From Microbacterium aerolatum (GTDB taxonomy: Bacteria > Actinomycetota > Actinomycetes > Actinomycetales > Microbacteriaceae): 64,000 nt of DNA. Below, piece after piece: positions 1 to 64,000 of the stretch. Location of the stretch: positions 1 to 64,000 of the forward strand of contig NZ_BJUW01000006.1 of the NCBI RefSeq assembly GCF_007988825.1, in the 5' to 3' direction. Position 1 is the first letter of the stretch. Each line of letters starts with the position of its first letter. Position numbers and translations under genes: made by a program. The notes beneath the pieces are model-generated. The model had not been told where the DNA came from. It searched no databases and saw only the letters and a list, made by a program, of their open reading frames with translations.

Positions 1-827
1 TTCTCGGAGACAGTGCCGTCACCAGCGGTGACTCCACCTCCACCGGCACCACCAGCCCGGCGGACGGCACCACGCCCACCACCGACGGAACCGACGGCAC
101 CGCCAGCGGATCCCAGGTGGTGGCACCGATCGCTGCACCGGTGACCGTCGGCGGCAACGCCATCGGTCTCCTCGGGGACAGCGCCGTCACCAGCGGCGAC
201 GCCACCACGGCCACCGAAACCACCGCCCCGGCGGCAGGCACTGCCCCGGTCACCGATGGCGCCGACGGCACGGCCAGCGGCACCCAGGTCGCTGCCCCCG
301 TCGCCGCACCGGTGAACGCCACCGGCAACGCCATCGGCCTCCTCGGGGACAGCGCCGTCACCAGCGGCGACGCCACCACGGCCACCGGCACCACCACCCC
401 GGCGGCCGGTGATGGAATCCTCACCGGCGGCAGCGACTCGGTCCTCGGCGGTACGCAGTTGGCGCTGCCGATCTCGGCTCCGATCACCGTCGGCGGAAAC
501 GCCGTGGGACTGATCGGCGACGCGACGGTGGACACACCGGCATCCGTCCCGGGCACTGACCCCGGCACTGACCCGGGCACAGTCCCGGGCACCAACCCCG
601 GAACAGACCCCGGTACCAACCCGGGAACGGACACCGATCCCGGAACCACTCCGGGAACCGACTCCGGCGCCACCCCCGTCCCCAGCGGGCAGGGCGGCAA
701 CATCGCAGCAGCAGGCGGGGTCATGCTCGCCCAGACCGGCGCGGACACCCCGTTCGCCCCGGCACTGCTCGCCACGATGATGCTGCTGATCGGCACCGGA
801 CTGCTGCGACGTCGCGTCGCCGGCTGA
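1..827 (+). CDS. Cell-wall-anchored surface protein with chaplin-like repeats (3' part, LAXTG sorting signal)
   Basis: The reading frame is open from the first base, so the 5' end lies outside the window. It contains four copies of a 56-57-residue repeat (aligned points at about 3, 171, 342 and 513) with the core GNAIGLLGDSAV preceded by a P-V-x-x-x-G-N strand. This resembles the chaplin domain, but the two chaplin cysteines are absent. A PGTDPGT-type Pro/Gly/Thr spacer follows (about 550-680), then LAQTG, a hydrophobic stretch and a final RRR. That is an LPXTG-like signal of the LAXTG type used by actinobacterial class E sortases. It is therefore likely a secreted, covalently wall-attached surface protein. 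The chaplin relationship is inference; the sorting signal is clear. Confidence 0.8.
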   Translation, partial: LGDSAVTSGDSTSTGTTSPADGTTPTTDGTDGTASGSQVVAPIAAPVTVGGNAIGLLGDSAVTSGDATTATETTAPAAGTAPVTDGADGTASGTQVAAPVAAPVNATGNAIGLLGDSAVTSGDATTATGTTTPAAGDGILTGGSDSVLGGTQLALPISAPITVGGNAVGLIGDATVDTPASVPGTDPGTDPGTVPGTNPGTDPGTNPGTDTDPGTTPGTDSGATPVPSGQGGNIAAAGGVMLAQTGADTPFAPALLATMMLLIGTGLLRRRVAG

Positions 828-880
828 TCCCCATCACCGGCTGACGACGGTCCGACCCCAGCGGACGGACGTCGCGCACA

Positions 881-925
881 GAAAAGGCGGATGCCCCGAG
901 ATCCGAAGATCCCGGGGCATCCGCC
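881..925 (-). terminator. Intrinsic terminator of the rpsF-rplI operon
   Basis: The arm at 886-898 pairs with 913-925 (13 bp, GC-rich) and, read on the minus strand, is followed by a T-run (complement of 882-885). It lies 14 bp beyond the rplI stop. On the plus strand there is no T-run, although the hairpin may also protect the surface-protein mRNA end. Confidence 0.85.
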
Positions 926-938
926 CAGCCGTGCAGCC

Positions 939-1391
939 TTACTTGGCGGCGACGACCTGAAGGGTGATGACGGCGACGACGTCCTCGTGCAGACGCACGG
1001 TCGCCTCGTGGTCACCGGTCGACTTGATCGGCGAGGTGATGGTCACCTTGCGCTTGTCGATGGTGCCCAGGCCCGAAGCCTCGACGGCGTCGGCGACGTG
1101 CTCGGTCTTGACCGAGCCGAACAGACGTCCGCCGTTGCCGGCCTTGACCGTCAGGCGGACCTTCTGGCCCTCGATCTTGTCCTTGAGCGCCACGGCCTCT
1201 TCGCGGTCGTGGATCGCGCGTGCCTTGCGGGCGGCCTGGATCGACTCGACCTGCTTGGCGCCGCCACGGGTCCACGCCGTAGCGAAGCCCTGGGGGATGA
1301 GGTAGTTGCGGGCGTACCCGTTCTTGACCTCGACAACGTCACCGGCGCTTCCGAGCCCGGCAACTTCGTTCGTGAGAATCAGCTTTGCCAT
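939..1391 (-). CDS. rplI: 50S ribosomal protein L9
   Basis: This 150-residue protein has the L9 N-terminal 23S rRNA-binding signature ([20 protein letters not shown], then GYARNYLIP), a central helix rich in K/R and E, and the C-terminal domain. L9 sits at the base of the L1 stalk and helps frame maintenance. It is the last gene of rpsF-ssb-rpsR-rplI, 11 bp after rpsR, and is followed directly by the terminator at 881-925. The length is normal for the family. Confidence 0.97.
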
Positions 1392-1402
1392 GTCCGTACC
1401 CC

Positions 1403-1657
1403 TTAGCGGCCAGCGCCGGCGTAGGGCAGGAGAGCCATTTCGCGTGCGTTCTTGATCGCCTTGGCGATCAGACGCTGCTCCTGCACCGAGACTCCGGTGA
1501 TACGACGGGCGCGGATCTTCCCACGCTCCGAGATGAACTTGCGAAGGGTCGCGACGTCCTTGTAGTCAATGACGCCGACCCGGATCGACTTCGCGGGAGC
1601 GGTGGGCTTGCCACCCTTCCGCGGCTTGCGGCGGTCGCCGCTCGACTTTCCAGCCAT
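1403..1657 (-). CDS. rpsR: 30S ribosomal protein S18
   Basis: This 84-residue basic protein carries the S18 core ([21 protein letters not shown] and [31 protein letters not shown]). S18 forms a heterodimer with S6 on the 30S platform; S6 is encoded two genes upstream. No cysteine zinc ligands are seen, so this is the zinc-free (C-minus) form. It lies between ssb (46-bp gap) and rplI (11-bp gap). Confidence 0.97.
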
Positions 1658-1703
1658 GGTTATTCCTTATTGATGAGCGGATGCCGAGGCATCCAGAAGT
1701 TGT

Positions 1704-2210
1704 TTAGAAAGGCGTGTCGTCGCCGAAGCTGCCCGGAGTGCTCCAGGCATCAGCGCTGGTCGACGAACCGGGCGTGGACCACGGCTCCTCCGACACCTGC
1801 TGCTGCTGCGCCGGACGCTGTCCGCCGCCGCCACCGGCGCCGCCGGAGGCTGCACGCGTGACCTGCGCCGTCGCGTAACGCAGCGACGGGCCGATCTCGT
1901 CGACCTCGAGCTCGATGGCCGTGCGGTTGTTGCCCTCACGGTCCTGGTAGGAGCGCTGACGCAGACGGCCCTGCGCGATGACGCGCATGCCCTTGGTCAG
2001 CGAACCCGCCACGTGCTCGGCGAACTCGCGCCACACGGACGCGCGGAGGAACAGCGCTTCGCCGTCCTTCCACTCGTTCGCCTGACGGTCGAAGGTCCGC
2101 GGCGTCGATGCGATGGTGAAGTTCGCCACCGGCAGCCCGTTCTGCGTGTAACGCAGCTCGGGGTCGGCCGTGAGGTTTCCCACCACGGTGATGACGGTTT
2201 CGCCGGCCAT
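1704..2210 (-). CDS. ssb: Single-stranded DNA-binding protein
   Basis: The 168-residue protein starts with the SSB OB-fold ([21 protein letters not shown], then [41 protein letters not shown]). A Gly/Gln-rich linker (about residues 120-140) and the acidic tail DDTPF follow; the tail recruits DNA replication and repair partners. It binds ssDNA as a tetramer. It lies 5 bp downstream of rpsF, in the conserved actinobacterial operon. Confidence 0.97.
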
Positions 2211-2215
2211 GAGAC

Positions 2216-2584
2216 TCAGGCCTTCGCAGCCTTGGCGGCCTTGCGGGCAGCCTTCTCTTCGGAGCGCTTCGCCTCAGACGCGATCATGGCCTGTGCCTCT
2301 TCGGCACGCAGAACCTTGGTGCGCATGATCTGCTCGTTCAGCTTGAGCTGACGGTCGAGCTCCTGCGTGGCCTCGCTGGTAGCGGTGAAGTTGACGACGG
2401 CGTAGATGCCCTCGTTCTTCTTCTGGATCTCGTATGCGAGCCGGCGCTTGCCCCAGACATCGACGTTGTCCACAGAACCGCCATCGTTGGTGATGACCTT
2501 CAGGAACTTGTCGAGCGTGGGAGCAACCTGGCGCTCGTCGATCTCAGGGTTCAGAATGACCATGAGTTCGTACTGGTGCGTCAC
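2216..2584 (-). CDS. rpsF: 30S ribosomal protein S6
   Basis: This 122-residue S6 has the ferredoxin-like fold signature ([25 protein letters not shown] ... [23 protein letters not shown]) and an Ala/Lys-rich C-terminal tail. The start is GTG at 2584, chosen because AGGAGG (2592-2597) is 7 nt upstream. It is first in the rpsF-ssb-rpsR-rplI operon. S6 pairs with S18, the third gene of the operon, which fits feedback control through the leader at 2585-2640. Confidence 0.96.
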
Positions 2585-2640
2585 TTACCCACCTCCTTCG
2601 GACTTGAACGGTTTCCGGGACTTTCCCGGAAACAGGAGGG
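2585..2640 (-). promoter_or_regulatory. Structured rpsF leader: perfect hairpin plus anti-Shine-Dalgarno
   Basis: On the mRNA strand a perfect 10-bp hairpin (arms 2624-2633 and 2611-2620, 3-nt loop) is preceded by CCUCCU (2639-2634), which is exactly complementary to the rpsF Shine-Dalgarno AGGAGG (2597-2592). Pairing of the two would enclose the hairpin and hide the ribosome-binding site. A CCG triplet lies just before the Shine-Dalgarno (2599-2601) and another is within the hairpin. S6:S18-responsive leaders with a CCG recognition element are known in other bacteria; that this is one is inference. Confidence 0.55.
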
Positions 2641-2703
2641 TGTGTGCACGTGCCCGCTCCTGGACCGCAGAATGCGGGCCGATGAGCAGACAACCACAGC
2701 AGT

Positions 2704-3645
2704 CTACTTCAGTTCCGGGCGTGTCGCGAACGAGGCGGCGAACTCGAGGGACGGCTCATCGTCCACGGAGAGCGAGAGGACGACGGTCTCGACGACTGGA
2801 TGCGCCTCGATCTGCCGCTCGACCTCCCGGAGTCGGCGGGCGACGTCGTGCTCGCGCTCATCGCCGGCTAGGTCGATCTCGGCGACGATGAACAGACGGT
2901 TCGGGCCGACGTACTCGATGTGCAGGTAGGTGACCCGCTCGATCGCGGACGCCTCGAGAAGCGCCCTGCCAACGCGCGAGCGCAGCTCCGGCGCGGGGCT
3001 CGTGCCGACGATGAAGGCGAGGTTGCGTCCGATGAGGACGACGGCGACGATCGCCAGGAGGATGCCGACGAGGATCGACCCCACGGCATCCCACACCGCC
3101 TCTCCCGTGATCTGATGCAGCGCGATGGACCCGCCCGCGAGGATGAGGCCGATGAGCGCCGCGGCATCCTCGAAGAACACCGCCCGCAGCGTCGTGTCGC
3201 TCGTCTGGAGTACGAAGTCCCAGGTGGATGTGCGGCGCTCGCGTGCGAGCCGGCGCGAGCGGATGAGCGCCTGCGTGAACGACGCGCCCTCCAGCACGAA
3301 CGCGATTCCGAGCACGATGTACGCGATCATCGGGTCTTCGACGGGCTCGTCGGAGGCAAGCTCCTGGATGCCGTGCATGATCGACACGATCGCGCCAGCG
3401 GTGAAGATGCCGAATGCGGCGATCAGCGACCAGACGAATGCGCTGCGCCCGTATCCGAGCGGATGCCGCTCATCCTTCTTGCGTCCGCCCTGACGATCGG
3501 CGATGAGCAGGAAGATCTCGTTGCCGGCATCCGCCCACGAGTGCGCCGCTTCGGCGACCATCGACGCAGAGGAGGTGAGGAAGGCGGCGATCGTCTTCGC
3601 GATCGCGACGAGGATGTTGGCGAGGAACGCGATGAGCACCGTCAC
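2704..3645 (-). CDS. Cation diffusion facilitator (CDF) family metal transporter
   Basis: This 313-residue membrane protein has the CDF layout: about six transmembrane segments in the first 210 residues, then a cytoplasmic ferredoxin-like domain (VGPNRLFIVAEIDLAGD ...). The metal-site helices are recognisable as AAHSWADAGNE (about 33-43) and FFEDAAALIG. The FFEDxxA form is typical of the SLC30A9-like/actinobacterial branch rather than the HxxxD site of YiiP. It probably exports Zn2+ or another divalent cation in exchange for protons. It is transcribed alone; a palindromic repeat (3680-3752) lies upstream. Confidence 0.88.
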   Translation of the reverse strand: MTVLIAFLANILVAIAKTIAAFLTSSASMVAEAAHSWADAGNEIFLLIADRQGGRKKDERHPLGYGRSAFVWSLIAAFGIFTAGAIVSIMHGIQELASDEPVEDPMIAYIVLGIAFVLEGASFTQALIRSRRLARERRTSTWDFVLQTSDTTLRAVFFEDAAALIGLILAGGSIALHQITGEAVWDAVGSILVGILLAIVAVVLIGRNLAFIVGTSPAPELRSRVGRALLEASAIERVTYLHIEYVGPNRLFIVAEIDLAGDEREHDVARRLREVERQIEAHPVVETVVLSLSVDDEPSLEFAASFATRPELK

Positions 3646-3679
3646 GCGCCCAGGCTACGCCTGCCTTCGCCGCCCGGTG

Positions 3680-3752
3680 TCGCGAGAATTGCCTTGCCGC
3701 ATGAGAATCGCGCTGCCAACGCAATTCTCGCCGCGCAATGCAATTCTCGCGA
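3680..3752. repeat. Four-part palindromic element, copy A
   Basis: The outer 13-bp arms at 3680-3692 and 3740-3752 are perfect inverted repeats. GAGAAT occurs at 3684 and 3703, and its complement ATTCTC at 3724 and 3743, so the two half-sites on each side are 19 bp apart. Copy B (4761-4833) is colinear with no gaps, offset by 1081 bp. The element sits between the divergent CDF gene and the gene at 3792. Confidence 0.85.
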
Positions 3753-3791
3753 GCAGGTGACGGGCGGGAGCGCCCGGGTAGCGTGGTCGAC

Positions 3792-4760
3792 ATGGAGTGG
3801 ATCGCGGACCCGATGGATGCCGGCGGCTGGCTGCGCGAGCGCCTGGACGATGACTGGTCGATGCACCACTTCGTGCCGCACGGGTTCGAGGCGTACGCAC
3901 GCATCTTCCACCCCGCCGAGGTCCGATCGCTACCGGATCGAGCGGTTCCGACCATGGACGAATGGGTGCGGATGCCGGACGCCGAGCAGCAGCGCCTCAT
4001 GGAGCAGTTCGTCGATGAGCCGGCATCGTGGGCGGACGCCGCAGCCGCCTTCGGCACGACCGTTCACGCGCTCGCGCAGTGGCAGCATCTCGTCCGTACG
4101 CCGACGGATGGTGACTGGCGCTCGCGCATCGCGCCGGACGGCCGCGAGTTCTCCTCGCCGAGCGAAGGCGAGATGTCGCCCGAGCTGCTGGCCGCGATCG
4201 CGCGACACCTCGTGGCACACACCTCGACCCCGGATGCCGGCTACGCGGCCCTGTGGGAAGGACGCGGCGGCCTGCTCGGGTTCTTCGGTGAAGGACCGAG
4301 CCGTGGCTTCTATGAGTTCACGGATGACCTCGCACACGCTCAGGTGTTGGGTCAGAGCTTCCGTGATCGCTTCAACAACCCCTTCCGAAAGCCGAAGTGG
4401 CAGCCCGGCATCCTCTCCGATGAGATCTCGAAGGGTCCGCGTCTCGAACTTCCCGACCGGAACCACGTGCTCTTCGCCGCCGCGCCAGCGGCATTCGCCG
4501 ACCCGGACTGGATCCTCGATGCGCCCTGGCGCGATCGTGAGGCGGAGGGACACGGCTTCGATCCGTCAGCGCAGCATCCCAGCATCCTCTGGCCGGCCGA
4601 TCGTGCCTGGGTGATGGTGAGCGAGATCGACTTCGACTCGACGATCGTCGCCGGTTCGAACGAGCTGATCCGAGCGATCTGCGCAGATCCCCCGATTGAA
4701 GCTCTACCGATCCGCGAGGGTTCATCGCTGCACTGGGATGCAGACGACATCAACCGCTGA
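3792..4760 (+). CDS. Uncharacterised conserved protein flanked by palindromic elements
   Basis: I do not recognise a family. The 322-residue protein starts MEWIADPMDAGGWLRERL, is rich in Trp, Asp, His and Phe, and shows no signal peptide or membrane segment, so it is probably cytoplasmic. The start at 3792 is preferred over an upstream in-frame ATG inside the repeat, because TAGCGT (3779-3784) ends 7 nt before the ATG, as expected for a leaderless transcript. Palindromic element copies A and B lie just upstream and directly after the stop. The neighbours on both sides are on the minus strand, so the gene plus its two repeats looks like a separate unit. Confidence 0.7.
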   Translation: MEWIADPMDAGGWLRERLDDDWSMHHFVPHGFEAYARIFHPAEVRSLPDRAVPTMDEWVRMPDAEQQRLMEQFVDEPASWADAAAAFGTTVHALAQWQHLVRTPTDGDWRSRIAPDGREFSSPSEGEMSPELLAAIARHLVAHTSTPDAGYAALWEGRGGLLGFFGEGPSRGFYEFTDDLAHAQVLGQSFRDRFNNPFRKPKWQPGILSDEISKGPRLELPDRNHVLFAAAPAAFADPDWILDAPWRDREAEGHGFDPSAQHPSILWPADRAWVMVSEIDFDSTIVAGSNELIRAICADPPIEALPIREGSSLHWDADDINR

Positions 4761-4833
4761 CCTCGAGAATTGCTTTCCCGCATGAGGATTGCAGTGCCAA
4801 CACGATTCTCGCCGCGCAAAACAATTCTCGCGG
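4761..4833. repeat. Four-part palindromic element, copy B
   Basis: The element begins at the base after the stop of the 3792-4760 gene and aligns without gaps to copy A. GAGAAT at 4765 is followed 19 bp later by GAGGAT (4784), and ATTCTC at 4805 is followed 19 bp later by ATTCTC (4824). It lies between convergent genes. Confidence 0.85.
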
Positions 4834-4848
4834 CGGCAATGAACGAGC

Positions 4849-6225
4849 TCAGCGCCGCACGGGATCCTTCTGCGGCCTCGGCTCGAGGGTGTAGTCGGTC
4901 GTGGCATCCGCCCAGGTGTCCTCACCGGCGCGTCCGCGCGCGCGGCGCATCCCGAGGATCCCCTGCACCAGCGGAGCGCCGATGCCGAGCGCGACCTGAC
5001 CGGTGAACGAGCGATCCTCGGATCCCAGCACGCTCTTGCGGTGCCAGGCGGCATGCAGCGTGCCACCGCGCCCCGCAGGCACTGTCTTCGCCGGCAGCAC
5101 GCCCCCGCGGCGCAGCATCACGAGTTCCTGCACGCGATCCCACCAGTCCGATTCGGATGCCGGGTGGAAGTAGTTGTCGTGCATCCAGTCGGCGTCCGGA
5201 TGCCGGAACCGCCGCGCGACGACGTCACCGGCGTCTCCGAGCAGACCGCTTCCGGCGAACACCGTGTTCAGCAGCGGCTTTCGCACGCCGAACGTGTCGA
5301 GCGCGATCACCGGGACGCCGCGTGCGATGGCCTCGACCGCCGCGGTCGAGCTGACCGTGACGAGCCCCTCCGCACGCGACAGCGCGAGCGCCATCGGCTC
5401 GTACGAGATCATGAGGTTCGCCGGCCGGTTCGCGAGCAGCTCAGTGTATGCGTCGCGCTCGAGATGCGTCTCGGCCTCGCCGGGGCGCGATCGCAGCTTC
5501 ACCACGACGCGGCGGTTCGGTCGCGCGGCGGCGGCGCGGCGGAGGATGTCGACGAGAGTCTCGCGCTCATCCCGTTCGGCAGGGACGAGAGCCTGCGCGG
5601 CGAAGACGAGATCGGTGCCGCGGCGTTCCCGCTCGACCACGGCGACCCCTCCGCCCTGCGCATCTGCGGCGCCGACGGCATCCGCCGCCCCCGCACGCAT
5701 GCGAGAGGCGGTGACGACCTGGGAAGCCCGGCGCGCATACGGCAGGGTCGCGAGCGCCATCGGCACGGCGATCCCGAGTCGGTCGCCGAGCGCCTCGTAT
5801 GCGCGGATCTCGCGGTGCGAGTGCAGCACGAGCAGGTCGGATTCGCGCCGGTACTCCAGTGTTCCTCGCAGAGCGGGGATCGACATCCCGGGCAGGCCGC
5901 TGACGACGACCGGTCGCTGCTTCAACCGATCGATCACGCGGGCGATCAGGCGCACGAAATGCCCTCGGCCGGCGAGCACCACGACGTCGGGCAGGTGCCC
6001 CTGCAGCCATCCGGCGACTTCGTCGAAGCCGACACGGGTGACGGCTCCGTCTCCGATGATCGTGCCGGCGAGCGCCATATTCTCCTGCTCGCGGCTCACC
6101 GTCAGGGGTGTGCGCACGAGCAGCATGTGCCGACGGATACCCGGTACCGCGTCGAGCAGCGCCGCCGACCACTTCACGAAGGAGTCGGCATCCGCGATCG
6201 CGACGACGCGCAGTTCGCTGCTCAT
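4849..6225 (-). CDS. DUF6716 putative glycosyltransferase
   Basis: The 458-residue protein matches my recollection of the actinobacterial DUF6716 family: N-terminal MSSELRVVAIADADSFVKWSAALLD, ALAGTI, then VVVLAGRGHFVRL and a later VTVSSTAAVEAIARGVPVIALDTFG segment. The last is the kind of SxTA/E-x-G-P motif seen in donor-binding domains of GT-B enzymes. It starts 4 nt after the neuB stop, so it is translationally linked to sialic-type sugar synthesis and probably transfers a sugar during surface glycan assembly. The biochemical activity is unproven. Confidence 0.75.
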   Translation of the reverse strand: MSSELRVVAIADADSFVKWSAALLDAVPGIRRHMLLVRTPLTVSREQENMALAGTIIGDGAVTRVGFDEVAGWLQGHLPDVVVLAGRGHFVRLIARVIDRLKQRPVVVSGLPGMSIPALRGTLEYRRESDLLVLHSHREIRAYEALGDRLGIAVPMALATLPYARRASQVVTASRMRAGAADAVGAADAQGGGVAVVERERRGTDLVFAAQALVPAERDERETLVDILRRAAAARPNRRVVVKLRSRPGEAETHLERDAYTELLANRPANLMISYEPMALALSRAEGLVTVSSTAAVEAIARGVPVIALDTFGVRKPLLNTVFAGSGLLGDAGDVVARRFRHPDADWMHDNYFHPASESDWWDRVQELVMLRRGGVLPAKTVPAGRGGTLHAAWHRKSVLGSEDRSFTGQVALGIGAPLVQGILGMRRARGRAGEDTWADATTDYTLEPRPQKDPVRR

Positions 6226-6229
6226 GGGG

Positions 6230-7102
6230 TCAGGCGCCCACCCGACGCAGCTTCGCCATCGGAGCCTGTTCGCCCGGGAAGACGCGCTTCACGCCGTCGC
6301 CGAGTGCCGCTTCGATGACGCGGATATCGCGCACGAGGTGCTCGAGTCCGGCGGGCTCAAGGGACGCGGCATGGTCGGAGCCCCACATCGTGCGGTCCAG
6401 TGTGATGTGCCTCTCGACGGCAACCGCGCCGAGCGCGACAGCGGCGAGAGAGATCTGGAGACCGCGTTCGTGACCCGAGTAGCCGACCGGCACGCCCGCG
6501 TAGCGATCGCGGAGCGTGGAGATCATGCGGAGGTTGGCCTCCTCCGGCTCCATCGGATAGGTGGAGGTGGCGTGCAGCAGGATGACGCGGTCGGTGTTCA
6601 GCACACCCATCGCGCGGTCGATCTGCTCCATCGTGGACATGCCCGTGGAGAGGATGACGGGCTTGCCGGTCTCACGGATCGCCTCGAGCAGCTCGGTGTC
6701 GGTGAGGCTCGCCGAGGCGACCTTGTGCGCGACCACGTTCAGGTCTTCGAGGAAGTCGACGCTCGGCACATCCCACGGCGACGCGAACCAATCGAGCCCG
6801 TGCAGCGTCGCATAGTCGCCGACCTCGATGTACTGGCCCCGGTCGAACTCCACCCGACGGCGGTAGTCGAGATAGGTCATCGTGCCCCACGGCGTCTCGC
6901 GTGGGACGTCGCGCATGTGCTCCGGCGTGGAGATCTCGGGGGTGCGCTTCTGGAACTTCACCGCGTTCGCGCCCGCGCGCGCCGCGACGTCGATCAGGCG
7001 CTTGGCGATCTCGACATCGCCGTTGTGGTTCAGGCCGATCTCCGCGATCACGTACGCGGACGATCCACCGCCGACCACATGCGATCCGATGCTGACGGTC
7101 AT
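6230..7102 (-). CDS. neuB: N-acetylneuraminate synthase family protein (NeuB-like, no SAF domain)
   Basis: The 290-residue protein starts at the ATG at 7102, which follows AGGAGGACGAC. The NeuB TIM-barrel motifs are clear: AEIGLNHNGD near residue 20, KFQKRTPE, STGMSTMEQI, LLHATSTYPM, GYSGHE and a late VERHITLDR. NeuB enzymes condense phosphoenolpyruvate with a hexosamine to form a nonulosonic acid. Typical NeuB proteins have about 340-350 residues with a C-terminal SAF (antifreeze-like) domain; this one stops at VFPGEQAPMAKLRRVGA after the barrel. It lies between the CMP-sugar synthetase fusion (73 bp upstream) and DUF6716 (4 bp downstream). Confidence 0.9.
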   Translation of the reverse strand: MTVSIGSHVVGGGSSAYVIAEIGLNHNGDVEIAKRLIDVAARAGANAVKFQKRTPEISTPEHMRDVPRETPWGTMTYLDYRRRVEFDRGQYIEVGDYATLHGLDWFASPWDVPSVDFLEDLNVVAHKVASASLTDTELLEAIRETGKPVILSTGMSTMEQIDRAMGVLNTDRVILLHATSTYPMEPEEANLRMISTLRDRYAGVPVGYSGHERGLQISLAAVALGAVAVERHITLDRTMWGSDHAASLEPAGLEHLVRDIRVIEAALGDGVKRVFPGEQAPMAKLRRVGA

Positions 7103-7175
7103 GTCGTCCTCCTGTCGTGGCGCGTCCCCTCCTTCCTGGGTACGCCGCGACAGTGAACATGGCGCATCGCGGAGG

Positions 7176-8363
7176 TTACCGGCGTCGGTCGGCTGACAGA
7201 ACGCGTTCGATGAGCTCGCGCACGGCACCGTCTCCGCCGCCTCGCGTGAGCACGACGCGCGCCTGTGCGCGCACGAGCGGGTGCGCGTCCGCGACGGCGA
7301 TCGGCCATCCGACCGCGCGCATCGCACCGAGGTCGTTGACGTCGTTGCCGAGATAGGCGATGTCGCTGAGCGCGATGCCCTGCTCCGCAGCCCACTCGGC
7401 GAGCGCCTGCGCCTTGTCATCGATCGCCTGCAGCACCGGCACCTGCAGCTTCCTGCCACGCGCGCCGACGACCGTGTTCGTCTCGGTGGAGAGGATCAGC
7501 ATCGGGATGCCGGCGCGGCGCAGGCGCGAGACGCCCATGCCGTCCTCCCGGCTGACGCGCACGTGCTCGTGGCCATCACTGTCGATGAGCACGGTGTCGT
7601 CGGTGTGCACCCCGTCGAAGTCCGTGACGACGGCCACGACGTCGATCGCGCTCGGCCGGTCGAGGAGGGTCGCGACGGCGGATGCCACGGCGAGCTGCTG
7701 CTCGTCGTCGATCTCCATGGCAGTCTGCTCCGGGACCTCGACGATCCCGATGCGGCCGAAGAACCGGTGCCGAGCCGCACGGAATCCGCCAGCGGAGAAC
7801 GCGTAGAACGCGCCGGTCTCGAGGTAGTGCGGCTCGCGGTCCTGGCGGCGCGGGCGGTGGTCGGCGGCGTGGTTGATCGCTTCAGCGTGATCGTCCTCGG
7901 CGCGGCGCCAGAGGAACCCGTAGGTCTCGTGCGCGGAGAACACGCTGTCGAAGCGGTCGTGCGTGATGTGCGCGACGGCCTCGTCGATCCTCTGACCGGC
8001 GATGAACGGAGACGTCGCCTGCATGAACACGACTGTGCCGACGGTGTCTCCGTTCGCCTCGAGTTCGTCCATGGCGTGCAGCAGTGCGCTCTCGGACGAC
8101 GCGGCGTCGCCGGAGAGCTCGGCAGGGCGGCGGATGACGCGTGCTCCGGATGCCTCGCTGAGCTCGGCGATCTCGTCGTCATCGGTCGTGACGACGACGA
8201 GATCGATCGCGGATGCCGCGGCCGCCGACCTCACGGCGCGCTCGATGAGCGGGACGCCGCCGACGCGACGGAGGTTCTTGCGCGGGACGCCCTTCGACCC
8301 CCCGCGTGCCGGAATGATCGCGACGGTCAGGCCGTCGGCGCGGGAGTCGTGGTCGCGGGTCAC
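7176..8363 (-). CDS. neuA: CMP-nonulosonate cytidylyltransferase fused to a KdsC-type HAD phosphatase
   Basis: The 395-residue fusion begins at GTG 8363 behind GAGGAGAACGAC. Residues about 10-230 are an acylneuraminate cytidylyltransferase (IPARGGSKGVPRKN CTP loop; VVTTDDDEIAE; FMQATSPF). The C-terminal half is a KdsC-like HAD phosphatase: TDFDGVHTDD with both aspartates, LILSTETN, a DK lysine, YLGNDVNDLGAM and ADAHPLV. All four HAD motifs look intact, so it could remove a phosphate from a 9-phosphate intermediate and then activate the sugar with CMP. Animal CMP-sialate synthetases also carry a HAD-like C-terminus. Confidence 0.9.
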   Translation of the reverse strand: MTRDHDSRADGLTVAIIPARGGSKGVPRKNLRRVGGVPLIERAVRSAAAASAIDLVVVTTDDDEIAELSEASGARVIRRPAELSGDAASSESALLHAMDELEANGDTVGTVVFMQATSPFIAGQRIDEAVAHITHDRFDSVFSAHETYGFLWRRAEDDHAEAINHAADHRPRRQDREPHYLETGAFYAFSAGGFRAARHRFFGRIGIVEVPEQTAMEIDDEQQLAVASAVATLLDRPSAIDVVAVVTDFDGVHTDDTVLIDSDGHEHVRVSREDGMGVSRLRRAGIPMLILSTETNTVVGARGRKLQVPVLQAIDDKAQALAEWAAEQGIALSDIAYLGNDVNDLGAMRAVGWPIAVADAHPLVRAQARVVLTRGGGDGAVRELIERVLSADRRR

Positions 8364-8409
8364 GTCGTTCTCCTCAGGGGTCGCGTGTATTTCGGCGTGG
8401 TCTTCGGCG

Positions 8410-8466
8410 GGAGGGGTCGCATGTTGTCGCCCGAACCGCCGGGAAGCGACCATTTGCGACACCTCC
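8410..8466. repeat. GTCGC-type palindromic element, copy 1
   Basis: GTCGC occurs at 8416 and 8426 (10 bp apart) and the inverse GCGAC at 8446 and 8456 (10 bp apart). It is the same four-part plan as the GAGAAT elements, with one-turn spacing. It lies between neuA and the polysialyltransferase-like gene. Confidence 0.75.
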
Positions 8467-8493
8467 GCACCGCAGCGCACCGGTCCAGTCCGG

Positions 8494-8550
8494 GGAGGGG
8501 TCGCGAGTTGTCGCCCCAACCGCCGGGAAGCGACGATTTGCGCCACCTTC
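8494..8550. repeat. GTCGC-type palindromic element, copy 2 (tandem)
   Basis: This is a second copy 84 bp after copy 1 in the same orientation, matching at most positions (GAGGGGTCGC start, AACCGCCGGGAAGCGAC core). With copy 1 it fills most of the 220-bp gap between neuA and the next gene. Confidence 0.75.
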
Positions 8551-8583
8551 CGAGCCCGAAGCGCGACGTGTCGTCACATCGGC

Positions 8584-9933
8584 TCATAGTCCCCGCACCA
8601 CCTTCCACGCTCGTGCAGCGCGTCGGCGCGCGCCGTGCAGCGTCAGCCGCAATTCCTCGACTCGACCCACTCCCCCGGCCGACCGCAGCACGCGTCGCGG
8701 CAGGCTCTCCGAAGGCGCGCCCGGCAGCTGCAGTCGCGCCGACCGCGCGGGGTCGAAGTACCTGTCGCGCTCGGCGGCTGGCATCGACCGCAGCAGCTCC
8801 TCGGCGCGCGGACGCAACGACTCCGCGATCTTCGGCTGCATCGCGTAGCCGACGGCGTCGATCAGCAGCTGCAGCCGTTCAGGTTCGGCGTACGGCGAAT
8901 CGGCTCGGGTGAGAGCATCCACGATCGTGACCGGCACCCGGTTGCTGTTCTCGAACGGGGTCAGTCGCCGCATCATCGTGCGGGTGCCGACCGCCGCGAT
9001 CGGCCGCCCGTACAGTGCGCGGATCGTCGGCAGCGCGGTGGAGAACCCGGCGACGACGCCGACGGCATCCACGCGCTCGGCCACGATCTCTGCCGGCACC
9101 GGTCCGCGGTAGACGACGAACTCGACGCCCCTGCGCTCCGCCCGTTCGCGCACCGCGTCGGTGAGCGCGGGCGGCGCCGAGGGATGCGGCTTGAACACGA
9201 CGCGGGCGGGGCTCCAGTCCAGGGCGCGGTCGATCATCTGCTGCTGCATCCGGATCTCCTCGTCCGGCTCGACGAGTCCGAGGGCGGCGAGGTACTGACC
9301 GAGGACGAGCGCGGTCGGGGTGCCGTCCGCGAGGGCGGCGAGCGCGGGGTCGTCTCCTCCCGTCTCGGCCAGTGCGGCGGCGAAACGATCGGTGGGCACC
9401 GGCATCCGCGTCGCACCAGACTCGCGGAACACGAGCGGTTCGACGCCGGGCACGACGTCGGCGTACACGACGCGGCCGATGCGGGCGACGACTCCGCGCG
9501 GCAGTGCGACGCGGATCGGCGAATAGGTCATGAGGCCGTCGCCGATGACCGTGAGGCGGGCGTTCGGGAAGAGCGACATCAGCGTTCGAGCGGGCGCGAC
9601 CTGAGGGCTCTGGATGCAGAGTTCGAGGTCGTCGTCGAGCCGCCAAGCCCGTTCGATGAGGCGGCGCAGCACCGGGAGCTCCTCCTCGTCCGGATCCCAG
9701 GAACTCGGATGCCGCGGCTGCAGCAGCGCGTCGAGCGATTCGATCCGGTCGAACCGGGCCCTCAGCGGCGCCAGCTGCGCGTGCGCATCGATGCCGACCG
9801 TCGTCTCAGGAACCCGAGCGGAGTTGAACGGGACGAGCACTCGCTCGCCTCGTCCGTCGAACAGGCCTTCGTCGATCCCGGCCGCGGCGGTCGTCAGTCC
9901 ATAGCCGCTGTGCAGCGCGAACAGTGTGGTCAT
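8584..9933 (-). CDS. Alpha-2,8-polysialyltransferase-like glycosyltransferase
   Basis: This 449-residue protein has the features of the bacterial polysialyltransferase family (PF07388 type): an acidic-DG motif (VIGDGLMTY, about residue 130), the HP motif that binds CMP (FKPHPSAPP) and a following small-residue/Ser motif (VAGFSTALPTIRALYG). It would use the CMP-sugar made by the adjacent fusion enzyme to extend a polymer. Its start overlaps the stop of the GT2 gene by 4 nt (ATGA at 9930-9933). Whether the acceptor is a polymer or a single sugar is unknown. Confidence 0.8.
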   Translation of the reverse strand: MTTLFALHSGYGLTTAAAGIDEGLFDGRGERVLVPFNSARVPETTVGIDAHAQLAPLRARFDRIESLDALLQPRHPSSWDPDEEELPVLRRLIERAWRLDDDLELCIQSPQVAPARTLMSLFPNARLTVIGDGLMTYSPIRVALPRGVVARIGRVVYADVVPGVEPLVFRESGATRMPVPTDRFAAALAETGGDDPALAALADGTPTALVLGQYLAALGLVEPDEEIRMQQQMIDRALDWSPARVVFKPHPSAPPALTDAVRERAERRGVEFVVYRGPVPAEIVAERVDAVGVVAGFSTALPTIRALYGRPIAAVGTRTMMRRLTPFENSNRVPVTIVDALTRADSPYAEPERLQLLIDAVGYAMQPKIAESLRPRAEELLRSMPAAERDRYFDPARSARLQLPGAPSESLPRRVLRSAGGVGRVEELRLTLHGARRRAARAWKVVRGL

Positions 9934-10910
9934 GTCGTGCGACCCGCCTTCCGCAGCGACCGCGCGAGCACGCGCCGTCGCGGGCCGTCGAGTCGCTGCA
10001 GCGCTCGGCCGGCCTCGTCGGAGGGAAGACGGGCGAGGAGCAGGCGGATGCCGTCCCGCATCTCACGGCGCAGCCCGCCGTCCATCTGCCGCGAGCGCAC
10101 AATGTGGTGCGAGCTCAACGCCAACACCGTCTGCACCACCTTGGGGAGGAAGCGCTCCGCCTCGGCATCCTGTTGTACGAGATCCAGCGCCTGCGACATG
10201 GCCGCCGTGAAGTCCAGCTGCCGACGGTCCCGGGCCTGAGTGAGCGAGGTCGTGACGCCGCGCCGGTACAGCAGAGCAGGCGCGTCCACGACGGCGAACC
10301 GGCGAGCCTGCAGATGCAGCCGCCAGATCCACGGTCGGTCCTCGGCGGTGAACAGCCCGTCCGGAAACGCCGCGAGACCCTCGTCGATGACGCGGCGGTG
10401 GAAAATGCCCGCCCACGCGAACGGGTAGTCGACCATGGTCTTGTCGTCAGCGGGGAGGATCGCGTCGCGCGGAGCTGTGGGGATGCCGCGCCACGGGTGC
10501 GGGGCGCGGATGAGCCTGCGGTCCTGGTCGCTCACCCGGACGTGGTCGGTGCGCAGGAAGTCGCACTCCAGCTGCCCCAGCCGCTCGGTGAGAACCTGCA
10601 GCCGGTGCGGCTGCATCCAGTCGTCGCCGTCGATGAAGCAGAACGCATCGCCGTCGACGTGCGCGAGTCCCTGGTTGCGGGCCGTGGCGAGTCCGCGGGC
10701 CCGCGGGTTGACGAGCACCTCGACGTGCGCGAACCGTTCGGCGTACTCCCGCATGATGTCGCCCGTGCCGTCACTCGAACCGTCGTCGATCGCCACGAGC
10801 TTGAGGGCCGAGCGGTCGTCGAACTGGCGCAGCAGGGTCTCGAGCGTCGTGCCGATGTACGGCGCGGCATCCTTCGCGGGAAGGATCGCGGTGACTCTGG
10901 CGGCGTGCAT
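9930..10910 (-). CDS. Glycosyltransferase family 2
   Basis: The 326-residue protein has the GT-A fold signature: VTAILPAKDAAPYIGTTLETLL, VAIDDGSSDGT, GLATARNQGL and the DxD-type motif FIDGDDW. GT2 enzymes transfer sugars from nucleotide donors. It is the first gene of the minus-strand glycan cluster and overlaps the polysialyltransferase-like gene by 4 nt. The ATG at 10910 is used because the coding signature starts directly there; an upstream in-frame start adds only six residues. Confidence 0.9.
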   Translation of the reverse strand: MHAARVTAILPAKDAAPYIGTTLETLLRQFDDRSALKLVAIDDGSSDGTGDIMREYAERFAHVEVLVNPRARGLATARNQGLAHVDGDAFCFIDGDDWMQPHRLQVLTERLGQLECDFLRTDHVRVSDQDRRLIRAPHPWRGIPTAPRDAILPADDKTMVDYPFAWAGIFHRRVIDEGLAAFPDGLFTAEDRPWIWRLHLQARRFAVVDAPALLYRRGVTTSLTQARDRRQLDFTAAMSQALDLVQQDAEAERFLPKVVQTVLALSSHHIVRSRQMDGGLRREMRDGIRLLLARLPSDEAGRALQRLDGPRRRVLARSLRKAGRTT

Positions 10911-10966
10911 GGGCCCCGATGCTGGCATCCGGACGTTAACGCCAGGTGACCGGTTAGCGTGGAGGC

Positions 10967-12073
10967 GTGACGACGCCCACTCCCCTCTCGTTCGACGCCC
11001 GTCCGCTCACCGAACCCGTCGATCCGAAAGACGTCACGGCGTTCGCGCGCGAGATGCGAGCACGCAAGGGCGGCGGCGTCTCGGCGGGCACGGTGATCGC
11101 GATCATCGTGATCTCGCTCATGCTCGTCATCGCGGTGCCGATGGTGGCGCTCGGGATCATCGCCGGCGTCCGCAGCGGGGCGCCCGTCGTCGGCCTGCCA
11201 TTCCTGCTGATCCTCGTCGTGATCGTCATCGTCGGTGTCGTGCTGTTCTTCGGGTACCGGCGCAGCCGCGTGACCCGCTATCGACTGAACCGGTTCGCGT
11301 CCGCCAACGGCATGACCTACGAGGATCGGGTCGACGACCCGCCGCTGCCCGGCATGATCTTCAGCATCGGCCGGTCGCGTCACGCGAAGCAACTGGTCCG
11401 CGGTCACTCGCCGCGGTTCGTCGAGTTCGGCAACTACCAGTACACGGTGAAGTCCGGCAAGAACTCCACGACGTATCGGTGGGGATACGTCGCCGTGAAG
11501 CTCGACGTTCCGCTGCCGAACATCGTGCTGGACGCGCTCGGCAACAACGGGTTCGGCTCGAACCTGCCGGCCTCGTTCCGCCGGGACCAGCGCCTCTCTC
11601 TCGAGGGCGACTTCGACAAGTACTTCACCCTGTACTGCCCCGAGGGCTACGAGCAGCACGCCCTCTATCTGTTCACGCCCGACATCATGGCGCGCTTCGT
11701 GGACAACGCCGCTGAGCTCGACGTCGAGATCGTGGACGACTGGCTGTTCCTGTACACCAAGCGCGAGGCGTCGACGCTGGACCCGTCGACCTGGGCGTGG
11801 CTGTTCGGCGCCGTCGGCGCGCTGATCACGAAGCTCGACCAGTGGGCGCGGTGGCGCGATGACCGGCTGGCAGCCGCATCACCCGCACGTTCGTTCACCG
11901 ATGCCGCACCGGGATCGCATGCGCTTCCGTTCGCCCCGCCGGCCGGGATGCTTCAGCCGCCGCCCGGCGTCGCGAAGCAGGGTCGGCGGCTGAAGCGCGG
12001 CGGCTCCTGGATCACGGTCGCCATCGTGGTGGTGTTCGCCGTCGGCTGGATGGTGCTGCAGGCGATCCGCTGA
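10967..12073 (+). CDS. Uncharacterised membrane protein with N- and C-terminal transmembrane segments
   Basis: I do not recognise the family with certainty. The 368-residue protein has two hydrophobic segments (about 40-65 and 75-95), then a soluble region with FVEFGNYQYTVKSGK and DFDKYFTLYCPEGYEQ, and a final transmembrane helix near the C-terminus. The soluble part resembles DUF3137-like proteins of unknown function. The start is GTG, with TAGCGT (10955-10960) ending 6 nt before it, consistent with a leaderless mRNA. It is divergent from the glycan cluster. Confidence 0.75.
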   Translation: MTTPTPLSFDARPLTEPVDPKDVTAFAREMRARKGGGVSAGTVIAIIVISLMLVIAVPMVALGIIAGVRSGAPVVGLPFLLILVVIVIVGVVLFFGYRRSRVTRYRLNRFASANGMTYEDRVDDPPLPGMIFSIGRSRHAKQLVRGHSPRFVEFGNYQYTVKSGKNSTTYRWGYVAVKLDVPLPNIVLDALGNNGFGSNLPASFRRDQRLSLEGDFDKYFTLYCPEGYEQHALYLFTPDIMARFVDNAAELDVEIVDDWLFLYTKREASTLDPSTWAWLFGAVGALITKLDQWARWRDDRLAAASPARSFTDAAPGSHALPFAPPAGMLQPPPGVAKQGRRLKRGGSWITVAIVVVFAVGWMVLQAIR

Positions 12074-12081
12074 GTTGGCCT

Positions 12082-12150
12082 GCGAGACGGAGTTTCCCGC
12101 ACGAAACCGCGGTTGTGGACGCCCGTCTCGTGCCAGAAACCCCGTCTCAC
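12082..12150. repeat. Four-part palindromic element, copy C
   Basis: GAGACGG at 12084 is followed 19 bp later by GAAACCG (12103), and GTCTC at 12125 is followed 19 bp later by GTCTC (12144). The outer arms are near-perfect inverted repeats. It lies between convergent genes and is about 1.1 kb from the related copy D, with one gene between them. Confidence 0.8.
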
Positions 12151-12161
12151 GGGAGGCGCGT

Positions 12162-13238
12162 TCAGGCGAGTGCCCTGCGCACCTCCGGCAGCACCTCGGT
12201 CGCGAGCAGCTCGATCGAGCGCAGCGTGTCCCGCTGGCTGATCCCGCCGAGACCGACCTGGGCGAGGAAGCGGGTGTGTCCGAGCATCTCGTGCTCCCAC
12301 AGGATCTTGTCGACGATCTCGGCCGAGCTTCCCGCGAACAGCGCTCCCCCGGGGTTCGCCCATGTGTCGAGCGTGTCACGGTCGAGCTGCCCGCCCCGCG
12401 GCATGTTCTCGGCGAAGTAGGCGGCGTAGTGCGGGAAGAACGCGTCGCGCGCGGCCTGCGTGGTCTCGGCCGCGTGGAAGTGGGAGGTGACGCCCAGCTG
12501 CGGCGCTGCGTGTCCAGCGGCCGTCGCGGACTCCCGGTGGAGAGCCGCGAGCGCGCGGAACCTGGTCGGAGCGCCGAGGATCGCCAGGTACATCGGCAGG
12601 CCGAGTGCGCCGGCGCGCGCGGCGGATGTCGGGGTGCCACCGACGGCGACCCAGACGGGCAGCTTCTCCTGCTGCGGGCGCGGATAGATGCCGGCATCCC
12701 GAAGCGGCGCACGGGTCGACCCGGACCAGGTGACCTCGCCGCTCTCGCGGGCGGCGAGCAGCAGGCCGAGCCGGTCCTCGAAGTATTCGTCGTACCGGCC
12801 GAGGTCCTGACCGAACAGCGGGAACGACTCGATGTACGCGCCGCGCCCGGCGGTGATCTCCGCCCGCCCGCCGCTGAGCAGGTCGAGCGTCGCGAACTCC
12901 TCGTGCAGCCGGACCGGGTCTGCGCTCGAGAGCACGGAGACGGTGCTCGTGAGGCGGATGCGCTCGGTCTCACGCGCCGCGGCGGCCAGCACCATCTGCG
13001 GGGAGGAGACGGCGAAGTCCGGGCGGTGGTGCTCGCCGACCCCGAAGACGTCGAGGCCAGCCTGATCGGCGGCCCGCGCCCACTCCAGGATCTGCTTGAG
13101 GCGCGCTGCCGGGTCGGTGAACGCGCCATCGGGGGTGCGGTTCAGTTCGCCGAACGTGAAGATGCCGATCTCGAACGGCGTGCCGCCGGCGAGACGGGGA
13201 TTGCTGCGCGAAACGGGGGTGCCTGACACTGGTCTCAT
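12162..13238 (-). CDS. LLM class flavin-dependent oxidoreductase
   Basis: The 358-residue protein is a luciferase-like monooxygenase: FEIGIFTFGEL at the N-terminus, GLDVFGVGEHHRPDFAVSSP, LTSTVSVLSSADPVRLHEEFATLDLLSGGRAEI and WVAVGGTPTSAARAG. Such TIM-barrel enzymes use FMNH2 or F420H2. The start at 13238 is supported by a 4-nt ATGA overlap with the esterase stop. However, the first 16 or so residues are encoded by palindromic element D, so the native N-terminus may originally have lain closer to FEIG. Confidence 0.85.
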   Translation of the reverse strand: MRPVSGTPVSRSNPRLAGGTPFEIGIFTFGELNRTPDGAFTDPAARLKQILEWARAADQAGLDVFGVGEHHRPDFAVSSPQMVLAAAARETERIRLTSTVSVLSSADPVRLHEEFATLDLLSGGRAEITAGRGAYIESFPLFGQDLGRYDEYFEDRLGLLLAARESGEVTWSGSTRAPLRDAGIYPRPQQEKLPVWVAVGGTPTSAARAGALGLPMYLAILGAPTRFRALAALHRESATAAGHAAPQLGVTSHFHAAETTQAARDAFFPHYAAYFAENMPRGGQLDRDTLDTWANPGGALFAGSSAEIVDKILWEHEMLGHTRFLAQVGLGGISQRDTLRSIELLATEVLPEVRRALA

Positions 13239-13257
13239 GCCAGAATCCCCGTCTCGC
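13189..13257. repeat. Four-part palindromic element, copy D, at an ATGA gene junction
   Basis: The outer 14-bp arms (13189-13202 and 13244-13257) are perfect inverted repeats. GAGACGGGG at 13191 and GAAACGGGG at 13210 are 19 bp apart, and GTCTC at 13232 and 13251 are 19 bp apart. The element covers the end of the esterase gene and the start of the LLM oxidoreductase gene. Confidence 0.85.
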
Positions 13258-13870
13258 GAAGCTGCAAAGCTAGGAACTCGCGGACGTCTGCCAGCTCCTC
13301 TGCACTGATCCCATGCCCGAGTCCGGGGTAGCGCCGGTCGGTGAGAGTGGTGTGCGCCGGCGCCCACACGTCGGTGCGAGCGATCGCATCCGGGTGGATG
13401 ACGCGGTCCTCTGTTCCGCGGCCGAGGAACATCGCCGGCCGGGTCTCCCGCAGCACGGCATCCGCCTTCTGCTCGCCAGCGGCGACGAACCCGCCGAGCA
13501 CGACAGGGGCAAGAACGCGATCGGGCACGGTGCGCAGCAACTGCGTCGCCATGAGCCCGCCCTGCGAGAAGCCGATGGGGACGATGCGGGCGCCGGTCGG
13601 CAGCGCGGCATCCGCCCACGCCAAGACAGCGTCGGTCGCAGCATCCAGTGCCTGCTGATCCGGATGCCCCGGCGTCACGATCCGGAACCAGGCGTACCCG
13701 CCCGGCATGACTTCGATCGGTGCGCGCAGCGAAGCCCACGGCATCCCCTCCGGAAGCGCGGATGTCAGCGCGGTGAGATCCTGCTCGTTCGAGCCGTAGC
13801 CGTGCAGGAAGACGGCGACGATGTCGGCCTGCTCCGCCCAGTTCTCGGAGACGATCGCGTGCAGCGTCAT
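13235..13870 (-). CDS. Alpha/beta hydrolase, phospholipase/carboxylesterase family (MhqD-like)
   Basis: This 211-residue serine hydrolase has the oxyanion motif FLHGYGSNEQDL, the nucleophile elbow GFSQGG, an aspartate in TEDRVIHP and a histidine in GLGHGIS. The family includes carboxylesterases and MhqD, which is induced by quinones in Bacillus. It is cotranscribed with the LLM oxidoreductase and preceded by an 11-codon leader ORF. Its last eight codons lie inside palindromic element D. Confidence 0.88.
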   Translation of the reverse strand: MTLHAIVSENWAEQADIVAVFLHGYGSNEQDLTALTSALPEGMPWASLRAPIEVMPGGYAWFRIVTPGHPDQQALDAATDAVLAWADAALPTGARIVPIGFSQGGLMATQLLRTVPDRVLAPVVLGGFVAAGEQKADAVLRETRPAMFLGRGTEDRVIHPDAIARTDVWAPAHTTLTDRRYPGLGHGISAEELADVREFLALQLRETGILA

Positions 13871-13902
13871 CTCGTCTGCACCTGGGTGTGGGTCGTGGTC
13901 AT
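13867..13902 (-). CDS. Short leader ORF (11 codons) coupled to the hydrolase
   Basis: ATG at 13902, behind a strong CGGAGGAGCC ribosome-binding site, opens the frame MTTTHTQVQTR. Its TGA overlaps the hydrolase ATG (ATGA, 13867-13870). The good ribosome-binding site belongs to this mini-ORF, so the hydrolase is probably translated by coupling. Confidence 0.55.
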   Translation of the reverse strand: MTTTHTQVQTR

Positions 13903-13925
13903 GCTGGCTCCTCCGAAGTATTTAC

Positions 13926-13937
13926 TTGCAGATGCAA
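13926..13937. promoter_or_regulatory. TTGCA-N2-TGCAA operator-like palindrome
   Basis: A perfect 12-bp palindrome lies 24 bp upstream of the leader ORF. Its size and TTGCA half-sites fit a MarR/winged-helix repressor site. No cognate regulator gene is adjacent, so the assignment is inference. Confidence 0.5.
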
Positions 13938-13966
13938 CCAACCGTCGCCGGAAACCATTCCCAACC

Positions 13967-14025
13967 GGGGAGGGGTCGCAAGTGGTCGCCATCGACGCGG
14001 AGTAGCGACCATCCGCGACCCATCC
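13967..14025. repeat. GTCGC-type palindromic element, copy 3
   Basis: This copy matches the pair at 8410-8550 (GGGGAGGGGTCGCA start; GTCGC twice 10 bp apart; GCGACCAT-type inverse arms 10 bp apart) with a different centre. It lies between the hydrolase leader and the CCA-adding enzyme gene. Confidence 0.65.
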
Positions 14026-14053
14026 GGCGCCGAACAGTCGAACAGCCGAGCGC

Positions 14054-15511
14054 TCAGCCCCGGGCGGCCCACCAGTCGCGCAGGCGCTGCTCGGCGGCAT
14101 CCGGCCCGATCACGCCCTCGTCCAGGCGCAGGTCGAGCAAGAACTTGTACGCCTCGCCCACCTCGCGTCCGGGCTTGATGCCCAGCACCTCCTGGATGCG
14201 GTTGCCGTCGAGCTCGGGGCGCATGGAGTCGAGCTCCTCCTGCTCACGCAGATCGGCGATGCGCTTCTCGATGTCGTCGTAGGCGGATGACAGACGCGAG
14301 GCCTTGCGCCGGTTGCGCGTTGTCACGTCCGCACGGGTGAGGATGTGCAGGCGCTCGAGCAGGTCGCCGGCATCGCGCACGTAGCGACGAACCGCGGCAT
14401 CCGTCCACGCACCCTCGGCGTAGCCGAAGAAGCGCAGGTGCAACTCGATGAGAGTGGCGACGGCATCCGTCGTCTCGCCGTCGAAGCGCAGGGCCTGCAG
14501 GCGCTTGCGCGCCATGCGCGAGCCGACCACATCGTGGTGATGGAACGTCACCGCTCCCCCGTCCTCGAGCTTGCGGGTGCGGGGCTTGCCGATGTCGTGC
14601 AGCAGGGCGGCGATGCGCAGCGGCACATCGGGCGCCTCGCCGGGGTGACGGGAGTGCTCCAGCTCGATCGCCTGCTGCAGCACGGTCAGCGAGTGTTCGT
14701 AGACGTCCTTGTGGTGGTGGTGCTCGTCGACCTCGAGGCGCAGCGCGCTGACCTCGGGCATGAACTCGTCGATGAGTCCGGTGTCGACGAGGACGCGGAT
14801 GCCGCGGACCGGGTCGTCGGTCTGCATGAGCCGCACGAGCTCGCCCTGGATGCGCTCCGGGCTGACGATCTTCAGGGTCTCGCGCAGACGCGTGATGGCG
14901 TCGCGGGTGTCATCGGCGATCTCGAAGCCGAGCTGCGCGCTGAAGCGGGCGGCGCGCAGCATCCGGAGCGGGTCGTCGCCGAAACTCACGTTCGGGTCGG
15001 TCGGGGTGCGCAGGATGCCGGCGACGAGATCCTCCACGCCGCCGGTCGGGTCGACGAGCTTGAAGGTCCGTTCCTGTTCCGGTTGCTGCGCCGGTGACGC
15101 GACCTGCAGCGCCATGGCATTCACCCGGAAGTCACGGCGCACGAGGTCGCCGTCGATCGTGTCGCCGAACTCGACGGTGGGCTTGCGGGTGACGCCGTCA
15201 TAGCTGTCGGCGCGGTAGGTCGTGATCTCGACCTGCTCGCCGCGCACCCTGGCACCGATCGTGCCGAACGCGCGGCCGATGTCCCACTGCGCGGTCGAGA
15301 TCGGAGTGACGATCTTCAGGATCTCGTCGGGTGACGCGTTCGTCGTGAAGTCGAGATCGTGCACGTCGCGGCCGAGCAGCGCATCGCGCACCGGGCCGCC
15401 GACGACAGCGAGTTCGAACCCTGCCGTCTGGAATGCGTCGGCGACCGCAGAGACGACCGGTCCTTCGGCGAGCGCGCGCAGGCGTGCGAGCCCCTCGGCC
15501 ATGTTCAGCAT
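14054..15511 (-). CDS. cca: CCA tRNA nucleotidyltransferase
   Basis: The 485-residue protein has the class II nucleotidyltransferase head (AVVGGPVRDALLGRDVHDLDFTTNASPDEI with the DxD pair), the RRDFRVNAMA motif, ERIQGELVRLM, and a C-terminal HD domain (AALLHDIGKPRTR ... HHHDVVGSRMA). It adds or repairs the 3' CCA end of tRNAs. In many actinobacteria it lies close to DUF6049 and murJ; here about 7 kb of accessory genes separate it from DUF6049. Confidence 0.93.
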   Translation of the reverse strand: MLNMAEGLARLRALAEGPVVSAVADAFQTAGFELAVVGGPVRDALLGRDVHDLDFTTNASPDEILKIVTPISTAQWDIGRAFGTIGARVRGEQVEITTYRADSYDGVTRKPTVEFGDTIDGDLVRRDFRVNAMALQVASPAQQPEQERTFKLVDPTGGVEDLVAGILRTPTDPNVSFGDDPLRMLRAARFSAQLGFEIADDTRDAITRLRETLKIVSPERIQGELVRLMQTDDPVRGIRVLVDTGLIDEFMPEVSALRLEVDEHHHHKDVYEHSLTVLQQAIELEHSRHPGEAPDVPLRIAALLHDIGKPRTRKLEDGGAVTFHHHDVVGSRMARKRLQALRFDGETTDAVATLIELHLRFFGYAEGAWTDAAVRRYVRDAGDLLERLHILTRADVTTRNRRKASRLSSAYDDIEKRIADLREQEELDSMRPELDGNRIQEVLGIKPGREVGEAYKFLLDLRLDEGVIGPDAAEQRLRDWWAARG

Positions 15512-15588
15512 GGGTTCCAGGTTACCGGGCGTGCGGTCGCGGTCACGGTCGCGCCTGCCGGCACAGCACCCCGCGCACACATTCGCCG

Positions 15589-15673
15589 GGCACAGATTCG
15601 GATCCCAGTGGCGACGCGCCGCGGCATCCCGCCCGGCTTTCGGCGTGTCCGCCCCAAGATCCGAAGTTGTGCC
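15589..15673. repeat. Imperfect inverted repeat (GGCACA-type element)
   Basis: Arms 15589-15604 and 15658-15673 are inverted repeats with 14 of 16 matches, around a 53-bp centre. A related CACACATTCG lies just upstream (15576). It fills the 177-bp gap between the CCA enzyme and the TetR gene and resembles the other palindromic elements in size and position. Confidence 0.6.
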
Positions 15674-15688
15674 AGGCGGAAGGCCCGA

Positions 15689-16306
15689 TCACGTCGCGAG
15701 CAGCCGGCGCAGCACAAGGCCGGGGGCGGATGCCGCGACCGCGGCCCGCTCGGCGGTGATGGCACCGTCGGCGAGCGCCCACTCGTCGATCGCGCGCAGT
15801 GCCGCGAAGACGATGTCCGCCTGCAGGTCGAGCGGGAGGTCGTCGCGCACCGCGCGCGAGGTACGTCCTGTCCTCAGCATCCCTTCCACCCAGGCGCGCA
15901 CGGTCCCCAGCAGCTCGGCGCGCGCCCCAGATGCGGAAACGGCAGTCCCCGGCAGATAGAAGATCCGTCCCAGGTGCTGGAGCGCGGGTGTCGCGGACAG
16001 TGCCGCGAACTGCTCGAGAAGTTCATCGACGTGCCTCCAGAACGCCCGCGCACCGAACTCGGCGAACTCGGCCGGCGCCGGTGCCGTCCAGAGCGCGGCG
16101 ACGTCGGCGATCAGCATCCGCACGACCGTGTCGAACAGCTCGTCCTTGGACCCGACGAAGTGATAGAACGAGCTCTTGCTCATGCCGGCGGCGCGGATGA
16201 TGCGGTTCAGGGACGCGCCTTCGTACCCGGCGCGCGCGAACTCCGTCACGGTCGCCTCGGCGAGCGCGCTGCGACGCTCGGGCGTCAGCCGGGTGGATTC
16301 GTCCAT
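15689..16306 (-). CDS. TetR/AcrR family transcriptional regulator
   Basis: The 205-residue protein has an N-terminal TetR helix-turn-helix (ATVTEFARAGYEGASLNRIIRAAGMSKSSFYHFVGSKDELF) and a helical ligand-binding C-terminus. It is divergent from the FAD monooxygenase at 16382, and the gap contains two identical 16-bp operators. It most likely represses itself and the monooxygenase until an inducer binds. Confidence 0.92.
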   Translation of the reverse strand: MDESTRLTPERRSALAEATVTEFARAGYEGASLNRIIRAAGMSKSSFYHFVGSKDELFDTVVRMLIADVAALWTAPAPAEFAEFGARAFWRHVDELLEQFAALSATPALQHLGRIFYLPGTAVSASGARAELLGTVRAWVEGMLRTGRTSRAVRDDLPLDLQADIVFAALRAIDEWALADGAITAERAAVAASAPGLVLRRLLAT

Positions 16307-16319
16307 GTCGCGATCATAC

Positions 16320-16366
16320 TGGACCACCCGGTCCACGCGGGTCTAGACTGTGGACCACCCGGTCCA
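16320..16366. promoter_or_regulatory. Twin TetR operators
   Basis: TGGACCACCCGGTCCA occurs twice, at 16320-16335 and 16351-16366, exactly 31 bp apart, i.e. about three helical turns. Each copy is a GGACC-N4-GGTCC palindrome. A -10-like TAGACT lies between them (16344-16349), so binding would block the promoter of the monooxygenase. Confidence 0.85.
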
Positions 16367-16381
16367 GTCAGGAGGTTTGCC

Positions 16382-17596
16382 ATGCTCATCGCCACCAAGC
16401 TGCAGGATCAGCTCGACGCGCAGCGGGAGGATCGCCTGCGAGCGCTGATCGCCGGAGCCGGCGTCGCGGGACTCACGCTGGCGGCGCTCCTGCGGAAGCA
16501 GGGTCTGCATCCTGTGCTCATCGAGCGGATGCCACGCATGGAGCATCCCGGTTACATGCTGGCACTCATGCCGACGGTCGATCCGGCCTTGAACGATCTC
16601 GGTGTGCACGACGAGTATCTCGCGCGCAGCGCGCCCCTCGCCCGCTACTCGTTCCGCTCCCACCGCGGCAGGACGCTGCGCACCGACGACCTCGGCGCGA
16701 TGCTCCAGATCCACGGCGACTATCAGGGCATCGACCGCGGGGCGCTCAGCGAGGTGCTCACCAGCGGTGGGTGCCCGGTGTCGTTCGACACGACGGTCAC
16801 CGCTATCGACCACGAAGTCTGGTTCAGCTCCGGAGAGCGGGCGTCCTTCGACCTGGTCGTCGCCGCCGACGGCATCCACTCCCGCACGCGCGATCTGCTC
16901 GACGTCGGGGAGGTCGCAACGCTCGACACCGGCTGGGCGGGCTGGGTCACGTGGTCGGACGCGCTCGGAGACGATCCGGCGCTCGGCGAGGAGCTGTGGG
17001 GCGACGGCTTCTTCCTCGGCGCGTACCCCGTGAAGGACCGGCTCGGCATCTTCCTGGGCGGACCGGTCGACGAACTGGACATCGGGCCGGCCGCGTTCGC
17101 CGCGCGCGTGCGCGACGCGGCTCCCGAGATCGGCCCCCGCCTGCGATCGGCATTGGATGCCGTCACCGCCGACCCCGAGCCGTACCTGTGGCCACTCACC
17201 GACGTCCGAGCCGAGCGATGGGTCGACACAGACAGGCACACCGTGCTTCTCGGCGACGCCGCATCCGGATTCCTCCCCACCGCAGGAATCGGCGCCGGGA
17301 TGGCGATGGAATCGGCATGGATGCTGGGGAGGATGCTCGCACACGCCGACCGCACGAACCTCGCCGCATTGCTGACCGAATGGGAGCGGGTGCAGAAGCC
17401 GCGGGTGGAATCGGCGCAGTCGAACTCGCGGATGCTGGCGAAACTGATGTTCCGTCGCGGACGGGTCATCGCGTGGCTGCGGGAGACCGCGATGCGGTTG
17501 ATGACGGTGCGGTCGGTGCTGGGTCCGATCGTCCGGCTCGTCGCAGATCAGCCCGACCCGGACGAGGTGGCGAAGCGAGTGCTCAGCGGTCGGTGA
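16382..17596 (+). CDS. FAD-dependent monooxygenase (PHBH fold)
   Basis: The 404-residue protein has the three FAD motifs of the p-hydroxybenzoate hydroxylase fold: GAGVAGLTLAALLRKQG (about 24-40), the DG motif VVAADGIHSRTRD and the GD motif VLLGDAASGFLPTAGIGAGMAMESA. It probably hydroxylates or epoxidises a small organic substrate using NAD(P)H and O2. A strong AGGAGG lies 7 nt before the ATG. It is under the divergent TetR and twin operators, which suggests detoxification of the TetR ligand. Confidence 0.9.
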   Translation: MLIATKLQDQLDAQREDRLRALIAGAGVAGLTLAALLRKQGLHPVLIERMPRMEHPGYMLALMPTVDPALNDLGVHDEYLARSAPLARYSFRSHRGRTLRTDDLGAMLQIHGDYQGIDRGALSEVLTSGGCPVSFDTTVTAIDHEVWFSSGERASFDLVVAADGIHSRTRDLLDVGEVATLDTGWAGWVTWSDALGDDPALGEELWGDGFFLGAYPVKDRLGIFLGGPVDELDIGPAAFAARVRDAAPEIGPRLRSALDAVTADPEPYLWPLTDVRAERWVDTDRHTVLLGDAASGFLPTAGIGAGMAMESAWMLGRMLAHADRTNLAALLTEWERVQKPRVESAQSNSRMLAKLMFRRGRVIAWLRETAMRLMTVRSVLGPIVRLVADQPDPDEVAKRVLSGR

Positions 17597-17609
17597 GATC
17601 GCCCGAACG

Positions 17610-17649
17610 ACGATGCGCCGCCCTGGACTCGGCCGGGGCGGCGCATCGT
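17610..17649. terminator. Perfect 14-bp hairpin between convergent genes
   Basis: Arm 17610-17623 pairs perfectly with 17636-17649 around a 12-nt loop. There is no clear T-run. Its position, 14 bp after the monooxygenase stop and facing the convergent gene at 17660, fits bidirectional termination. Confidence 0.6.
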
Positions 17650-17659
17650 GCTTCAGATC

Positions 17660-18214
17660 TCAGCCCGTGATGAGCGCGAGCACTCCGGTCGCGATGAGGG
17701 TGGTCATGGTCGTCCAGAGGAAGATCGCGATTCCCTGCCACAGCAGCACCCAGCTCTTGGACACCCCGGTGGATACCAGCAGGGCAGAGGTGAACTGGGT
17801 CGGGATGGCGAGCGGGCCCAGGATGCTGGCCCCTGGCACGCCGAAGCGCACGAGGAACTTCTTGAAGCGACGCACGCCCTTCGACTCGGGCTTGGGCTCG
17901 GCGAGGTAACCCGACGAATTCGCGCCGCCCGACGCGGAGGCACCGACGGCGACGAGCTCGGCTCGCTGCGCACGTCGCGCGACGATCAGCGCGCGGATGC
18001 GAGCGCCGAAGACGACGACGACGAAAACGGAGGCGAAGTTGCCCGCCATGGCAGCGCCCGCTGAGACGAACGGGTTCAGGCCCGCCCAGACTCCGAGCAC
18101 CGAAGCCAGCTCGGCCTCGAGGAACGGGATCGCTGCTGCGACGGCGACGATGAGCGGCTGCACGAAGAACGGCACCTGCGACATCAGGTTCTGCAGGAAT
18201 TCGATGATGTTCAT
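17660..18214 (-). CDS. Small multidrug-export-type integral membrane protein
   Basis: The 184-residue protein has three or four hydrophobic segments and the VAVAAAIPFLEAELASVLGVWAGLNPFVSAGAAMAGN region, which resembles the small multidrug export family (PF06695 type). The IPFLE motif is the clearest link. The start at 18214 follows AAAGGAAAGAAC. The transport substrate is not known and the assignment is moderate. Confidence 0.65.
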   Translation of the reverse strand: MNIIEFLQNLMSQVPFFVQPLIVAVAAAIPFLEAELASVLGVWAGLNPFVSAGAAMAGNFASVFVVVVFGARIRALIVARRAQRAELVAVGASASGGANSSGYLAEPKPESKGVRRFKKFLVRFGVPGASILGPLAIPTQFTSALLVSTGVSKSWVLLWQGIAIFLWTTMTTLIATGVLALITG

Positions 18215-18285
18215 GTTCTTTCCTTTTGGGGTCTGTGAACACTCCGAACACCGCCGGGTACGGCGGGAACGGAAGATGGGGTGTG

Positions 18286-18981
18286 TCAGCGGTTCGCTAC
18301 GACCGCGCTGACGATGAGAGAGTTCGCGACAATGGCGACCATTGTGCGGGTGACGGCGGCTGCGGCTGCTCCTGCCGCCCAGTCGCCCTGCTCCAGGCTC
18401 TTCGCCCTCGTGGCAGTCGCTCCGGACCACGGGATCTCTCGATGCAGAACCGGAAGAGACCCGCTGGCGGAGACGAGAGCTGTGAGAGCAGCGATGTGGT
18501 CGCTGGGCTGTGCGCCGTCGACGAGCACGGAGCGCATGTCTGCGACGAACTCCGCGCGTCGGCCGCTGTTCCCCTCGACGATGGCCGTCGTCGGGAACAG
18601 TCCGAGCGCGCGCCGCTTCTGCCTACAGAGGTGACCACGCTCCATGAGGCGTTCGAGCACTGGCGTGCGCAACGTCGGCCCGCTCGCCGCGAGAACAGTC
18701 TGAACGTCCCGCGGCTTCTGGCTGATGTAGTCCCACATCGGACGGAGCAGTTCGTCTTCGGGCGGTTCACCGTCTGCATGGATCCGGGTGCCGCGGATTC
18801 CGGCATCCTCGATCCTGACGTGACCGCGCTGAGCGAGATCGGTCAACGCACCCGCGCCGAGTACGTAGAAGAGCGTGTTCTCGCCCGCGATCGTGCCCGA
18901 GTCGGGTTGAAACAGCACGAGGAGAAGATCCTCGGTGATCAGCGTGCGAGTGCGCTGGGAGCGGATGCTGTCGTCGGTCAT
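18286..18981 (-). CDS. GPP34 (GOLPH3/Vps74) family phosphoprotein
   Basis: The 231-residue protein has the GPP34 N-terminal signature LITEDLLLVLFQPDSGT, then LFYVLGAGALTDLAQRGHVRI. In eukaryotes this family binds PI4P at the Golgi; actinobacterial members are widespread but functionally unclear. It is divergent from a TetR gene, with a perfect 12-bp-arm palindrome at 18991-19020 just before its start, so it is probably the main target of that regulator. Confidence 0.88.
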   Translation of the reverse strand: MTDDSIRSQRTRTLITEDLLLVLFQPDSGTIAGENTLFYVLGAGALTDLAQRGHVRIEDAGIRGTRIHADGEPPEDELLRPMWDYISQKPRDVQTVLAASGPTLRTPVLERLMERGHLCRQKRRALGLFPTTAIVEGNSGRRAEFVADMRSVLVDGAQPSDHIAALTALVSASGSLPVLHREIPWSGATATRAKSLEQGDWAAGAAAAAVTRTMVAIVANSLIVSAVVANR

Positions 18982-18990
18982 GAGTCGATA

Positions 18991-19020
18991 CTAGCACACT
19001 GTGCCGGTACAGTGTGCTAG
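18991..19020. promoter_or_regulatory. 30-bp TetR-type operator palindrome
   Basis: CTAGCACACTGT (18991-19002) and its exact reverse complement (19009-19020) are separated by 6 bp. It lies 10 bp upstream of the GPP34 start and 28 bp upstream of the divergent TetR start, so one bound dimer could control both. Confidence 0.85.
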
Positions 19021-19048
19021 TCGTCTAGGATCGACGACAGGAGGATCG

Positions 19049-19648
19049 ATGAGCACACGGGATCGGATCATCGCTGCAGCGACGGAGATGATGCAGGAGG
19101 GCGCGCCCCGACTGAGCGTCCGGGCCGTCGCAGCACGCGCCGGCGTCGGTGCGAGCACACTCCGTCACCACTTCCCCACGCAGCGCGATCTGATCAATGC
19201 CGCGCTCACCGCCACGTACGACGCAGCCATGCCTGACGAGCGCATCCGCGACACGTCGATGCCTGCGCGCGAGCGGCTTCGGGAATGCCTCCGTCGGCTG
19301 CTGGACCCGTTCGCTGAGCCGGCTGAGGCGCGCGAGGTGTGGACGAATCTGCTTCGCATGTTCGCGGAAGCCGAAGCCGACCCGAAGACTCGTGCCGGCT
19401 ACCAGGTGCTGGTGGGCGAGGCCGAGCGTCGGATCAGTGCCTGGCTCGCGATTCTCGAGGAGGAAGGGGCACTGCCGCCCGGCGACAACGCCACGCGGTC
19501 TGATTTCCTGCTCACTTTCATCGACGGACTGTCGATCGCGCGCGCACTGCCGCCCAGCGATCAGCGCCTTGAGGACGAGACCAGGTCTCTGGCCTTCGCG
19601 GTGGACGCGGTCTTCGATGTCGTGTCCCGCGCGCGACCGCCGCAGTAG
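19049..19648 (+). CDS. TetR/AcrR family transcriptional regulator
   Basis: The 199-residue protein has the TetR DNA-binding domain (RDRIIAAATEMMQEGAPRLSVRAVAARAGVGASTLRHHFPTQRDL) followed by a helical domain. ATG 19049 follows GACAGGAGGATCG. It probably binds the palindrome at 18991-19020 and represses itself and the divergent GPP34 gene. Confidence 0.92.
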   Translation: MSTRDRIIAAATEMMQEGAPRLSVRAVAARAGVGASTLRHHFPTQRDLINAALTATYDAAMPDERIRDTSMPARERLRECLRRLLDPFAEPAEAREVWTNLLRMFAEAEADPKTRAGYQVLVGEAERRISAWLAILEEEGALPPGDNATRSDFLLTFIDGLSIARALPPSDQRLEDETRSLAFAVDAVFDVVSRARPPQ

Positions 19649-19653
19649 GGCGC

Positions 19654-20706
19654 TCAGACCGGGTCGCCCTGCACCGGCCCCTCGGTGTTCGGCTTCCACC
19701 CGAGCGCGGGCGCGACGTGTTCGGCGAACGCCTGCAGCACGTGCAGGTTGTAGTCGACTCCCAGCTGGTTCGGGATCGTCAGCATGAGGGTGTCGGCGGC
19801 CATCACTGCCTCGTCCTGCTTCAGCTGTGAGATCAGGACATCCGGCTCAGCCGCGTACGTCTTGCCGAATGTCGAGCGGAAGCCGTCGATGATGCCGATC
19901 TGGTCGCCGTTCTCGGCGCTGCGCAGACCGAAGTAGGCGCGATCCATGTCGGACACGAGCGGGAAGACGCTGCGGCTCACCGACACTCGCGGGGTACCGG
20001 TGTGGCCCGCCGCCTTGTATGCGGCGCGGTACTGGTCGATCTGCTCGCGCTGCAGTTCGTGGAACGGCACCCCGGTCGCCTCGGTCAGCAGGGTCGAGCT
20101 CATGAGGTTGAGGCCCTTGCGTCCGGTCTCCTCTGCGGTCGCCCGCGACCCGGAGCCCCACCAGATGTGGTCGCGCAGCGTCTCGGATCGTGGTTCGATC
20201 GCCAGGTACCGGCCCTCGCCGACCTGCTGCGGGTCGCCCTGCACGACACCCGCCCCATCGATCGCCTCGAGGAACAGCTCGAACTTGTCACGGGCGAGGT
20301 CGCCTCCGCGCGGGTCCTCCGACCCGACATATCCGAACGCCTCGTAGCCGCGCAGCGCCGTCTCGGGTGAACCTCGGCTCACGCCGAGCGCGATGCGGCC
20401 GCGGGCGATCAGGTCGAGAGCGGCGGCCTCCTCAGCGAACTGCAGCGGATTCTCGTACCGCATGTCGATCACACCGGTGCCGACCTCGATCCGCTCGGTC
20501 TTCGCCGCCATCGCCGCCAGGAGCGGCATGGGAGACGCGGCCTGGCGCGCGAAGTGGTGCACGCGCACGTAGGCGCCGTTCACTCCGATCTCATCTGCCC
20601 CGACGGTGAGGTCGATGGTCTGGTGCAGCATGTCGCCGGCGGTGCGGGTGCCCGACCCGGGCACGGGCGCGTAGTGCCCGAACGAGAGAAATCCGAAAGC
20701 CTTCAT
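19654..20706 (-). CDS. LLM class flavin-dependent oxidoreductase
   Basis: The 350-residue protein is a second luciferase-like monooxygenase: KAFGFLSFGHYAP, GADEIGVNGAYVRVHHFARQ, MPLLAAMAAKTERIEVGTGVIDMRYENPLQFAEEAAALDLIARGRIALGVSRGSP. The YENPLQFAEEAA wording is typical of the alkanal-monooxygenase-like subgroup. It is convergent with the TetR gene (5-bp gap). The substrate is unknown. Only low similarity to the LLM gene at 12162 is visible. Confidence 0.88.
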   Translation of the reverse strand: MKAFGFLSFGHYAPVPGSGTRTAGDMLHQTIDLTVGADEIGVNGAYVRVHHFARQAASPMPLLAAMAAKTERIEVGTGVIDMRYENPLQFAEEAAALDLIARGRIALGVSRGSPETALRGYEAFGYVGSEDPRGGDLARDKFELFLEAIDGAGVVQGDPQQVGEGRYLAIEPRSETLRDHIWWGSGSRATAEETGRKGLNLMSSTLLTEATGVPFHELQREQIDQYRAAYKAAGHTGTPRVSVSRSVFPLVSDMDRAYFGLRSAENGDQIGIIDGFRSTFGKTYAAEPDVLISQLKQDEAVMAADTLMLTIPNQLGVDYNLHVLQAFAEHVAPALGWKPNTEGPVQGDPV

Positions 20707-20736
20707 GCTCTTATGCAACCGAATGGATGCCGGTGA

Positions 20737-22251
20737 CTATTCCCCCGCGACGAGGAACCCGTCCCGCACCAGCTCGCGGATGCGGGGCTCCAGCTCGTTC
20801 CACAGCTCTGCCAGCGGCACCTCGAACAGGTCGGCGAGCGCCGCGGCGATCTGCGCCACGGTGAGCTCTCCGTCGCAGGCTCCGACGAACCCGGCAAGCG
20901 CAGAATCCGCTGCGACAATGCGCCCGAATCCGCCGCCCTGCCGCAGTTCGATCACGCTCGGATCGTCATTGCCCGGCATGTAATGCCGCGCCTCTGTGAC
21001 ATCGGATGCCGTCACCAGCGTCTGCGGGATGCCGGCACCGAGCACGTCATGCGCGGCCAGCCCGTCACGCAATGCGCGCCCCGGAGCCGATAACGGCTGG
21101 GACAGCGTCTCGAACCTGCGCAGCGGATCGAGGCCGTCCGCCGCGCGGCGCAGCAGCACGTACCCGAAACCGATCGCCGTGACGCCTCGTGCAGAGAAGT
21201 CATCCAGCCAGGCTTCCAGCATCCGCCCGAACGCCGCCTCGCGCGGCGTCGTACCGCCGTCGCGGATCCACAGCTCGGCGTATGCCAGCGGCGTGAGCTC
21301 TTCCCGCTGGATGACCCACGCGTCGAGCCCGGCCCCGATCCATGACTCCAGGCGCTCAAGGCCCCCGACCGAATCGAGCGACTCCCAGTTGCCGAGCAAC
21401 TGCGCGATGCCACCCGGTGTGAGGTGCGCCGGCGCCTCACGCACGAACTGCTCGACGAGCGCATCGCCGATGAGGCCGCCGTCGCGGTACTCGTACGCCG
21501 TGACCCCGTCCACCCGCGGTGTGATGACGAACGGCGGGTTCGAGACGATGAGATCGAACGCCTCGCCGACGACGGGCTCGAACATGCTCCCCTGACGGAA
21601 CGTGATGTTGCTCACGCCGTTGAGCCGAGCGTTCAGCGCGGCGAAGGCGAGTGCGCGGGTCGAAACATCCGTGGCAACGACCTCCCCGGCGTGGCGAGAG
21701 ACCAGCAGCGCCTGAATCCCGCACCCGGTGCCGAGATCGAGGGCCCGCGAAACGGGAACGGGCACGATCAGCTCGGCCAGCGTGCGGGATGCTCCGCCCA
21801 CTCCGAGCACGTGATCGGCGGGCAGCTCGGTTCCCAGCGCCAGCTCGTCGAGATCGCTGGCGATCCACCACTCGCCGACCCCGTCGGCATCGACGAACGA
21901 CTGCGGACGCAGCAGCGCCGTGGGCACGGCATCCGCACCGTCGACACGCGCGAGACCCAACGCGACGAGACCGTCGGCACCGAGGCGCGGCAAGGCGTCC
22001 GCGACCGCGTCGGCGCGCTGGGGCATCCCGAGCATGAGAAGGCGGCCGAGCGTCGCGAGCACACCGTCATCGCCTGCGATCGCACGCAGCAGGGGCTCGC
22101 GTACGCCGCGCCCCAGGGCGTCATCCGCCTCTTCTCCCCACAGCCGCCGCAGCGGTTCGGAGCGGTAATCGGCCGCGTCCAGATCGGCGGCGAGCGCGGC
22201 GACATGAGCGGGATCGGGGACGGGCGGAAGGGCGTCTGACACGGCCGTCAC
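20737..22251 (-). CDS. Class I SAM-dependent methyltransferase with actinobacterial accessory domains
   Basis: The 504-residue protein has a central Rossmann methyltransferase domain (ALDLGTGCGIQALLVSRHAGEVVATDVSTRAL ... FDLIVSNPPFVITP). The NPPF motif is typical of N-methylation of protein glutamine or nucleic acid bases. About 130 residues precede it and 200 follow, matching actinobacterial proteins with DUF7059/DUF7782-type flanking domains (from memory). The start is GTG 22251. The target is unknown. Confidence 0.82.
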   Translation of the reverse strand: MTAVSDALPPVPDPAHVAALAADLDAADYRSEPLRRLWGEEADDALGRGVREPLLRAIAGDDGVLATLGRLLMLGMPQRADAVADALPRLGADGLVALGLARVDGADAVPTALLRPQSFVDADGVGEWWIASDLDELALGTELPADHVLGVGGASRTLAELIVPVPVSRALDLGTGCGIQALLVSRHAGEVVATDVSTRALAFAALNARLNGVSNITFRQGSMFEPVVGEAFDLIVSNPPFVITPRVDGVTAYEYRDGGLIGDALVEQFVREAPAHLTPGGIAQLLGNWESLDSVGGLERLESWIGAGLDAWVIQREELTPLAYAELWIRDGGTTPREAAFGRMLEAWLDDFSARGVTAIGFGYVLLRRAADGLDPLRRFETLSQPLSAPGRALRDGLAAHDVLGAGIPQTLVTASDVTEARHYMPGNDDPSVIELRQGGGFGRIVAADSALAGFVGACDGELTVAQIAAALADLFEVPLAELWNELEPRIRELVRDGFLVAGE

Positions 22252-22349
22252 TCTACGCGCCTTCAGGCATCCCTGAACGCGCCCGCCTAGAATTACGGCG
22301 TCCCAACTCACGGGTTCGCCGCAGCGGCGCCCGAGGAAGACCAGAGACG

Positions 22350-24446
22350 TTGATCAGCTCCCGAGTCGGAAGCGGTGCCCGCGCGCACCGCTTCGCACGC
22401 GTCGCCGCGGTGTTCGCGCTCGCGTTCGGGCTGATCGCCGCGCCCCACCTCACTGCGACGACCGCGTCCGCAACCGCGACACCTGAGCCCGAGGATGAGG
22501 GCACGGCACGCCTGTCGCTGTCGGCCGGCGTGCATGGCGTCGTACAGCCCGACACCCCGCTCACCACCTCGGTGATCATCGACAACGGCAGCGACGAGGC
22601 GCTCACCCCGGGCGTCATCAGCATCGAGATCAACAAGACGCCGCTCGACGACGCCTCGGCGCTGGCCGCCTGGCTCGACGCCGAGGAGGCGGAGGGCACG
22701 TTCTCCGCTCTCGGCTCCGAGGAGTCGCTTGCCGTCCCGGCATCCGAGACCTCGACGGCATTCGTCAGCGCGAGCTCGAGCGCCCTGGACGATCTCGACG
22801 CCGGCGTGTACCCGATCCGCGCGAGCCTGACCGGCGACGATGCACCGCTCACCGCGACCAGCGTCCTCGTCCTCGACGCCGGGAGCGCCCCGCAGGTCGC
22901 AGTGCTCGTGCCGATCACGGCGACCCCGGCGGACGGCGCCCTGCTCACCGCCGAGGAGCTCACCGAGCTCACCGATCCCGACGGCGCGCTCACTGCGCAG
23001 TTGGACGGCGTCACGGGGACCTCCGCCGTTCTCGCGATCGACCCCCTCATCCCCGCATCGATCCGCGCCCTCGGCACTGCCGCACCGGTCAGCGCGGTCA
23101 CCTGGCTGACCCGGTTGGAGGCGCTCTCGAACGAGCGTTTCGCCCTGCAGGCCGGCGATGCGGATGCCACGGTGCAGGCACGCGCGGGTCTCACGGAGCT
23201 GCTCACGCCCCTGCCGCTGACCTCCGTGCTCACTCCCGAGAACTTCGTGGCGACGGAAACGACGCCGACTCCTTCACCGACGCCCTCGCCCTCGCCGTCC
23301 GGCTCGCCTGCCGAGCCCACACTTCCCACCACGGAAGAGCTCACGGCGGTATCCGGCGCGCAGCCCGGCATCCTTTGGCCTCTCGGCGACGCCCGGGGCG
23401 CGGATCTGGCGACGTTCGACGCGTATCTCGGCACCGATGCCACCACGATCCTGCCGTCCAGCTCGCTCGCCGCGACTCCGGACGCGGTCGTCGAGGTCGA
23501 CGGCCACCGCGTGCTCGTGACGGATGCCGACGCATCTGCGAGCCTGTCGACCGCCGCAGCCACGACCGACGACCTGGCACGCGAGCGCGAGATCGCCGAG
23601 GCGATGGCACAGCTCAGCTTCGCCGATCAGGCGTCGCTCCTGATCGGCCTCGACCGCGACGAGACTCGCTCCGCCGATGCGCTGCGCGAGGCGATCCTGT
23701 CAGTCTCCTCGATCGGTCAACCGACGAGCTTCGAGGATCTGCGGGCGTCAGCGCCGGCATCCGCCACGCTCGACAGCGAAAGCTCGGAAGACCGCGCGAC
23801 CGCGCTGAAGAACCTCCTCGCGGACGAGGGCCGGCTGACGTCGTTCTCGTCGATCCTGGCGGACCCCCTCGTGCTCCTCGCCCCCGAGCGGCTCGCGATC
23901 ATGCGGCTGATCGGGGTCGGCAAAGCCGAGACGTTCGCGGTGGACTCCGCCACACACCGCGCCGACACCACGGGGACGCTGAACTCCGTGGGCGTGCAGC
24001 AGCCGAGTCCCATCCAGCTGTTCACCGCCGCAGCGCCCCTGCCGGTCTGGGTGCACAACGATCTTCCCTGGCCGGTCACGGTCACTCTCACCTCCGAGCC
24101 CTCGGACGCACGCCTTGGCATCCAGCCGCGCACGCCGGTCGAGGCGCAACCCGCCAGCAACACCCGAGTGAAGGTCCCGGTCGAGGCGCGCGTGGGAAGC
24201 GGCGAGCTCTCGGTGCGGTTCGGTCTCCTCTCCCCCACCGGCGTGGCCATCGGACCGGACCAGACGGCGACGGTGACCGTACGCGCCGAATGGGAGGGCA
24301 TCGGTCTCGGCATCCTCGGCGGCGTCATCGGGCTGCTGCTCATCCTGGGCATCATCCGCACCATCGTCCGGCGCCGCAAGGACGATCAGGCCGACGAATC
24401 GGATGCTGTGCCCGCTCCGTCCGGCGAATCCGAGCCGACGCCCTGA
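22350..24446 (+). CDS. DUF6049 family secreted/membrane-anchored protein
   Basis: The 698-residue protein has a signal peptide (ARVAAVFALAFGLIAAPHLTATTASA), a long extracytoplasmic part with a Ser/Pro/Thr linker (TPTPSPTPSPSPSGSP) and a C-terminal transmembrane helix (GIGLGILGGVIGLLLILGIIRTIV) followed by RRRK. This is the DUF6049 layout. In other actinobacteria it is usually followed by murJ, and a role at the cell envelope is assumed; murJ is not present here. The start is TTG at 22350, supported by GAGGAAGA upstream. Confidence 0.82.
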   Translation: MISSRVGSGARAHRFARVAAVFALAFGLIAAPHLTATTASATATPEPEDEGTARLSLSAGVHGVVQPDTPLTTSVIIDNGSDEALTPGVISIEINKTPLDDASALAAWLDAEEAEGTFSALGSEESLAVPASETSTAFVSASSSALDDLDAGVYPIRASLTGDDAPLTATSVLVLDAGSAPQVAVLVPITATPADGALLTAEELTELTDPDGALTAQLDGVTGTSAVLAIDPLIPASIRALGTAAPVSAVTWLTRLEALSNERFALQAGDADATVQARAGLTELLTPLPLTSVLTPENFVATETTPTPSPTPSPSPSGSPAEPTLPTTEELTAVSGAQPGILWPLGDARGADLATFDAYLGTDATTILPSSSLAATPDAVVEVDGHRVLVTDADASASLSTAAATTDDLAREREIAEAMAQLSFADQASLLIGLDRDETRSADALREAILSVSSIGQPTSFEDLRASAPASATLDSESSEDRATALKNLLADEGRLTSFSSILADPLVLLAPERLAIMRLIGVGKAETFAVDSATHRADTTGTLNSVGVQQPSPIQLFTAAAPLPVWVHNDLPWPVTVTLTSEPSDARLGIQPRTPVEAQPASNTRVKVPVEARVGSGELSVRFGLLSPTGVAIGPDQTATVTVRAEWEGIGLGILGGVIGLLLILGIIRTIVRRRKDDQADESDAVPAPSGESEPTP

Positions 24447-24460
24447 CACGAACCCTGCCG

Positions 24461-24487
24461 GGGAATGCCGCGCGGTTACGATTGGTT
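24461..24487 (+). promoter_or_regulatory. SigR/SigH-type ECF promoter of trxB-trxA
   Basis: GGGAAT (24461-24466), an 18-nt spacer and GTT (24485-24487) match the actinobacterial SigR/SigH consensus GGGAAT-N18-GTT exactly. This sigma factor responds to thiol-oxidative stress and its classic target is trxB-trxA. The promoter lies 54 bp before trxB. Confidence 0.85.
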
Positions 24488-24540
24488 CCTAGCAGTGGGT
24501 GCACGCAGGCACGCTGCGGGCACGCGAGAAGAGAGAGCAC

Positions 24541-25512
24541 ATGCGCAAGGTCATCATCATCGGCTCCGGTCCGGCCGGATTCACCGCCGCCATCTACGCG
24601 GCCCGTGCGAACCTCGAGCCGCTTCTCATCGCGAGCTCGGTCGAGGTCGGCGGTGAGCTGATGAACACCACCGAGGTCGAGAACTACCCCGGCTTCCCGG
24701 ACGGCATCCAGGGCCCCGACCTGATGGCGAAGTTCCAGGCGCAGGCCGAGAAGTTCGGCACCGAGGTCGTCTACGACGACGTCACCTCGCTCGACCTCGA
24801 CGGCACCGTCAAGAAGGTCACCCTCGGCAGCGGCGCAGAGCACGAGGCGCAGTCGATCATCTACGCGACGGGCTCGGCGTACCGCAAGCTCCACATCGAG
24901 GGCGAAGAGCGCCTTTCCGGCTACGGCGTCTCGTGGTGCGCGACCTGCGACGGCTTCTTCTTCCGCGAGAAGACCATCGCCGTGGTCGGCGGCGGCGACT
25001 CCGCGATGGAGGAGGCCACGTTCCTCACCCGCTTCGCCGACAAGGTCTACGTGATCCACCGCAAGGACACCCTGCGTGCATCGAAGATCATGCAGGAGCG
25101 CGCGTTCGCGAACGAGAAGATCGAGTTCATCTGGAACAGCGAGGTCACCGAGATCCAGGGCGGGGATGCCGTCACCGGTGTCGCCCTGCGTTCGACGGTG
25201 GACGGCTCCACCAGCGAGCTGCCGCTGACCGGCCTGTTCGTCGCGATCGGCAACGACCCGCGCACGCACCTGGTGCACGACAAGCTCGAGCTCACCGACG
25301 CCGGGACGATCTGGGTCGACGGCCGTTCGTCCAAGACGTCGGTTCCTGGCGTCTTCGCCGCCGGCGACGTGATCGACCCGACCTACCGCCAGGCCATCAC
25401 GGCTGCCGGTTCCGGAACGGTCGCAGCCCTCGACGCCGAGCACTTCCTCGCGGATCTTGAGGATTCATCGGTCGAGGTCCCGGCGGCTGAGGCGGCCGAG
25501 GTCATCGCGTAG
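24541..25512 (+). CDS. trxB: Thioredoxin-disulfide reductase
   Basis: The 323-residue flavoprotein has an FAD motif (IIIGSGPAGFTAAIYAARANL), the redox-active C133-A-T-C136, the NADPH motif VVGGGDSAMEEA followed by HRKDTLRAS, and the C-terminal GVFAAGDVIDPTYRQAITAAGSG. It transfers electrons from NADPH to thioredoxin, encoded 77 bp downstream. A SigR-type promoter drives it. Confidence 0.97.
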   Translation: MRKVIIIGSGPAGFTAAIYAARANLEPLLIASSVEVGGELMNTTEVENYPGFPDGIQGPDLMAKFQAQAEKFGTEVVYDDVTSLDLDGTVKKVTLGSGAEHEAQSIIYATGSAYRKLHIEGEERLSGYGVSWCATCDGFFFREKTIAVVGGGDSAMEEATFLTRFADKVYVIHRKDTLRASKIMQERAFANEKIEFIWNSEVTEIQGGDAVTGVALRSTVDGSTSELPLTGLFVAIGNDPRTHLVHDKLELTDAGTIWVDGRSSKTSVPGVFAAGDVIDPTYRQAITAAGSGTVAALDAEHFLADLEDSSVEVPAAEAAEVIA

Positions 25513-25589
25513 GGAACACTTTTCGCACCTCTGCTGTTGCAGACGGTGAACTTCGATCAGTTCGATCAACAAGGAACCAGGAGAAGCAG

Positions 25590-25913
25590 ATGACTGCCAA
25601 GGTAACGAGCCAGGCGACGTTCGAACAGGACGTGCTGCAGGCTGATGGACCCGTCCTCGTGGACTTCTGGGCCGAGTGGTGTGGACCGTGTCGCATGGTC
25701 GCGCCGGTCCTGGACCAGATCCAGGCCGAGCACCCCGACAAGATCACCATCATGAAGCTCAACGTCGACGAGAACCCCGAGCTGGCGATGAAGTACCAGA
25801 TCACGTCGATCCCGGCGATGAAGGTCTTCCAGGGCGGCGAGGTCAAGACGACCATCATCGGCGCCAAGCCGAAGCCCGCGCTCGAGCAGGATCTGGCCGC
25901 TTTCATCGGCTGA
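25590..25913 (+). CDS. trxA: Thioredoxin
   Basis: The 107-residue thioredoxin has the active site W30-C-G-P-C34, the cis-proline region SIPAMKVF and the C-terminal GAKPKPALEQDL helix. It reduces protein disulfides and is recycled by TrxB. It is preceded by AAGGAACCAGGAGAAGC and followed by a terminator. Confidence 0.97.
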   Translation: MTAKVTSQATFEQDVLQADGPVLVDFWAEWCGPCRMVAPVLDQIQAEHPDKITIMKLNVDENPELAMKYQITSIPAMKVFQGGEVKTTIIGAKPKPALEQDLAAFIG

Positions 25914-25926
25914 TCCGAAAAGCTTC

Positions 25927-25963
25927 AGAGCCCGTCTCTCCTTCCGGAGGGGCGGGCTCTTTC
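25927..25963 (+). terminator. Terminator after trxA
   Basis: AGAGCCCG (25927-25934) pairs with CGGGCTCT (25953-25960), with further CTCC/GGAG pairing inside, followed by TTT. It lies 13 bp after the trxA stop. Confidence 0.85.
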
Positions 25964-25986
25964 GTGTCCGGATTCGATTCGGGATG

Positions 25987-26322
25987 CTACGAGGCGTCGG
26001 CGATCGTGGCATCCCACTTGCGGTGACGGGACCCCTCGTCCAGAAGGCCCCAGACGGCCGTCGTGAGCTCGGGATACTCCAGTGCGATCTGGCGCATGAC
26101 CCGGTAGTTGCGCGCGGCGTTCGGACGCACACCGTCGTTCGCGGTGATGTTGTCGGCGCGCAGCAGGTAGACGACGAGCTCGTCGACGCTGGGGAGGTCC
26201 TCCATGAAGTCCCACGGATCCTCGCCGCTCAGCAGCCGTTCCTGGATGAGCACGGCCAGTTCGTCTGAGGCCTCGGCGCGCAGCACTTCGAGGCTGGCGC
26301 GGCGTGGAACGGCTTCCGACAT
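25987..26322 (-). CDS. Conserved hypothetical protein (about 111 residues)
   Basis: This small, acidic, helical protein (MSEAVPRRASLEVLRAEASDE...) has no signal peptide or membrane segment. It has the look of a conserved Microbacteriaceae protein of unknown function. It lies 9 bp downstream of nothing on its own strand other than the sugar porter end-to-start region (its start is 9 bp from the sugar-porter stop), so the two are probably cotranscribed. I cannot assign a role. Confidence 0.65.
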   Translation of the reverse strand: MSEAVPRRASLEVLRAEASDELAVLIQERLLSGEDPWDFMEDLPSVDELVVYLLRADNITANDGVRPNAARNYRVMRQIALEYPELTTAVWGLLDEGSRHRKWDATIADAS

Positions 26323-26331
26323 GCTTCCAGC

Positions 26332-27774
26332 CTACGCGCGCTTCCTGCCTCCGCGGCGCGGGAGGTTCACGACATCCGTCATCGTCTCGAGCTCCCGGCC
26401 CTTCGTCTCGGGAACCTGGAAGTACACGAAGAAGAACGACACGATCGCGAAGAACGCGTAGAACCCGTAAGCGAAGGTGAGGCCGATCTCAGCGAACGCC
26501 GGGAAGGTCGTGGAGATGATGAAGTTCGCGATCCACTGCGCAGCGGCGGCCACGGCGAGGGCGCCTGCGCGGATGCTGTTCGGGAACATCTCTCCCAGCA
26601 GCACCCAGACCAGCGGCCCCCAGGTCGCTCCGAAGAAGACCACGAACCCGTTGGCGCAGATCAGGGCGATCAGCGACCACGGCTGCGGCAGCACGACAGC
26701 GCCGTCCTGCAGGGTGCCGAACGAGAAAGCGACGGCCATCATGCCCAGCGTCACGGCCATGCCGATTGATCCGGTCAGGAGCATCGGGCGGCGCCCGACC
26801 TTGTCGACGAGCAGGATCGCGACGATCGTGACGACGATGTTCGTGATCGATGTGATGACCGAGGTGAGCAGGGCCTGCGACTCCTCGAAGCCGACCGAGA
26901 GCCACAGCGTCGTCGAGTAGTAGAAGATCACGTTGATGCCGACGAACTGCTGGAAGACGCTGAGCAGGATGCCGACCCACACGATGGGCTTCAGGCCGAA
27001 CTTGTCGCCGCGCAGGTCCTTCAGCGACTCCTTCTGCTCGACGTTCAGGGTCTTGCGGATCTCCTCGATCTTGAGGTTCACGTCGGTCTCGCCGGTGAAG
27101 TCGAGCAGCACCTGAGACGCCTTGTCGACCTTGCCGCGGGCGACGAGGAAGCGGGGGGACTCCGGCAGACGCAGCGCCATGAGGCCGTAGACGACGGCGG
27201 GGATCGCCTCGACCATGAACATCCAGCGCCAGGCGTCGATCCCGAACCAGAGGACGTTCGCCGCAGACCCGGCGATGTTCGCAAGGAGGGCGTTGGACAG
27301 CAGCGCCGTGAAGATACCGGTGACGATGGCGAGCTGCTGGAGGGAGCCGAGCCGGCCGCGCACCTTGGCCGGTGAGACCTCCGCGATGTAGGCCGGGGCG
27401 ATGACGGATGCCGCGCCCACGCCCAGTCCGCCGATCACACGCCAGACGATGAGGTCGATCACGCCGAACGCCAGACCGGAGCCGATCGCCGACATGAGGA
27501 ACAGGATCGCCGCGATCACCATGACCGGGATGCGGCCGAGCTTGTTGGCCAGGCTGCCGGCGAACCACGCGCCCGCCGCACAGCCGAGGAGCGCCGACGA
27601 CACGGCGAAGCCCTGCAGACCTGGTCCGAGCTCGAACGCTCCGGCCAGGGCATCCACCGCACCGTTGATGACCGCGGTGTCGAATCCGAACAGGAATCCG
27701 CCGAGTGCGGCGGCGATGCTGATGCCGATGACTCGGGCGCTGAAGCGCCCGGCTTTGCTCTTGTCCTGGGACAT
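26332..27774 (-). CDS. MFS sugar porter family transporter
   Basis: The 480-residue, 12-helix protein carries the sugar-porter signatures: GFLFGFDTAVINGA in helix 1, GRIPVM loop, PAYIAEVSPAKVRGRLGSLQQ, PESPRFLVARGK after helix 6, QQFVGINVIFYYS in helix 7, DKVGRRPMLL and the final VPETKGRELE. It imports a hexose or pentose, probably with protons. The ATG at 27774 is behind GGGGGAGGGCAC. The 111-residue hypothetical gene follows 9 bp downstream. Confidence 0.93.
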   Translation of the reverse strand: MSQDKSKAGRFSARVIGISIAAALGGFLFGFDTAVINGAVDALAGAFELGPGLQGFAVSSALLGCAAGAWFAGSLANKLGRIPVMVIAAILFLMSAIGSGLAFGVIDLIVWRVIGGLGVGAASVIAPAYIAEVSPAKVRGRLGSLQQLAIVTGIFTALLSNALLANIAGSAANVLWFGIDAWRWMFMVEAIPAVVYGLMALRLPESPRFLVARGKVDKASQVLLDFTGETDVNLKIEEIRKTLNVEQKESLKDLRGDKFGLKPIVWVGILLSVFQQFVGINVIFYYSTTLWLSVGFEESQALLTSVITSITNIVVTIVAILLVDKVGRRPMLLTGSIGMAVTLGMMAVAFSFGTLQDGAVVLPQPWSLIALICANGFVVFFGATWGPLVWVLLGEMFPNSIRAGALAVAAAAQWIANFIISTTFPAFAEIGLTFAYGFYAFFAIVSFFFVYFQVPETKGRELETMTDVVNLPRRGGRKRA

Positions 27775-27843
27775 GTGCCCTCCCCCGTTGGTGTTCACTC
27801 TAGGAGCCGGACGTTTGTCGCGGCGAGAGACCGGCGGTGCGGG

Positions 27844-28827
27844 TCAGGATCCGTACTGCTCTTCGCCGAGTTCGGCGAGGATGCGATTGAGGTCCTGAAT
27901 CGACGCGAATTCAATGGCGACCTGGCCTTTTCGTGCGCCGAGTGTGATCTTCACGCGCGTGTTGAGGCGGTCGCCGAGCTTGCCGGAGACCTCGTCGAGG
28001 TAGGCGCGACGGGCGCCTGGCTGCGGCTTCACGCTCTTGGTGCCGGATGCCGGAAGCGTCTTTGCCGCCTGCTCGGTGGCGCGAACCGAGAGGTCTTCGT
28101 TGACGACCTTGTCGGCGAGCTTCTGGATCTGCTCCGGGCTCTCAAGGGAGAGGAGCGCACGAGCGTGACCGGCGGAGAGCACACCGGCAGCGACGCGCTG
28201 CTGCACGGGAACGGGCAGCTTGAGGAGCCGGATCGTGTTGCTGATCTGCGGTCGGGAGCGGCCGATGCGGGTCGCGAGTTCCTCCTGCGTGATGCCGAAG
28301 TCCTCGAGCAGCTGCTGGTAGGCGGATGCCTCTTCCAGCGGGTTCAGCTCGGATCGGTGCAGGTTCTCGAGGAGGGCGTCGCGGAGGAGGTTCTCATCAG
28401 CGGTGTCGCGCACGATCGCGGGGATCGCATCGAGGCCGGCTTCACGGGCGGCTCTGGTGCGCCGCTCCCCCATGATCAGCTCGTAGTCGCCGTCCTCGTT
28501 CTTGCGAACGACGACGGGCTGCAGCACGCCGAACTCACGGACGCTGTGGACGAGCTCGGCGAGATCCTCGGAGTCGAAATGCGTGCGCGGCTGGCGCGGG
28601 TTGGGGACGATCTTGTTGGGATCGACCTGCGTCAGGTGGATGCCGGGAACCGATTCGAGTTCGGCTTCGGCCTCGGCCTCGGCGGCATCCACGGTCTGAT
28701 CAGCCGGTTCCTCTGCTGCCGGACGGATCGATCCCCCGGGGAAGAACACGTCGACCGGGCGTGCCGCCTGGTCTGCAACGGGGATGAGGGCGCCGATTCC
28801 ACGGCCCAATCCAGTGCGCTTCGCCAT
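27844..28827 (-). CDS. parB: Chromosome partitioning protein ParB
   Basis: The 327-residue ParB starts with MAKRTGLGRGIGALIP, has the CTPase motif GERRTRAAREAG, the helix-turn-helix ITQEELATRIGRSRPQISNTIRLL, and a C-terminal dimerisation region. It loads at parS and spreads to form the partition complex and to load SMC. Its ATG overlaps the parA stop by 1 nt (TGATG). Seven parS-like sites lie within 4 kb upstream. Confidence 0.96.
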   Translation of the reverse strand: MAKRTGLGRGIGALIPVADQAARPVDVFFPGGSIRPAAEEPADQTVDAAEAEAEAELESVPGIHLTQVDPNKIVPNPRQPRTHFDSEDLAELVHSVREFGVLQPVVVRKNEDGDYELIMGERRTRAAREAGLDAIPAIVRDTADENLLRDALLENLHRSELNPLEEASAYQQLLEDFGITQEELATRIGRSRPQISNTIRLLKLPVPVQQRVAAGVLSAGHARALLSLESPEQIQKLADKVVNEDLSVRATEQAAKTLPASGTKSVKPQPGARRAYLDEVSGKLGDRLNTRVKITLGARKGQVAIEFASIQDLNRILAELGEEQYGS

Positions 28828-29750
28828 CAGTTCTCCTTGCTCCGCGCCTTCTGGGACGCGATCTCGACAGCAGCCTCGCGATAGGCGATCGCGCCGGCGG
28901 AGGTTCCGTCGTAGGCGATCACCGTCTGGCCGAAGCTTGGGGCCTCCGACACTCGGACCGAACGCGGGATCACCGTGTTCAGCACCTGTGCGGGGAAGTG
29001 GGTGCGCACCTCATCTGCGACCTGCTGGGCGAGACGGGTGCGTGCGTCGTACATCGTGAGCAGGATCGTGGAGAGGTGAAGCTCAGGATTGAGGTGCTTC
29101 TGGATCATCTGGATACTGCCCAGCAACTGGCTCAGGCCCTCGAGCGCGTAGTACTCGCACTGGATCGGGATGAACACCTCGGATGCCGCGGTGAACGCGT
29201 TGATCGTGAGCAGTCCGAGCGACGGCGGGCAGTCGATGATGACGAAGTCGACGGCGTTGTCCTCGATGTACTGGTCCAGGGCGCGGCGGAGACGGTGCTC
29301 GCGCGCGACCTGCGAGACGAGCTCGATCTCTGCGCCGGCGAGATGGATCGTGCTCGGAGCGCAGAGGAGGTTCCCCGACTCGGGGCTCTGCTGGACGACC
29401 TCGGCGAGCGGCACGTCGTCGATCAGCACGTCATAGATGCTCGCGGTCTCCGCGTTGTGCGGGACGCCGAGTGCGGTGGAGGCGTTCCCCTGCGGATCCA
29501 GGTCGATGACCAAGACCTTGGCGCCGAAGGATGCCAGCGCGGATGCCACGTTGACGGCTGTCGTCGTCTTGCCGACGCCGCCCTTCTGGTTCGACACCGT
29601 GAGGACGCGGGTAGTACCTGTGAAGTGGAGTTCGACGTCCTCGAGGTTGCGCCGTCGTGCGCTCAGATCAGCGATCTCTCGCGCCAGGGGTGTGTCGACC
29701 CCGAAAGCCTCGTTCGGCGTAGTCTGCTCGGACTGTTTCACGTGAAACAT
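28827..29750 (-). CDS. parA: Chromosome partitioning ATPase ParA (Soj)
   Basis: The 307-residue protein has the deviant Walker A K56-G-G-V-G-K61-T-T, Walker B VIIDCPPSLGLL and the ParA C-terminal region with VRVSEAPSFGQTVI. ATG 29750 follows GAGAGGAGTGG. The first codons (MFHVKQ) are encoded by parS site 1 itself, a feature also known elsewhere. ParA moves ParB-parS complexes after replication. Confidence 0.96.
   Translation of the reverse strand: MFHVKQSEQTTPNEAFGVDTPLAREIADLSARRRNLEDVELHFTGTTRVLTVSNQKGGVGKTTTAVNVASALASFGAKVLVIDLDPQGNASTALGVPHNAETASIYDVLIDDVPLAEVVQQSPESGNLLCAPSTIHLAGAEIELVSQVAREHRLRRALDQYIEDNAVDFVIIDCPPSLGLLTINAFTAASEVFIPIQCEYYALEGLSQLLGSIQMIQKHLNPELHLSTILLTMYDARTRLAQQVADEVRTHFPAQVLNTVIPRSVRVSEAPSFGQTVIAYDGTSAGAIAYREAAVEIASQKARSKEN
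29734..29749. promoter_or_regulatory. parS site 1 (inside the parA start)
   Basis: Perfect TGTTTCACGTGAAACA, the general bacterial parS consensus. It overlaps the parA initiation region. Confidence 0.97.
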
Positions 29751-29948
29751 CCACTCCTCTCGATGGCCGCGTTCCACTCTAATCGCTACCGCGGACCTTG
29801 CTTGCACTCCCCCGGCCCCCTGCGGGTCGTTGCGCGAGCCGACGTATCTCATCTAGAGAAACATTTCGGATCGCTCCGCTCACTCAGTGCGTTTCGTCTG
29901 CGGGCTCCGTCCTCCACTCAACGATCCGCAGCTGGCTGCCATATGGGA

Positions 29949-29964
29949 TGTTTCACGTGAAACG
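29949..29964. promoter_or_regulatory. parS site 2
   Basis: TGTTTCACGTGAAACG, one mismatch in the last base from the perfect palindrome. Between palindrome units 1 and 2. Confidence 0.95.
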
Positions 29965-30164
29965 TCCCGGGACTCGCACAATCCAGGGCACGCTCCCCGC
30001 GGGTCGTTGAGCGAGCGTAGCGAGACGAAACGCGTTGAGTGAGCCGCAGGCGAATCGAGATGAACTTCCGTGCAGACCACTTCGACTCGCTCCGCTCACT
30101 CAGTGCGTTTCGTCTGCGGGCTCCGCACTCGGTTCAACAACGCCGGCGCTGGGGTCATGAGCGA

Positions 30165-30180
30165 TGTTTCACGTGAAACG
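30165..30180. promoter_or_regulatory. parS site 3
   Basis: TGTTTCACGTGAAACG, 216 bp after site 2, between palindrome units 2 and 3. Confidence 0.95.
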
Positions 30181-30399
30181 TGATCCAGCGCGACAATCTC
30201 GAGGGACCCCGCCCGAAGGTTGACCCACTCCCCGCGGGTCGTTGAGCGAGCGCAGCGAGACGAAACGCGTTGAGTGAGCCGAAGGCGACCCGAAACGAAC
30301 TTCCGTGCAGACCACTTCGATTCGCTCCGCTCGCTCAGTGCGTTTCGACTCCGGGCTGCGCCCTCCACTCAACGACCCGCAACTCGGGATTCTGGGCGA

Positions 30400-30415
30400 T
30401 GTTTCACGTGAAACG
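30400..30415. promoter_or_regulatory. parS site 4
   Basis: TGTTTCACGTGAAACG, 235 bp after site 3, between palindrome units 3 and 4. Confidence 0.95.
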
Positions 30416-30615
30416 TCCGCCCGGACCTACGATTCAAGGCACTCTCCTTGCGAGGCGTTGAGCGAGCGTAGCAAGACGAAACGAGTTGAGTGAGCCGTAG
30501 GCGACTCGAAACGAACTCTCGCGCAGGCCACTTCGAATCGCTCCGCTCACTCAGTGCGTTTCGTCTGCGGACTCCGCCCTCCGCTCAACGACCCACCACC
30601 GGGATTGCATGGCAA

Positions 30616-30631
30616 TGTTTCACGTGAAACA
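30616..30631. promoter_or_regulatory. parS site 5
   Basis: Perfect TGTTTCACGTGAAACA, 216 bp after site 4, between palindrome units 4 and 5. Confidence 0.97.
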
Positions 30632-30828
30632 TCCCGTCCGGACAGTGCAGGGCACTCTCCCCGCGGGTCGCTGAGCGAGCGCAGCGAGACGAAACGCGTT
30701 GAGTGAGCCGAAGGCGAACCGTAACGTACTTCCGTGCAGGCCACTTCGATTCGATTCGCTCACTCAGTGCCTTTCGACTCCAGGCTCCGCCCTCCATTCA
30801 ACGACCGTCGGCTAGGGCTCCCGGGGGA

Positions 30829-30844
30829 TGTTTCACGTGAACGG
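30829..30844. promoter_or_regulatory. parS site 6 (degenerate)
   Basis: TGTTTCACGTGAACGG; the right half lacks one A, so binding is doubtful. It is 213 bp after site 5 and just beyond the rsmG stop. Confidence 0.7.
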
Positions 30845-30847
30845 AAG

Positions 30848-31465
30848 TCAGCGAACGGTGGCTCGAACCACCCGGGTCGTCTCGGCGATCAATCCCTCGC
30901 CGAGCACCTCGACCCGAACATCACTGAGTCGGTACTTCTTCAACTGCTTCGCTGCGGCGTCGATCTCCGCTTCGGCGTTCTTGCCCTTGAGCAGTGCCAG
31001 CTCGCCCCCGTCGCGCACCAGCGGCGCGGTGAACGGTAGCAGCGTGCGCAGAGCACTGACTGCTCGAGCTGTGACGACGTCGAACTGCTTCGGCTCGACA
31101 TCCTCGGCACGCGCACGCAGGACGGTCACATTGCCGAGCCCAAGTTCCTCGACCTGTTCAGTAAGCCATGCGACGCGACGCTCCATCGGTTCCACAAGTG
31201 TGAAGCCGACGTCAGGCCGTGCGATAGCCAGTACGATTCCGGGCAGCCCGGCCCCGGAGCCGATGTCAGCAGTCGAGCCATGGAAGAGAGGAGCGGCGAT
31301 CGCACTGTTGAGCACGTGCCGAGTCCACAGGCGCGGAAGCTCGAGCGGACCGATCAGGCCGCGCTCCTCCCCCTCTGCGGCAAGGTTCGCGGTGAATGCG
31401 CGTGCGAGATCGATGCGATCGCCGAACAGTGACGGCGCGACATCAGGCTCGACCTCGACAGTCAT
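30848..31465 (-). CDS. rsmG: 16S rRNA (guanine527-N7)-methyltransferase RsmG (GidB)
   Basis: The 205-residue methyltransferase has LIGPLELPRLWTRHVLNS, the SAM motif ADIGSGAGLPGIVLAIARPD, LVEPMERRVAWL and VTARAVSALRTLLPF. It methylates G527 of 16S rRNA. ATG 31465 is taken as the start; a frame opened at the upstream parS ATG closes before it. It follows jag, with parS site 7 between. Confidence 0.93.
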   Translation of the reverse strand: MTVEVEPDVAPSLFGDRIDLARAFTANLAAEGEERGLIGPLELPRLWTRHVLNSAIAAPLFHGSTADIGSGAGLPGIVLAIARPDVGFTLVEPMERRVAWLTEQVEELGLGNVTVLRARAEDVEPKQFDVVTARAVSALRTLLPFTAPLVRDGGELALLKGKNAEAEIDAAAKQLKKYRLSDVRVEVLGEGLIAETTRVVRATVR

Positions 31466-31486
31466 GACTGCACGAGTTCCACGCGA

Positions 31487-31502
31487 TGTTTCACGTGAAA
31501 CA
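31487..31502. promoter_or_regulatory. parS site 7 (between rsmG and jag)
   Basis: Perfect TGTTTCACGTGAAACA directly abutting the jag stop codon and 21 bp upstream of the rsmG start. Confidence 0.97.
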
Positions 31503-31997
31503 TCAGCGCCGGCGAATGACGGTGTGGCGATCGGCACCCTCGCCGTACGACTCGGAGACAAGCTCCCGATCAGCGACGATGTCGTGCACAAGCTTGCGCT
31601 CGTAGCTGGACATGGACGGCAGCGATGCCTGCGATGCGCCCTCGTCAAGCTTGACGACCGCGGCATCCACGAGCTTCTCGAGCTGACGACGGCGCGCGTC
31701 CCGCGATCCCCCGATGTCGAGGATCAGCCGCGAGAACGAACCGGTCGTGCTCTGCACCGCCAGGCGCGTGATCTCCTGGAGTGCCTGCACAGTGTCGGGC
31801 TCGGAGAGGACAGAGAGGCTCTCATCCTCCGACTCCACCGAGACGTACGCGCGTCCCTGACGGACGTCGAGGTTCAGGTCACCGTCGATGTCGGCGATGT
31901 CGAGCAGGCCTTCGATGAAGTCCGCGGCGACGTCGCCCTCCTGCTCGAGCTGCTCCACCGTGGGCTCCGAGCGCTCTGCGATGTTCTCGGTCGTCAT
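31503..31997 (-). CDS. jag: R3H-domain RNA-binding protein Jag (KhpB)
   Basis: The 164-residue protein has a KH-like region (DLNLDVRQGRAYVSVESEDE) and a C-terminal R3H domain (LPSMSSYERKLVHDIVADRELVSESYGEG). KhpB/Jag proteins bind RNA and influence cell elongation and division. Its ATG overlaps the yidC stop by 1 nt (TGATG). Confidence 0.93.
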   Translation of the reverse strand: MTTENIAERSEPTVEQLEQEGDVAADFIEGLLDIADIDGDLNLDVRQGRAYVSVESEDESLSVLSEPDTVQALQEITRLAVQSTTGSFSRLILDIGGSRDARRRQLEKLVDAAVVKLDEGASQASLPSMSSYERKLVHDIVADRELVSESYGEGADRHTVIRRR

Positions 31998-33064
31998 CAG
32001 TTCGTGCCCTTCTTCTTGGCGCGCTTCTTGCTCACCGGCTGCTGGCGCTTGGGAGCCTGCTCCTTGGCCTTTTCTGCCTCATCCAGCAGACGCTGCTGCT
32101 CAGCCTCGTAGGTGGCCATCGGGACGACCTTGCCGGACGAGTCGATCGCTTTGCCCTTACGGGCGAGGCGCTCTTCACGCGCCTTCGCGGCTTCAGAACC
32201 GGGCGTAGGCATCTCGCGGATCACGAGGAACTGCTGAGCCATGGTCCACAGGTTCGAGATGAACCAGTAAACGACGACACCGAGCGGGAAGAACACACCC
32301 GAGAAGATGAATCCCAGCGGCAGCACGTAGAGCATGATCTTCTGCATCTGGTACGCCTGGCCGGTCTTGGCCTCCGGCGAGAGGTTCTTCGAGATGATCT
32401 GCAGCTGCGTGAAGAACTGCGATGCGATCATCAGCACGACGAGGATCACGAGCAGCACGATCGCGACGGTGTTCTGCGTCTCGACTGCGCTACCAAGGGT
32501 GCCGTGCAGTGAGACAGTGCCGAAGATCGTGGCGTCGTAGAACTCCTTGGTCAGCTCTGCGCTCAACAGTCCCACGCCGCCGATGCCAGCGTCCGCATGC
32601 TTGGTGACGTCGTTGAGCACGCTGAACAGCGCGAAGAAGATCGGCATCTGCACGATGAGCGGCAGACAGCTCGACATCGGCGAGGTGCCGTGGTTCTTGT
32701 ACAGCGCCATGGTCTCGCGACTCATGGCTTCGCGCGAGAGCTGATCCTTCTTGCCGCGGTACTTCTCCTGGATCTTCTTCATCTGAGGAGCGATTTCCAT
32801 CATCTTGCGCTGGCTCTTGATTTGCCGCACAAACAGGGGAAATACCGAGGCCCGGACCACGATGACGAGGCCGATGATGGAGAGGATCCAGGTGATACCG
32901 GATGCCGCGGGGAGGCCGACGGTCGTGAACAGCCAGTGCCAGGCGACGAGGATGAGCTCGACAGCCCACTTCAGCGGCCACAGGATCGTGCCGAGGAGAT
33001 CGAATCCACCACCGCCGGAGTCCGGGGTGGGCGTCGCAGAGGCGAGCAGAAGGTCAAGACCCAC
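31997..33064 (-). CDS. yidC: Membrane protein insertase YidC
   Basis: The 355-residue YidC/Oxa1 protein has an N-terminal transmembrane region, the conserved RQIKSQRKMMEIAPQMKKIQEKYRGKKD cytoplasmic hairpin, SCLPLIVQMPIFFALFSVLND, and a basic C-terminal tail ending KKRAKKKGTN. It inserts small membrane proteins with or without SecYEG. It lies in the rpmH-rnpA-yidD-yidC-jag cluster. Confidence 0.96.
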   Translation of the reverse strand: MGLDLLLASATPTPDSGGGGFDLLGTILWPLKWAVELILVAWHWLFTTVGLPAASGITWILSIIGLVIVVRASVFPLFVRQIKSQRKMMEIAPQMKKIQEKYRGKKDQLSREAMSRETMALYKNHGTSPMSSCLPLIVQMPIFFALFSVLNDVTKHADAGIGGVGLLSAELTKEFYDATIFGTVSLHGTLGSAVETQNTVAIVLLVILVVLMIASQFFTQLQIISKNLSPEAKTGQAYQMQKIMLYVLPLGFIFSGVFFPLGVVVYWFISNLWTMAQQFLVIREMPTPGSEAAKAREERLARKGKAIDSSGKVVPMATYEAEQQRLLDEAEKAKEQAPKRQQPVSKKRAKKKGTN

Positions 33065-33067
33065 TGA

Positions 33068-33418
33068 TCAGTCCTTTCGGGAAGGTACGACGAAACCTCG
33101 CGCGGTCAGGTCGTGTCGGAAATGGTCATGAGGGCGGACATCATCGACGCCGCCTTTGCTCCAGGGATTGCATCGCAGGATGCGCCAGGCCGAGAGAGCT
33201 GCTCCCTTGAGCGCACCGTGCTGCTGCACCGCACCTACAGCGTAAGCGGAGCAGGACGGGTAGTACGCACACACGTCCCCGTACACCGGAGAGATCACGG
33301 CGCGGTACGCGGTGAGGAATCCCAGTGCGAGATTCCGAGGGATCAGAGGGATGCTGCGCGCCAGGTCGCCGGCATGCAGGTGTCCGGTGCCCATGGCATA
33401 GGACGGCAGCGCACTCAT
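33068..33418 (-). CDS. yidD: Membrane protein insertion efficiency factor YidD
   Basis: The 116-residue protein has the YidD core LGFLTAYRAVISPVYGDVCAYYPSCSAYAVGAVQQHGALKG and RILRCNPWSKGGVDDV, with its conserved cysteines. The start at 33418 overlaps the rnpA stop by 4 nt (ATGA); an upstream extension in another register would overlap rnpA fully and is rejected. It assists YidC. Confidence 0.93.
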   Translation of the reverse strand: MSALPSYAMGTGHLHAGDLARSIPLIPRNLALGFLTAYRAVISPVYGDVCAYYPSCSAYAVGAVQQHGALKGAALSAWRILRCNPWSKGGVDDVRPHDHFRHDLTARGFVVPSRKD

Positions 33419-33765
33419 GTTCGCGCCTTGGTGCGGTCGAGCCTTGCCAGACAGCGCGTGACATCGGCTTTGAGCTCTGCGAAGGTCGCCGTGGCAGACG
33501 CAGGAAGGGCACGGATGACGACATCCGTGCCCTGAGGAACATCTGAGATCGCTTCCGCGCACACGGCTTTGAGCCGACGGCGCACGGTGTTGCGGATCAC
33601 AGCGGTACCCACCTGCTTACTGATGATGAACCCGAACCGCGGTTCACGCGCTTCCCCGGTCGTCATCATGGAGGTGACGACTCGGGCGCCCCCGCACCGG
33701 ACACCGCGACGGACGACCGACCTGTAGTCAGTGCCTCGCGTCAGTCGGAACGGACGGGCGAGCAC
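33415..33765 (-). CDS. rnpA: Ribonuclease P protein component
   Basis: The 116-residue basic protein has the RnpA motif RFGFIISKQVGTAVIRNTVRRRLKAVCAEA. It forms RNase P with M1 RNA and matures tRNA 5' ends. The start is GTG at 33765, 5 bp after the rpmH stop. Confidence 0.95.
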   Translation of the reverse strand: MLARPFRLTRGTDYRSVVRRGVRCGGARVVTSMMTTGEAREPRFGFIISKQVGTAVIRNTVRRRLKAVCAEAISDVPQGTDVVIRALPASATATFAELKADVTRCLARLDRTKART

Positions 33766-33770
33766 GAGGC

Positions 33771-33908
33771 TTACGCCGAGAGCTCGGTGCGGCCCTTCGC
33801 GCGGCGAGCCGACAGGATGCTGCGGCCGGCGCGCGTGCGCATGCGGGCGCGGAAGCCGTGCTTCTTGGCGCGACGACGGTTGTTGGGCTGGAACGTACGC
33901 TTGCTCAT
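33771..33908 (-). CDS. rpmH: 50S ribosomal protein L34
   Basis: The 45-residue protein ([20 protein letters not shown]...ending KGRTELSA) is unmistakably L34. It lies in the canonical place upstream of rnpA and divergent from dnaA. It is too short for many ORF filters. Confidence 0.97.
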
Positions 33909-34228
33909 GGAATCACTCCGGAAATGGTGTCACCGGATGAGTACGACCGGAGACATGGGGAACTGCCCGGAATCGGGCATAAGTCAACCGACTAAGGGTA
34001 CGTCTTGGCGGCGCGGAGAGCAAATTGCTCGCGCGCTGTCCTCGGTTCGTCCGCCGCTTCGAACACCAATTATCCACAAGCACGACACACGCGGCGAGCA
34101 GGACACACCCCTGGTTTTCCACAGGCAGGTTGCCCCGGACAGCAACGATGACTAGCGTGGCATCCGAAGTTATCCACAGGGAGAACGCGGCAACGGCCCG
34201 TCCTCCGCGACCCCTTGCCCGGAGCACC
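33909..34228 (+). promoter_or_regulatory. rpmH-dnaA intergenic region with DnaA boxes
   Basis: TTATCCACA occurs at 34070-34078 and 34170-34178, and the near match TTTTCCACA at 34115-34123. These boxes upstream of dnaA probably serve autoregulation and may contribute to the origin. Divergent promoters for rpmH and dnaA must lie here. Confidence 0.75.
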
Positions 34229-35620
34229 ATGTCCTCTCCTGCCCAGCCCGACGTTCCTATCTGGGCACAGGTTCTGGACCTGCTCGATCAGGACGACCGC
34301 GTCACCCCGCAGCTGCAGGGTTTCCTGAGCCTCGCCGTTCCCGCCGGTGTCATGGGTGCCACTCTGTACCTCGACGTCCCGAACGACCTCACCGCGGCGC
34401 AGATCAACAAGCGTCTGCGGGTGCCGCTCATGGAAGGCCTCGCACGCTTGGGCGACGAGGTCACATCGTTCCGCGTCGTGGTCAATCACGAGCTCGCCGA
34501 GCAGCCGACCGCCCCGATCGCCGTCGCGGACTTCGGCCGCCCCGAGTCGCCGCGCACAGACCTTCCCATCGAGCAGCCCACCCCGATGCGACACGAGTCG
34601 CGACTGAACCCGAAGTACACGTTCGACAACTTCGTCATCGGTCAGTCCAACCGCTTCGCACACGCTGCGGCGGTCGCCGTGGCCGAAGCTCCGGCTAAGG
34701 CATACAACCCGCTGTTCATCTACGGCGACTCCGGACTCGGCAAGACGCACCTGCTCCACGCGATCGGCGACTACGCCCAGTCGCTCTACACGGGCGTGAA
34801 GGTTCGCTACGTATCGAGCGAAGAGTTCACCAACGACTTCATCAACTCGATCGCGAACAACCGCGGGTCAGCGTTCCAGGCGCGCTACCGCGACGTCGAC
34901 ATCCTCCTCATCGACGACATCCAGTTCCTGCAGGGCCGGGCCGAGACGCAGGAAACGTTCTTCCACACCTTCAACACGCTGCACGATCACAACAAGCAGA
35001 TCGTGATCACCAGCGACGTGGCCCCAAAGCATCTGACCGGTTTCGAAGACCGTATGCGCAGCCGCTTCGAGTGGGGTCTGATCACCGACGTCCAGGCGCC
35101 CGACCTCGAGACCCGCATCGCCATCCTCCGGAAGAAGGCGCAGAGCGAGGCGCTGCACATCCCCGACGAGGTGCTCGAATACATCGCCACGATCGTCTCC
35201 TCGAACATCCGTGAACTCGAAGGCGCCCTCATCCGGGTGTCGGCGTTCGCGAGCCTGAACCGATCCTCCCTCGACATCTCGCTCGCACAGACCGTGCTCC
35301 GCGACATCGTCGACACAGCGGAGGACAACATCATCTCGCCGACCGACATCATCACCGCGACAGCTCAGTACTTCAAGCTCACGGTGGACGACCTATACGG
35401 GTCCAGTCGGTCACAGCAGATCGCGACCGCACGTCAGATCGCCATGTACCTGTGCCGTGAGCGGACCAACCTGTCGCTTCCCAAGATCGGGCAGCTCTTC
35501 GGCAATCGCGACCACACCACCGTGATGTACGCGTACAAGAAGATCAGCGACCTCATGAAGGAGCGTCGCTCCATCTACAACCAGGTCACCGAGATCACCA
35601 CGCAGCTCGGCCGTCGCTGA
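34229..35620 (+). CDS. dnaA: Chromosomal replication initiator DnaA
   Basis: The 463-residue protein (from ATG 34229, behind CCGGAG) has the N-terminal helicase-interaction domain, a linker, the AAA+ domain with Walker A GDSGLGKTH (166-174), Walker B DILLIDDIQFLQG, and the C-terminal DnaA-box-binding helix-turn-helix (IGQLFGNRDHTTVMYAYKKI). It opens oriC and loads the replisome. The in-frame upstream extension contains DnaA boxes and is unlikely to be coding. Confidence 0.98.
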   Translation: MSSPAQPDVPIWAQVLDLLDQDDRVTPQLQGFLSLAVPAGVMGATLYLDVPNDLTAAQINKRLRVPLMEGLARLGDEVTSFRVVVNHELAEQPTAPIAVADFGRPESPRTDLPIEQPTPMRHESRLNPKYTFDNFVIGQSNRFAHAAAVAVAEAPAKAYNPLFIYGDSGLGKTHLLHAIGDYAQSLYTGVKVRYVSSEEFTNDFINSIANNRGSAFQARYRDVDILLIDDIQFLQGRAETQETFFHTFNTLHDHNKQIVITSDVAPKHLTGFEDRMRSRFEWGLITDVQAPDLETRIAILRKKAQSEALHIPDEVLEYIATIVSSNIRELEGALIRVSAFASLNRSSLDISLAQTVLRDIVDTAEDNIISPTDIITATAQYFKLTVDDLYGSSRSQQIATARQIAMYLCRERTNLSLPKIGQLFGNRDHTTVMYAYKKISDLMKERRSIYNQVTEITTQLGRR

Positions 35621-35639
35621 CCCCGAAACGCGACGCGCC

Positions 35640-35960
35640 CGCGTCGGATCCGAGCTTGACAGGTGTCCTCGGCATCCCTTTGAATGCCGCTTTGCACATG
35701 TGGATAACTTGTGGATGAATGCGACTCGGGTTCGGGACGAATGTGTGCGAATCGCGGCATACTGTGGATAACTCCTCGAAGAGGTGCCGTTGAGACTTCC
35801 GCATGTTCACGCGGTTTCCGCAGGGATTCCACATCTCACACGACTGTAGTTCCCTACTCGCGCCTGATATCCACCGAGTTATCCACAGTATCCACAGCTG
35901 TTAACACCGTTAAGAAGTTAATCCTCTGAAGACGGCATCCGATCACCTCGAAGGTGTGGG
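35640..35960. other. Origin of replication, oriC (dnaA-dnaN intergenic)
   Basis: DnaA boxes are seen at 35699-35707 (TGTGGATAA), 35709-35717 (TTGTGGATG), 35763-35771 (TGTGGATAA), 35879-35887 (TTATCCACA) and 35888-35896 (GTATCCACA), the last two in tandem. They are followed by an AT-rich stretch (35900-35926, GTTAACACCGTTAAGAAG) that could be the unwinding element. The location between dnaA and dnaN is the standard actinobacterial origin. Confidence 0.9.
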
Positions 35961-36060
35961 AAGCCGGCGTATGGCGCATTGTCGCTGTGGGGATACGATG
36001 GGAACCCCTGAGGTGGCTCCATGCCTCGCAGGTCTTGTAATTCACGACGAGGGAGCGCCA

Positions 36061-37203
36061 GTGAGGTTCCAGGTCAATCGCGATGTCTTCAGCGAAGCAG
36101 TGTCCTTCGTCGTCAAACTGCTGCCGCAGCGCAACCCCCAGCCGATCCTGGCCGGCGTGCTCATCGAAGCCGGGGATGACGGACTGACACTCTCCGCGTT
36201 CGACTACGAGGCATCTGCTCGAACGACCATCGACGCAACCGTCGAGACCGCCGGCACGATCCTGGTGCACGGTCGGCTGCTCTCGGACATCGCCAGCCGG
36301 CTGCCGAACGCCCCCATCGAGATCGCCGTCGAGGAAGACGGCGGCATCGCCGTCACCTGTGGTTCGGCGCGATTCACCCTGGCCGCGATGCCTGTCGAGG
36401 AGTACCCGTCGATCCCCGAGGTGTCCGGCTCATCCGGCGTCGTCCCGGCCGATGACTTCGGCACCGCGATCGCGCAGGTCGGTTTCGCCGCTTCCCGCGA
36501 CGATGTGACCCCGGTGCTGACCGGTGTGCAGCTCGAGGTGTCCGGCCAGAATCTCAGTCTCGTCGCCACCGACCGCTACCGCGTCTCGCTGCGCGATGTT
36601 CCGTGGGATGGCGAAGCGTCCGAGCAGACCGCGCTGGTCCCCGCCCGCACCCTCACCGAGGTCGGCAAGACTTTCGGGCACGCCGGCACCATCCAGGTCG
36701 CGTTCTCCGGCAGCGGCGATCGCGAGATCATCGCCTTCACCGCCGGCAACAAGACCGTGACGTCGTTGCTGATCAAGGGCAATTTCCCGCCCGTGCGCCG
36801 CCTGTTCCCCGAGCAGACCGACCACTACGCGGTCGTCAACACCGCTGACCTCATCGAGGCCGTCCGCCGTGTCGCCCTCGTCCTCGATCGCGCAGCTCCG
36901 CTGCGATTCACGTTCACCTCGGACAGCGTGACGATGGATGCTTCGGGCAGCGAGCAGGCTCGCGCATCGGAGTCCGTCGACGCGCACCTCACCGGTGGCG
37001 CGGATGTGACCCTCGGCCTGAACCCGCAGTATCTGACCGAGGCACTGAGCGCGGTCAAGAGCGAGTTCGTCCGAGTGACGTTCACGTCGAGCGACAACGC
37101 GAACAAGCTGAGCCCGGTGCTCATCACGAGCCAGACCTCGGTCGACCAGGCGGGTTCGGATTCGTTCAAGTACCTGCTCCAGCCGAACCTGCTCCTCCGC
37201 TGA
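36061..37203 (+). CDS. dnaN: DNA polymerase III subunit beta (sliding clamp)
   Basis: The 380-residue clamp has three repeated DNA-clamp domains (VRFQVNRDVFSEAVSFVVKLL; FGTAIAQVGFAASRDDVTPVLTGV; NTADLIEAVRRVALVLDRAAPLRF) and ends with ...FKYLLQPNLLLR. It tethers the polymerase to DNA. The start is GTG 36061, behind GAGGGAG; the in-frame extension to 35956 would intrude on the origin. Confidence 0.96.
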   Translation: MRFQVNRDVFSEAVSFVVKLLPQRNPQPILAGVLIEAGDDGLTLSAFDYEASARTTIDATVETAGTILVHGRLLSDIASRLPNAPIEIAVEEDGGIAVTCGSARFTLAAMPVEEYPSIPEVSGSSGVVPADDFGTAIAQVGFAASRDDVTPVLTGVQLEVSGQNLSLVATDRYRVSLRDVPWDGEASEQTALVPARTLTEVGKTFGHAGTIQVAFSGSGDREIIAFTAGNKTVTSLLIKGNFPPVRRLFPEQTDHYAVVNTADLIEAVRRVALVLDRAAPLRFTFTSDSVTMDASGSEQARASESVDAHLTGGADVTLGLNPQYLTEALSAVKSEFVRVTFTSSDNANKLSPVLITSQTSVDQAGSDSFKYLLQPNLLLR

Positions 37204-37217
37204 GACCGACCTCGACC

Positions 37218-37298
37218 TGCACAAGGCTTCGACTCGCTTCGCTCGCTCACCCCGTTTCGTCTTCGGCGCTGCGCGCCTTCGCTCAACGACCCGCGAGC
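37218..37298. repeat. Solitary palindrome fragment of the parA-rsmG array type
   Basis: The stretch GACTCGCTTCGCTCGCTCA...CTTCGCTCAACGACCCGCGAG matches the right arm of the 29818-30810 palindrome units, without a parS. It lies downstream of dnaN. Confidence 0.75.
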
Positions 37299-37346
37299 TA
37301 TCAACGCCCCGCTCGACGCCAAACACCGCGCGAGTTTCCAAGCGAA

Positions 37347-37438
37347 GCGATGGATGCCGTCGACGGGCTGGCACCGGGTCTGGCGGGAGCACGGCCGAAG
37401 GCCGAGCGAGGGCATGTCCCGACGACGGCATCCATCGC
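37347..37438. repeat. Inverted repeat between dnaN and recF
   Basis: Perfect 16-bp arms GCGATGGATGCCGTCG (37347-37362) and its complement (37423-37438) enclose a 60-bp centre that contains a smaller GGCCGAAGGCC palindrome. No coding frame of note lies inside. Confidence 0.75.
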
Positions 37439-37488
37439 GTAGCGATACCGTCGCCGTCACTGTCCCCACCCCGAAGTAGGCTGAAGTC

Positions 37489-38664
37489 GTGATTGTGGAG
37501 CACCTGAACCTGGTCGACTTCCGCAACTACGCGACCGCCGATCTCAGTCTCCTTCCCGGCCCGAACGTGCTCGTCGGGCGCAACGGTCAGGGAAAGACGA
37601 ACCTCGCCGAAGCCGTCGTCTTCCTCGCGACGCTCGGATCGCACCGGGTGTCGTCGGATGCGCCGATGGTCCGCGACGGCAAGGAGTTCGCCGTCATCCG
37701 CGCCAGACTCTCGGTCGGCGAGCGACGCGTGCTCACCGAGGTGCAGATCAACCGGCAGGGTTCGAACAAGGCGCGCATCAACGGCTCCCCGTCCAAGACG
37801 AGCGAGCTCCCCCGGTACGCGCACGTCGTGCTCTTCGCCCCCGAAGACCTCCAGATCGTGCGCGGCGACCCGTCTTCGCGTAGAAGATTCGCAGATCAGC
37901 TGCTGATTCAGCGCACACCGCGAATGGCGGCGGTCCTCGGCGACTACGACCGCGTGCTGAAGCAGCGCACAGCTCTGCTGAAATCGGCCCGTGCCCGCGG
38001 CATCCGCGGAGAAGCGCTGACGACCCTCGAGGTCTGGGACGACAAGCTCGTGGCACTCGGCTCCGAGATCATCGACGCCCGCCTCCGCCTGGCATCCGCG
38101 TTGCAGCATCCGCTGGCATCCGCCTACACGGCGATCGCCGGCGCCGATCACAGTCCTGAGCTCGAATGGGCGCTGTCGGTCAAGGGCGGAGATCCCGAAG
38201 AGGGCGAGGTCGGCGCCGATGACAGTCGCGGGGGCCTTGCCGACATGTTCCGCGCCGCACTGCAGGCCAAGCGCACCCAGGAGCTCGACCGCGGACTCAC
38301 GCTCGTCGGTCCGCACCGCGACGATCTGCTGCTGCGCGTGCGCGATCTCCCGGTGAAGGGGTACGCCTCCCACGGCGAATCCTGGTCGGTCGCACTCGCC
38401 CTGCGTCTGGCTTCCGCTGAACTGCTGCGCGCGGAGTCCCCAGCCGGCGACCCGGTACTGATCCTCGACGACGTTTTCGCCGAACTCGATGCCGATCGCC
38501 GTCAGCGACTGGCAACCCTGACCTCCGGGTACGAGCAGGTCATCGTCACGGCCGCTGTCGAAGAGGACATCCCCGAGCCCCTCCACCGGCACGTCGTCAG
38601 GATCCACGCGGGTACGATCAGCGACGAGCGCGACACCGACGACGAGGGGAAGGCCGCCGAATGA
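37489..38664 (+). CDS. recF: DNA replication/repair protein RecF
   Basis: The 391-residue SMC-like ATPase has Walker A GRNGQGKTNLAEA (about residues 28-40), the VLFAPEDLQIVRGDPSSRRRF segment, the signature region and Walker B PVLILDDVFAELDADRR. It loads RecA at gaps. The start is GTG 37489; TAGGCT (37477-37482) ends 6 nt before it, so the mRNA is probably leaderless. Confidence 0.96.
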   Translation: MIVEHLNLVDFRNYATADLSLLPGPNVLVGRNGQGKTNLAEAVVFLATLGSHRVSSDAPMVRDGKEFAVIRARLSVGERRVLTEVQINRQGSNKARINGSPSKTSELPRYAHVVLFAPEDLQIVRGDPSSRRRFADQLLIQRTPRMAAVLGDYDRVLKQRTALLKSARARGIRGEALTTLEVWDDKLVALGSEIIDARLRLASALQHPLASAYTAIAGADHSPELEWALSVKGGDPEEGEVGADDSRGGLADMFRAALQAKRTQELDRGLTLVGPHRDDLLLRVRDLPVKGYASHGESWSVALALRLASAELLRAESPAGDPVLILDDVFAELDADRRQRLATLTSGYEQVIVTAAVEEDIPEPLHRHVVRIHAGTISDERDTDDEGKAAE

Positions 38665-39146
38665 CAGACGCCGACACCCCCGAGACCGTCGCCACCTACC
38701 TGCGCCTGCGCGGTCTGAAGCCCAGTTCCAAGAGCTGGAAGCGCAAGCGCCGCATCCAGGACGATGACGACAACGCACCGTTCACTCCTGGGCGCGACCC
38801 CGGGGCCCTCGGCGCCGTCCTCGACAAGCTCAGCCGCGAATCCGGCTGGGAGATCACCCTCGCCCGTGAAGATCTCGTGCGGCAGTGGGCGGATCTCGCC
38901 GGGCACGACACCGCGAAGCACTCCGAACCGGTCTCGCTGGAGAACGGGATGCTGACCGTGAAATGCGATTCGACGGCATGGGCGAAGAACCTGCAGTTCA
39001 TGCGCGCGACCATCCTCACCGAGATCGGCAGACGCTATCCGCAGGCGGGTGTGGACAACCTCCGCTTCATCGGCCCGGACGTCCCTTCTTGGAAATGGGG
39101 GCCCAGAGCCGTCCCAGGGCGGGGTCCGCGCGATACCTACGGGTAG
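38661..39146 (+). CDS. dciA: DUF721 protein, DciA-type helicase-loader homologue
   Basis: The 161-residue protein has a basic N-terminus, GALGAVLDKLSRESGWE, WADLAGHDTAKHSEP and a KH-like C-terminal region (LTVKCDSTAWAKNLQFMRATILTEI). This is the DUF721 protein always found between recF and gyrB in actinobacteria, and DciA proteins interact with the replicative helicase. It overlaps recF by 4 nt. Confidence 0.88.
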   Translation: MTDADTPETVATYLRLRGLKPSSKSWKRKRRIQDDDDNAPFTPGRDPGALGAVLDKLSRESGWEITLAREDLVRQWADLAGHDTAKHSEPVSLENGMLTVKCDSTAWAKNLQFMRATILTEIGRRYPQAGVDNLRFIGPDVPSWKWGPRAVPGRGPRDTYG

Positions 39147-39226
39147 GACACCATCGAGGGGGTCCGGATCGATTTCAGGGCCACACACGGCCGTTCAGCG
39201 AGGTAAAGGGGCCTCGATGAGGGTAG

Positions 39227-41311
<2,085 letters not shown>

Positions 41312-41365
41312 CGCCTCGACATCGACGAGCGCGCCGAGACGACACGCAGACACTGAAAGAAACAC

Positions 41366-43923
<2,558 letters not shown>

Positions 43924-43927
<4 letters not shown>

Positions 43928-44328
43928 GCACAGTAGCCGACAAGCTGGCGAAGAAGTCCACGCGCAAGACCGGCGGCAAGCAGGTCCGTCTGCGCCTGGT
44001 CTATGTCGACTTCTGGTCGGCCGTGAAGCTCTCCTTCCTTGGTGCCGTCGCACTCGCGATCGTGACCATGGTGTCGTTCTTCCTGGTCTACCTCGTGCTG
44101 CAGGCCACCGGCCTGATCGCGGGCGCCGCCGACTTCGTCGGACAGATCACTGACAACGCCGTGGACCTGCAGGCCCTGCTGGGCCTGCCCCAGGTGATGG
44201 CCTTCGCGGCGGTGGTGTCGATCCTGAACCTCATCGTGGTCACCGTGCTCGGCGCCGTCGTGGCCGGCATCTACAACCTCGCCGTGAAGGTGACCGGCGG
44301 TCTGCTCGTCGGCTTCATGTCGAACTAG
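43924..44328 (+). CDS. DUF3566 domain-containing membrane protein
   Basis: The 134-residue protein has two transmembrane helices ([23 protein letters not shown] and [25 protein letters not shown]) after a basic N-terminus. DUF3566 genes follow gyrA in actinobacteria. It overlaps the gyrA stop by 4 nt. It is the last core gene before the accessory island; the tRNA-Ile/tRNA-Ala genes that often follow are not here. Confidence 0.92.
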
Positions 44329-44335
44329 CGAACTG

Positions 44336-44848
44336 TCAGCGAGTTTCCGGTAGCGGGAGTGTGACGCGCATCTCGTCGAAGACGTCGTTCGTTTCATAGA
44401 CCTCGCCGAAAACCGCGGTGCCGGATTCGGTCAGCTTCGGCTGTCGGATCACGAGCTGCTGATACGTGCTGTTGCGAGAAACTTCAACGCCATCGTGTTG
44501 GACTATGAGTGACAAGCGGTCGCCGAAATCTCCGTCGGCGACCGTCAACTCGACGCTACCGGCGCTCATATGCAACCACGGATCGCTGATGCAGACGTAG
44601 AGCATTCCCATGTGTCCGCCAAACTCGACCCGCCCGCGAAACTGAACCACGCCTGTGTGACTCGCCAGGTCAAACCGGCTGATGTCAGCAAGTGAGAACT
44701 GGAACTCGCCGGTGGTCGATTCGTCTGCGCTGTCGGAGAGCTTCCGTGTGCCGTCGCGCAACGCAGTGACATAGTCGATGAGCGATTTTTTGATCCCCCA
44801 GCGCAGGTGAAACGCGGGCGCCTGCATTCGCGACCCGTGCGTCATCAT
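44336..44848 (-). CDS. HtaA-domain protein without a signal peptide
   Basis: The 170-residue protein is essentially one HtaA domain: LRWGIKKSLIDYVTALRDG, then FQFSLADISRFDLASHTGVVQFRGRVEFGGHMGMLYVCISDPWLHM. HtaA domains are known from secreted or wall-bound haem-binding proteins of Corynebacterium. Here there is no signal peptide or membrane anchor, so it is likely cytoplasmic. It overlaps the LysR gene by 4 nt (ATGA at 44845-44848) and lies beside the P450 fusion, so a substrate- or haem-related role in that pathway is possible but unproven. Confidence 0.75.
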   Translation of the reverse strand: MMTHGSRMQAPAFHLRWGIKKSLIDYVTALRDGTRKLSDSADESTTGEFQFSLADISRFDLASHTGVVQFRGRVEFGGHMGMLYVCISDPWLHMSAGSVELTVADGDFGDRLSLIVQHDGVEVSRNSTYQQLVIRQPKLTESGTAVFGEVYETNDVFDEMRVTLPLPETR

Positions 44849-45801
44849 TCGCTCTCCAACGTCGAAGCATCAGCAAGAGTCGGCCACGCGACACGCTTGG
44901 CGAAGTCGATCAGCGCACGCACGCGTTGTGGCGGTTCGAGCTCGACGGACCAGATCACATCAACGGCGACCGGTTCCACGGGAGGGGAGATGTTCTTCAT
45001 GATTACGGGCAGCCCTTCATAGCTTGCGGGGTTCACCGGGCGGTGCATGAGTATGCCGTATCCGAGCCCACGGCCGACGAGTGTGCGCACTGCTTCGTAG
45101 CTTGCGGTGCGGTGACGTACTCGTGGCGCTATTCCGCGTGAGGTGAACAGATTTAGGGTGTTCTCACTTGAGGGCGGGATGTCGAGCAGGATCAGATCGT
45201 CATTGATCATCTCCTCCAGTCGGATCGATTCACGATGGGCAAGTGGGTGATCGGCAGCCAGAAGAATGTGTTGCGGTAGCGCGTACAGATGCTCGCGAAA
45301 CGGATGCCCGGGAACAAGCGCGTCGTAGATGAAGGCGGCATCGATCTCCCCTGCCGCGAGACGCTCGTCGAGTCGTTCGTGGGTGATCTCGAGAATCACC
45401 AGGTCGATCTTGGGATGGCGCTCCTCAAATCCGCGCAGCAGGTGGGGCAAGACAGTCGGCACCAGGGTCGGATAGCAGCCGATCGTGATCGGGCCGACCA
45501 ATTCGCCCGGTTCCGCCTTTATCGCCATCCGCAGTTCACGAGCGCTGCGCAGCAGATGGCGAGCGTCGGCGACGATGCGTTCCCCGGCAGAGGTGAGTGT
45601 GAGACCGTGGGCCTTGCGCCGCACGGCGAGCTTGACGTCAAGGCTGCGTTCCAATTCGGTGATCGCATCTGAGAGCGCAGAAGAGGACACGTGCAGATGT
45701 CGGGATGCCGATGCGATCGTTCCCGCGTCGGCAGCGGCGATCAGATAAGACAGTTGGCGCAGCGTGAACTCCGGTACGACGTCCTCGTGAAAATTCGGAA
45801 T
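44845..45801 (-). CDS. LysR family transcriptional regulator (non-standard start)
   Basis: The protein has the LysR winged helix (FTLRQLSYLIAAADAGTIASASRHLHVSSSALSDAITELERSL) and the periplasmic-binding-like effector domain (VGPITIGCYPTLVPTVLPHLLRGFEERHPKIDLVI). The conserved helix-turn-helix extends upstream of the first ordinary start (GTG at 45690). Between the upstream in-frame stop and that GTG there is no ATG, GTG or TTG. An ATT at 45801 behind GGAAGGA is the best candidate start; this end is inferred. It is divergent from the P450 fusion, its probable target. Confidence 0.8.
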   Translation of the reverse strand: MPNFHEDVVPEFTLRQLSYLIAAADAGTIASASRHLHVSSSALSDAITELERSLDVKLAVRRKAHGLTLTSAGERIVADARHLLRSARELRMAIKAEPGELVGPITIGCYPTLVPTVLPHLLRGFEERHPKIDLVILEITHERLDERLAAGEIDAAFIYDALVPGHPFREHLYALPQHILLAADHPLAHRESIRLEEMINDDLILLDIPPSSENTLNLFTSRGIAPRVRHRTASYEAVRTLVGRGLGYGILMHRPVNPASYEGLPVIMKNISPPVEPVAVDVIWSVELEPPQRVRALIDFAKRVAWPTLADASTLESE

Positions 45802-45908
45802 AACCGTTGTCCTTCCACTAACTTGTGAACTTTTGCCAGCTTAGGATCTGGCGCAGAGTGGAGCAAGGCCCTTACGTCATGGGGCTGTTCGCACAAAGGA
45901 GTCGAATC

Positions 45909-48900
45909 ATGATCGATGCACGCGTTGAGAGCGCCGGTACTCCCGCCCCGGTCGCGGACTGGGTCACAATCGCTGATCTCTATCGGGATCCGTTTCCGAT
46001 CTACGACCGACTACGCGCCGAAGGCGGCGTGCACTGGGTGCCCGCGGTGGGGCGCTACTTGATCACCTCTTACGACGCGGTGCACACGACGGAGTTCGAC
46101 CAGGAGACCTTCTCTGCCAATGAAGAGGGCTCTCTGCAGATCCGGGCGATGGGTCATTCGATGCTGCGCCGCGATGATCCGGAACACTACGCCGAGCGAA
46201 AGGCGTGGCAACCGGTTCTGCGCCCCGGCGTGGTCAAGCGGACCTGGACCTCAGTTTTTCAACGCAACGCGAATCGCTATCTCGATGAGCTCATCGAGAA
46301 GGGACCGGGCGCCGATCTCATCTGGGACTTCGCCGCCCCGTACGCCGCGGAGAACCTCCGCGAGATCCTCGGTTTTCACAACGCCACACAACAGGATCTG
46401 CAGCGCTGGTCGCAGACGATGATCTCGGCGACGGGTAATTATGCTGACGACCCCGATGTCTGGGCAGAGGGAAAAAGATCATTCGACGAAGTCGACACCG
46501 CGCTCGATGAGATGCTCAAGTGGCATCTCGCCCATCCTGACCATTCGCTCATCTCAACCCTGCTGCGTATCCCGGATTACCAGATGCCGATCGAGAAGAT
46601 TCGAGCGAACATCAAGATGACCATCGGCGGAGGGCTGAATGAGCCCAGGGATGCGCTTGGCGTTGCCGCCTGGGCCCTGCTGGAACACCCTGAACAGCGT
46701 CGTTCCGTGGAGCAGGACCCATCGTTGTGGCCAACGGTCTTCGATGAGGCCATCCGTTGGATCGCTCCCATCGGTCTATATTCACGACAGGTGACCAGAG
46801 ACACCGTGCTTGCCGGTCGCGAGTTGCCTGCCGGCGCGAAGCTGGGGATCTGTATTCTTTCGGCCAACCGCGATGAGAATGTTTGGGCGGATGCGGCAGC
46901 GTTCGACCTACGTCGTGAAGTGAAGCCGCATCTTTCCTTCAGTAAGGGCGTGCACGTGTGTCTGGGTGCCTGGGTGGCCAAGGCGGAAGTCGCCACCGTG
47001 GGTCTTCCCGCACTGTTCAGCCGCTTGCGTGGTCTTGATCTGATACCGCAGCGACCGGCAGAGATCGGCGGATGGGTGTTCCGCGGAATGCTGAGCATGC
47101 CGATCACCTGGTCGGAGGCAGAGACAGCCCACGACGGATCCGAGGTCTTGTCGAGAGTTTCAGGCGCGGCTACCGTCTTGTCGGGGGCCGGGGAATCGAC
47201 GAGCCCCGCACCGACAGTAGCGATCGTCGGTGCGGGGCCGGCCGGTTGCTTCACCGCTCAGGCAGTGCGCCGACTCATGCCCGATGCGCAGATCGATGTC
47301 TTCGACAGGTTGCCGGTGCCCTACGGCCTTGTGCGATTCGGTGTTGCTGCTGACCATCAGGGCACGAAGTCGGTCACTCGGCAGTTCGATCGACTGTTCA
47401 CCCGTGAGAATGTGCGATTCCATGGGAATGTCACTATCGGCACAGACCTTGAACTGGACGTGCTTCGCGAAACGCATGATGCGGTGGTCCTGTCGACGGG
47501 ACTTCGCGAAGATGCGGAGTTGAGCATTCCGGGCGCGGCGGCTGCGGGGCTGATGGGAGCGGGACGAGTTACGCGTGTCCTCAACGGACATCCGGATGAG
47601 ACTGATGAGGTGCGATCGTTGGGTGCAGATGTGGTCGTCGTTGGCCACGGCAACGTCGCAGTCGATGTGGTTCGCCTCCTCGTTGCCGACCACAACGCGT
47701 TCGACGGCAGCGACATCGACGATGCTGTGCGCGAGCGGATGGTGAAGGATCTGCGTGTCGTGCATATTGTGGGCAGGTCGTCGCCCGCGTCGGCGAAGTT
47801 CGACCCGGTGATGGTCCGAGAGCTCGCGGCCCTTTCGGGCGTTGAGCACGTCGTGCATGGGCTCGAAGATCTAGAGACCCCCGCGGGCAAGGATGCCCGC
47901 GTAGACGCGATTCGTGACCTCGGAGCGCGTGCGGAACCTGAACCGCGGGTCCGGGTGCGGTGGTGGTTCGGGTTGACTCCGGCTGCCGTGCGGGAGGAGG
48001 GCGGGTCTGTGCAGTCGGTGCAGTTCTCCAACCGGTCAGGTCAGAGCGTGACACTTCGAGCGGACAGCGTAATCACCGCGGTGGGTTTCACGGCAGGCGA
48101 TGACACTCCGGTGGCGGCAGGTGCACACGACGATGGTCGGATCATGCCGGGCCTTTACGCCGCGGGTTGGTTGCGCAGAGGACCACGGGGAACGATTCCT
48201 GATCAGCGCAACGACGCACGCGAGCTTGCCCGGCTGCTGCTGGACGACATCACCAGCGGTGCCGTGACCATGAACCGACCAGGACGCGACGCTTTGCCGA
48301 GCGTGCCCGGTGTTGTCGATTTCGACGGCTGGCGCCGCATTGATCTGCGCGAGACGATGGGAGCGGCACCGGGGCGAGTGCGTGCCAAGTTGCGCACGCA
48401 CTCGGAGCTTCTGGTGACAGCCGCAGACCTCACCCTCGTGCTCAACGATTCTGTATCCGACATCGATCTCACGTCGTCGGTGTTGGCCGTGCCCATCACG
48501 ATCGCCTACGGCACCGAGTCGGGAGGTGCCGAGCTCGTCGCCGAAGACCTGGGTCGCCGTTTCGGAGAGCGGGCGGATGTCAAGATCGCGGATCTGGCGG
48601 AGATCGGTCCTGAAGACATCGACAGTTCGCGGATGCTGGTCGTTGTGTGCTCGACCTATGGCGACGGCGAGTTGCCCACCGGAGTGCGGCCTCTGCTCGA
48701 TGCACTGCGCACCGAGCGACCGAACCTGAATGCGCTCACCTTCGCTGTATTTGGCATGGGAGATCGCAGCTACGCCAAGACGTACTCGCGCGGCAGCGAG
48801 TTGTTGGCGGAGGCTCTGTCAGATCTCGGAGCGATGCGCGTCGGTGAATACGGGCGTCATGATGCGGGTGGTGCGATCGATGCGGTTGAGGCCGCTGCCG

Positions 48901-48959
48901 AATGGATCGAGGGGGTCGTGGCTGAGCTGGCCACACGTACCCAGGCTCTCACCCGCTAG
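45909..48959 (+). CDS. Self-contained P450 monooxygenase: P450 - adrenodoxin-reductase-like - flavodoxin fusion
   Basis: ATG 45909 follows AAAGGAGTCG and encodes 1016 residues. Residues 1-400 are a P450: E280-x-x-R283, haem loop FSKGVHVCLG with C351, and an I-helix GGLNEP (N244, E245) in place of the Asp-Thr pair. Residues about 436-860 are an FprA/adrenodoxin-reductase-like domain: FAD loop G441-A-G-P-A-G446, PVPYGLVRFGVAADHQ, and NAD(P) loop G579-H-G-N. Residues 864-1016 are a flavodoxin: YGTESGGAE (867-875), STYGDGE (from 915), FGMGDRSY (from 948). Electrons could pass NAD(P)H to FAD to FMN to haem in one chain. The nearest known parts are XplA (flavodoxin-P450) with its separate reductase XplB, and GcoA (CYP255). 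The substrate is unknown. Confidence 0.93.
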   Translation: MIDARVESAGTPAPVADWVTIADLYRDPFPIYDRLRAEGGVHWVPAVGRYLITSYDAVHTTEFDQETFSANEEGSLQIRAMGHSMLRRDDPEHYAERKAWQPVLRPGVVKRTWTSVFQRNANRYLDELIEKGPGADLIWDFAAPYAAENLREILGFHNATQQDLQRWSQTMISATGNYADDPDVWAEGKRSFDEVDTALDEMLKWHLAHPDHSLISTLLRIPDYQMPIEKIRANIKMTIGGGLNEPRDALGVAAWALLEHPEQRRSVEQDPSLWPTVFDEAIRWIAPIGLYSRQVTRDTVLAGRELPAGAKLGICILSANRDENVWADAAAFDLRREVKPHLSFSKGVHVCLGAWVAKAEVATVGLPALFSRLRGLDLIPQRPAEIGGWVFRGMLSMPITWSEAETAHDGSEVLSRVSGAATVLSGAGESTSPAPTVAIVGAGPAGCFTAQAVRRLMPDAQIDVFDRLPVPYGLVRFGVAADHQGTKSVTRQFDRLFTRENVRFHGNVTIGTDLELDVLRETHDAVVLSTGLREDAELSIPGAAAAGLMGAGRVTRVLNGHPDETDEVRSLGADVVVVGHGNVAVDVVRLLVADHNAFDGSDIDDAVRERMVKDLRVVHIVGRSSPASAKFDPVMVRELAALSGVEHVVHGLEDLETPAGKDARVDAIRDLGARAEPEPRVRVRWWFGLTPAAVREEGGSVQSVQFSNRSGQSVTLRADSVITAVGFTAGDDTPVAAGAHDDGRIMPGLYAAGWLRRGPRGTIPDQRNDARELARLLLDDITSGAVTMNRPGRDALPSVPGVVDFDGWRRIDLRETMGAAPGRVRAKLRTHSELLVTAADLTLVLNDSVSDIDLTSSVLAVPITIAYGTESGGAELVAEDLGRRFGERADVKIADLAEIGPEDIDSSRMLVVVCSTYGDGELPTGVRPLLDALRTERPNLNALTFAVFGMGDRSYAKTYSRGSELLAEALSDLGAMRVGEYGRHDAGGAIDAVEAAAEWIEGVVAELATRTQALTR

Positions 48960-48974
48960 TCGCAGCACGCGTGC

Positions 48975-50444
48975 TCACTCTTGCGGGTCTCCTCGTCGCT
49001 GACGCAGATCTACGATCGCAACGCACAACGCCGTACACAATCCGGCGATGGCGACCATGAGCGCGCCGACGAATGCGTCGTCGTAGCGCTGTTCGCGATC
49101 CGAGGATCTCGCGTCGTGCAGGATTGCGAAGTAGATTGACGTTGCCAGGGCGACGCCGACAGCGTTTCCGATGCGCTGGCCGACCTGGGTTACGGATCCA
49201 GCTACGCCTGCCTGGTTGATGGGAACGTCGCTGAGGGTGAGAGTGAGATTGGGCGCGATCACCAATCCACTGCCGATTCCCGAGATGAAGAGTGTGGCAC
49301 CTAATCCCCAGGGAATGGTGTCGGTGGGAAGGAAACTCACAGCCACAATCGATGACACGAATCCGACGCCGACGACGCAGAGCCCGAAGACCACCACTGC
49401 TCGGCCGTACGCGGCAACCAGGCGCCCGCTCACCCAGGCGGTAACGGTAGCGGATGCGGCAAAAGGTACTGCCACGATTCCTGCCCAAAGAGCCGTCAGC
49501 CCCAAGCCATCCTGCAGATAGAGCATGGCCAGCAGGAAGACGGCGGGCAGAACGGCCAGATATGAGGTCGCCACGAGCAGGCCGTTGCGAAATCCCGTGC
49601 TTCGAAACAGTTCAAGATCGACGGCGGGTGATCGTCCTGCGCTCTTGTAATGTCGTTCCCAGAGCACGAAGGCTACGCCAGCGATAGCGGCGAGACCGAG
49701 CCACATCCAGCGCCACGGATTGTCGCTGGATGCACCTGTCGTCTGGACCAGTGGCAGCATCAGGGCGAGTGTGCTGATGGCGAGCAGGGTGATGCCGGTG
49801 ATGTCGAGGCTGACGGGAAGGCGTTGCAGTCGGTCGCTGCGCGGCAGCAGTCGCAGCGCCAGCAGTATCGCAACTGCTCCCACAGGAACGTTCATCCAGA
49901 ACAGTAGGCGCCAGCCATCGGTGGGCGTTCCAACCTCGACGAGAAGCCCGCCCAGCGCCGGGCCTGCCGCAGTGGCGATACCGGTCATCGCGCCAAAAAT
50001 GCCGAGCGCTTTACCCCGTTCGGTGCCCTGGAACTGGTGCTGGATGATACCGAGCACCTGTGGAGGAAGGAGTCCCCCGGCGAAGCCCTGTAGAACCCGC
50101 GCGAGCACGAGCATTTGCGCATCCGAGGCGAGGGCGCAGAAGATGCTGGTTGCGGTGAACGCGGCAAGTCCGATGACGAACATCAGCTTGCGGGAATGGA
50201 TGTCTCCCAGACGCCCGGCCGGTACGAGAGCGAGACCGTACGCGAGTGCATACGCGGCGACGATCAGCTGCAGCGCGGCGGCATCGGCATCGAGTGAATG
50301 CTCGATTGAAGGCAGCCCCACGTTCACTTTCGACAGATCGAGAACTGTCAGAATCGCGGCAGCGACGCACACCGCGAAGATCCGCCACCGTCCATCATCC
50401 GGGCGATCTGGTCGGCCATCTCGAGAGCTGTGCACGTGCAACAC
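48975..50444 (-). CDS. MFS transporter, DHA2 (EmrB/QacA) type
   Basis: The 489-residue protein has about 14 transmembrane helices and drug:H+ antiporter motifs (LVPAGRLGDIHSRKLMF; VLARVLQGFAGGLLPPQVLGII; GAMTGIATAAGPALGGLLVE; WRLLFWMNVPVG). It probably exports the island's substrate, a product or a toxic analogue. It is convergent with the P450 fusion (15-bp gap) and divergent from the solute-binding gene; an operator-like palindrome (50450-50463) abuts its GTG start. Confidence 0.9.
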   Translation of the reverse strand: MLHVHSSRDGRPDRPDDGRWRIFAVCVAAAILTVLDLSKVNVGLPSIEHSLDADAAALQLIVAAYALAYGLALVPAGRLGDIHSRKLMFVIGLAAFTATSIFCALASDAQMLVLARVLQGFAGGLLPPQVLGIIQHQFQGTERGKALGIFGAMTGIATAAGPALGGLLVEVGTPTDGWRLLFWMNVPVGAVAILLALRLLPRSDRLQRLPVSLDITGITLLAISTLALMLPLVQTTGASSDNPWRWMWLGLAAIAGVAFVLWERHYKSAGRSPAVDLELFRSTGFRNGLLVATSYLAVLPAVFLLAMLYLQDGLGLTALWAGIVAVPFAASATVTAWVSGRLVAAYGRAVVVFGLCVVGVGFVSSIVAVSFLPTDTIPWGLGATLFISGIGSGLVIAPNLTLTLSDVPINQAGVAGSVTQVGQRIGNAVGVALATSIYFAILHDARSSDREQRYDDAFVGALMVAIAGLCTALCVAIVDLRQRRGDPQE

Positions 50445-50449
50445 TCTAA

Positions 50450-50463
50450 TAGTTAGAAAACTA
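50450..50463 (-). promoter_or_regulatory. Operator-like palindrome at the MFS start
   Basis: TAGTT (50450-50454) and AACTA (50459-50463) flank AGAA, forming a palindrome containing TTAGA. It overlaps the presumed -10 region of the MFS gene and shares TTAGA half-sites with the operators at 50536 and 57393. Confidence 0.5.
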
Positions 50464-50508
50464 GCTGTTGTCCAAATCGAGTGTTCGGACGACGTGTTCG
50501 ATTCGTGT

Positions 50509-50547
50509 TTGACATGCGGTCCGAAACGTAGTTAGTTAGAAGTCTAA
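50509..50547 (+). promoter_or_regulatory. Promoter and MarR-type operator of the first solute-binding gene
   Basis: TTGACA (50509-50514), 17 bp, then TTAGTT (50532-50537) overlapping TTAGA-N2-TCTAA (50536-50547). The same layout with the same spacing occurs at 57366-57404, so the module is duplicated. Confidence 0.75.
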
Positions 50548-50592
50548 GCGATCACGCAGAGCTGCGATGAAGCTGCGCGAATGGAGAAGTCA

Positions 50593-52131
50593 GTGAAGAC
50601 TAAGTATGCAAAAGTCGCCGCCGTCGCCACGGCTGCAGTAGTCAGCCTCGTCATCTCGGGCTGCTCGCCGAGTTCCGGGGGTTCACCGGGAGACGAGACC
50701 GCGCCCACCGAGCTGATCTACGGTCTCCAGCAGTCACCCGTCGGCGGTTTCGACCCGGGTAACTGGGCGTACACCACATACGCTCCGATCGAACAGGCCG
50801 CATACGAAACTCTCCTTCATGCGAACACCGACGGTGGTTTCGACCCCGCACTCGCCACCGAGTGGGGATGGGAGAGTCCTGAGCTGTTCACCCTTTCGCT
50901 GCGCGAGGGTGCCACCTTCACCGACGGCGAGGTGTTCGACGCCGAGGCTGTCAAGACAAACCTCGAGCATTACAAGGTGGCGCAGGGTCGTTCGGCGGCG
51001 CAGCTTCAGCCGATCGAATCCGTCGAAGTTGTCGGCGAGTACGAGATCGCCATCCACCTGGCTGAACCGCAGCCGGATATGCCGCTCATTCTGTCGCAGA
51101 ACATGGGGATGATGATCAGTCCCGCTGCCATCGCATCTCCGGATCAGCTCCTCACCGAACCTGTGGGAGCGGGCCCGTACATCCTCGATGCTGCAAGGTC
51201 AGTGACAGACGATACGTACACGTTCACCAAGAACCCGCACTACTGGAATGCAGACGCGATCGAGTTCGACACGATGGTGTTCAAGATCTTCTCGGACGGT
51301 CAGGCGGCTTTCAACGCTCTGCAGTCCGGTCAGGTGGATCTGACTTTCGGCACCTCGGAGAACCTCGAAGCGGCCACTGGGACCGGGCTCAGCATCGATG
51401 AGGCACCGGGAACGCTCGTGAACATCCAGATCGTGGATATGGCCGGAGACGAAGTTCCGGCACTCGGCGATGTGCGTGTGCGCCAGGCCCTGAACTACGC
51501 GATTGACCGCGACGCGATCGTCGAGAGCCTGCAGCCGGGACGCGCGACGCCGCAGGTATGGCACTCCGCGGGTGAGGCGTACGATCCGTCGCTGGAGGAC
51601 TATTACCCCTATGACCCCGAAGAGGCCAAGCGGCTGTTGAAAGAGGCCGGGTATGAAGATGGATTCACCTTCAAGATGAACAACCACCCGCTCATGCAAA
51701 CCGTAGCGCAGGCCATTGCCGGCTACCTGGCTGATGTGGGTGTGACGCTGGAGATCATCGTGCAGCCAACGGTGGCTGAGTTCGTGTCAGATGGGATCGC
51801 AGGGACATACCCGACGATCCTCGCACCGAACGTTTCGCAGAGTGCGTCGATCGATATCCAGAACCTCCTGCTTCCCGATGGCGGAAAGAACTCGCGCGGC
51901 AGTGAGGACCCCGAGATCACGCGTCTCTATGACGTAGCCGCCTCGATGTCGCCGGAAGATCGTGCGAGCGAATATCACAAGATCGCTCAGATCGTCCTTG
52001 ATGACGCCTGGTTCGTCGGTATCGCCCAGGCCACGAGCTACACCTTCTACAACGGCGACGAGGTCGAGGGATTGCAGACTCCGGTCGGTCACATCATCCC
52101 GATGATCTACGGCCTCGGGCCGGTCAATTAA
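50593..52131 (+). CDS. ABC transporter solute-binding lipoprotein, family 5 (SBP1)
   Basis: The 512-residue protein starts best at GTG 50593, which has GGAGAAG just upstream; an ATG four codons earlier is the alternative. It has a lipoprotein signal (VVSLVISGC, Cys 24) and family-5 signatures (YETLLHANTDGGFDPALATEWGW, SLREGATFTDGEVFDAEAVKTNLEHY, VRQALNYAIDRDAIVE). Family 5 binds peptides, nickel, opines and other small molecules. A dehydrogenase, aldehyde dehydrogenase and DUF3237 follow; the permeases are at 59-62 kb. It is paralogous to SBP2. Confidence 0.92.
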   Translation: MKTKYAKVAAVATAAVVSLVISGCSPSSGGSPGDETAPTELIYGLQQSPVGGFDPGNWAYTTYAPIEQAAYETLLHANTDGGFDPALATEWGWESPELFTLSLREGATFTDGEVFDAEAVKTNLEHYKVAQGRSAAQLQPIESVEVVGEYEIAIHLAEPQPDMPLILSQNMGMMISPAAIASPDQLLTEPVGAGPYILDAARSVTDDTYTFTKNPHYWNADAIEFDTMVFKIFSDGQAAFNALQSGQVDLTFGTSENLEAATGTGLSIDEAPGTLVNIQIVDMAGDEVPALGDVRVRQALNYAIDRDAIVESLQPGRATPQVWHSAGEAYDPSLEDYYPYDPEEAKRLLKEAGYEDGFTFKMNNHPLMQTVAQAIAGYLADVGVTLEIIVQPTVAEFVSDGIAGTYPTILAPNVSQSASIDIQNLLLPDGGKNSRGSEDPEITRLYDVAASMSPEDRASEYHKIAQIVLDDAWFVGIAQATSYTFYNGDEVEGLQTPVGHIIPMIYGLGPVN

Positions 52132-52203
52132 TCTCCGCCCGAGAACAGATTCGAATCAGCGGTCACGCTGGTTGCACCGTTCAGAACGAGAAAGAGGATT
52201 GAA

Positions 52204-53106
52204 ATGAGAATTGCGTGGATCGGACTCGGCAACATGGGCAGCCCCATGTCGGCCAACTTGGCCGCCGCCGGTCATGAGGTCGTCGGGTTCGACGTCAGCG
52301 AGGCGGCGATGAGCGCTGCCGCGGAGAGAGGTGTGGCTCGCACCGCTTCGGTGGCGGATGCTGTTCGCGACGCCGACATCATCTTCACGATGCTGCCCAA
52401 CGGCAAGCTCGTGCTCGACGTTGCCGATGGTCCGGAGGGTGTGCTTGCCAACGCTGGCAAGGATGCGATCTTCATCGACAGCTCCACAATCGATGTCGAA
52501 ACCACCACCCGGCTCAGCGATCTGAGCAAGGATCGAGGTTTGCGATTCGTCGACGCGCCTGTCTCCGGCGGCGTCCCCGGCGCGGTCGCCGGAAGCCTGA
52601 CTTTCATGATCGGCGGAGCGGAGGAAGATATCGCGAGCATTCGCCCCATCATCGAAGTGCTGGCAGGGCGCATCTTCCACATCGGCCCCGTGGGCCAGGG
52701 GCAGGCGGCGAAGATCGTCAACAACACCATCGCCGGCATGAATCTCGCCGCCATGTGCGAGGGCGCGGTGCTCGCCGAGCGTCTGGGAATCAACGCCAAA
52801 ACGTTCCACGATCTGGCCACCGTCTCCACTGGCGACAGCTGGGCACTTCGGATGACGTATCCGATCGCCGGTGTCGTTGAAGGCGCTGCCGTGAACAACG
52901 ACTTCAAGCCGGGTTTCGCCGCGAGCCTTATGGCGAAAGACGTCGGCCTCGGTGTGACGGCGGCAAGCGCCGTCGGGCTCGATGTTCCATTGGCTGAAGT
53001 CGCACTTGCCCAGCTGAATGAACTGCTCACTCGCGGAATGGGGCATCTGGACTGCTCTGCACTCGTCAAAGTCGTCGAAGGAAGCATTGACGCCGAATCT
53101 GCGTGA
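52204..53106 (+). CDS. NAD(P)-dependent oxidoreductase, 3-hydroxyisobutyrate dehydrogenase family
   Basis: The 300-residue protein has the Rossmann motif GLGNMGSPMSANLAAAGHEV (residues about 7-26), FVDAPVSGGVPGAVAGSLTFMIGG and the catalytic K170 in KIVNNTIAGMN. These enzymes oxidise a beta-hydroxyacid to a semialdehyde or ketone. It precedes an aldehyde dehydrogenase, which suggests the two act in series (alcohol to aldehyde to acid). AGAGGATTGAA lies before the ATG. Confidence 0.92.
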   Translation: MRIAWIGLGNMGSPMSANLAAAGHEVVGFDVSEAAMSAAAERGVARTASVADAVRDADIIFTMLPNGKLVLDVADGPEGVLANAGKDAIFIDSSTIDVETTTRLSDLSKDRGLRFVDAPVSGGVPGAVAGSLTFMIGGAEEDIASIRPIIEVLAGRIFHIGPVGQGQAAKIVNNTIAGMNLAAMCEGAVLAERLGINAKTFHDLATVSTGDSWALRMTYPIAGVVEGAAVNNDFKPGFAASLMAKDVGLGVTAASAVGLDVPLAEVALAQLNELLTRGMGHLDCSALVKVVEGSIDAESA

Positions 53107-53148
53107 CCCACTCCCCAACTTCCCCCTTATTGAAAAGGAGATCCACTT

Positions 53149-54630
53149 ATGAGCCATGCACCTTTGCCCTTTGAGGGCACTGTCCCTGACATCCCCTTCC
53201 TGATCGGCGGTTCGCGTACCGGCAGTGACTCGGACGAGTGGATCGAAGTGCACAGCCCTGGCCATAAGGGAACTGTGCTCGCGCGTGTTCCACGAGGCAA
53301 TGCCGTTGACGCTGACCGTGCGGTTGCCGCCGCGCGTGCGGCATTCCCCGAGTGGAGCGGTCGTCACTTCAACGATCGTTCCCGCCCGCTGCTGGCCATT
53401 GCGGACGCACTGCAGGCTGCGGCTGAGGAGCTGGCCGTGCTCGTGTCGTGGGAGACCGGAAATGCACTGCGCACCCAGTCTCGCGGTGAAGCGATGGCGC
53501 TGGCGGCGATCACCCGCTATTACGCCGGTGTCGCCGGTGAATTCAAGGGGTTGACCCTTCCTGCAGGTGCCGGTCAGCTCAGCTACACCCAGCGCGAGCC
53601 GCTCGGTGTGGTGGCCGCGATCATTCCGTGGAACTCGCCGCTGATCATCGCGATCGTCAAGATCGTCTCGGCAATCGTGGCGGGCAACACCCTCGTGCTC
53701 AAGACGGCCGAGGATGCACCGCTTGCTGTGTTGCGTCTTGGTGAGATCGTCGCTGAGCACCTGCCTGCCGGAGTGGTCAACGTCGTCAGCGGCTACGGCG
53801 CCGAGATCGGTGAGGCACTCGTGCAGCACCCGGGTGTGGCGAAGGTGTCGTTCACAGGGTCCTCGGCTGTCGGTACGCACATTGCGGAAGCGGCCGGAAG
53901 TCGCCTGGCGCACTACTCGCTTGAGCTCGGCGGCAAGAGCCCGAACATTGTCTTCCCGGATGCCGTGAACGATGAGACTCTCAACGGCATCCTCGGAGCG
54001 ATGCGCTTCACCCGTCAGGGCCAGAGCTGCACTGCGGGTTCGCGACTCCTTGTGCACGAGTCTGTGTACGACGATGTAATGAACGGACTCGTCGACAGGG
54101 TGAGCGCACTGAAGGTCGGCGATCCTCTCGATGAGGCGACGGACATGGGCGCGATCATCAATAAGAAGCAGTTCGATCGCGTTCTCTCCTATATGGATGA
54201 GGGCAACGCGCAGAAGGGCATCCAAGTGCCGCTGCGCGGTGAGGCGGTTTCGCCGGGAGGGCAGGAGGGCTTCTACCTCTCCCCGACGATCTTCGGCGCA
54301 GTCGACAACTCTTGGCGCATCGCGCAGGAGGAGATCTTCGGCCCTGTGCTGGTGGCTATTCCGTGGAAGGACCGCGAGGATGCGATCAGACTTGCCAACG
54401 AAACTCACTACGGACTCGCCGCCTACATTTGGACGCAGAACCTGGATGACGCAGTTCAGACAGCCAACCGTATCGATGCGGGATGGATCCAGGTCAATCA
54501 GGGTGGTGGCCAGATGCTCGGCCAGACCTATGGCGGATACAAGAACAGCGGCATCGGCCGGGAGAACTCGCTTGAGGGCACTATCGAAGCGTTCACTCAG
54601 GTGAAGCAGATCAACATCAAGCTCGGTTGA
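53149..54630 (+). CDS. Aldehyde dehydrogenase family protein
   Basis: The 493-residue protein has the catalytic pair E259 (LELGGKSPN) and C294 (QGQSCTAGSR), the NAD site (IIPWNSPL; FTGSSAVGTHI) and QEEIFGPVL. It oxidises an aldehyde to the acid. AAAAGGAGATC lies upstream of the ATG. It is 42 bp after the dehydrogenase, so the operon is SBP1-dehydrogenase-ALDH-DUF3237. Confidence 0.95.
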   Translation: MSHAPLPFEGTVPDIPFLIGGSRTGSDSDEWIEVHSPGHKGTVLARVPRGNAVDADRAVAAARAAFPEWSGRHFNDRSRPLLAIADALQAAAEELAVLVSWETGNALRTQSRGEAMALAAITRYYAGVAGEFKGLTLPAGAGQLSYTQREPLGVVAAIIPWNSPLIIAIVKIVSAIVAGNTLVLKTAEDAPLAVLRLGEIVAEHLPAGVVNVVSGYGAEIGEALVQHPGVAKVSFTGSSAVGTHIAEAAGSRLAHYSLELGGKSPNIVFPDAVNDETLNGILGAMRFTRQGQSCTAGSRLLVHESVYDDVMNGLVDRVSALKVGDPLDEATDMGAIINKKQFDRVLSYMDEGNAQKGIQVPLRGEAVSPGGQEGFYLSPTIFGAVDNSWRIAQEEIFGPVLVAIPWKDREDAIRLANETHYGLAAYIWTQNLDDAVQTANRIDAGWIQVNQGGGQMLGQTYGGYKNSGIGRENSLEGTIEAFTQVKQINIKLG

Positions 54631-54668
54631 TCGAGCTTTCTCACGTCAACGCGAACACAAAGGAAATC

Positions 54669-55169
54669 ATGAGCGAAGTATCTTCATTGGCCGCAGATAT
54701 GCCATCGCCCACGCTCGACCACGTCTTAACGATCACGCTCCAGTTCGACAACCGCTTCAAGACTCCGATGATGTTGGGTGGAGCCCAGCACGGCTGGATC
54801 AGCGTCACCGGCGGCAGCTTCGAAGGGCCATTGCTTCGCGGCAAGGTCCTTCCGGGAGGCGGCGACCCATCGTTGACGCGCCCCGATGGTCTTGTCGTGG
54901 TGGGGGCGCGCTACATCCTGCAGGAAGATGACGGCACGATGATCTCGCTGTACAACCCTGGAATTCGTGACGGTTCTCCCCAGGTCAAGGCCGGAGTCGA
55001 CCCGGCACTGGTCATCGACACCGAGGCGTTCGATCTTCGCACGTCACCGGTGTTCGATACGCCTGCCGGCAAGCATGACTGGCTGACGCGCAGCACGTTC
55101 GTCGGCGTCGGACGAAAGCTGCCCGATGGCAACGGAAACCGCATTCACTATTTCAAGGTGAACGCGTAA
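54669..55169 (+). CDS. DUF3237 domain-containing protein
   Basis: The 166-residue protein has the DUF3237 pattern: LTITLQFDNRF, LGGAQHGWISVTGGSFEGPLLRGKVLPGGGDPSLTRPDG, and FVGVGRKLPDGNGNRIHYFKV. The fold is a beta-barrel of unknown activity that often appears in catabolic clusters. ATG 54669 follows AAAGGAAATC; an earlier in-frame start would overlap the ALDH gene. It is last in its operon. Confidence 0.85.
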   Translation: MSEVSSLAADMPSPTLDHVLTITLQFDNRFKTPMMLGGAQHGWISVTGGSFEGPLLRGKVLPGGGDPSLTRPDGLVVVGARYILQEDDGTMISLYNPGIRDGSPQVKAGVDPALVIDTEAFDLRTSPVFDTPAGKHDWLTRSTFVGVGRKLPDGNGNRIHYFKVNA

Positions 55170-55189
55170 CAGAACCCGTTCACCTGCGA

Positions 55190-55216
55190 GGCCCCGCGGC
55201 GCTGCGCCGCGTGGCC
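55190..55216. terminator. GC-rich hairpin between convergent operons
   Basis: CGCGGCG/CGCCGCG plus GGCC/GGCC (one mismatch between) around a 3-nt loop, 20 bp after the DUF3237 stop. There is no T-run. Confidence 0.5.
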
Positions 55217-55278
55217 CGCAGGCGATCACGGAGGGTAGCGAGCGCGCCAGCAGTGACCGGTCGGCGTTCTTCGACGCG

Positions 55279-56679
55279 TCAGCTGTCGGCGCGGAGTGCG
55301 ACCAGCAAAGAGTGGGCATCCGGTTCCTGTTCGAAGTTCATCACGAGATCCACAAACGCGGCGATGTCGCGCGGCGGATGCAGAGCAAGCTCTGCGCAGG
55401 CACGGAACTTGGCGATGAGCTCGGCGTCATCCATAGGGCGGGTCGAGCCGCCACGAGGTTCTTCGACATCGGCGCGAAGCACGGTGCCATCCGCAAGCGT
55501 GATTTTCACGCCGCCGTTCATCGCGGAGCGCATGTCCAATGAGCGATCCACACCCACGCGGATCCGTTCGGCGAGCCGAATGGTTTGCTCATCTGCCAGT
55601 GCCCACTCGTCGAACTGCTTGAGAGTAAGTTCGCCGCTACGCACCGTCGCAGCCAAAACGAACGGGATCGAGAATTTCGCGGCGCTTGCCGTTGTCGGCC
55701 GTGATTTCTCTGCGGTCGGTTCGCACAGGCTCTGGTAGAACGGGCTGACGCGAATCTCGATGTCGGAGATCTCGTCGGCAGAGAACAGCGGGTCCTGCAT
55801 GATCTGCAGCGCACAGTCCACGAAGGCATGGGTTCCGCGACATGATGGCCACGGCTTGAAGCTGACGGCGGTGTTCTCCCAGCGTGTCTCGAGATCACCG
55901 GTGAGTGCCGCGGCATCAACGGATCCGCCCCCGTACAGCCCATAGATGCCGTACGGGCCGTCGAAGACTCGGGAGAATCCAATGAGTCCATCTCTTGCCA
56001 GGGATGCCCCGACCACACCGGCGTGCGCATTGAACGCCTCTCGGATAGTGCGGTAGTCGCTGTCCGCCTGGTCTTTGGCGGCGGCAGAGCTTGTGGACTG
56101 GCTGAAGGCGAACGACAGGGCCTGCTCGACCTGTGCGCTCGTGGCGCCATAGACGCGTGAAGCGGTGGCCGCTGCGGCCAGCGAGTTCAGGATCGGGTGC
56201 AGAAACCATCCGTCGGTCTCGGAGTTGTTCGTGAAGCCAAGAGACACCCGGCACACGAGATTGGCCCCATGGGCGAGACTGGCGAGAAGCTCTCGTCCGG
56301 CGATCTTATCAATACGGTTCATGGCGGACAGCGCGGCAGGAATCGCTGCGGCATAGGGATGTACGATGGCCGCGTCATGGGTGTCTTCGAAATCCAGTGC
56401 GTGCGCGAGCGCACCGTTCACTGTGGCGGCCAGCGTCGGCGCGGTATCGAATCCGCAGCCGATGACGGGCGTTCCTCCACGCGTGTGTCCTTCACGAGCG
56501 AGCCCGATGAAGGGCTCCACCTGCCGTGCGAGGCTGCTGGCGGCGAGTGAGACACCTATGCCATCGAGCAGGCTGCGTTTCGCAGCATGGATGACGGCCG
56601 CGGGTGTATCAGCAGTGGGGAACTCTGCGACGTGTGACGAGAGACGCCGGGTGTGGCTGGCGGAGGAGCCGATTGTCAT
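55279..56679 (-). CDS. MmgE/PrpD family protein
   Basis: The 466-residue protein has the MmgE/PrpD layout: KRSLLDGIGVSLAASSL, GALAHALDFEDTHDAAIVHPYAAAIPAAL, SRVYGATSAQVEQAL, FKPWPSCRGTHAFVDCALQI. Members include 2-methylcitrate dehydratase, cis-aconitate decarboxylase and many uncharacterised lyases or isomerases. It overlaps the MarR gene by 4 nt (ATGA, 56676-56679), so both are made from one mRNA. The substrate is unknown. Confidence 0.9.
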   Translation of the reverse strand: MTIGSSASHTRRLSSHVAEFPTADTPAAVIHAAKRSLLDGIGVSLAASSLARQVEPFIGLAREGHTRGGTPVIGCGFDTAPTLAATVNGALAHALDFEDTHDAAIVHPYAAAIPAALSAMNRIDKIAGRELLASLAHGANLVCRVSLGFTNNSETDGWFLHPILNSLAAAATASRVYGATSAQVEQALSFAFSQSTSSAAAKDQADSDYRTIREAFNAHAGVVGASLARDGLIGFSRVFDGPYGIYGLYGGGSVDAAALTGDLETRWENTAVSFKPWPSCRGTHAFVDCALQIMQDPLFSADEISDIEIRVSPFYQSLCEPTAEKSRPTTASAAKFSIPFVLAATVRSGELTLKQFDEWALADEQTIRLAERIRVGVDRSLDMRSAMNGGVKITLADGTVLRADVEEPRGGSTRPMDDAELIAKFRACAELALHPPRDIAAFVDLVMNFEQEPDAHSLLVALRADS

Positions 56680-57278
56680 TGCGCATCGTCGGGCGTCGGT
56701 TGTGTTCGCCGCGCACGCGGTGCCTTGGGCATGATCGGCGTGATGGGGGCCGGCTCCGCCTGCGGGGCTTCCGCGTTGAGAACGCGGTGCAGGAGAGAGG
56801 CGAGATGCTTCTTTTCTTCTTGAGTGAACAGGGTTGCCCATTCGGCAGCGCGTTCATTGTTGCGGATGAAGAGCTCGGCGACTGCCTGTTCGCCCTTTGG
56901 GGTGAGCGAGAGCGTGATGCCTCGGCCGTCGTTCTCATTGCGCGTGCGAAGGATCATGCCGTAGCGCTCCAGCGTATTGAGCACGCTGGATGCGCTCGCC
57001 GAAGAGATGCTCGACAGTCGAGCGACTTGGCGAGGAGACGTCGTGCCAGCGGAGCGGATCACGAAAAGCACGCGGAATGACGCCCATGTCATCCCGGCCG
57101 GGCGGTGAACGTGATTCTCGAGATCCTGTTGGAGGCGGTTGCCGGCTCTCACCAGGGTGAGGCCGAACTCCATCGCTTCAAGATCGGCATCCGGCTGCAT
57201 TTCAACGCTCGCTTGACGCGTGAGTTCATCGAATGACTTGGCGTCAACGGCATCATTTTCAGTTTCCTGAGCGGTCAT
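56676..57278 (-). CDS. MarR family transcriptional regulator
   Basis: The 200-residue regulator has the MarR winged helix: RPAGMTWASFRVLFVIRSAGTTSPRQVARLSSISSASASSVLNTLERYGMILRTRNENDGRGITLSLTPKGE. It has a long N-terminal and a Pro/Arg-rich C-terminal extension. It is divergent from the SBP2-ABC operon and precedes MmgE/PrpD. The TTAGA-N2-TCTA sites at 57393 and 50536 are its probable operators. Confidence 0.93.
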   Translation of the reverse strand: MTAQETENDAVDAKSFDELTRQASVEMQPDADLEAMEFGLTLVRAGNRLQQDLENHVHRPAGMTWASFRVLFVIRSAGTTSPRQVARLSSISSASASSVLNTLERYGMILRTRNENDGRGITLSLTPKGEQAVAELFIRNNERAAEWATLFTQEEKKHLASLLHRVLNAEAPQAEPAPITPIMPKAPRARRTQPTPDDAQ

Positions 57279-57365
57279 CTCTCACACATTAGGTCGAAGG
57301 TGAACGAGCGAAGCGCTTCGGCGCGCGGTGCCGCAGAGTCGCGGATTCCGGGAACCGAATCGTCC

Positions 57366-57404
57366 TTGACAGACAACGTAACATGTAGTTGGTTAGACTT
57401 CTAG
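57366..57404 (+). promoter_or_regulatory. Promoter and MarR-type operator of the second solute-binding gene
   Basis: TTGACA (57366-57371), 17 bp, TTGGTT (57389-57394), overlapping TTAGA-N2-TCTAG (57393-57404). It shares GTAGTT-R-GTTAGA-N2-TCTA with the site at 50529-50546. Confidence 0.75.
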
Positions 57405-57453
57405 TAACGTGGAAGACGTTCTCCCGACGCACCTTTTCCCGATCGGAGCTTCA

Positions 57454-58983
57454 ATGATGAAACTGCACGCTCGCATGAAAATATTCGCCCTCGCCGTGGC
57501 GGCAAGTCTCGCCCTGACGGCGTGTGGAGGCGGCACAACACCGAACGCAGACGAGAACCAATCTCACTCACTCACGATCGCTGTCGACCTGACGCCTCCC
57601 GGCGGATGGGATCCGGCAGGCTGGGCCTGGGGCAAGTACAGCCAGGTACAGCAGGCTGCATACGCCAGCCTTCTGAATGCGACCGCGGACGGAAAGTTTG
57701 TCCCCGGGCTGGCCACCGAGTGGGGGTGGGACGACAACCGCACGTTCAGCATGACGCTGCGTGAAGGCGTGACATTCACCGACGGAGCGGAGTTCAATGC
57801 TGAAGCGGTCAAAGCGAACCTCGAGTACTTCAAAGCATCGGACGGCCGATCTGCAACACTACTGGCGACGCTGGATGATATCGAGGTCGTGAGCGACACC
57901 CAGCTCGTACTGCACTGGTCAGCGCCGATGCCCGATCTGCAGTTTATGTTCAGCCAGCACATCGGAATGATGGTCAGCCCGGAAGCACTCGCCACACCGG
58001 AGATCCTCAAGAGCGAGCCGGTGGGAGCCGGCCCCTACGCTTACATCGTCTCGGAATCCATCGCCGAGAACATCTTCACATTCGAAAAGAATGAGGATTA
58101 CTGGGACGCAGATTCGGTGCCGTATGACCGAATGGTCTTCCGGATCATCGAGGACGCGCAGGCTGCGTACAGCGCGGTGCAGTCCGGCGAGGTCGATGTG
58201 AGCTGGGGCAGTGCTGAGAACCTCGAGGCTGCGGAAGCCGCTGGACTGAACGTCTTCGAAGGCGGTGGACCGACGGTCGCGATGTACTTCGTCGACCAAC
58301 AGGGCGCCGATGTGCCTGCACTCGGTAACGTTCTCGTCCGCCGTGCTCTGAACTACGCGATCGACCGTGAGGCGATCGCCGAGAACCTCATGCCCGGTCG
58401 CCCGACGAGTCAGGTCTTCGTGCCCGACACCGAGGCGTACGATCCCGAACTCGACGACTATTACACATACGACCCGCAGAAGGCGAAGGACCTGCTCGCC
58501 GAAGCCGGGTACGGCGATGGTCTTGAGCTCACTGCCACAACATTCCCCGGACTGGCGAACGTCGTCTCGGCGATGGCCGGATACTTCGCCGACGTCGGAG
58601 TGACGTTGACGATCGACACCATGCCGTTCGCTGAGTTCGTTCAGACATCGATCGCAGGCAATAACACCCTCACGGTCACGACGCTCTCGAGCCAGAGCAC
58701 CGTGCCGGATGTCGAGGGGCTGCTGTTGCCCAACGGTTCGCGCAATGCGCGAGGAGCGTCGGATCCGAAGATCAACGAGCTCTACGCCGAGGCGCTGGAA
58801 CAGCCCGAGGACGAGCGGCGCAAAACCTTCCAGGAGATCTCTAAGATCAGCGTTGAGAACGCATGGATGGTCGTCGTGCTCCAGGAGATCGGCTTCACGT
58901 TCTACAACGACGAAGTGACGAATCTGGAACGCCCAGCAGGGCATATGAAGCCCTCCATCTTCAGCATGCAACCCACAGGCTGA
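57454..58983 (+). CDS. ABC transporter solute-binding lipoprotein, family 5 (SBP2)
   Basis: The 509-residue protein has a lipoprotein signal (LALTAC, Cys 24) and the same family-5 signatures as SBP1 (QQAAYASLLNATADGKFVPGLATEWGW; TLREGVTFTDGAEFNAEAVKANLEYFKASDGRS; VRRALNYAIDREAIAENLMPGR). It is first in an operon with the permease, permease-ATPase and ATPase genes. ATG 57454 follows CGGAG; upstream in-frame starts overlap the promoter. Confidence 0.92.
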   Translation: MMKLHARMKIFALAVAASLALTACGGGTTPNADENQSHSLTIAVDLTPPGGWDPAGWAWGKYSQVQQAAYASLLNATADGKFVPGLATEWGWDDNRTFSMTLREGVTFTDGAEFNAEAVKANLEYFKASDGRSATLLATLDDIEVVSDTQLVLHWSAPMPDLQFMFSQHIGMMVSPEALATPEILKSEPVGAGPYAYIVSESIAENIFTFEKNEDYWDADSVPYDRMVFRIIEDAQAAYSAVQSGEVDVSWGSAENLEAAEAAGLNVFEGGGPTVAMYFVDQQGADVPALGNVLVRRALNYAIDREAIAENLMPGRPTSQVFVPDTEAYDPELDDYYTYDPQKAKDLLAEAGYGDGLELTATTFPGLANVVSAMAGYFADVGVTLTIDTMPFAEFVQTSIAGNNTLTVTTLSSQSTVPDVEGLLLPNGSRNARGASDPKINELYAEALEQPEDERRKTFQEISKISVENAWMVVVLQEIGFTFYNDEVTNLERPAGHMKPSIFSMQPTG

Positions 58984-58989
58984 AGTCAC

Positions 58990-59023
58990 GGCGCGCACTC
59001 CGGCATACACCGGAGTGCGCGCC
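58990..59023 (+). terminator. Intercistronic hairpin between SBP2 and the permease genes
   Basis: A perfect 14-bp stem (58990-59003 with 59010-59023, 6-nt loop) follows the SBP2 stop by 6 bp and has no strong T-run. Such hairpins stabilise the upstream message or lower read-through, giving more binding protein than permease. Confidence 0.7.
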
Positions 59024-59071
59024 CTTCCATCGACGTTTCCCGCTCCGCGAGAACCAGAAAGATACCCCCGT

Positions 59072-60010
59072 ATGTTGAAAGTGATAGGGCGACGATTGGC
59101 AGGCGCGATCCCGCTGCTCTTCGTGATCGCGACCCTGACATTCTTGCTGGTGCAGTTCATCCCAGGAGACCCGGCCGTAAGCATTCTCGGTCCAGACGCG
59201 AGTCCCGAGCAGTACGAGCGTGTTCGTGAAGATCTGGGCCTGAACGCACCGGTGCACGTGCAGTACTTCAACTGGATGATCGCCGCAGTTCAAGGCGACC
59301 TCGGAAACTCGATCCGCACAGGCCTCCCTGTGCTCGAGACGATCCTCAGCAGACTTCCCGTGACGCTGTCGCTGGCGTTGCTGTCGATCGCCGTCACCCT
59401 CGTCGTGGGCGGAACGTTCGGACTCATCAGCGCGCTGAAGGGCGGCTGGTTGGGCAAGTCCGCACAGGTCGTCTCCGTGCTTGGCGCATCGATCCCCAAC
59501 TTCTGGCTCGGTATTCTGCTGGTGCTCGTGTTCAGCCTGACGTTTCGCCTCGTTCCGGCGACGGGATATGTGCCCTTCGAGGTTTCACCGTGGGGATGGG
59601 CGCACTCGTTGATCCTTCCGGTGGCAGCGATCGCGCTCGCCGGAGTGGCGGCGATTGCGCGACAGACCAGGGCGTCGATGCTCACGGTTCTCGGACAGGA
59701 CAACATCCGAACGCTGCTGGCTTCGGGGACCCCACGGCGAACGATCGTGTTCAAGCATGCACTGCGAAATGCTGCGATTCCGGTAGTGACCACGCTGAGC
59801 TTCCAGTTCATCCACGTCGTCGGCGGCGCGGTCGTGATCGAGCAGGTGTTCGCGCTTCCCGGTCTCGGCCAGTACATGATCGCCGCGATCAGCGGGCGCG
59901 ATATCCCTGTCGTACAGGGCATCGTTCTCGTCACCGCCATCATGATCATCATCGTCAACCTCGTCGTTGATCTCATCAACGCGTGGCTCAACCCGAAGGT
60001 GCGAATGTAA
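59072..60010 (+). CDS. ABC transporter permease (DppB/OppB type)
   Basis: The 312-residue protein has six transmembrane helices and the N-terminal VQFIPGDPAV signature and EAA loop (ARQTRASMLTVLGQDNIRTLLASGTPRRTIVFKHALRNAAIPVVT). It forms the import channel with the next gene product. The stop TAA shares one base with the next ATG. ATG 59072 is chosen because MLKVIGRRL begins the family homology. Confidence 0.94.
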   Translation: MLKVIGRRLAGAIPLLFVIATLTFLLVQFIPGDPAVSILGPDASPEQYERVREDLGLNAPVHVQYFNWMIAAVQGDLGNSIRTGLPVLETILSRLPVTLSLALLSIAVTLVVGGTFGLISALKGGWLGKSAQVVSVLGASIPNFWLGILLVLVFSLTFRLVPATGYVPFEVSPWGWAHSLILPVAAIALAGVAAIARQTRASMLTVLGQDNIRTLLASGTPRRTIVFKHALRNAAIPVVTTLSFQFIHVVGGAVVIEQVFALPGLGQYMIAAISGRDIPVVQGIVLVTAIMIIIVNLVVDLINAWLNPKVRM

Positions 60011-61851
60011 TGTCTGAACAGTTGGAAAACCCCGGCCGCGCCGGACAGTCTCTGGCAAAGCGCCGGTCAGGCGTTCGCACGTCGTTGGTGCCGATCCGGT
60101 CTGTGAAGTCCGAATCACGGTGGGCATTCCTCAAGCCGCTCTACAAGAATCCGTTGAGCCTGGCCAGTCTGATCTGGCTCGTGCTGATCGTCCTCGCCTG
60201 TACACTCGTGACACTTCTGCCGCTGGCAGATCCGCTCCAGCAGGATCTCTCAGACGCGCTCAAACTGCCTTCCGCTGAGCATCTACTCGGTACCGACTCG
60301 CTCGGACGAGATGTACTCTCCCGAATTCTTTGGGGTGGTCAGGGAGCGCTGCTGGGGGCACTTGAGGCGGTGGTGATCGCCTTGGTACTCGGCGGAACGA
60401 TCGGCATCATCGCCGGATACCGAGGCGGTTGGATCGACGCTCTGGCGAGCCGGCTCGCCGACCTACTGTTCTCGCTGCCTGCTCTGGTCATCCTGCTCGC
60501 CTTCGCCGCCATCTTCGGCAGCAACATCACCGCGTCGATGGCGACGTTCGGCATACTCGTCTCGGCGTCATACTTACGTCTCGCCCAGGCATCAACGCGG
60601 GCCGTGCGTGACGAACTGTATGTGGATGCTGCGCGAGTGGCAGGATTCTCGCAGCGCCGAATCCTGTTCAGCGACATCCTGCCGAACGTCGTCGGCCCGC
60701 TGATCATCCAGAGCAGTCTGACCTTCGGCGTCGCGCTTCTCATCCAAGCCAGCCTCGGATTCCTTGGACTGGGCCCGCCCCCGCCCAGTCCGGACTGGGG
60801 CGCGATGATCTCTGAGGCCTCGAAGTACCTCAATCAGCAGCCTTGGCTTCTCATTCCCGCGGGTCTGGTACTGGTGTTCACCATCACCGCAGCGAACCTC
60901 ATCGGCGACGCACTGCGCGACGGTGACGGCAAGCGTCATCGGTTCAGCATGCTATGGCGCGCACTCAATCACTCGGTGTCCAAGGTTCGATCCCGAATCG
61001 ACAAGCCCGCCCCTGTCGTAGAGGCAGAGGGAGACGCCGGTAACAATCAGCTCTTGAGCGTTCGTGGGCTCACGGTCACATTCCCTGCAGAGGAGGAGAA
61101 CGTCGACGTCGTCAGGAACATCGACTTCGATGTCGCACGTGGTGAGTTCGTCGGTCTGGTGGGGGAGTCTGGATCCGGGAAGACCATGACGGCGCTGGCC
61201 GTGCTCGGCGCTATCTCTTATCCGGGATTCGTCTCGCAGGGAAAGATCATCTTCGACGGTGCGGATCTCGTTCCGCTGCCTGAATCTGCTCTCGCTCAGC
61301 TGCGGGGCAAGCGCATCGGAATGATCTCGCAGGAGCCGATGGTCGCGCTTGATCCGTGCTTCACCGTTGCCGCTCAGCTCACCGCGCCACTGCGACGCCA
61401 TCGCAACCTGAGTCGCGCAGAAGCGAAGCAGACGGCGATGGAACTGCTTGCGGAGGTTGGATTGCCCGATGTGGATGCTGTCATGCGCAGATACCCCTTC
61501 CAGCTATCTGGGGGTATGGCGCAGCGTGTCGCGATCGCCATCGCGCTTGCCGGTTCACCTGACCTGCTGATCGCGGATGAGCCGACGACGGCGCTGGACG
61601 TCACCGTCCAGGCCGGCATCCTCGACCTTCTGCGCTCTCTGCGGGAGAAGTTCGGCATGTCGATTCTCTTCGTCACGCATGACCTGGGCGTGGTTGCAGA
61701 CATCTGCGAACGCGTGATCGTCATGGAGAAGGGCAGGATTGTCGAGACCGCTGGGGTCAACGAGCTGTTTACGAACCCGAGTCACGAGTACACGAAGAAG
61801 CTCATGGATGCGACGCCGAGCCTGATCGAACTGGGGGATTCTCATGTCTGA
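60010..61851 (+). CDS. ABC transporter permease-ATPase fusion (DppC-DppD type)
   Basis: The 613-residue protein joins a DppC-type permease (about 40-310; HLLGTDSLGRDVLSRILWGGQ and EAA loop STRAVRDELYVDAARVAGFSQRRILFSDILPNVVGP) to a DppD-type ATPase (about 345-613; Walker A GESGSGKTM, signature LSGGMAQR, Walker B LLIADEPTTALD, switch HDLGV). Usually these are separate genes. It overlaps the permease by 1 nt and the next ATPase by 8 nt. Confidence 0.93.
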   Translation: MSEQLENPGRAGQSLAKRRSGVRTSLVPIRSVKSESRWAFLKPLYKNPLSLASLIWLVLIVLACTLVTLLPLADPLQQDLSDALKLPSAEHLLGTDSLGRDVLSRILWGGQGALLGALEAVVIALVLGGTIGIIAGYRGGWIDALASRLADLLFSLPALVILLAFAAIFGSNITASMATFGILVSASYLRLAQASTRAVRDELYVDAARVAGFSQRRILFSDILPNVVGPLIIQSSLTFGVALLIQASLGFLGLGPPPPSPDWGAMISEASKYLNQQPWLLIPAGLVLVFTITAANLIGDALRDGDGKRHRFSMLWRALNHSVSKVRSRIDKPAPVVEAEGDAGNNQLLSVRGLTVTFPAEEENVDVVRNIDFDVARGEFVGLVGESGSGKTMTALAVLGAISYPGFVSQGKIIFDGADLVPLPESALAQLRGKRIGMISQEPMVALDPCFTVAAQLTAPLRRHRNLSRAEAKQTAMELLAEVGLPDVDAVMRRYPFQLSGGMAQRVAIAIALAGSPDLLIADEPTTALDVTVQAGILDLLRSLREKFGMSILFVTHDLGVVADICERVIVMEKGRIVETAGVNELFTNPSHEYTKKLMDATPSLIELGDSHV

Positions 61852-62683
61852 GCTTCTCGATGTGAACGAACTCTCTGTGGAGTACCCGGTCGCGGGTCAC
61901 CGACGGCAGCGCTTCACAGCCGTTGACAAGGTGAGCTTCTCGATTGCGCAGGGGGAGACGCTCGCCCTGGTCGGGGAATCTGGATCGGGCAAATCCACGA
62001 TCGGTCGCGCGATACTGGGGCTCGCTCCGGTCGCCGGCGGCCGCATCGCCTTCGAAGGCGGAGATGTCACCTTCCGCTCGCGCAGAGATCAGCGCCGTCT
62101 CGCGCGCGACCTGCAGGTTGTCTTTCAAGATCCGTACAGCTCACTCAATCCTGCCAAGAAGATTGGTGACATTCTCCGACAGCCGTTGATCGCACAGGGC
62201 CATATGGACGATGCACAGGCGAGGGTGACCATCCAGGCGATGCTTGAGCGCGTTGGGCTTCCCGCAGACAGCGCAACGCGCTATCCGGCGAAGTTCTCCG
62301 GAGGTCAACGCCAGCGGATTGCGATCGCACGCGCGCTCGTGCTGCGCCCGAAACTCATCATTTGCGACGAGCCCACGAGCGCACTTGATGTATCGACCCA
62401 GGCAACGATGCTCGAGCTGCTCGGCGAACTTCAGCAACAACTTGGGCTGGCCTACTTGTTCATCACGCACGACCTCGCCGTCGTTCGACATTTCGCCCAG
62501 CGAGTGCTGGTCCTGCGCAAGGGAGCACTTGTTGAGCAGGGCACGCCGGCCGAAGTGTGTGACACACCGCGTGAGCAGTACACGAAGCAACTTGTCGCCG
62601 CAGCGCCCGTACCGGATCCCATCGTTCAGCGAGAGCGGCGTGAGCTCAGGCTCGCGATGGCAGGTGGCTCAGAGCTGGCGTAA
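61844..62683 (+). CDS. ABC transporter ATP-binding protein (DppF/OppF type)
   Basis: The 279-residue ATPase has Walker A GESGSGKST, Q-loop VFQDPYSSLNP, signature FSGGQRQRIAIARAL, Walker B LIICDEPTSALD and switch THDL. It pairs with the ATPase half of the preceding fusion. It ends the operon; a hairpin follows at 62696-62744. Confidence 0.94.
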   Translation: MSELLDVNELSVEYPVAGHRRQRFTAVDKVSFSIAQGETLALVGESGSGKSTIGRAILGLAPVAGGRIAFEGGDVTFRSRRDQRRLARDLQVVFQDPYSSLNPAKKIGDILRQPLIAQGHMDDAQARVTIQAMLERVGLPADSATRYPAKFSGGQRQRIAIARALVLRPKLIICDEPTSALDVSTQATMLELLGELQQQLGLAYLFITHDLAVVRHFAQRVLVLRKGALVEQGTPAEVCDTPREQYTKQLVAAAPVPDPIVQRERRELRLAMAGGSELA

Positions 62684-62695
62684 CTCACCTCACAC

Positions 62696-62744
62696 CGAAA
62701 CGCTGGTGATACCCGATTGTGCAGTCGACATCACCGGCGTTTCG
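62696..62744. terminator. Hairpin after the ABC operon
   Basis: Arms 62696-62710 and 62730-62744 pair over 15 bp with one mismatch around a 19-nt loop, 13 bp after the last ABC stop. The rest of the gap to the crotonase end (62745-62907) shows no gene I can support. Confidence 0.55.
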
Positions 62745-62907
62745 CCATAGCGCAGGTGAGGGCTATCTTTCGCCCGGTCGCCATGCAACGATCGCTCCAG
62801 AAGAGGACGCGTCAGTTCCGTAACGCATTTTCTCGCGGTCATCGTCGATGGCGTCGAAGGCCGCCGTGGCAGCGGTTTCGACGTCGACCCCGAGCGAAAC
62901 GTTATGG

Positions 62908-63714
62908 TCAGCGTCGACTGCTCGGACTGCGCCACGTGAAGACCGGGTCACGTCGCTCACTGAACGCGCGCAGTCCTTCACGCTGGTCGGGGCCGTCGAG
63001 GGATTCCTGCACCCAGAAGTTCTCGCGGTCTGAGACGGCGGGAGGATCTGAGAGCAGTGTGCGCACGATGTCCTTCGTCGCCTGCACAGTGAGCTGGGAT
63101 CGTTTCCCGATCACCGTTGCGAGTGCGAGTGCGCTATCCGCAAGTTCTTCAACAGGGACGACCTCCTCCACGAGTCCGATCCGCAGCGCCTGCGTCGCAT
63201 CCACGAACTCCGCTGTAAAAAGCATCCGCTTCGTGATGGACGGGCCGACCTGGTTCAGGAGAAGCTGAATGGACGACGCGGGATAGATGACACCGATCTT
63301 CGCCGGCGTCATCGCGAACGATGCATCGGCTGCGGCGATGCGCAGGTCGCAGGCCAACGCCACGGCCATCCCCGCGCCTATGCAATATCCGCCGATCGCA
63401 GCAATGACGGGCTTCGGGCAGTCGGCGAGAGCCGCTTCGACCAGGGCGACGGCACCGTCGCTGCCCACCTGAGGCTGATCAGCGTCGTCTTTCCCGGCGT
63501 CCTGCAGGTCTAGACCCGTCGAGAAATCGTCGCCGTGGCCGGTGATGACCAAAATGGTCACATCCGGACGCATGGCGAGATGTTCCACGCTGCGCGCCAG
63601 CTCAAGCCACACCGATGGCGGCAGAGCATTGCGTCGCCCGGGGTTGACCAGTGTCAGCGTGGCGACGGAATCCTCAACTCCGACGGTGATTGCGGCTTTG
63701 GGCGCGCCGGTCAT
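62908..63714 (-). CDS. Enoyl-CoA hydratase/isomerase (crotonase) family protein
   Basis: The 268-residue protein has the crotonase fold: TLTLVNPGRRNAL, the oxyanion-hole strands DFSTGLDLQD and IAAIGGYCIGAGMAVALACDLRIAAADA. The two catalytic glutamates of hydratases are missing: GAGMAVALA replaces the GGGxELA context, and TPAKIGVIYP replaces PEVxLGL. It therefore probably catalyses another crotonase reaction such as isomerisation, hydrolysis or C-C cleavage. It overlaps the CoA-transferase gene by 4 nt. Confidence 0.88.
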   Translation of the reverse strand: MTGAPKAAITVGVEDSVATLTLVNPGRRNALPPSVWLELARSVEHLAMRPDVTILVITGHGDDFSTGLDLQDAGKDDADQPQVGSDGAVALVEAALADCPKPVIAAIGGYCIGAGMAVALACDLRIAAADASFAMTPAKIGVIYPASSIQLLLNQVGPSITKRMLFTAEFVDATQALRIGLVEEVVPVEELADSALALATVIGKRSQLTVQATKDIVRTLLSDPPAVSDRENFWVQESLDGPDQREGLRAFSERRDPVFTWRSPSSRR

Positions 63715-64000
63715 GTGGTCTCCTGGCGTGGGCGCACATGCAGCACGCCGGAGCCGATGAACGCGTCGATGCGCTCTTGCGCGATTCCGAACTCCCGCAG
63801 TACAGCCTCACCCTGGCTGCCGAGGCCCGGCGCAGCGGAGCGGACCTCGGTGGCGACACCGTCGATCCACAGTGGTCCACGAAGAACTGGCACCGTCCTT
63901 CCCTGGTCGTCCGCCACATGCTGGACCATCTCCAGAGCCTGCACCTGCGGATCGGCGAATGTCTGGTCGACGGTGTAGATCGGGCCTGAGGGGATGCCCA
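63711..64000 (-). CDS. CaiB/BaiF family CoA-transferase (C-terminal part, runs off the window)
   Basis: The visible 96 residues read GIPSGPIYTVDQTFADPQVQ, then a domain ending APGLGSQGEAVLREFGIAQERIDAFIGSGVLHV, the C-terminal part of class III CoA-transferases. Such enzymes activate an acid to its CoA thioester for beta-oxidation-like steps. The 5' part lies beyond the window end. Confidence 0.88.
   Translation of the reverse strand, partial: GIPSGPIYTVDQTFADPQVQALEMVQHVADDQGRTVPVLRGPLWIDGVATEVRSAAPGLGSQGEAVLREFGIAQERIDAFIGSGVLHVRPRQETT

Follow-up and report, generated by a model that had tools for sequence, protein, structure and literature searches.

A single-chain P450, adrenodoxin-reductase-like and flavodoxin protein from Microbacterium aerolatum, probably a self-sufficient monooxygenase

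The window, that is, the whole stretch of 64,000 nucleotides of Microbacterium aerolatum DNA that was analyzed, contains a gene in which a cytochrome P450, an adrenodoxin-reductase-like FAD domain (FdR) and a flavodoxin (Fld) follow one another in a single chain. The product is probably a CYP1232A-type P450 monooxygenase that is catalytically self-sufficient, with an electron path from FdR to Fld and, most likely, a role in the oxidation of phenylacetic acids; electron path, self-sufficiency and substrate are inferred. Self-sufficient P450s are prized, since most bacterial P450s need two extra proteins. The gene represents a natural fusion with a reductase of the adrenodoxin reductase type, one that arose more than once. 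It places this reductase module beside a P450 whose close relative has a solved structure, and it allows the influence of domain order on electron transfer to be tested.

Domain content and conservation of the fused protein

The features of the locus are collected in Table 1. Translation of the window gave one open frame for the fused gene, with no inner stop. An earlier in-frame GTG is present at 45825, upstream of the ribosome-binding site.

Table 1. Features of the fused gene and of the two genes upstream of it.
Feature	Position	Strand	Remarks
Whole fused gene	45909..48959	+	1016 aa + TAG; supported by frame, ribosome-binding site and homologues
Ribosome-binding site AAAGGAG	45895..45901	+	7 nt before ATG 45909
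P450 domain, aa 1-404	45909..47120	+	CYP1232A-like; haem Cys351
Linker 1, aa 405-434	47121..47210	+	Unconserved; mean identity 18%, pn/ps 0.82-1.11
FdR domain, aa 435-838	47211..48422	+	Adrenodoxin reductase/FprA/XplB-like; predicted FAD and NAD(P) sites
Linker 2, aa 839-861	48423..48491	+	Unconserved; mean identity 18%, pn/ps 0.84-1.61
Flavodoxin (Fld) domain, aa 862-1016	48492..48956	+	Predicted FMN site
Divergent LysR-type regulator	44845..45840	-	Frame open to about 45840
HtaA/CR-domain (haem-binding type) protein	44336..44848	-	PF04213; Tyr26, His79 and Tyr151 kept in 31/31

Domain content, intact motifs and conservation, together with the single origin treated below, are the part of our reading that the data establish. 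The Pfam matches, all above cut-off, lie in the order p450 (residues 276-362, 49.2 bits), Pyr_redox_2 (residues 436-733, 29.4 bits) and Flavodoxin_1 (residues 865-996, 76.5 bits). Pfam detected these three families only at E ≤ 0.001, with neither an FNR-type FAD domain nor a 2Fe-2S domain in the fused protein. Among the sequences of solved structures, the P450 part matched PDB 6g71 over residues 12-404 (E 7e-168), and the middle domain matched adrenodoxin reductase (1cjc) and FprA (1lqt, 437-835).

The motifs of all three domains can be read in the sequence. They are ExxR (280-283) and FSKGVHVCLG with Cys351 in the P450; GAGPAG (441-446), GHGNVAVD (579-586) and GWLRRGPRGTIP (753-764) in FdR; and GTESGGAE (868-875), CSTYGDGE (914-921) and FGMGDRSY (948-955) in the flavodoxin. 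All homologues (37/37) have the haem-ligand Cys, ExxR, GxGPxG and GNVAxD unchanged, and the C-terminal motif of FdR and the flavodoxin loops show few substitutions (Gly868, for example, is kept in 29/37 and replaced by Ala in 8). The initial annotation had proposed a P450, an adrenodoxin-reductase-like domain and a flavodoxin in one chain, each with intact cofactor motifs. The arrangement is confirmed by the open frame, the Pfam order and the homologues, and the motifs are borne out by the sequence itself and by their retention among the homologues.

The mean identity of 36 homologues to the window protein is 76% for the P450, 56% for FdR and 58% for Fld; each linker falls to the low value given in Table 1, and the linkers vary in length. 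When 7 of the 36 homologues were compared by the Nei-Gojobori method, dN was well below dS in every domain and pn/ps lay between 0.82 and 1.61 in the linkers, with synonymous sites near saturation. The domains are constrained and the linkers are free.

These values bear on the idea that FdR-Fld is a general reductase that also, or even mainly, serves another P450, the fusion being a way of co-expression. In Arthrobacter terricola (L059) one gene run includes LysR, a CYP1232-like P450 (43%), an unfused flavodoxin and an HtaA-like gene besides the fusion; this second P450 and the unfused flavodoxin lie upstream of the fusion, and no separate FdR was found in the 20 kb examined; furthermore, the window's own genome has two further P450 matches. 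Nevertheless the P450 is the best conserved part of the chain, and the haem motif is kept in 37/37 sequences. We consider a general reductase improbable and continue with the reading that the module supplies its own P450.

An AlphaFold2 model of the fused protein, built with 37 homologues, reached a mean pLDDT of 81.9 and a pTM of 0.58, with low pLDDT around the haem-ligand loop (341-350); the predicted structure does not fix the docking or arrangement of the domains. A Foldseek search with this model returned 6g71, which is CYP1232A24, first at 61% identity, followed by FprA and adrenodoxin reductase and by GcoA, with CYP125, TbtJ1, SyoA and others lower. GcoA and SyoA are aromatic O-demethylases. 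The I-helix reads GGGLNEPRD in 37/37 sequences in place of the usual acid-Thr pair, which counts against the proposed reading, although the corresponding letters in CYP1232A24 are identical. In FdR the second Arg of the FprA/adrenodoxin reductase motif GRRGP is replaced by Ser in 37/37 fused sequences, which leaves the coenzyme preference undetermined. A preference for NADH was not concluded from this GRRGP-to-GRS change because XplB-like proteins and several unfused FdRs also have RS.

Known P450 systems and the proposed electron path

A P450 is assigned to a CYP subfamily when it is >55% identical to a named member. With 61% identity to CYP1232A24 of Arthrobacter sp. over the aligned residues 12-404, the P450 domain meets this rule for CYP1232A. 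The solved chain of CYP1232A24 differs in that it is a 405-residue P450 alone, the partners of which are described as separate. This enzyme was not found by name in searches of the open-access literature. It is said to catalyze the O-demethylation of dimethoxyphenylacetate. Judging from a title (Klenk et al. 2019), it has reportedly been tied to papaverine metabolism as well.

In the redox part the protein resembles XplA/XplB: against the pair encoded on Rhodococcus DN22 p5 and Gordonia pGKT2, identity is 41-42% for FdR and 38% for the flavodoxin, and the reductases fall in the same FdR subfamily. We take these plasmid genes to be xplB/xplA; the records themselves use the names FAD-dependent oxidoreductase and cytochrome P450. 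In that system flavodoxin and P450 form one chain and the reductase another, whereas the fused gene has P450-FdR-Fld in one chain, with the reductase within it and the flavodoxin C-terminal. The definition of class VI (XplA), a flavodoxin-P450 with a separate reductase, is thus not met, and the XplA P450 is only distantly related (32% over 106 aa).

Class III systems such as P450cin/cindoxin pass electrons from an FAD reductase to an FMN flavodoxin and on to the P450 (PMC9687028, PMC11173547). The fused protein has this content according to its domains and motifs, the cofactors being predicted only; however, P450cin/cindoxin consists of three separate proteins, and separateness is not met by a single frame that is intact at 36 loci. 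For two Arthrobacter P450s, clustering with genes for flavodoxin and its reductase has been proposed, and these two are named as the partners in the CYP1232A24 cluster (PMC9687028). P450 BM3 (CYP102, class VIII) likewise carries haem, FAD and FMN in one chain, but its CPR-type diflavin reductase has FMN followed by an FNR-type FAD domain (PMC9687028). In the fused gene the order is P450-FAD-FMN, and the FAD domain is of the adrenodoxin reductase type, so that the class VIII definition is unmet. CYP116B (class VII) and the KU-64 cyclohexanecarboxylate P450 are also self-sufficient chains, although they use a [2Fe-2S] ferredoxin domain (PMC9687028, PMC11173547), which was not found in the fused gene; class VII is unmet as well. 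Engineered fusions of flavodoxin and flavodoxin reductase have both in one chain and drive P450s, but they are man-made from E. coli or Bacillus parts (PMC4503991, PMC5575160).

The initial annotation had set the protein apart from three known types and knew of no described enzyme with this order. The distinctions hold: from CYP102, in that only Pyr_redox_2 was found and lies N-terminal to the flavodoxin; from CYP116B, in the absence of a [2Fe-2S] Pfam match at E ≤ 0.001; and from XplA/XplB, in the position of reductase and flavodoxin described above. Architecture-directed full-text searches, confined to the open-access literature, found no enzyme or published family with the P450-FdR-Fld architecture, judged by titles and the openings of abstracts; searches there on CYP1232 and papaverine, on the cyclohexanecarboxylate P450 and on HtaA gave none either. 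The architecture is also absent from the P450 class lists in PMC11173547 and PMC9687028. We read the protein as a class III P450 whose parts have been fused, in convergence with CYP102. Its redox part is, by similarity, the known FdR plus flavodoxin system in fused form, and the family looks like an undescribed type of P450 carrying its whole electron supply.

In the proposed path NAD(P)H would reduce the FAD of the adrenodoxin-reductase-like domain, from which single electrons would pass to the FMN of the C-terminal flavodoxin. Flexible linkers may let the flavodoxin shuttle from the FdR domain to the proximal side of the haem domain, where it would supply the two electrons of the P450 cycle. 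That no partner proteins are needed, as had been suggested at the outset, is inferred and not demonstrated. Electrons might instead be transferred only between the chains of a dimer, or a further protein might be required. The active form of P450 BM3 is a dimer (PMC9687028), and the AlphaFold model provides no defined domain arrangement; there is nothing direct against this alternative, which we nonetheless regard as rather unlikely.

Distribution and origin of the fusion

The genome_contigs scan used two short N-terminal P450 peptides as queries and was therefore blind to fusions involving other P450 families. It returned 68 loci: 42 with a P450-FdR-Fld gene or its remains, 2 end fragments (L106, L107) and 24 P450-only loci, in which the chain contains a P450 without FdR or Fld. 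At 36/42 fused loci the gene is intact in a single frame; the others are cut by a contig end (L066, L069), frame-broken (L052, L070, L104) or affected by an internal deletion (L096). The 36 intact homologues comprise 34 from Micrococcales and 2 from Halomonadaceae (Larsenimonas, Halomonas). Besides these two genera, the record titles of the intact loci give Microbacterium, Agrococcus, Leucobacter, Gulosibacter, Zimmermannella, Labedella, Subtercola, Pseudoglutamicibacter, Arthrobacter terricola, Citricoccus and Enteractinococcus, along with a Micrococcales bacterium. Many of the loci come from Agrococcus (L049 and L056 are both from Agrococcus baldri), so that they do not count as independent.

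Full-length single-frame relatives were 71% identical within the genus (2/58 genomes, own genome included) and 65% identical in another genus (2/394 genomes, own genome included); both are also counted among the 36 (L040, L042). An FdR or FdR-Fld match in an open frame of at least 990 aa was present in 20/398 sampled genomes of the window's family. Three of these 20 (G000, G421, G1042) were checked for the P450-FdR-Fld order. The match in another of them (G1158) contains a stop. One additional family genome (G849) has the opposite domain order.

The initial annotation had called for a search for matches covering all three domains in the same order and had named a sequencing error joining separate genes as grounds for refutation. 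The search yielded the 36 intact loci, and these exclude a sequencing or assembly error. The broken frames in L052, L070 and L104 show that errors or decay occur, but nothing points to one in the window itself, and the likelihood of an artificial fusion is negligible.

Nine plasmid records had at least 80% query coverage at one place, and the annotated ones list separate features. Plasmid carriage of the fused gene was rejected, as the five of nine that were examined have separate genes: P450, FdR and Fld lie apart on L029 and L033, Fld-P450 is found with FdR apart on L034 and L221, and the genes of L030 are separate according to its annotation. No relative was found in viral_contigs with the two short N-terminal P450 peptides, the only queries used.

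A tree of 80 P450 domains places the 41 P450-FdR-Fld rows and the frame-broken L052 in one clade (100/99); CYP1232-like P450s that are not fused, from Arthrobacter and others, fall outside it. The label "fused" changes three times on this tree; two of the changes result from labelling L034 as fused and L052 as not. L034 is XplA-like and has a very long branch. The FdR tree, with 47 domains, likewise has the fused FdRs, represented by 11 rows chosen from 37, in one clade (100/99). This clade sits inside a subfamily of 31 rows (100/100) that holds XplB-like proteins and FdRs adjoining separate flavodoxin genes and excludes 16 FprA-type rows. The fact that there is one clade in each tree indicates that the P450-FdR-Fld order was fused once. 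Two genomes of different genera (L036, L184; 90% identical) have a second fusion, FdR-Fld-P450, which forms a separate clade in the FdR tree; there were thus at least two fusion events, with opposite domain orders. In the P450 tree the two Halomonadaceae rows are nested among Micrococcales rows, which suggests transfer of the fused gene to Halomonadaceae.

Unfused forms exist as well. Plasmids of Rhodococcus pyridinivorans and of Klebsiella pneumoniae carry P450, FdR and Fld as adjoining but separate genes, and separate FdR, Fld and P450 genes lie together in Microbacteriaceae chromosomes (L168, L169, L172-L174, L178-L180). No P450 was seen in the examined stretch of the unfused loci L170 and L171.

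Gene neighbourhood and possible physiological role

Gene context was counted for 43 fused loci (the 42 and the window) and 23 P450-only loci, over 8 kb on either side where the contig allowed, some contigs being shorter; L101 was excluded as too distant, L106 and L107 as fragments. Relatives of HpaD occur near 18/43 fused loci, including the damaged L096 and L104, and those of HpaE near 19/43, versus 0/23 P450-only loci for both. The remaining 25/43, the window's own locus included, have no hpaD within the 8 kb searched. The window's genome has an hpaD over cut-off on another contig (G000:C9), where HpaE and HpaH relatives adjoin. HpaD and HpaE (L055) pass the curated cut-offs in Larsenimonas, with HpaH just short. 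Gene order and strand of the hpa neighbours differ between groups, Halomonadaceae included. At L062 a LigM/DesA O-demethylase-like protein, below curated cut-offs, adjoins the fused gene.

The hpa genes near fused loci and the hpaD in the window's own genome point to phenylacetic acids as substrates. Those with methoxy or hydroxy groups, homovanillate for instance, would be oxidized, perhaps by O-demethylation, and the products would then enter homoprotocatechuate cleavage. Because of the hpa context, the 61% identity to CYP1232A24 and the LigM/DesA-like neighbour, O-demethylation or hydroxylation of phenylacetates is our best guess. Context is, however, no sure guide to the function of the fused P450, since the P450-only relatives, which are nearest to CYP1232A24 in domain make-up, have no hpa neighbours.

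It is also possible that the enzyme is self-sufficient but catalyzes ring hydroxylation of 4-hydroxyphenylacetate, or another oxidation of an aromatic acid, and not the O-demethylation of phenylacetates. Fewer than half of the fused loci have hpaD nearby, the fused clade spans many genera, and relatives of a metabolite/H+ symporter, found near 23/43 fused and 17/23 P450-only loci, suggest only some organic acid; the symporter itself is below the curated cut-off of its family. The similarity to CYP1232A24, the presence of GcoA and SyoA among the structural matches and the recurrence of hpa neighbours in several gene orders, even in Halomonadaceae, count against this alternative and for the oxidation of phenylacetates by O-demethylation.

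The genes downstream in the window (48975-57278: MFS, SBP5, HIBADH, ALDH, DUF3237, MmgE/PrpD and MarR) were rejected as parts of the system, as they are not common to the fused loci. Exceptions are generic ALDH matches and single weak matches to HIBADH (L046) and MmgE (L069).

The HtaA-like gene upstream accompanies most of the fused loci. A single-query search with its protein found its own locus and 30 others with the fused gene or fragments of it, and no P450-only locus. An HMM built from these 31 matched at 34/45 fused loci (the 42, the 2 fragments and the window) versus 0/24 P450-only loci, and missed L046, L047, L050, L053, L055, L058, L069, L070, L091, L095 and L106. PF04213 was found in 29/29 of the HtaA-like proteins scanned, and the model of the window's protein (pLDDT 92.1) matches HtaA CR domains. 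CR domains carry an axial Tyr, to which HtaA adds a helper His that follows a Gly (PMC12494546). By our own mapping the conserved residues of the neighbour correspond to this axial Tyr and helper His, and a Gly precedes the His in 27/31 sequences. The protein thus meets the description of an HtaA/CR protein in family, fold and both residues; haem binding itself is inferred. No signal peptide was seen by eye.

Some HtaA match at E ≤ 1e-10 is present in 157/398 family genomes. The 14 best matches (E below 1e-39) are all in genomes among the 20 with a long FdR frame; 6 of those 20 have no HtaA match below 1e-39. HtaA-like genes also follow FdR-Fld-P450 operons that are not fused (L178-L180) and, at L184, the fusion of opposite order. 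Among 33 further stand-alone matches, picked from the listed matches for short open frames, a P450 was in the stretch in only 7, whereas it was present at 8/8 other HtaA loci, which had been picked for high score or a nearby FdR. HtaA proteins were accordingly rejected as general P450 partners; the link is strong for fused and FdR-Fld-P450 loci and not general.

Delivery of haem to the P450 by the HtaA-like neighbour is an inference. The co-travelling protein raises the question whether some P450s have dedicated haem donors. Only tentatively can the family be put forward as a new class of self-sufficient P450s, namely diflavin P450s with an FAD domain of the adrenodoxin/glutathione reductase type, which would be convergent with CYP102, fused at least twice in opposite orders, passed to Halomonadaceae and provided with a dedicated intracellular HtaA-like protein that delivers or holds haem.

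The divergent LysR-type regulator has no evident canonical start codon in its frame. Its relatives accompany 36/43 fused and 22/23 P450-only loci, and the regulator therefore goes with the P450, not with the fusion.

Other arrangements of the three domains

In two of the compared stretches (L036 and L184) a fusion with the order FdR-Fld-P450 was found; the two proteins are 90% identical and their hosts belong to two genera. This order arose independently of the P450-FdR-Fld order. In pM63-1 (L030), a plasmid of Klebsiella pneumoniae that is typed as conjugative, FdR, flavodoxin and P450 each have their own gene, and the three genes neighbour one another. The Arthrobacter terricola locus has a separate flavodoxin and a second CYP1232-like P450 upstream of the fused gene; no separate FdR was found in this locus. 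The remnant in Microbacterium testaceum has a large internal deletion (best segment 88%) and its LysR, HtaA and hpa neighbours are still present.

Location of features
Feature	Source	Positions	Strand
HtaA/CR-domain protein	window	44336-44848	-
LysR 5' region, frame open through helix-turn-helix	window	45691-45840	-
Peptide-type ABC transporter genes, 3-hydroxyisobutyrate-type dehydrogenase, aldehyde dehydrogenase, DUF3237, MmgE/PrpD, MarR	window	50581-63714	
Fused-gene remnant	Microbacterium testaceum, L096	8001-9166	
Region with second CYP1232-like P450 and separate flavodoxin, upstream of fused gene	Arthrobacter terricola, L059	5809-11975	
FdR-Fld-P450 fusion	L036	6763-9852	+
FdR-Fld-P450 fusion	L184	3781-6783	-

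Neighbours of the fused gene

The HtaA/CR-domain protein, noted in the window and in L178-L184 and L186, co-occurs with the fused P450 and also with some unfused P450 genes. It is apparently intracellular and is a candidate haem carrier, with haem binding being inferred. The ORF listing of the LysR 5' region contains no ATG, GTG or TTG before the helix-turn-helix; the start codon may be an unusual one, or the start may be damaged. The block with the ABC transporter genes looks like a catabolic cluster of its own, apart from the fused gene.
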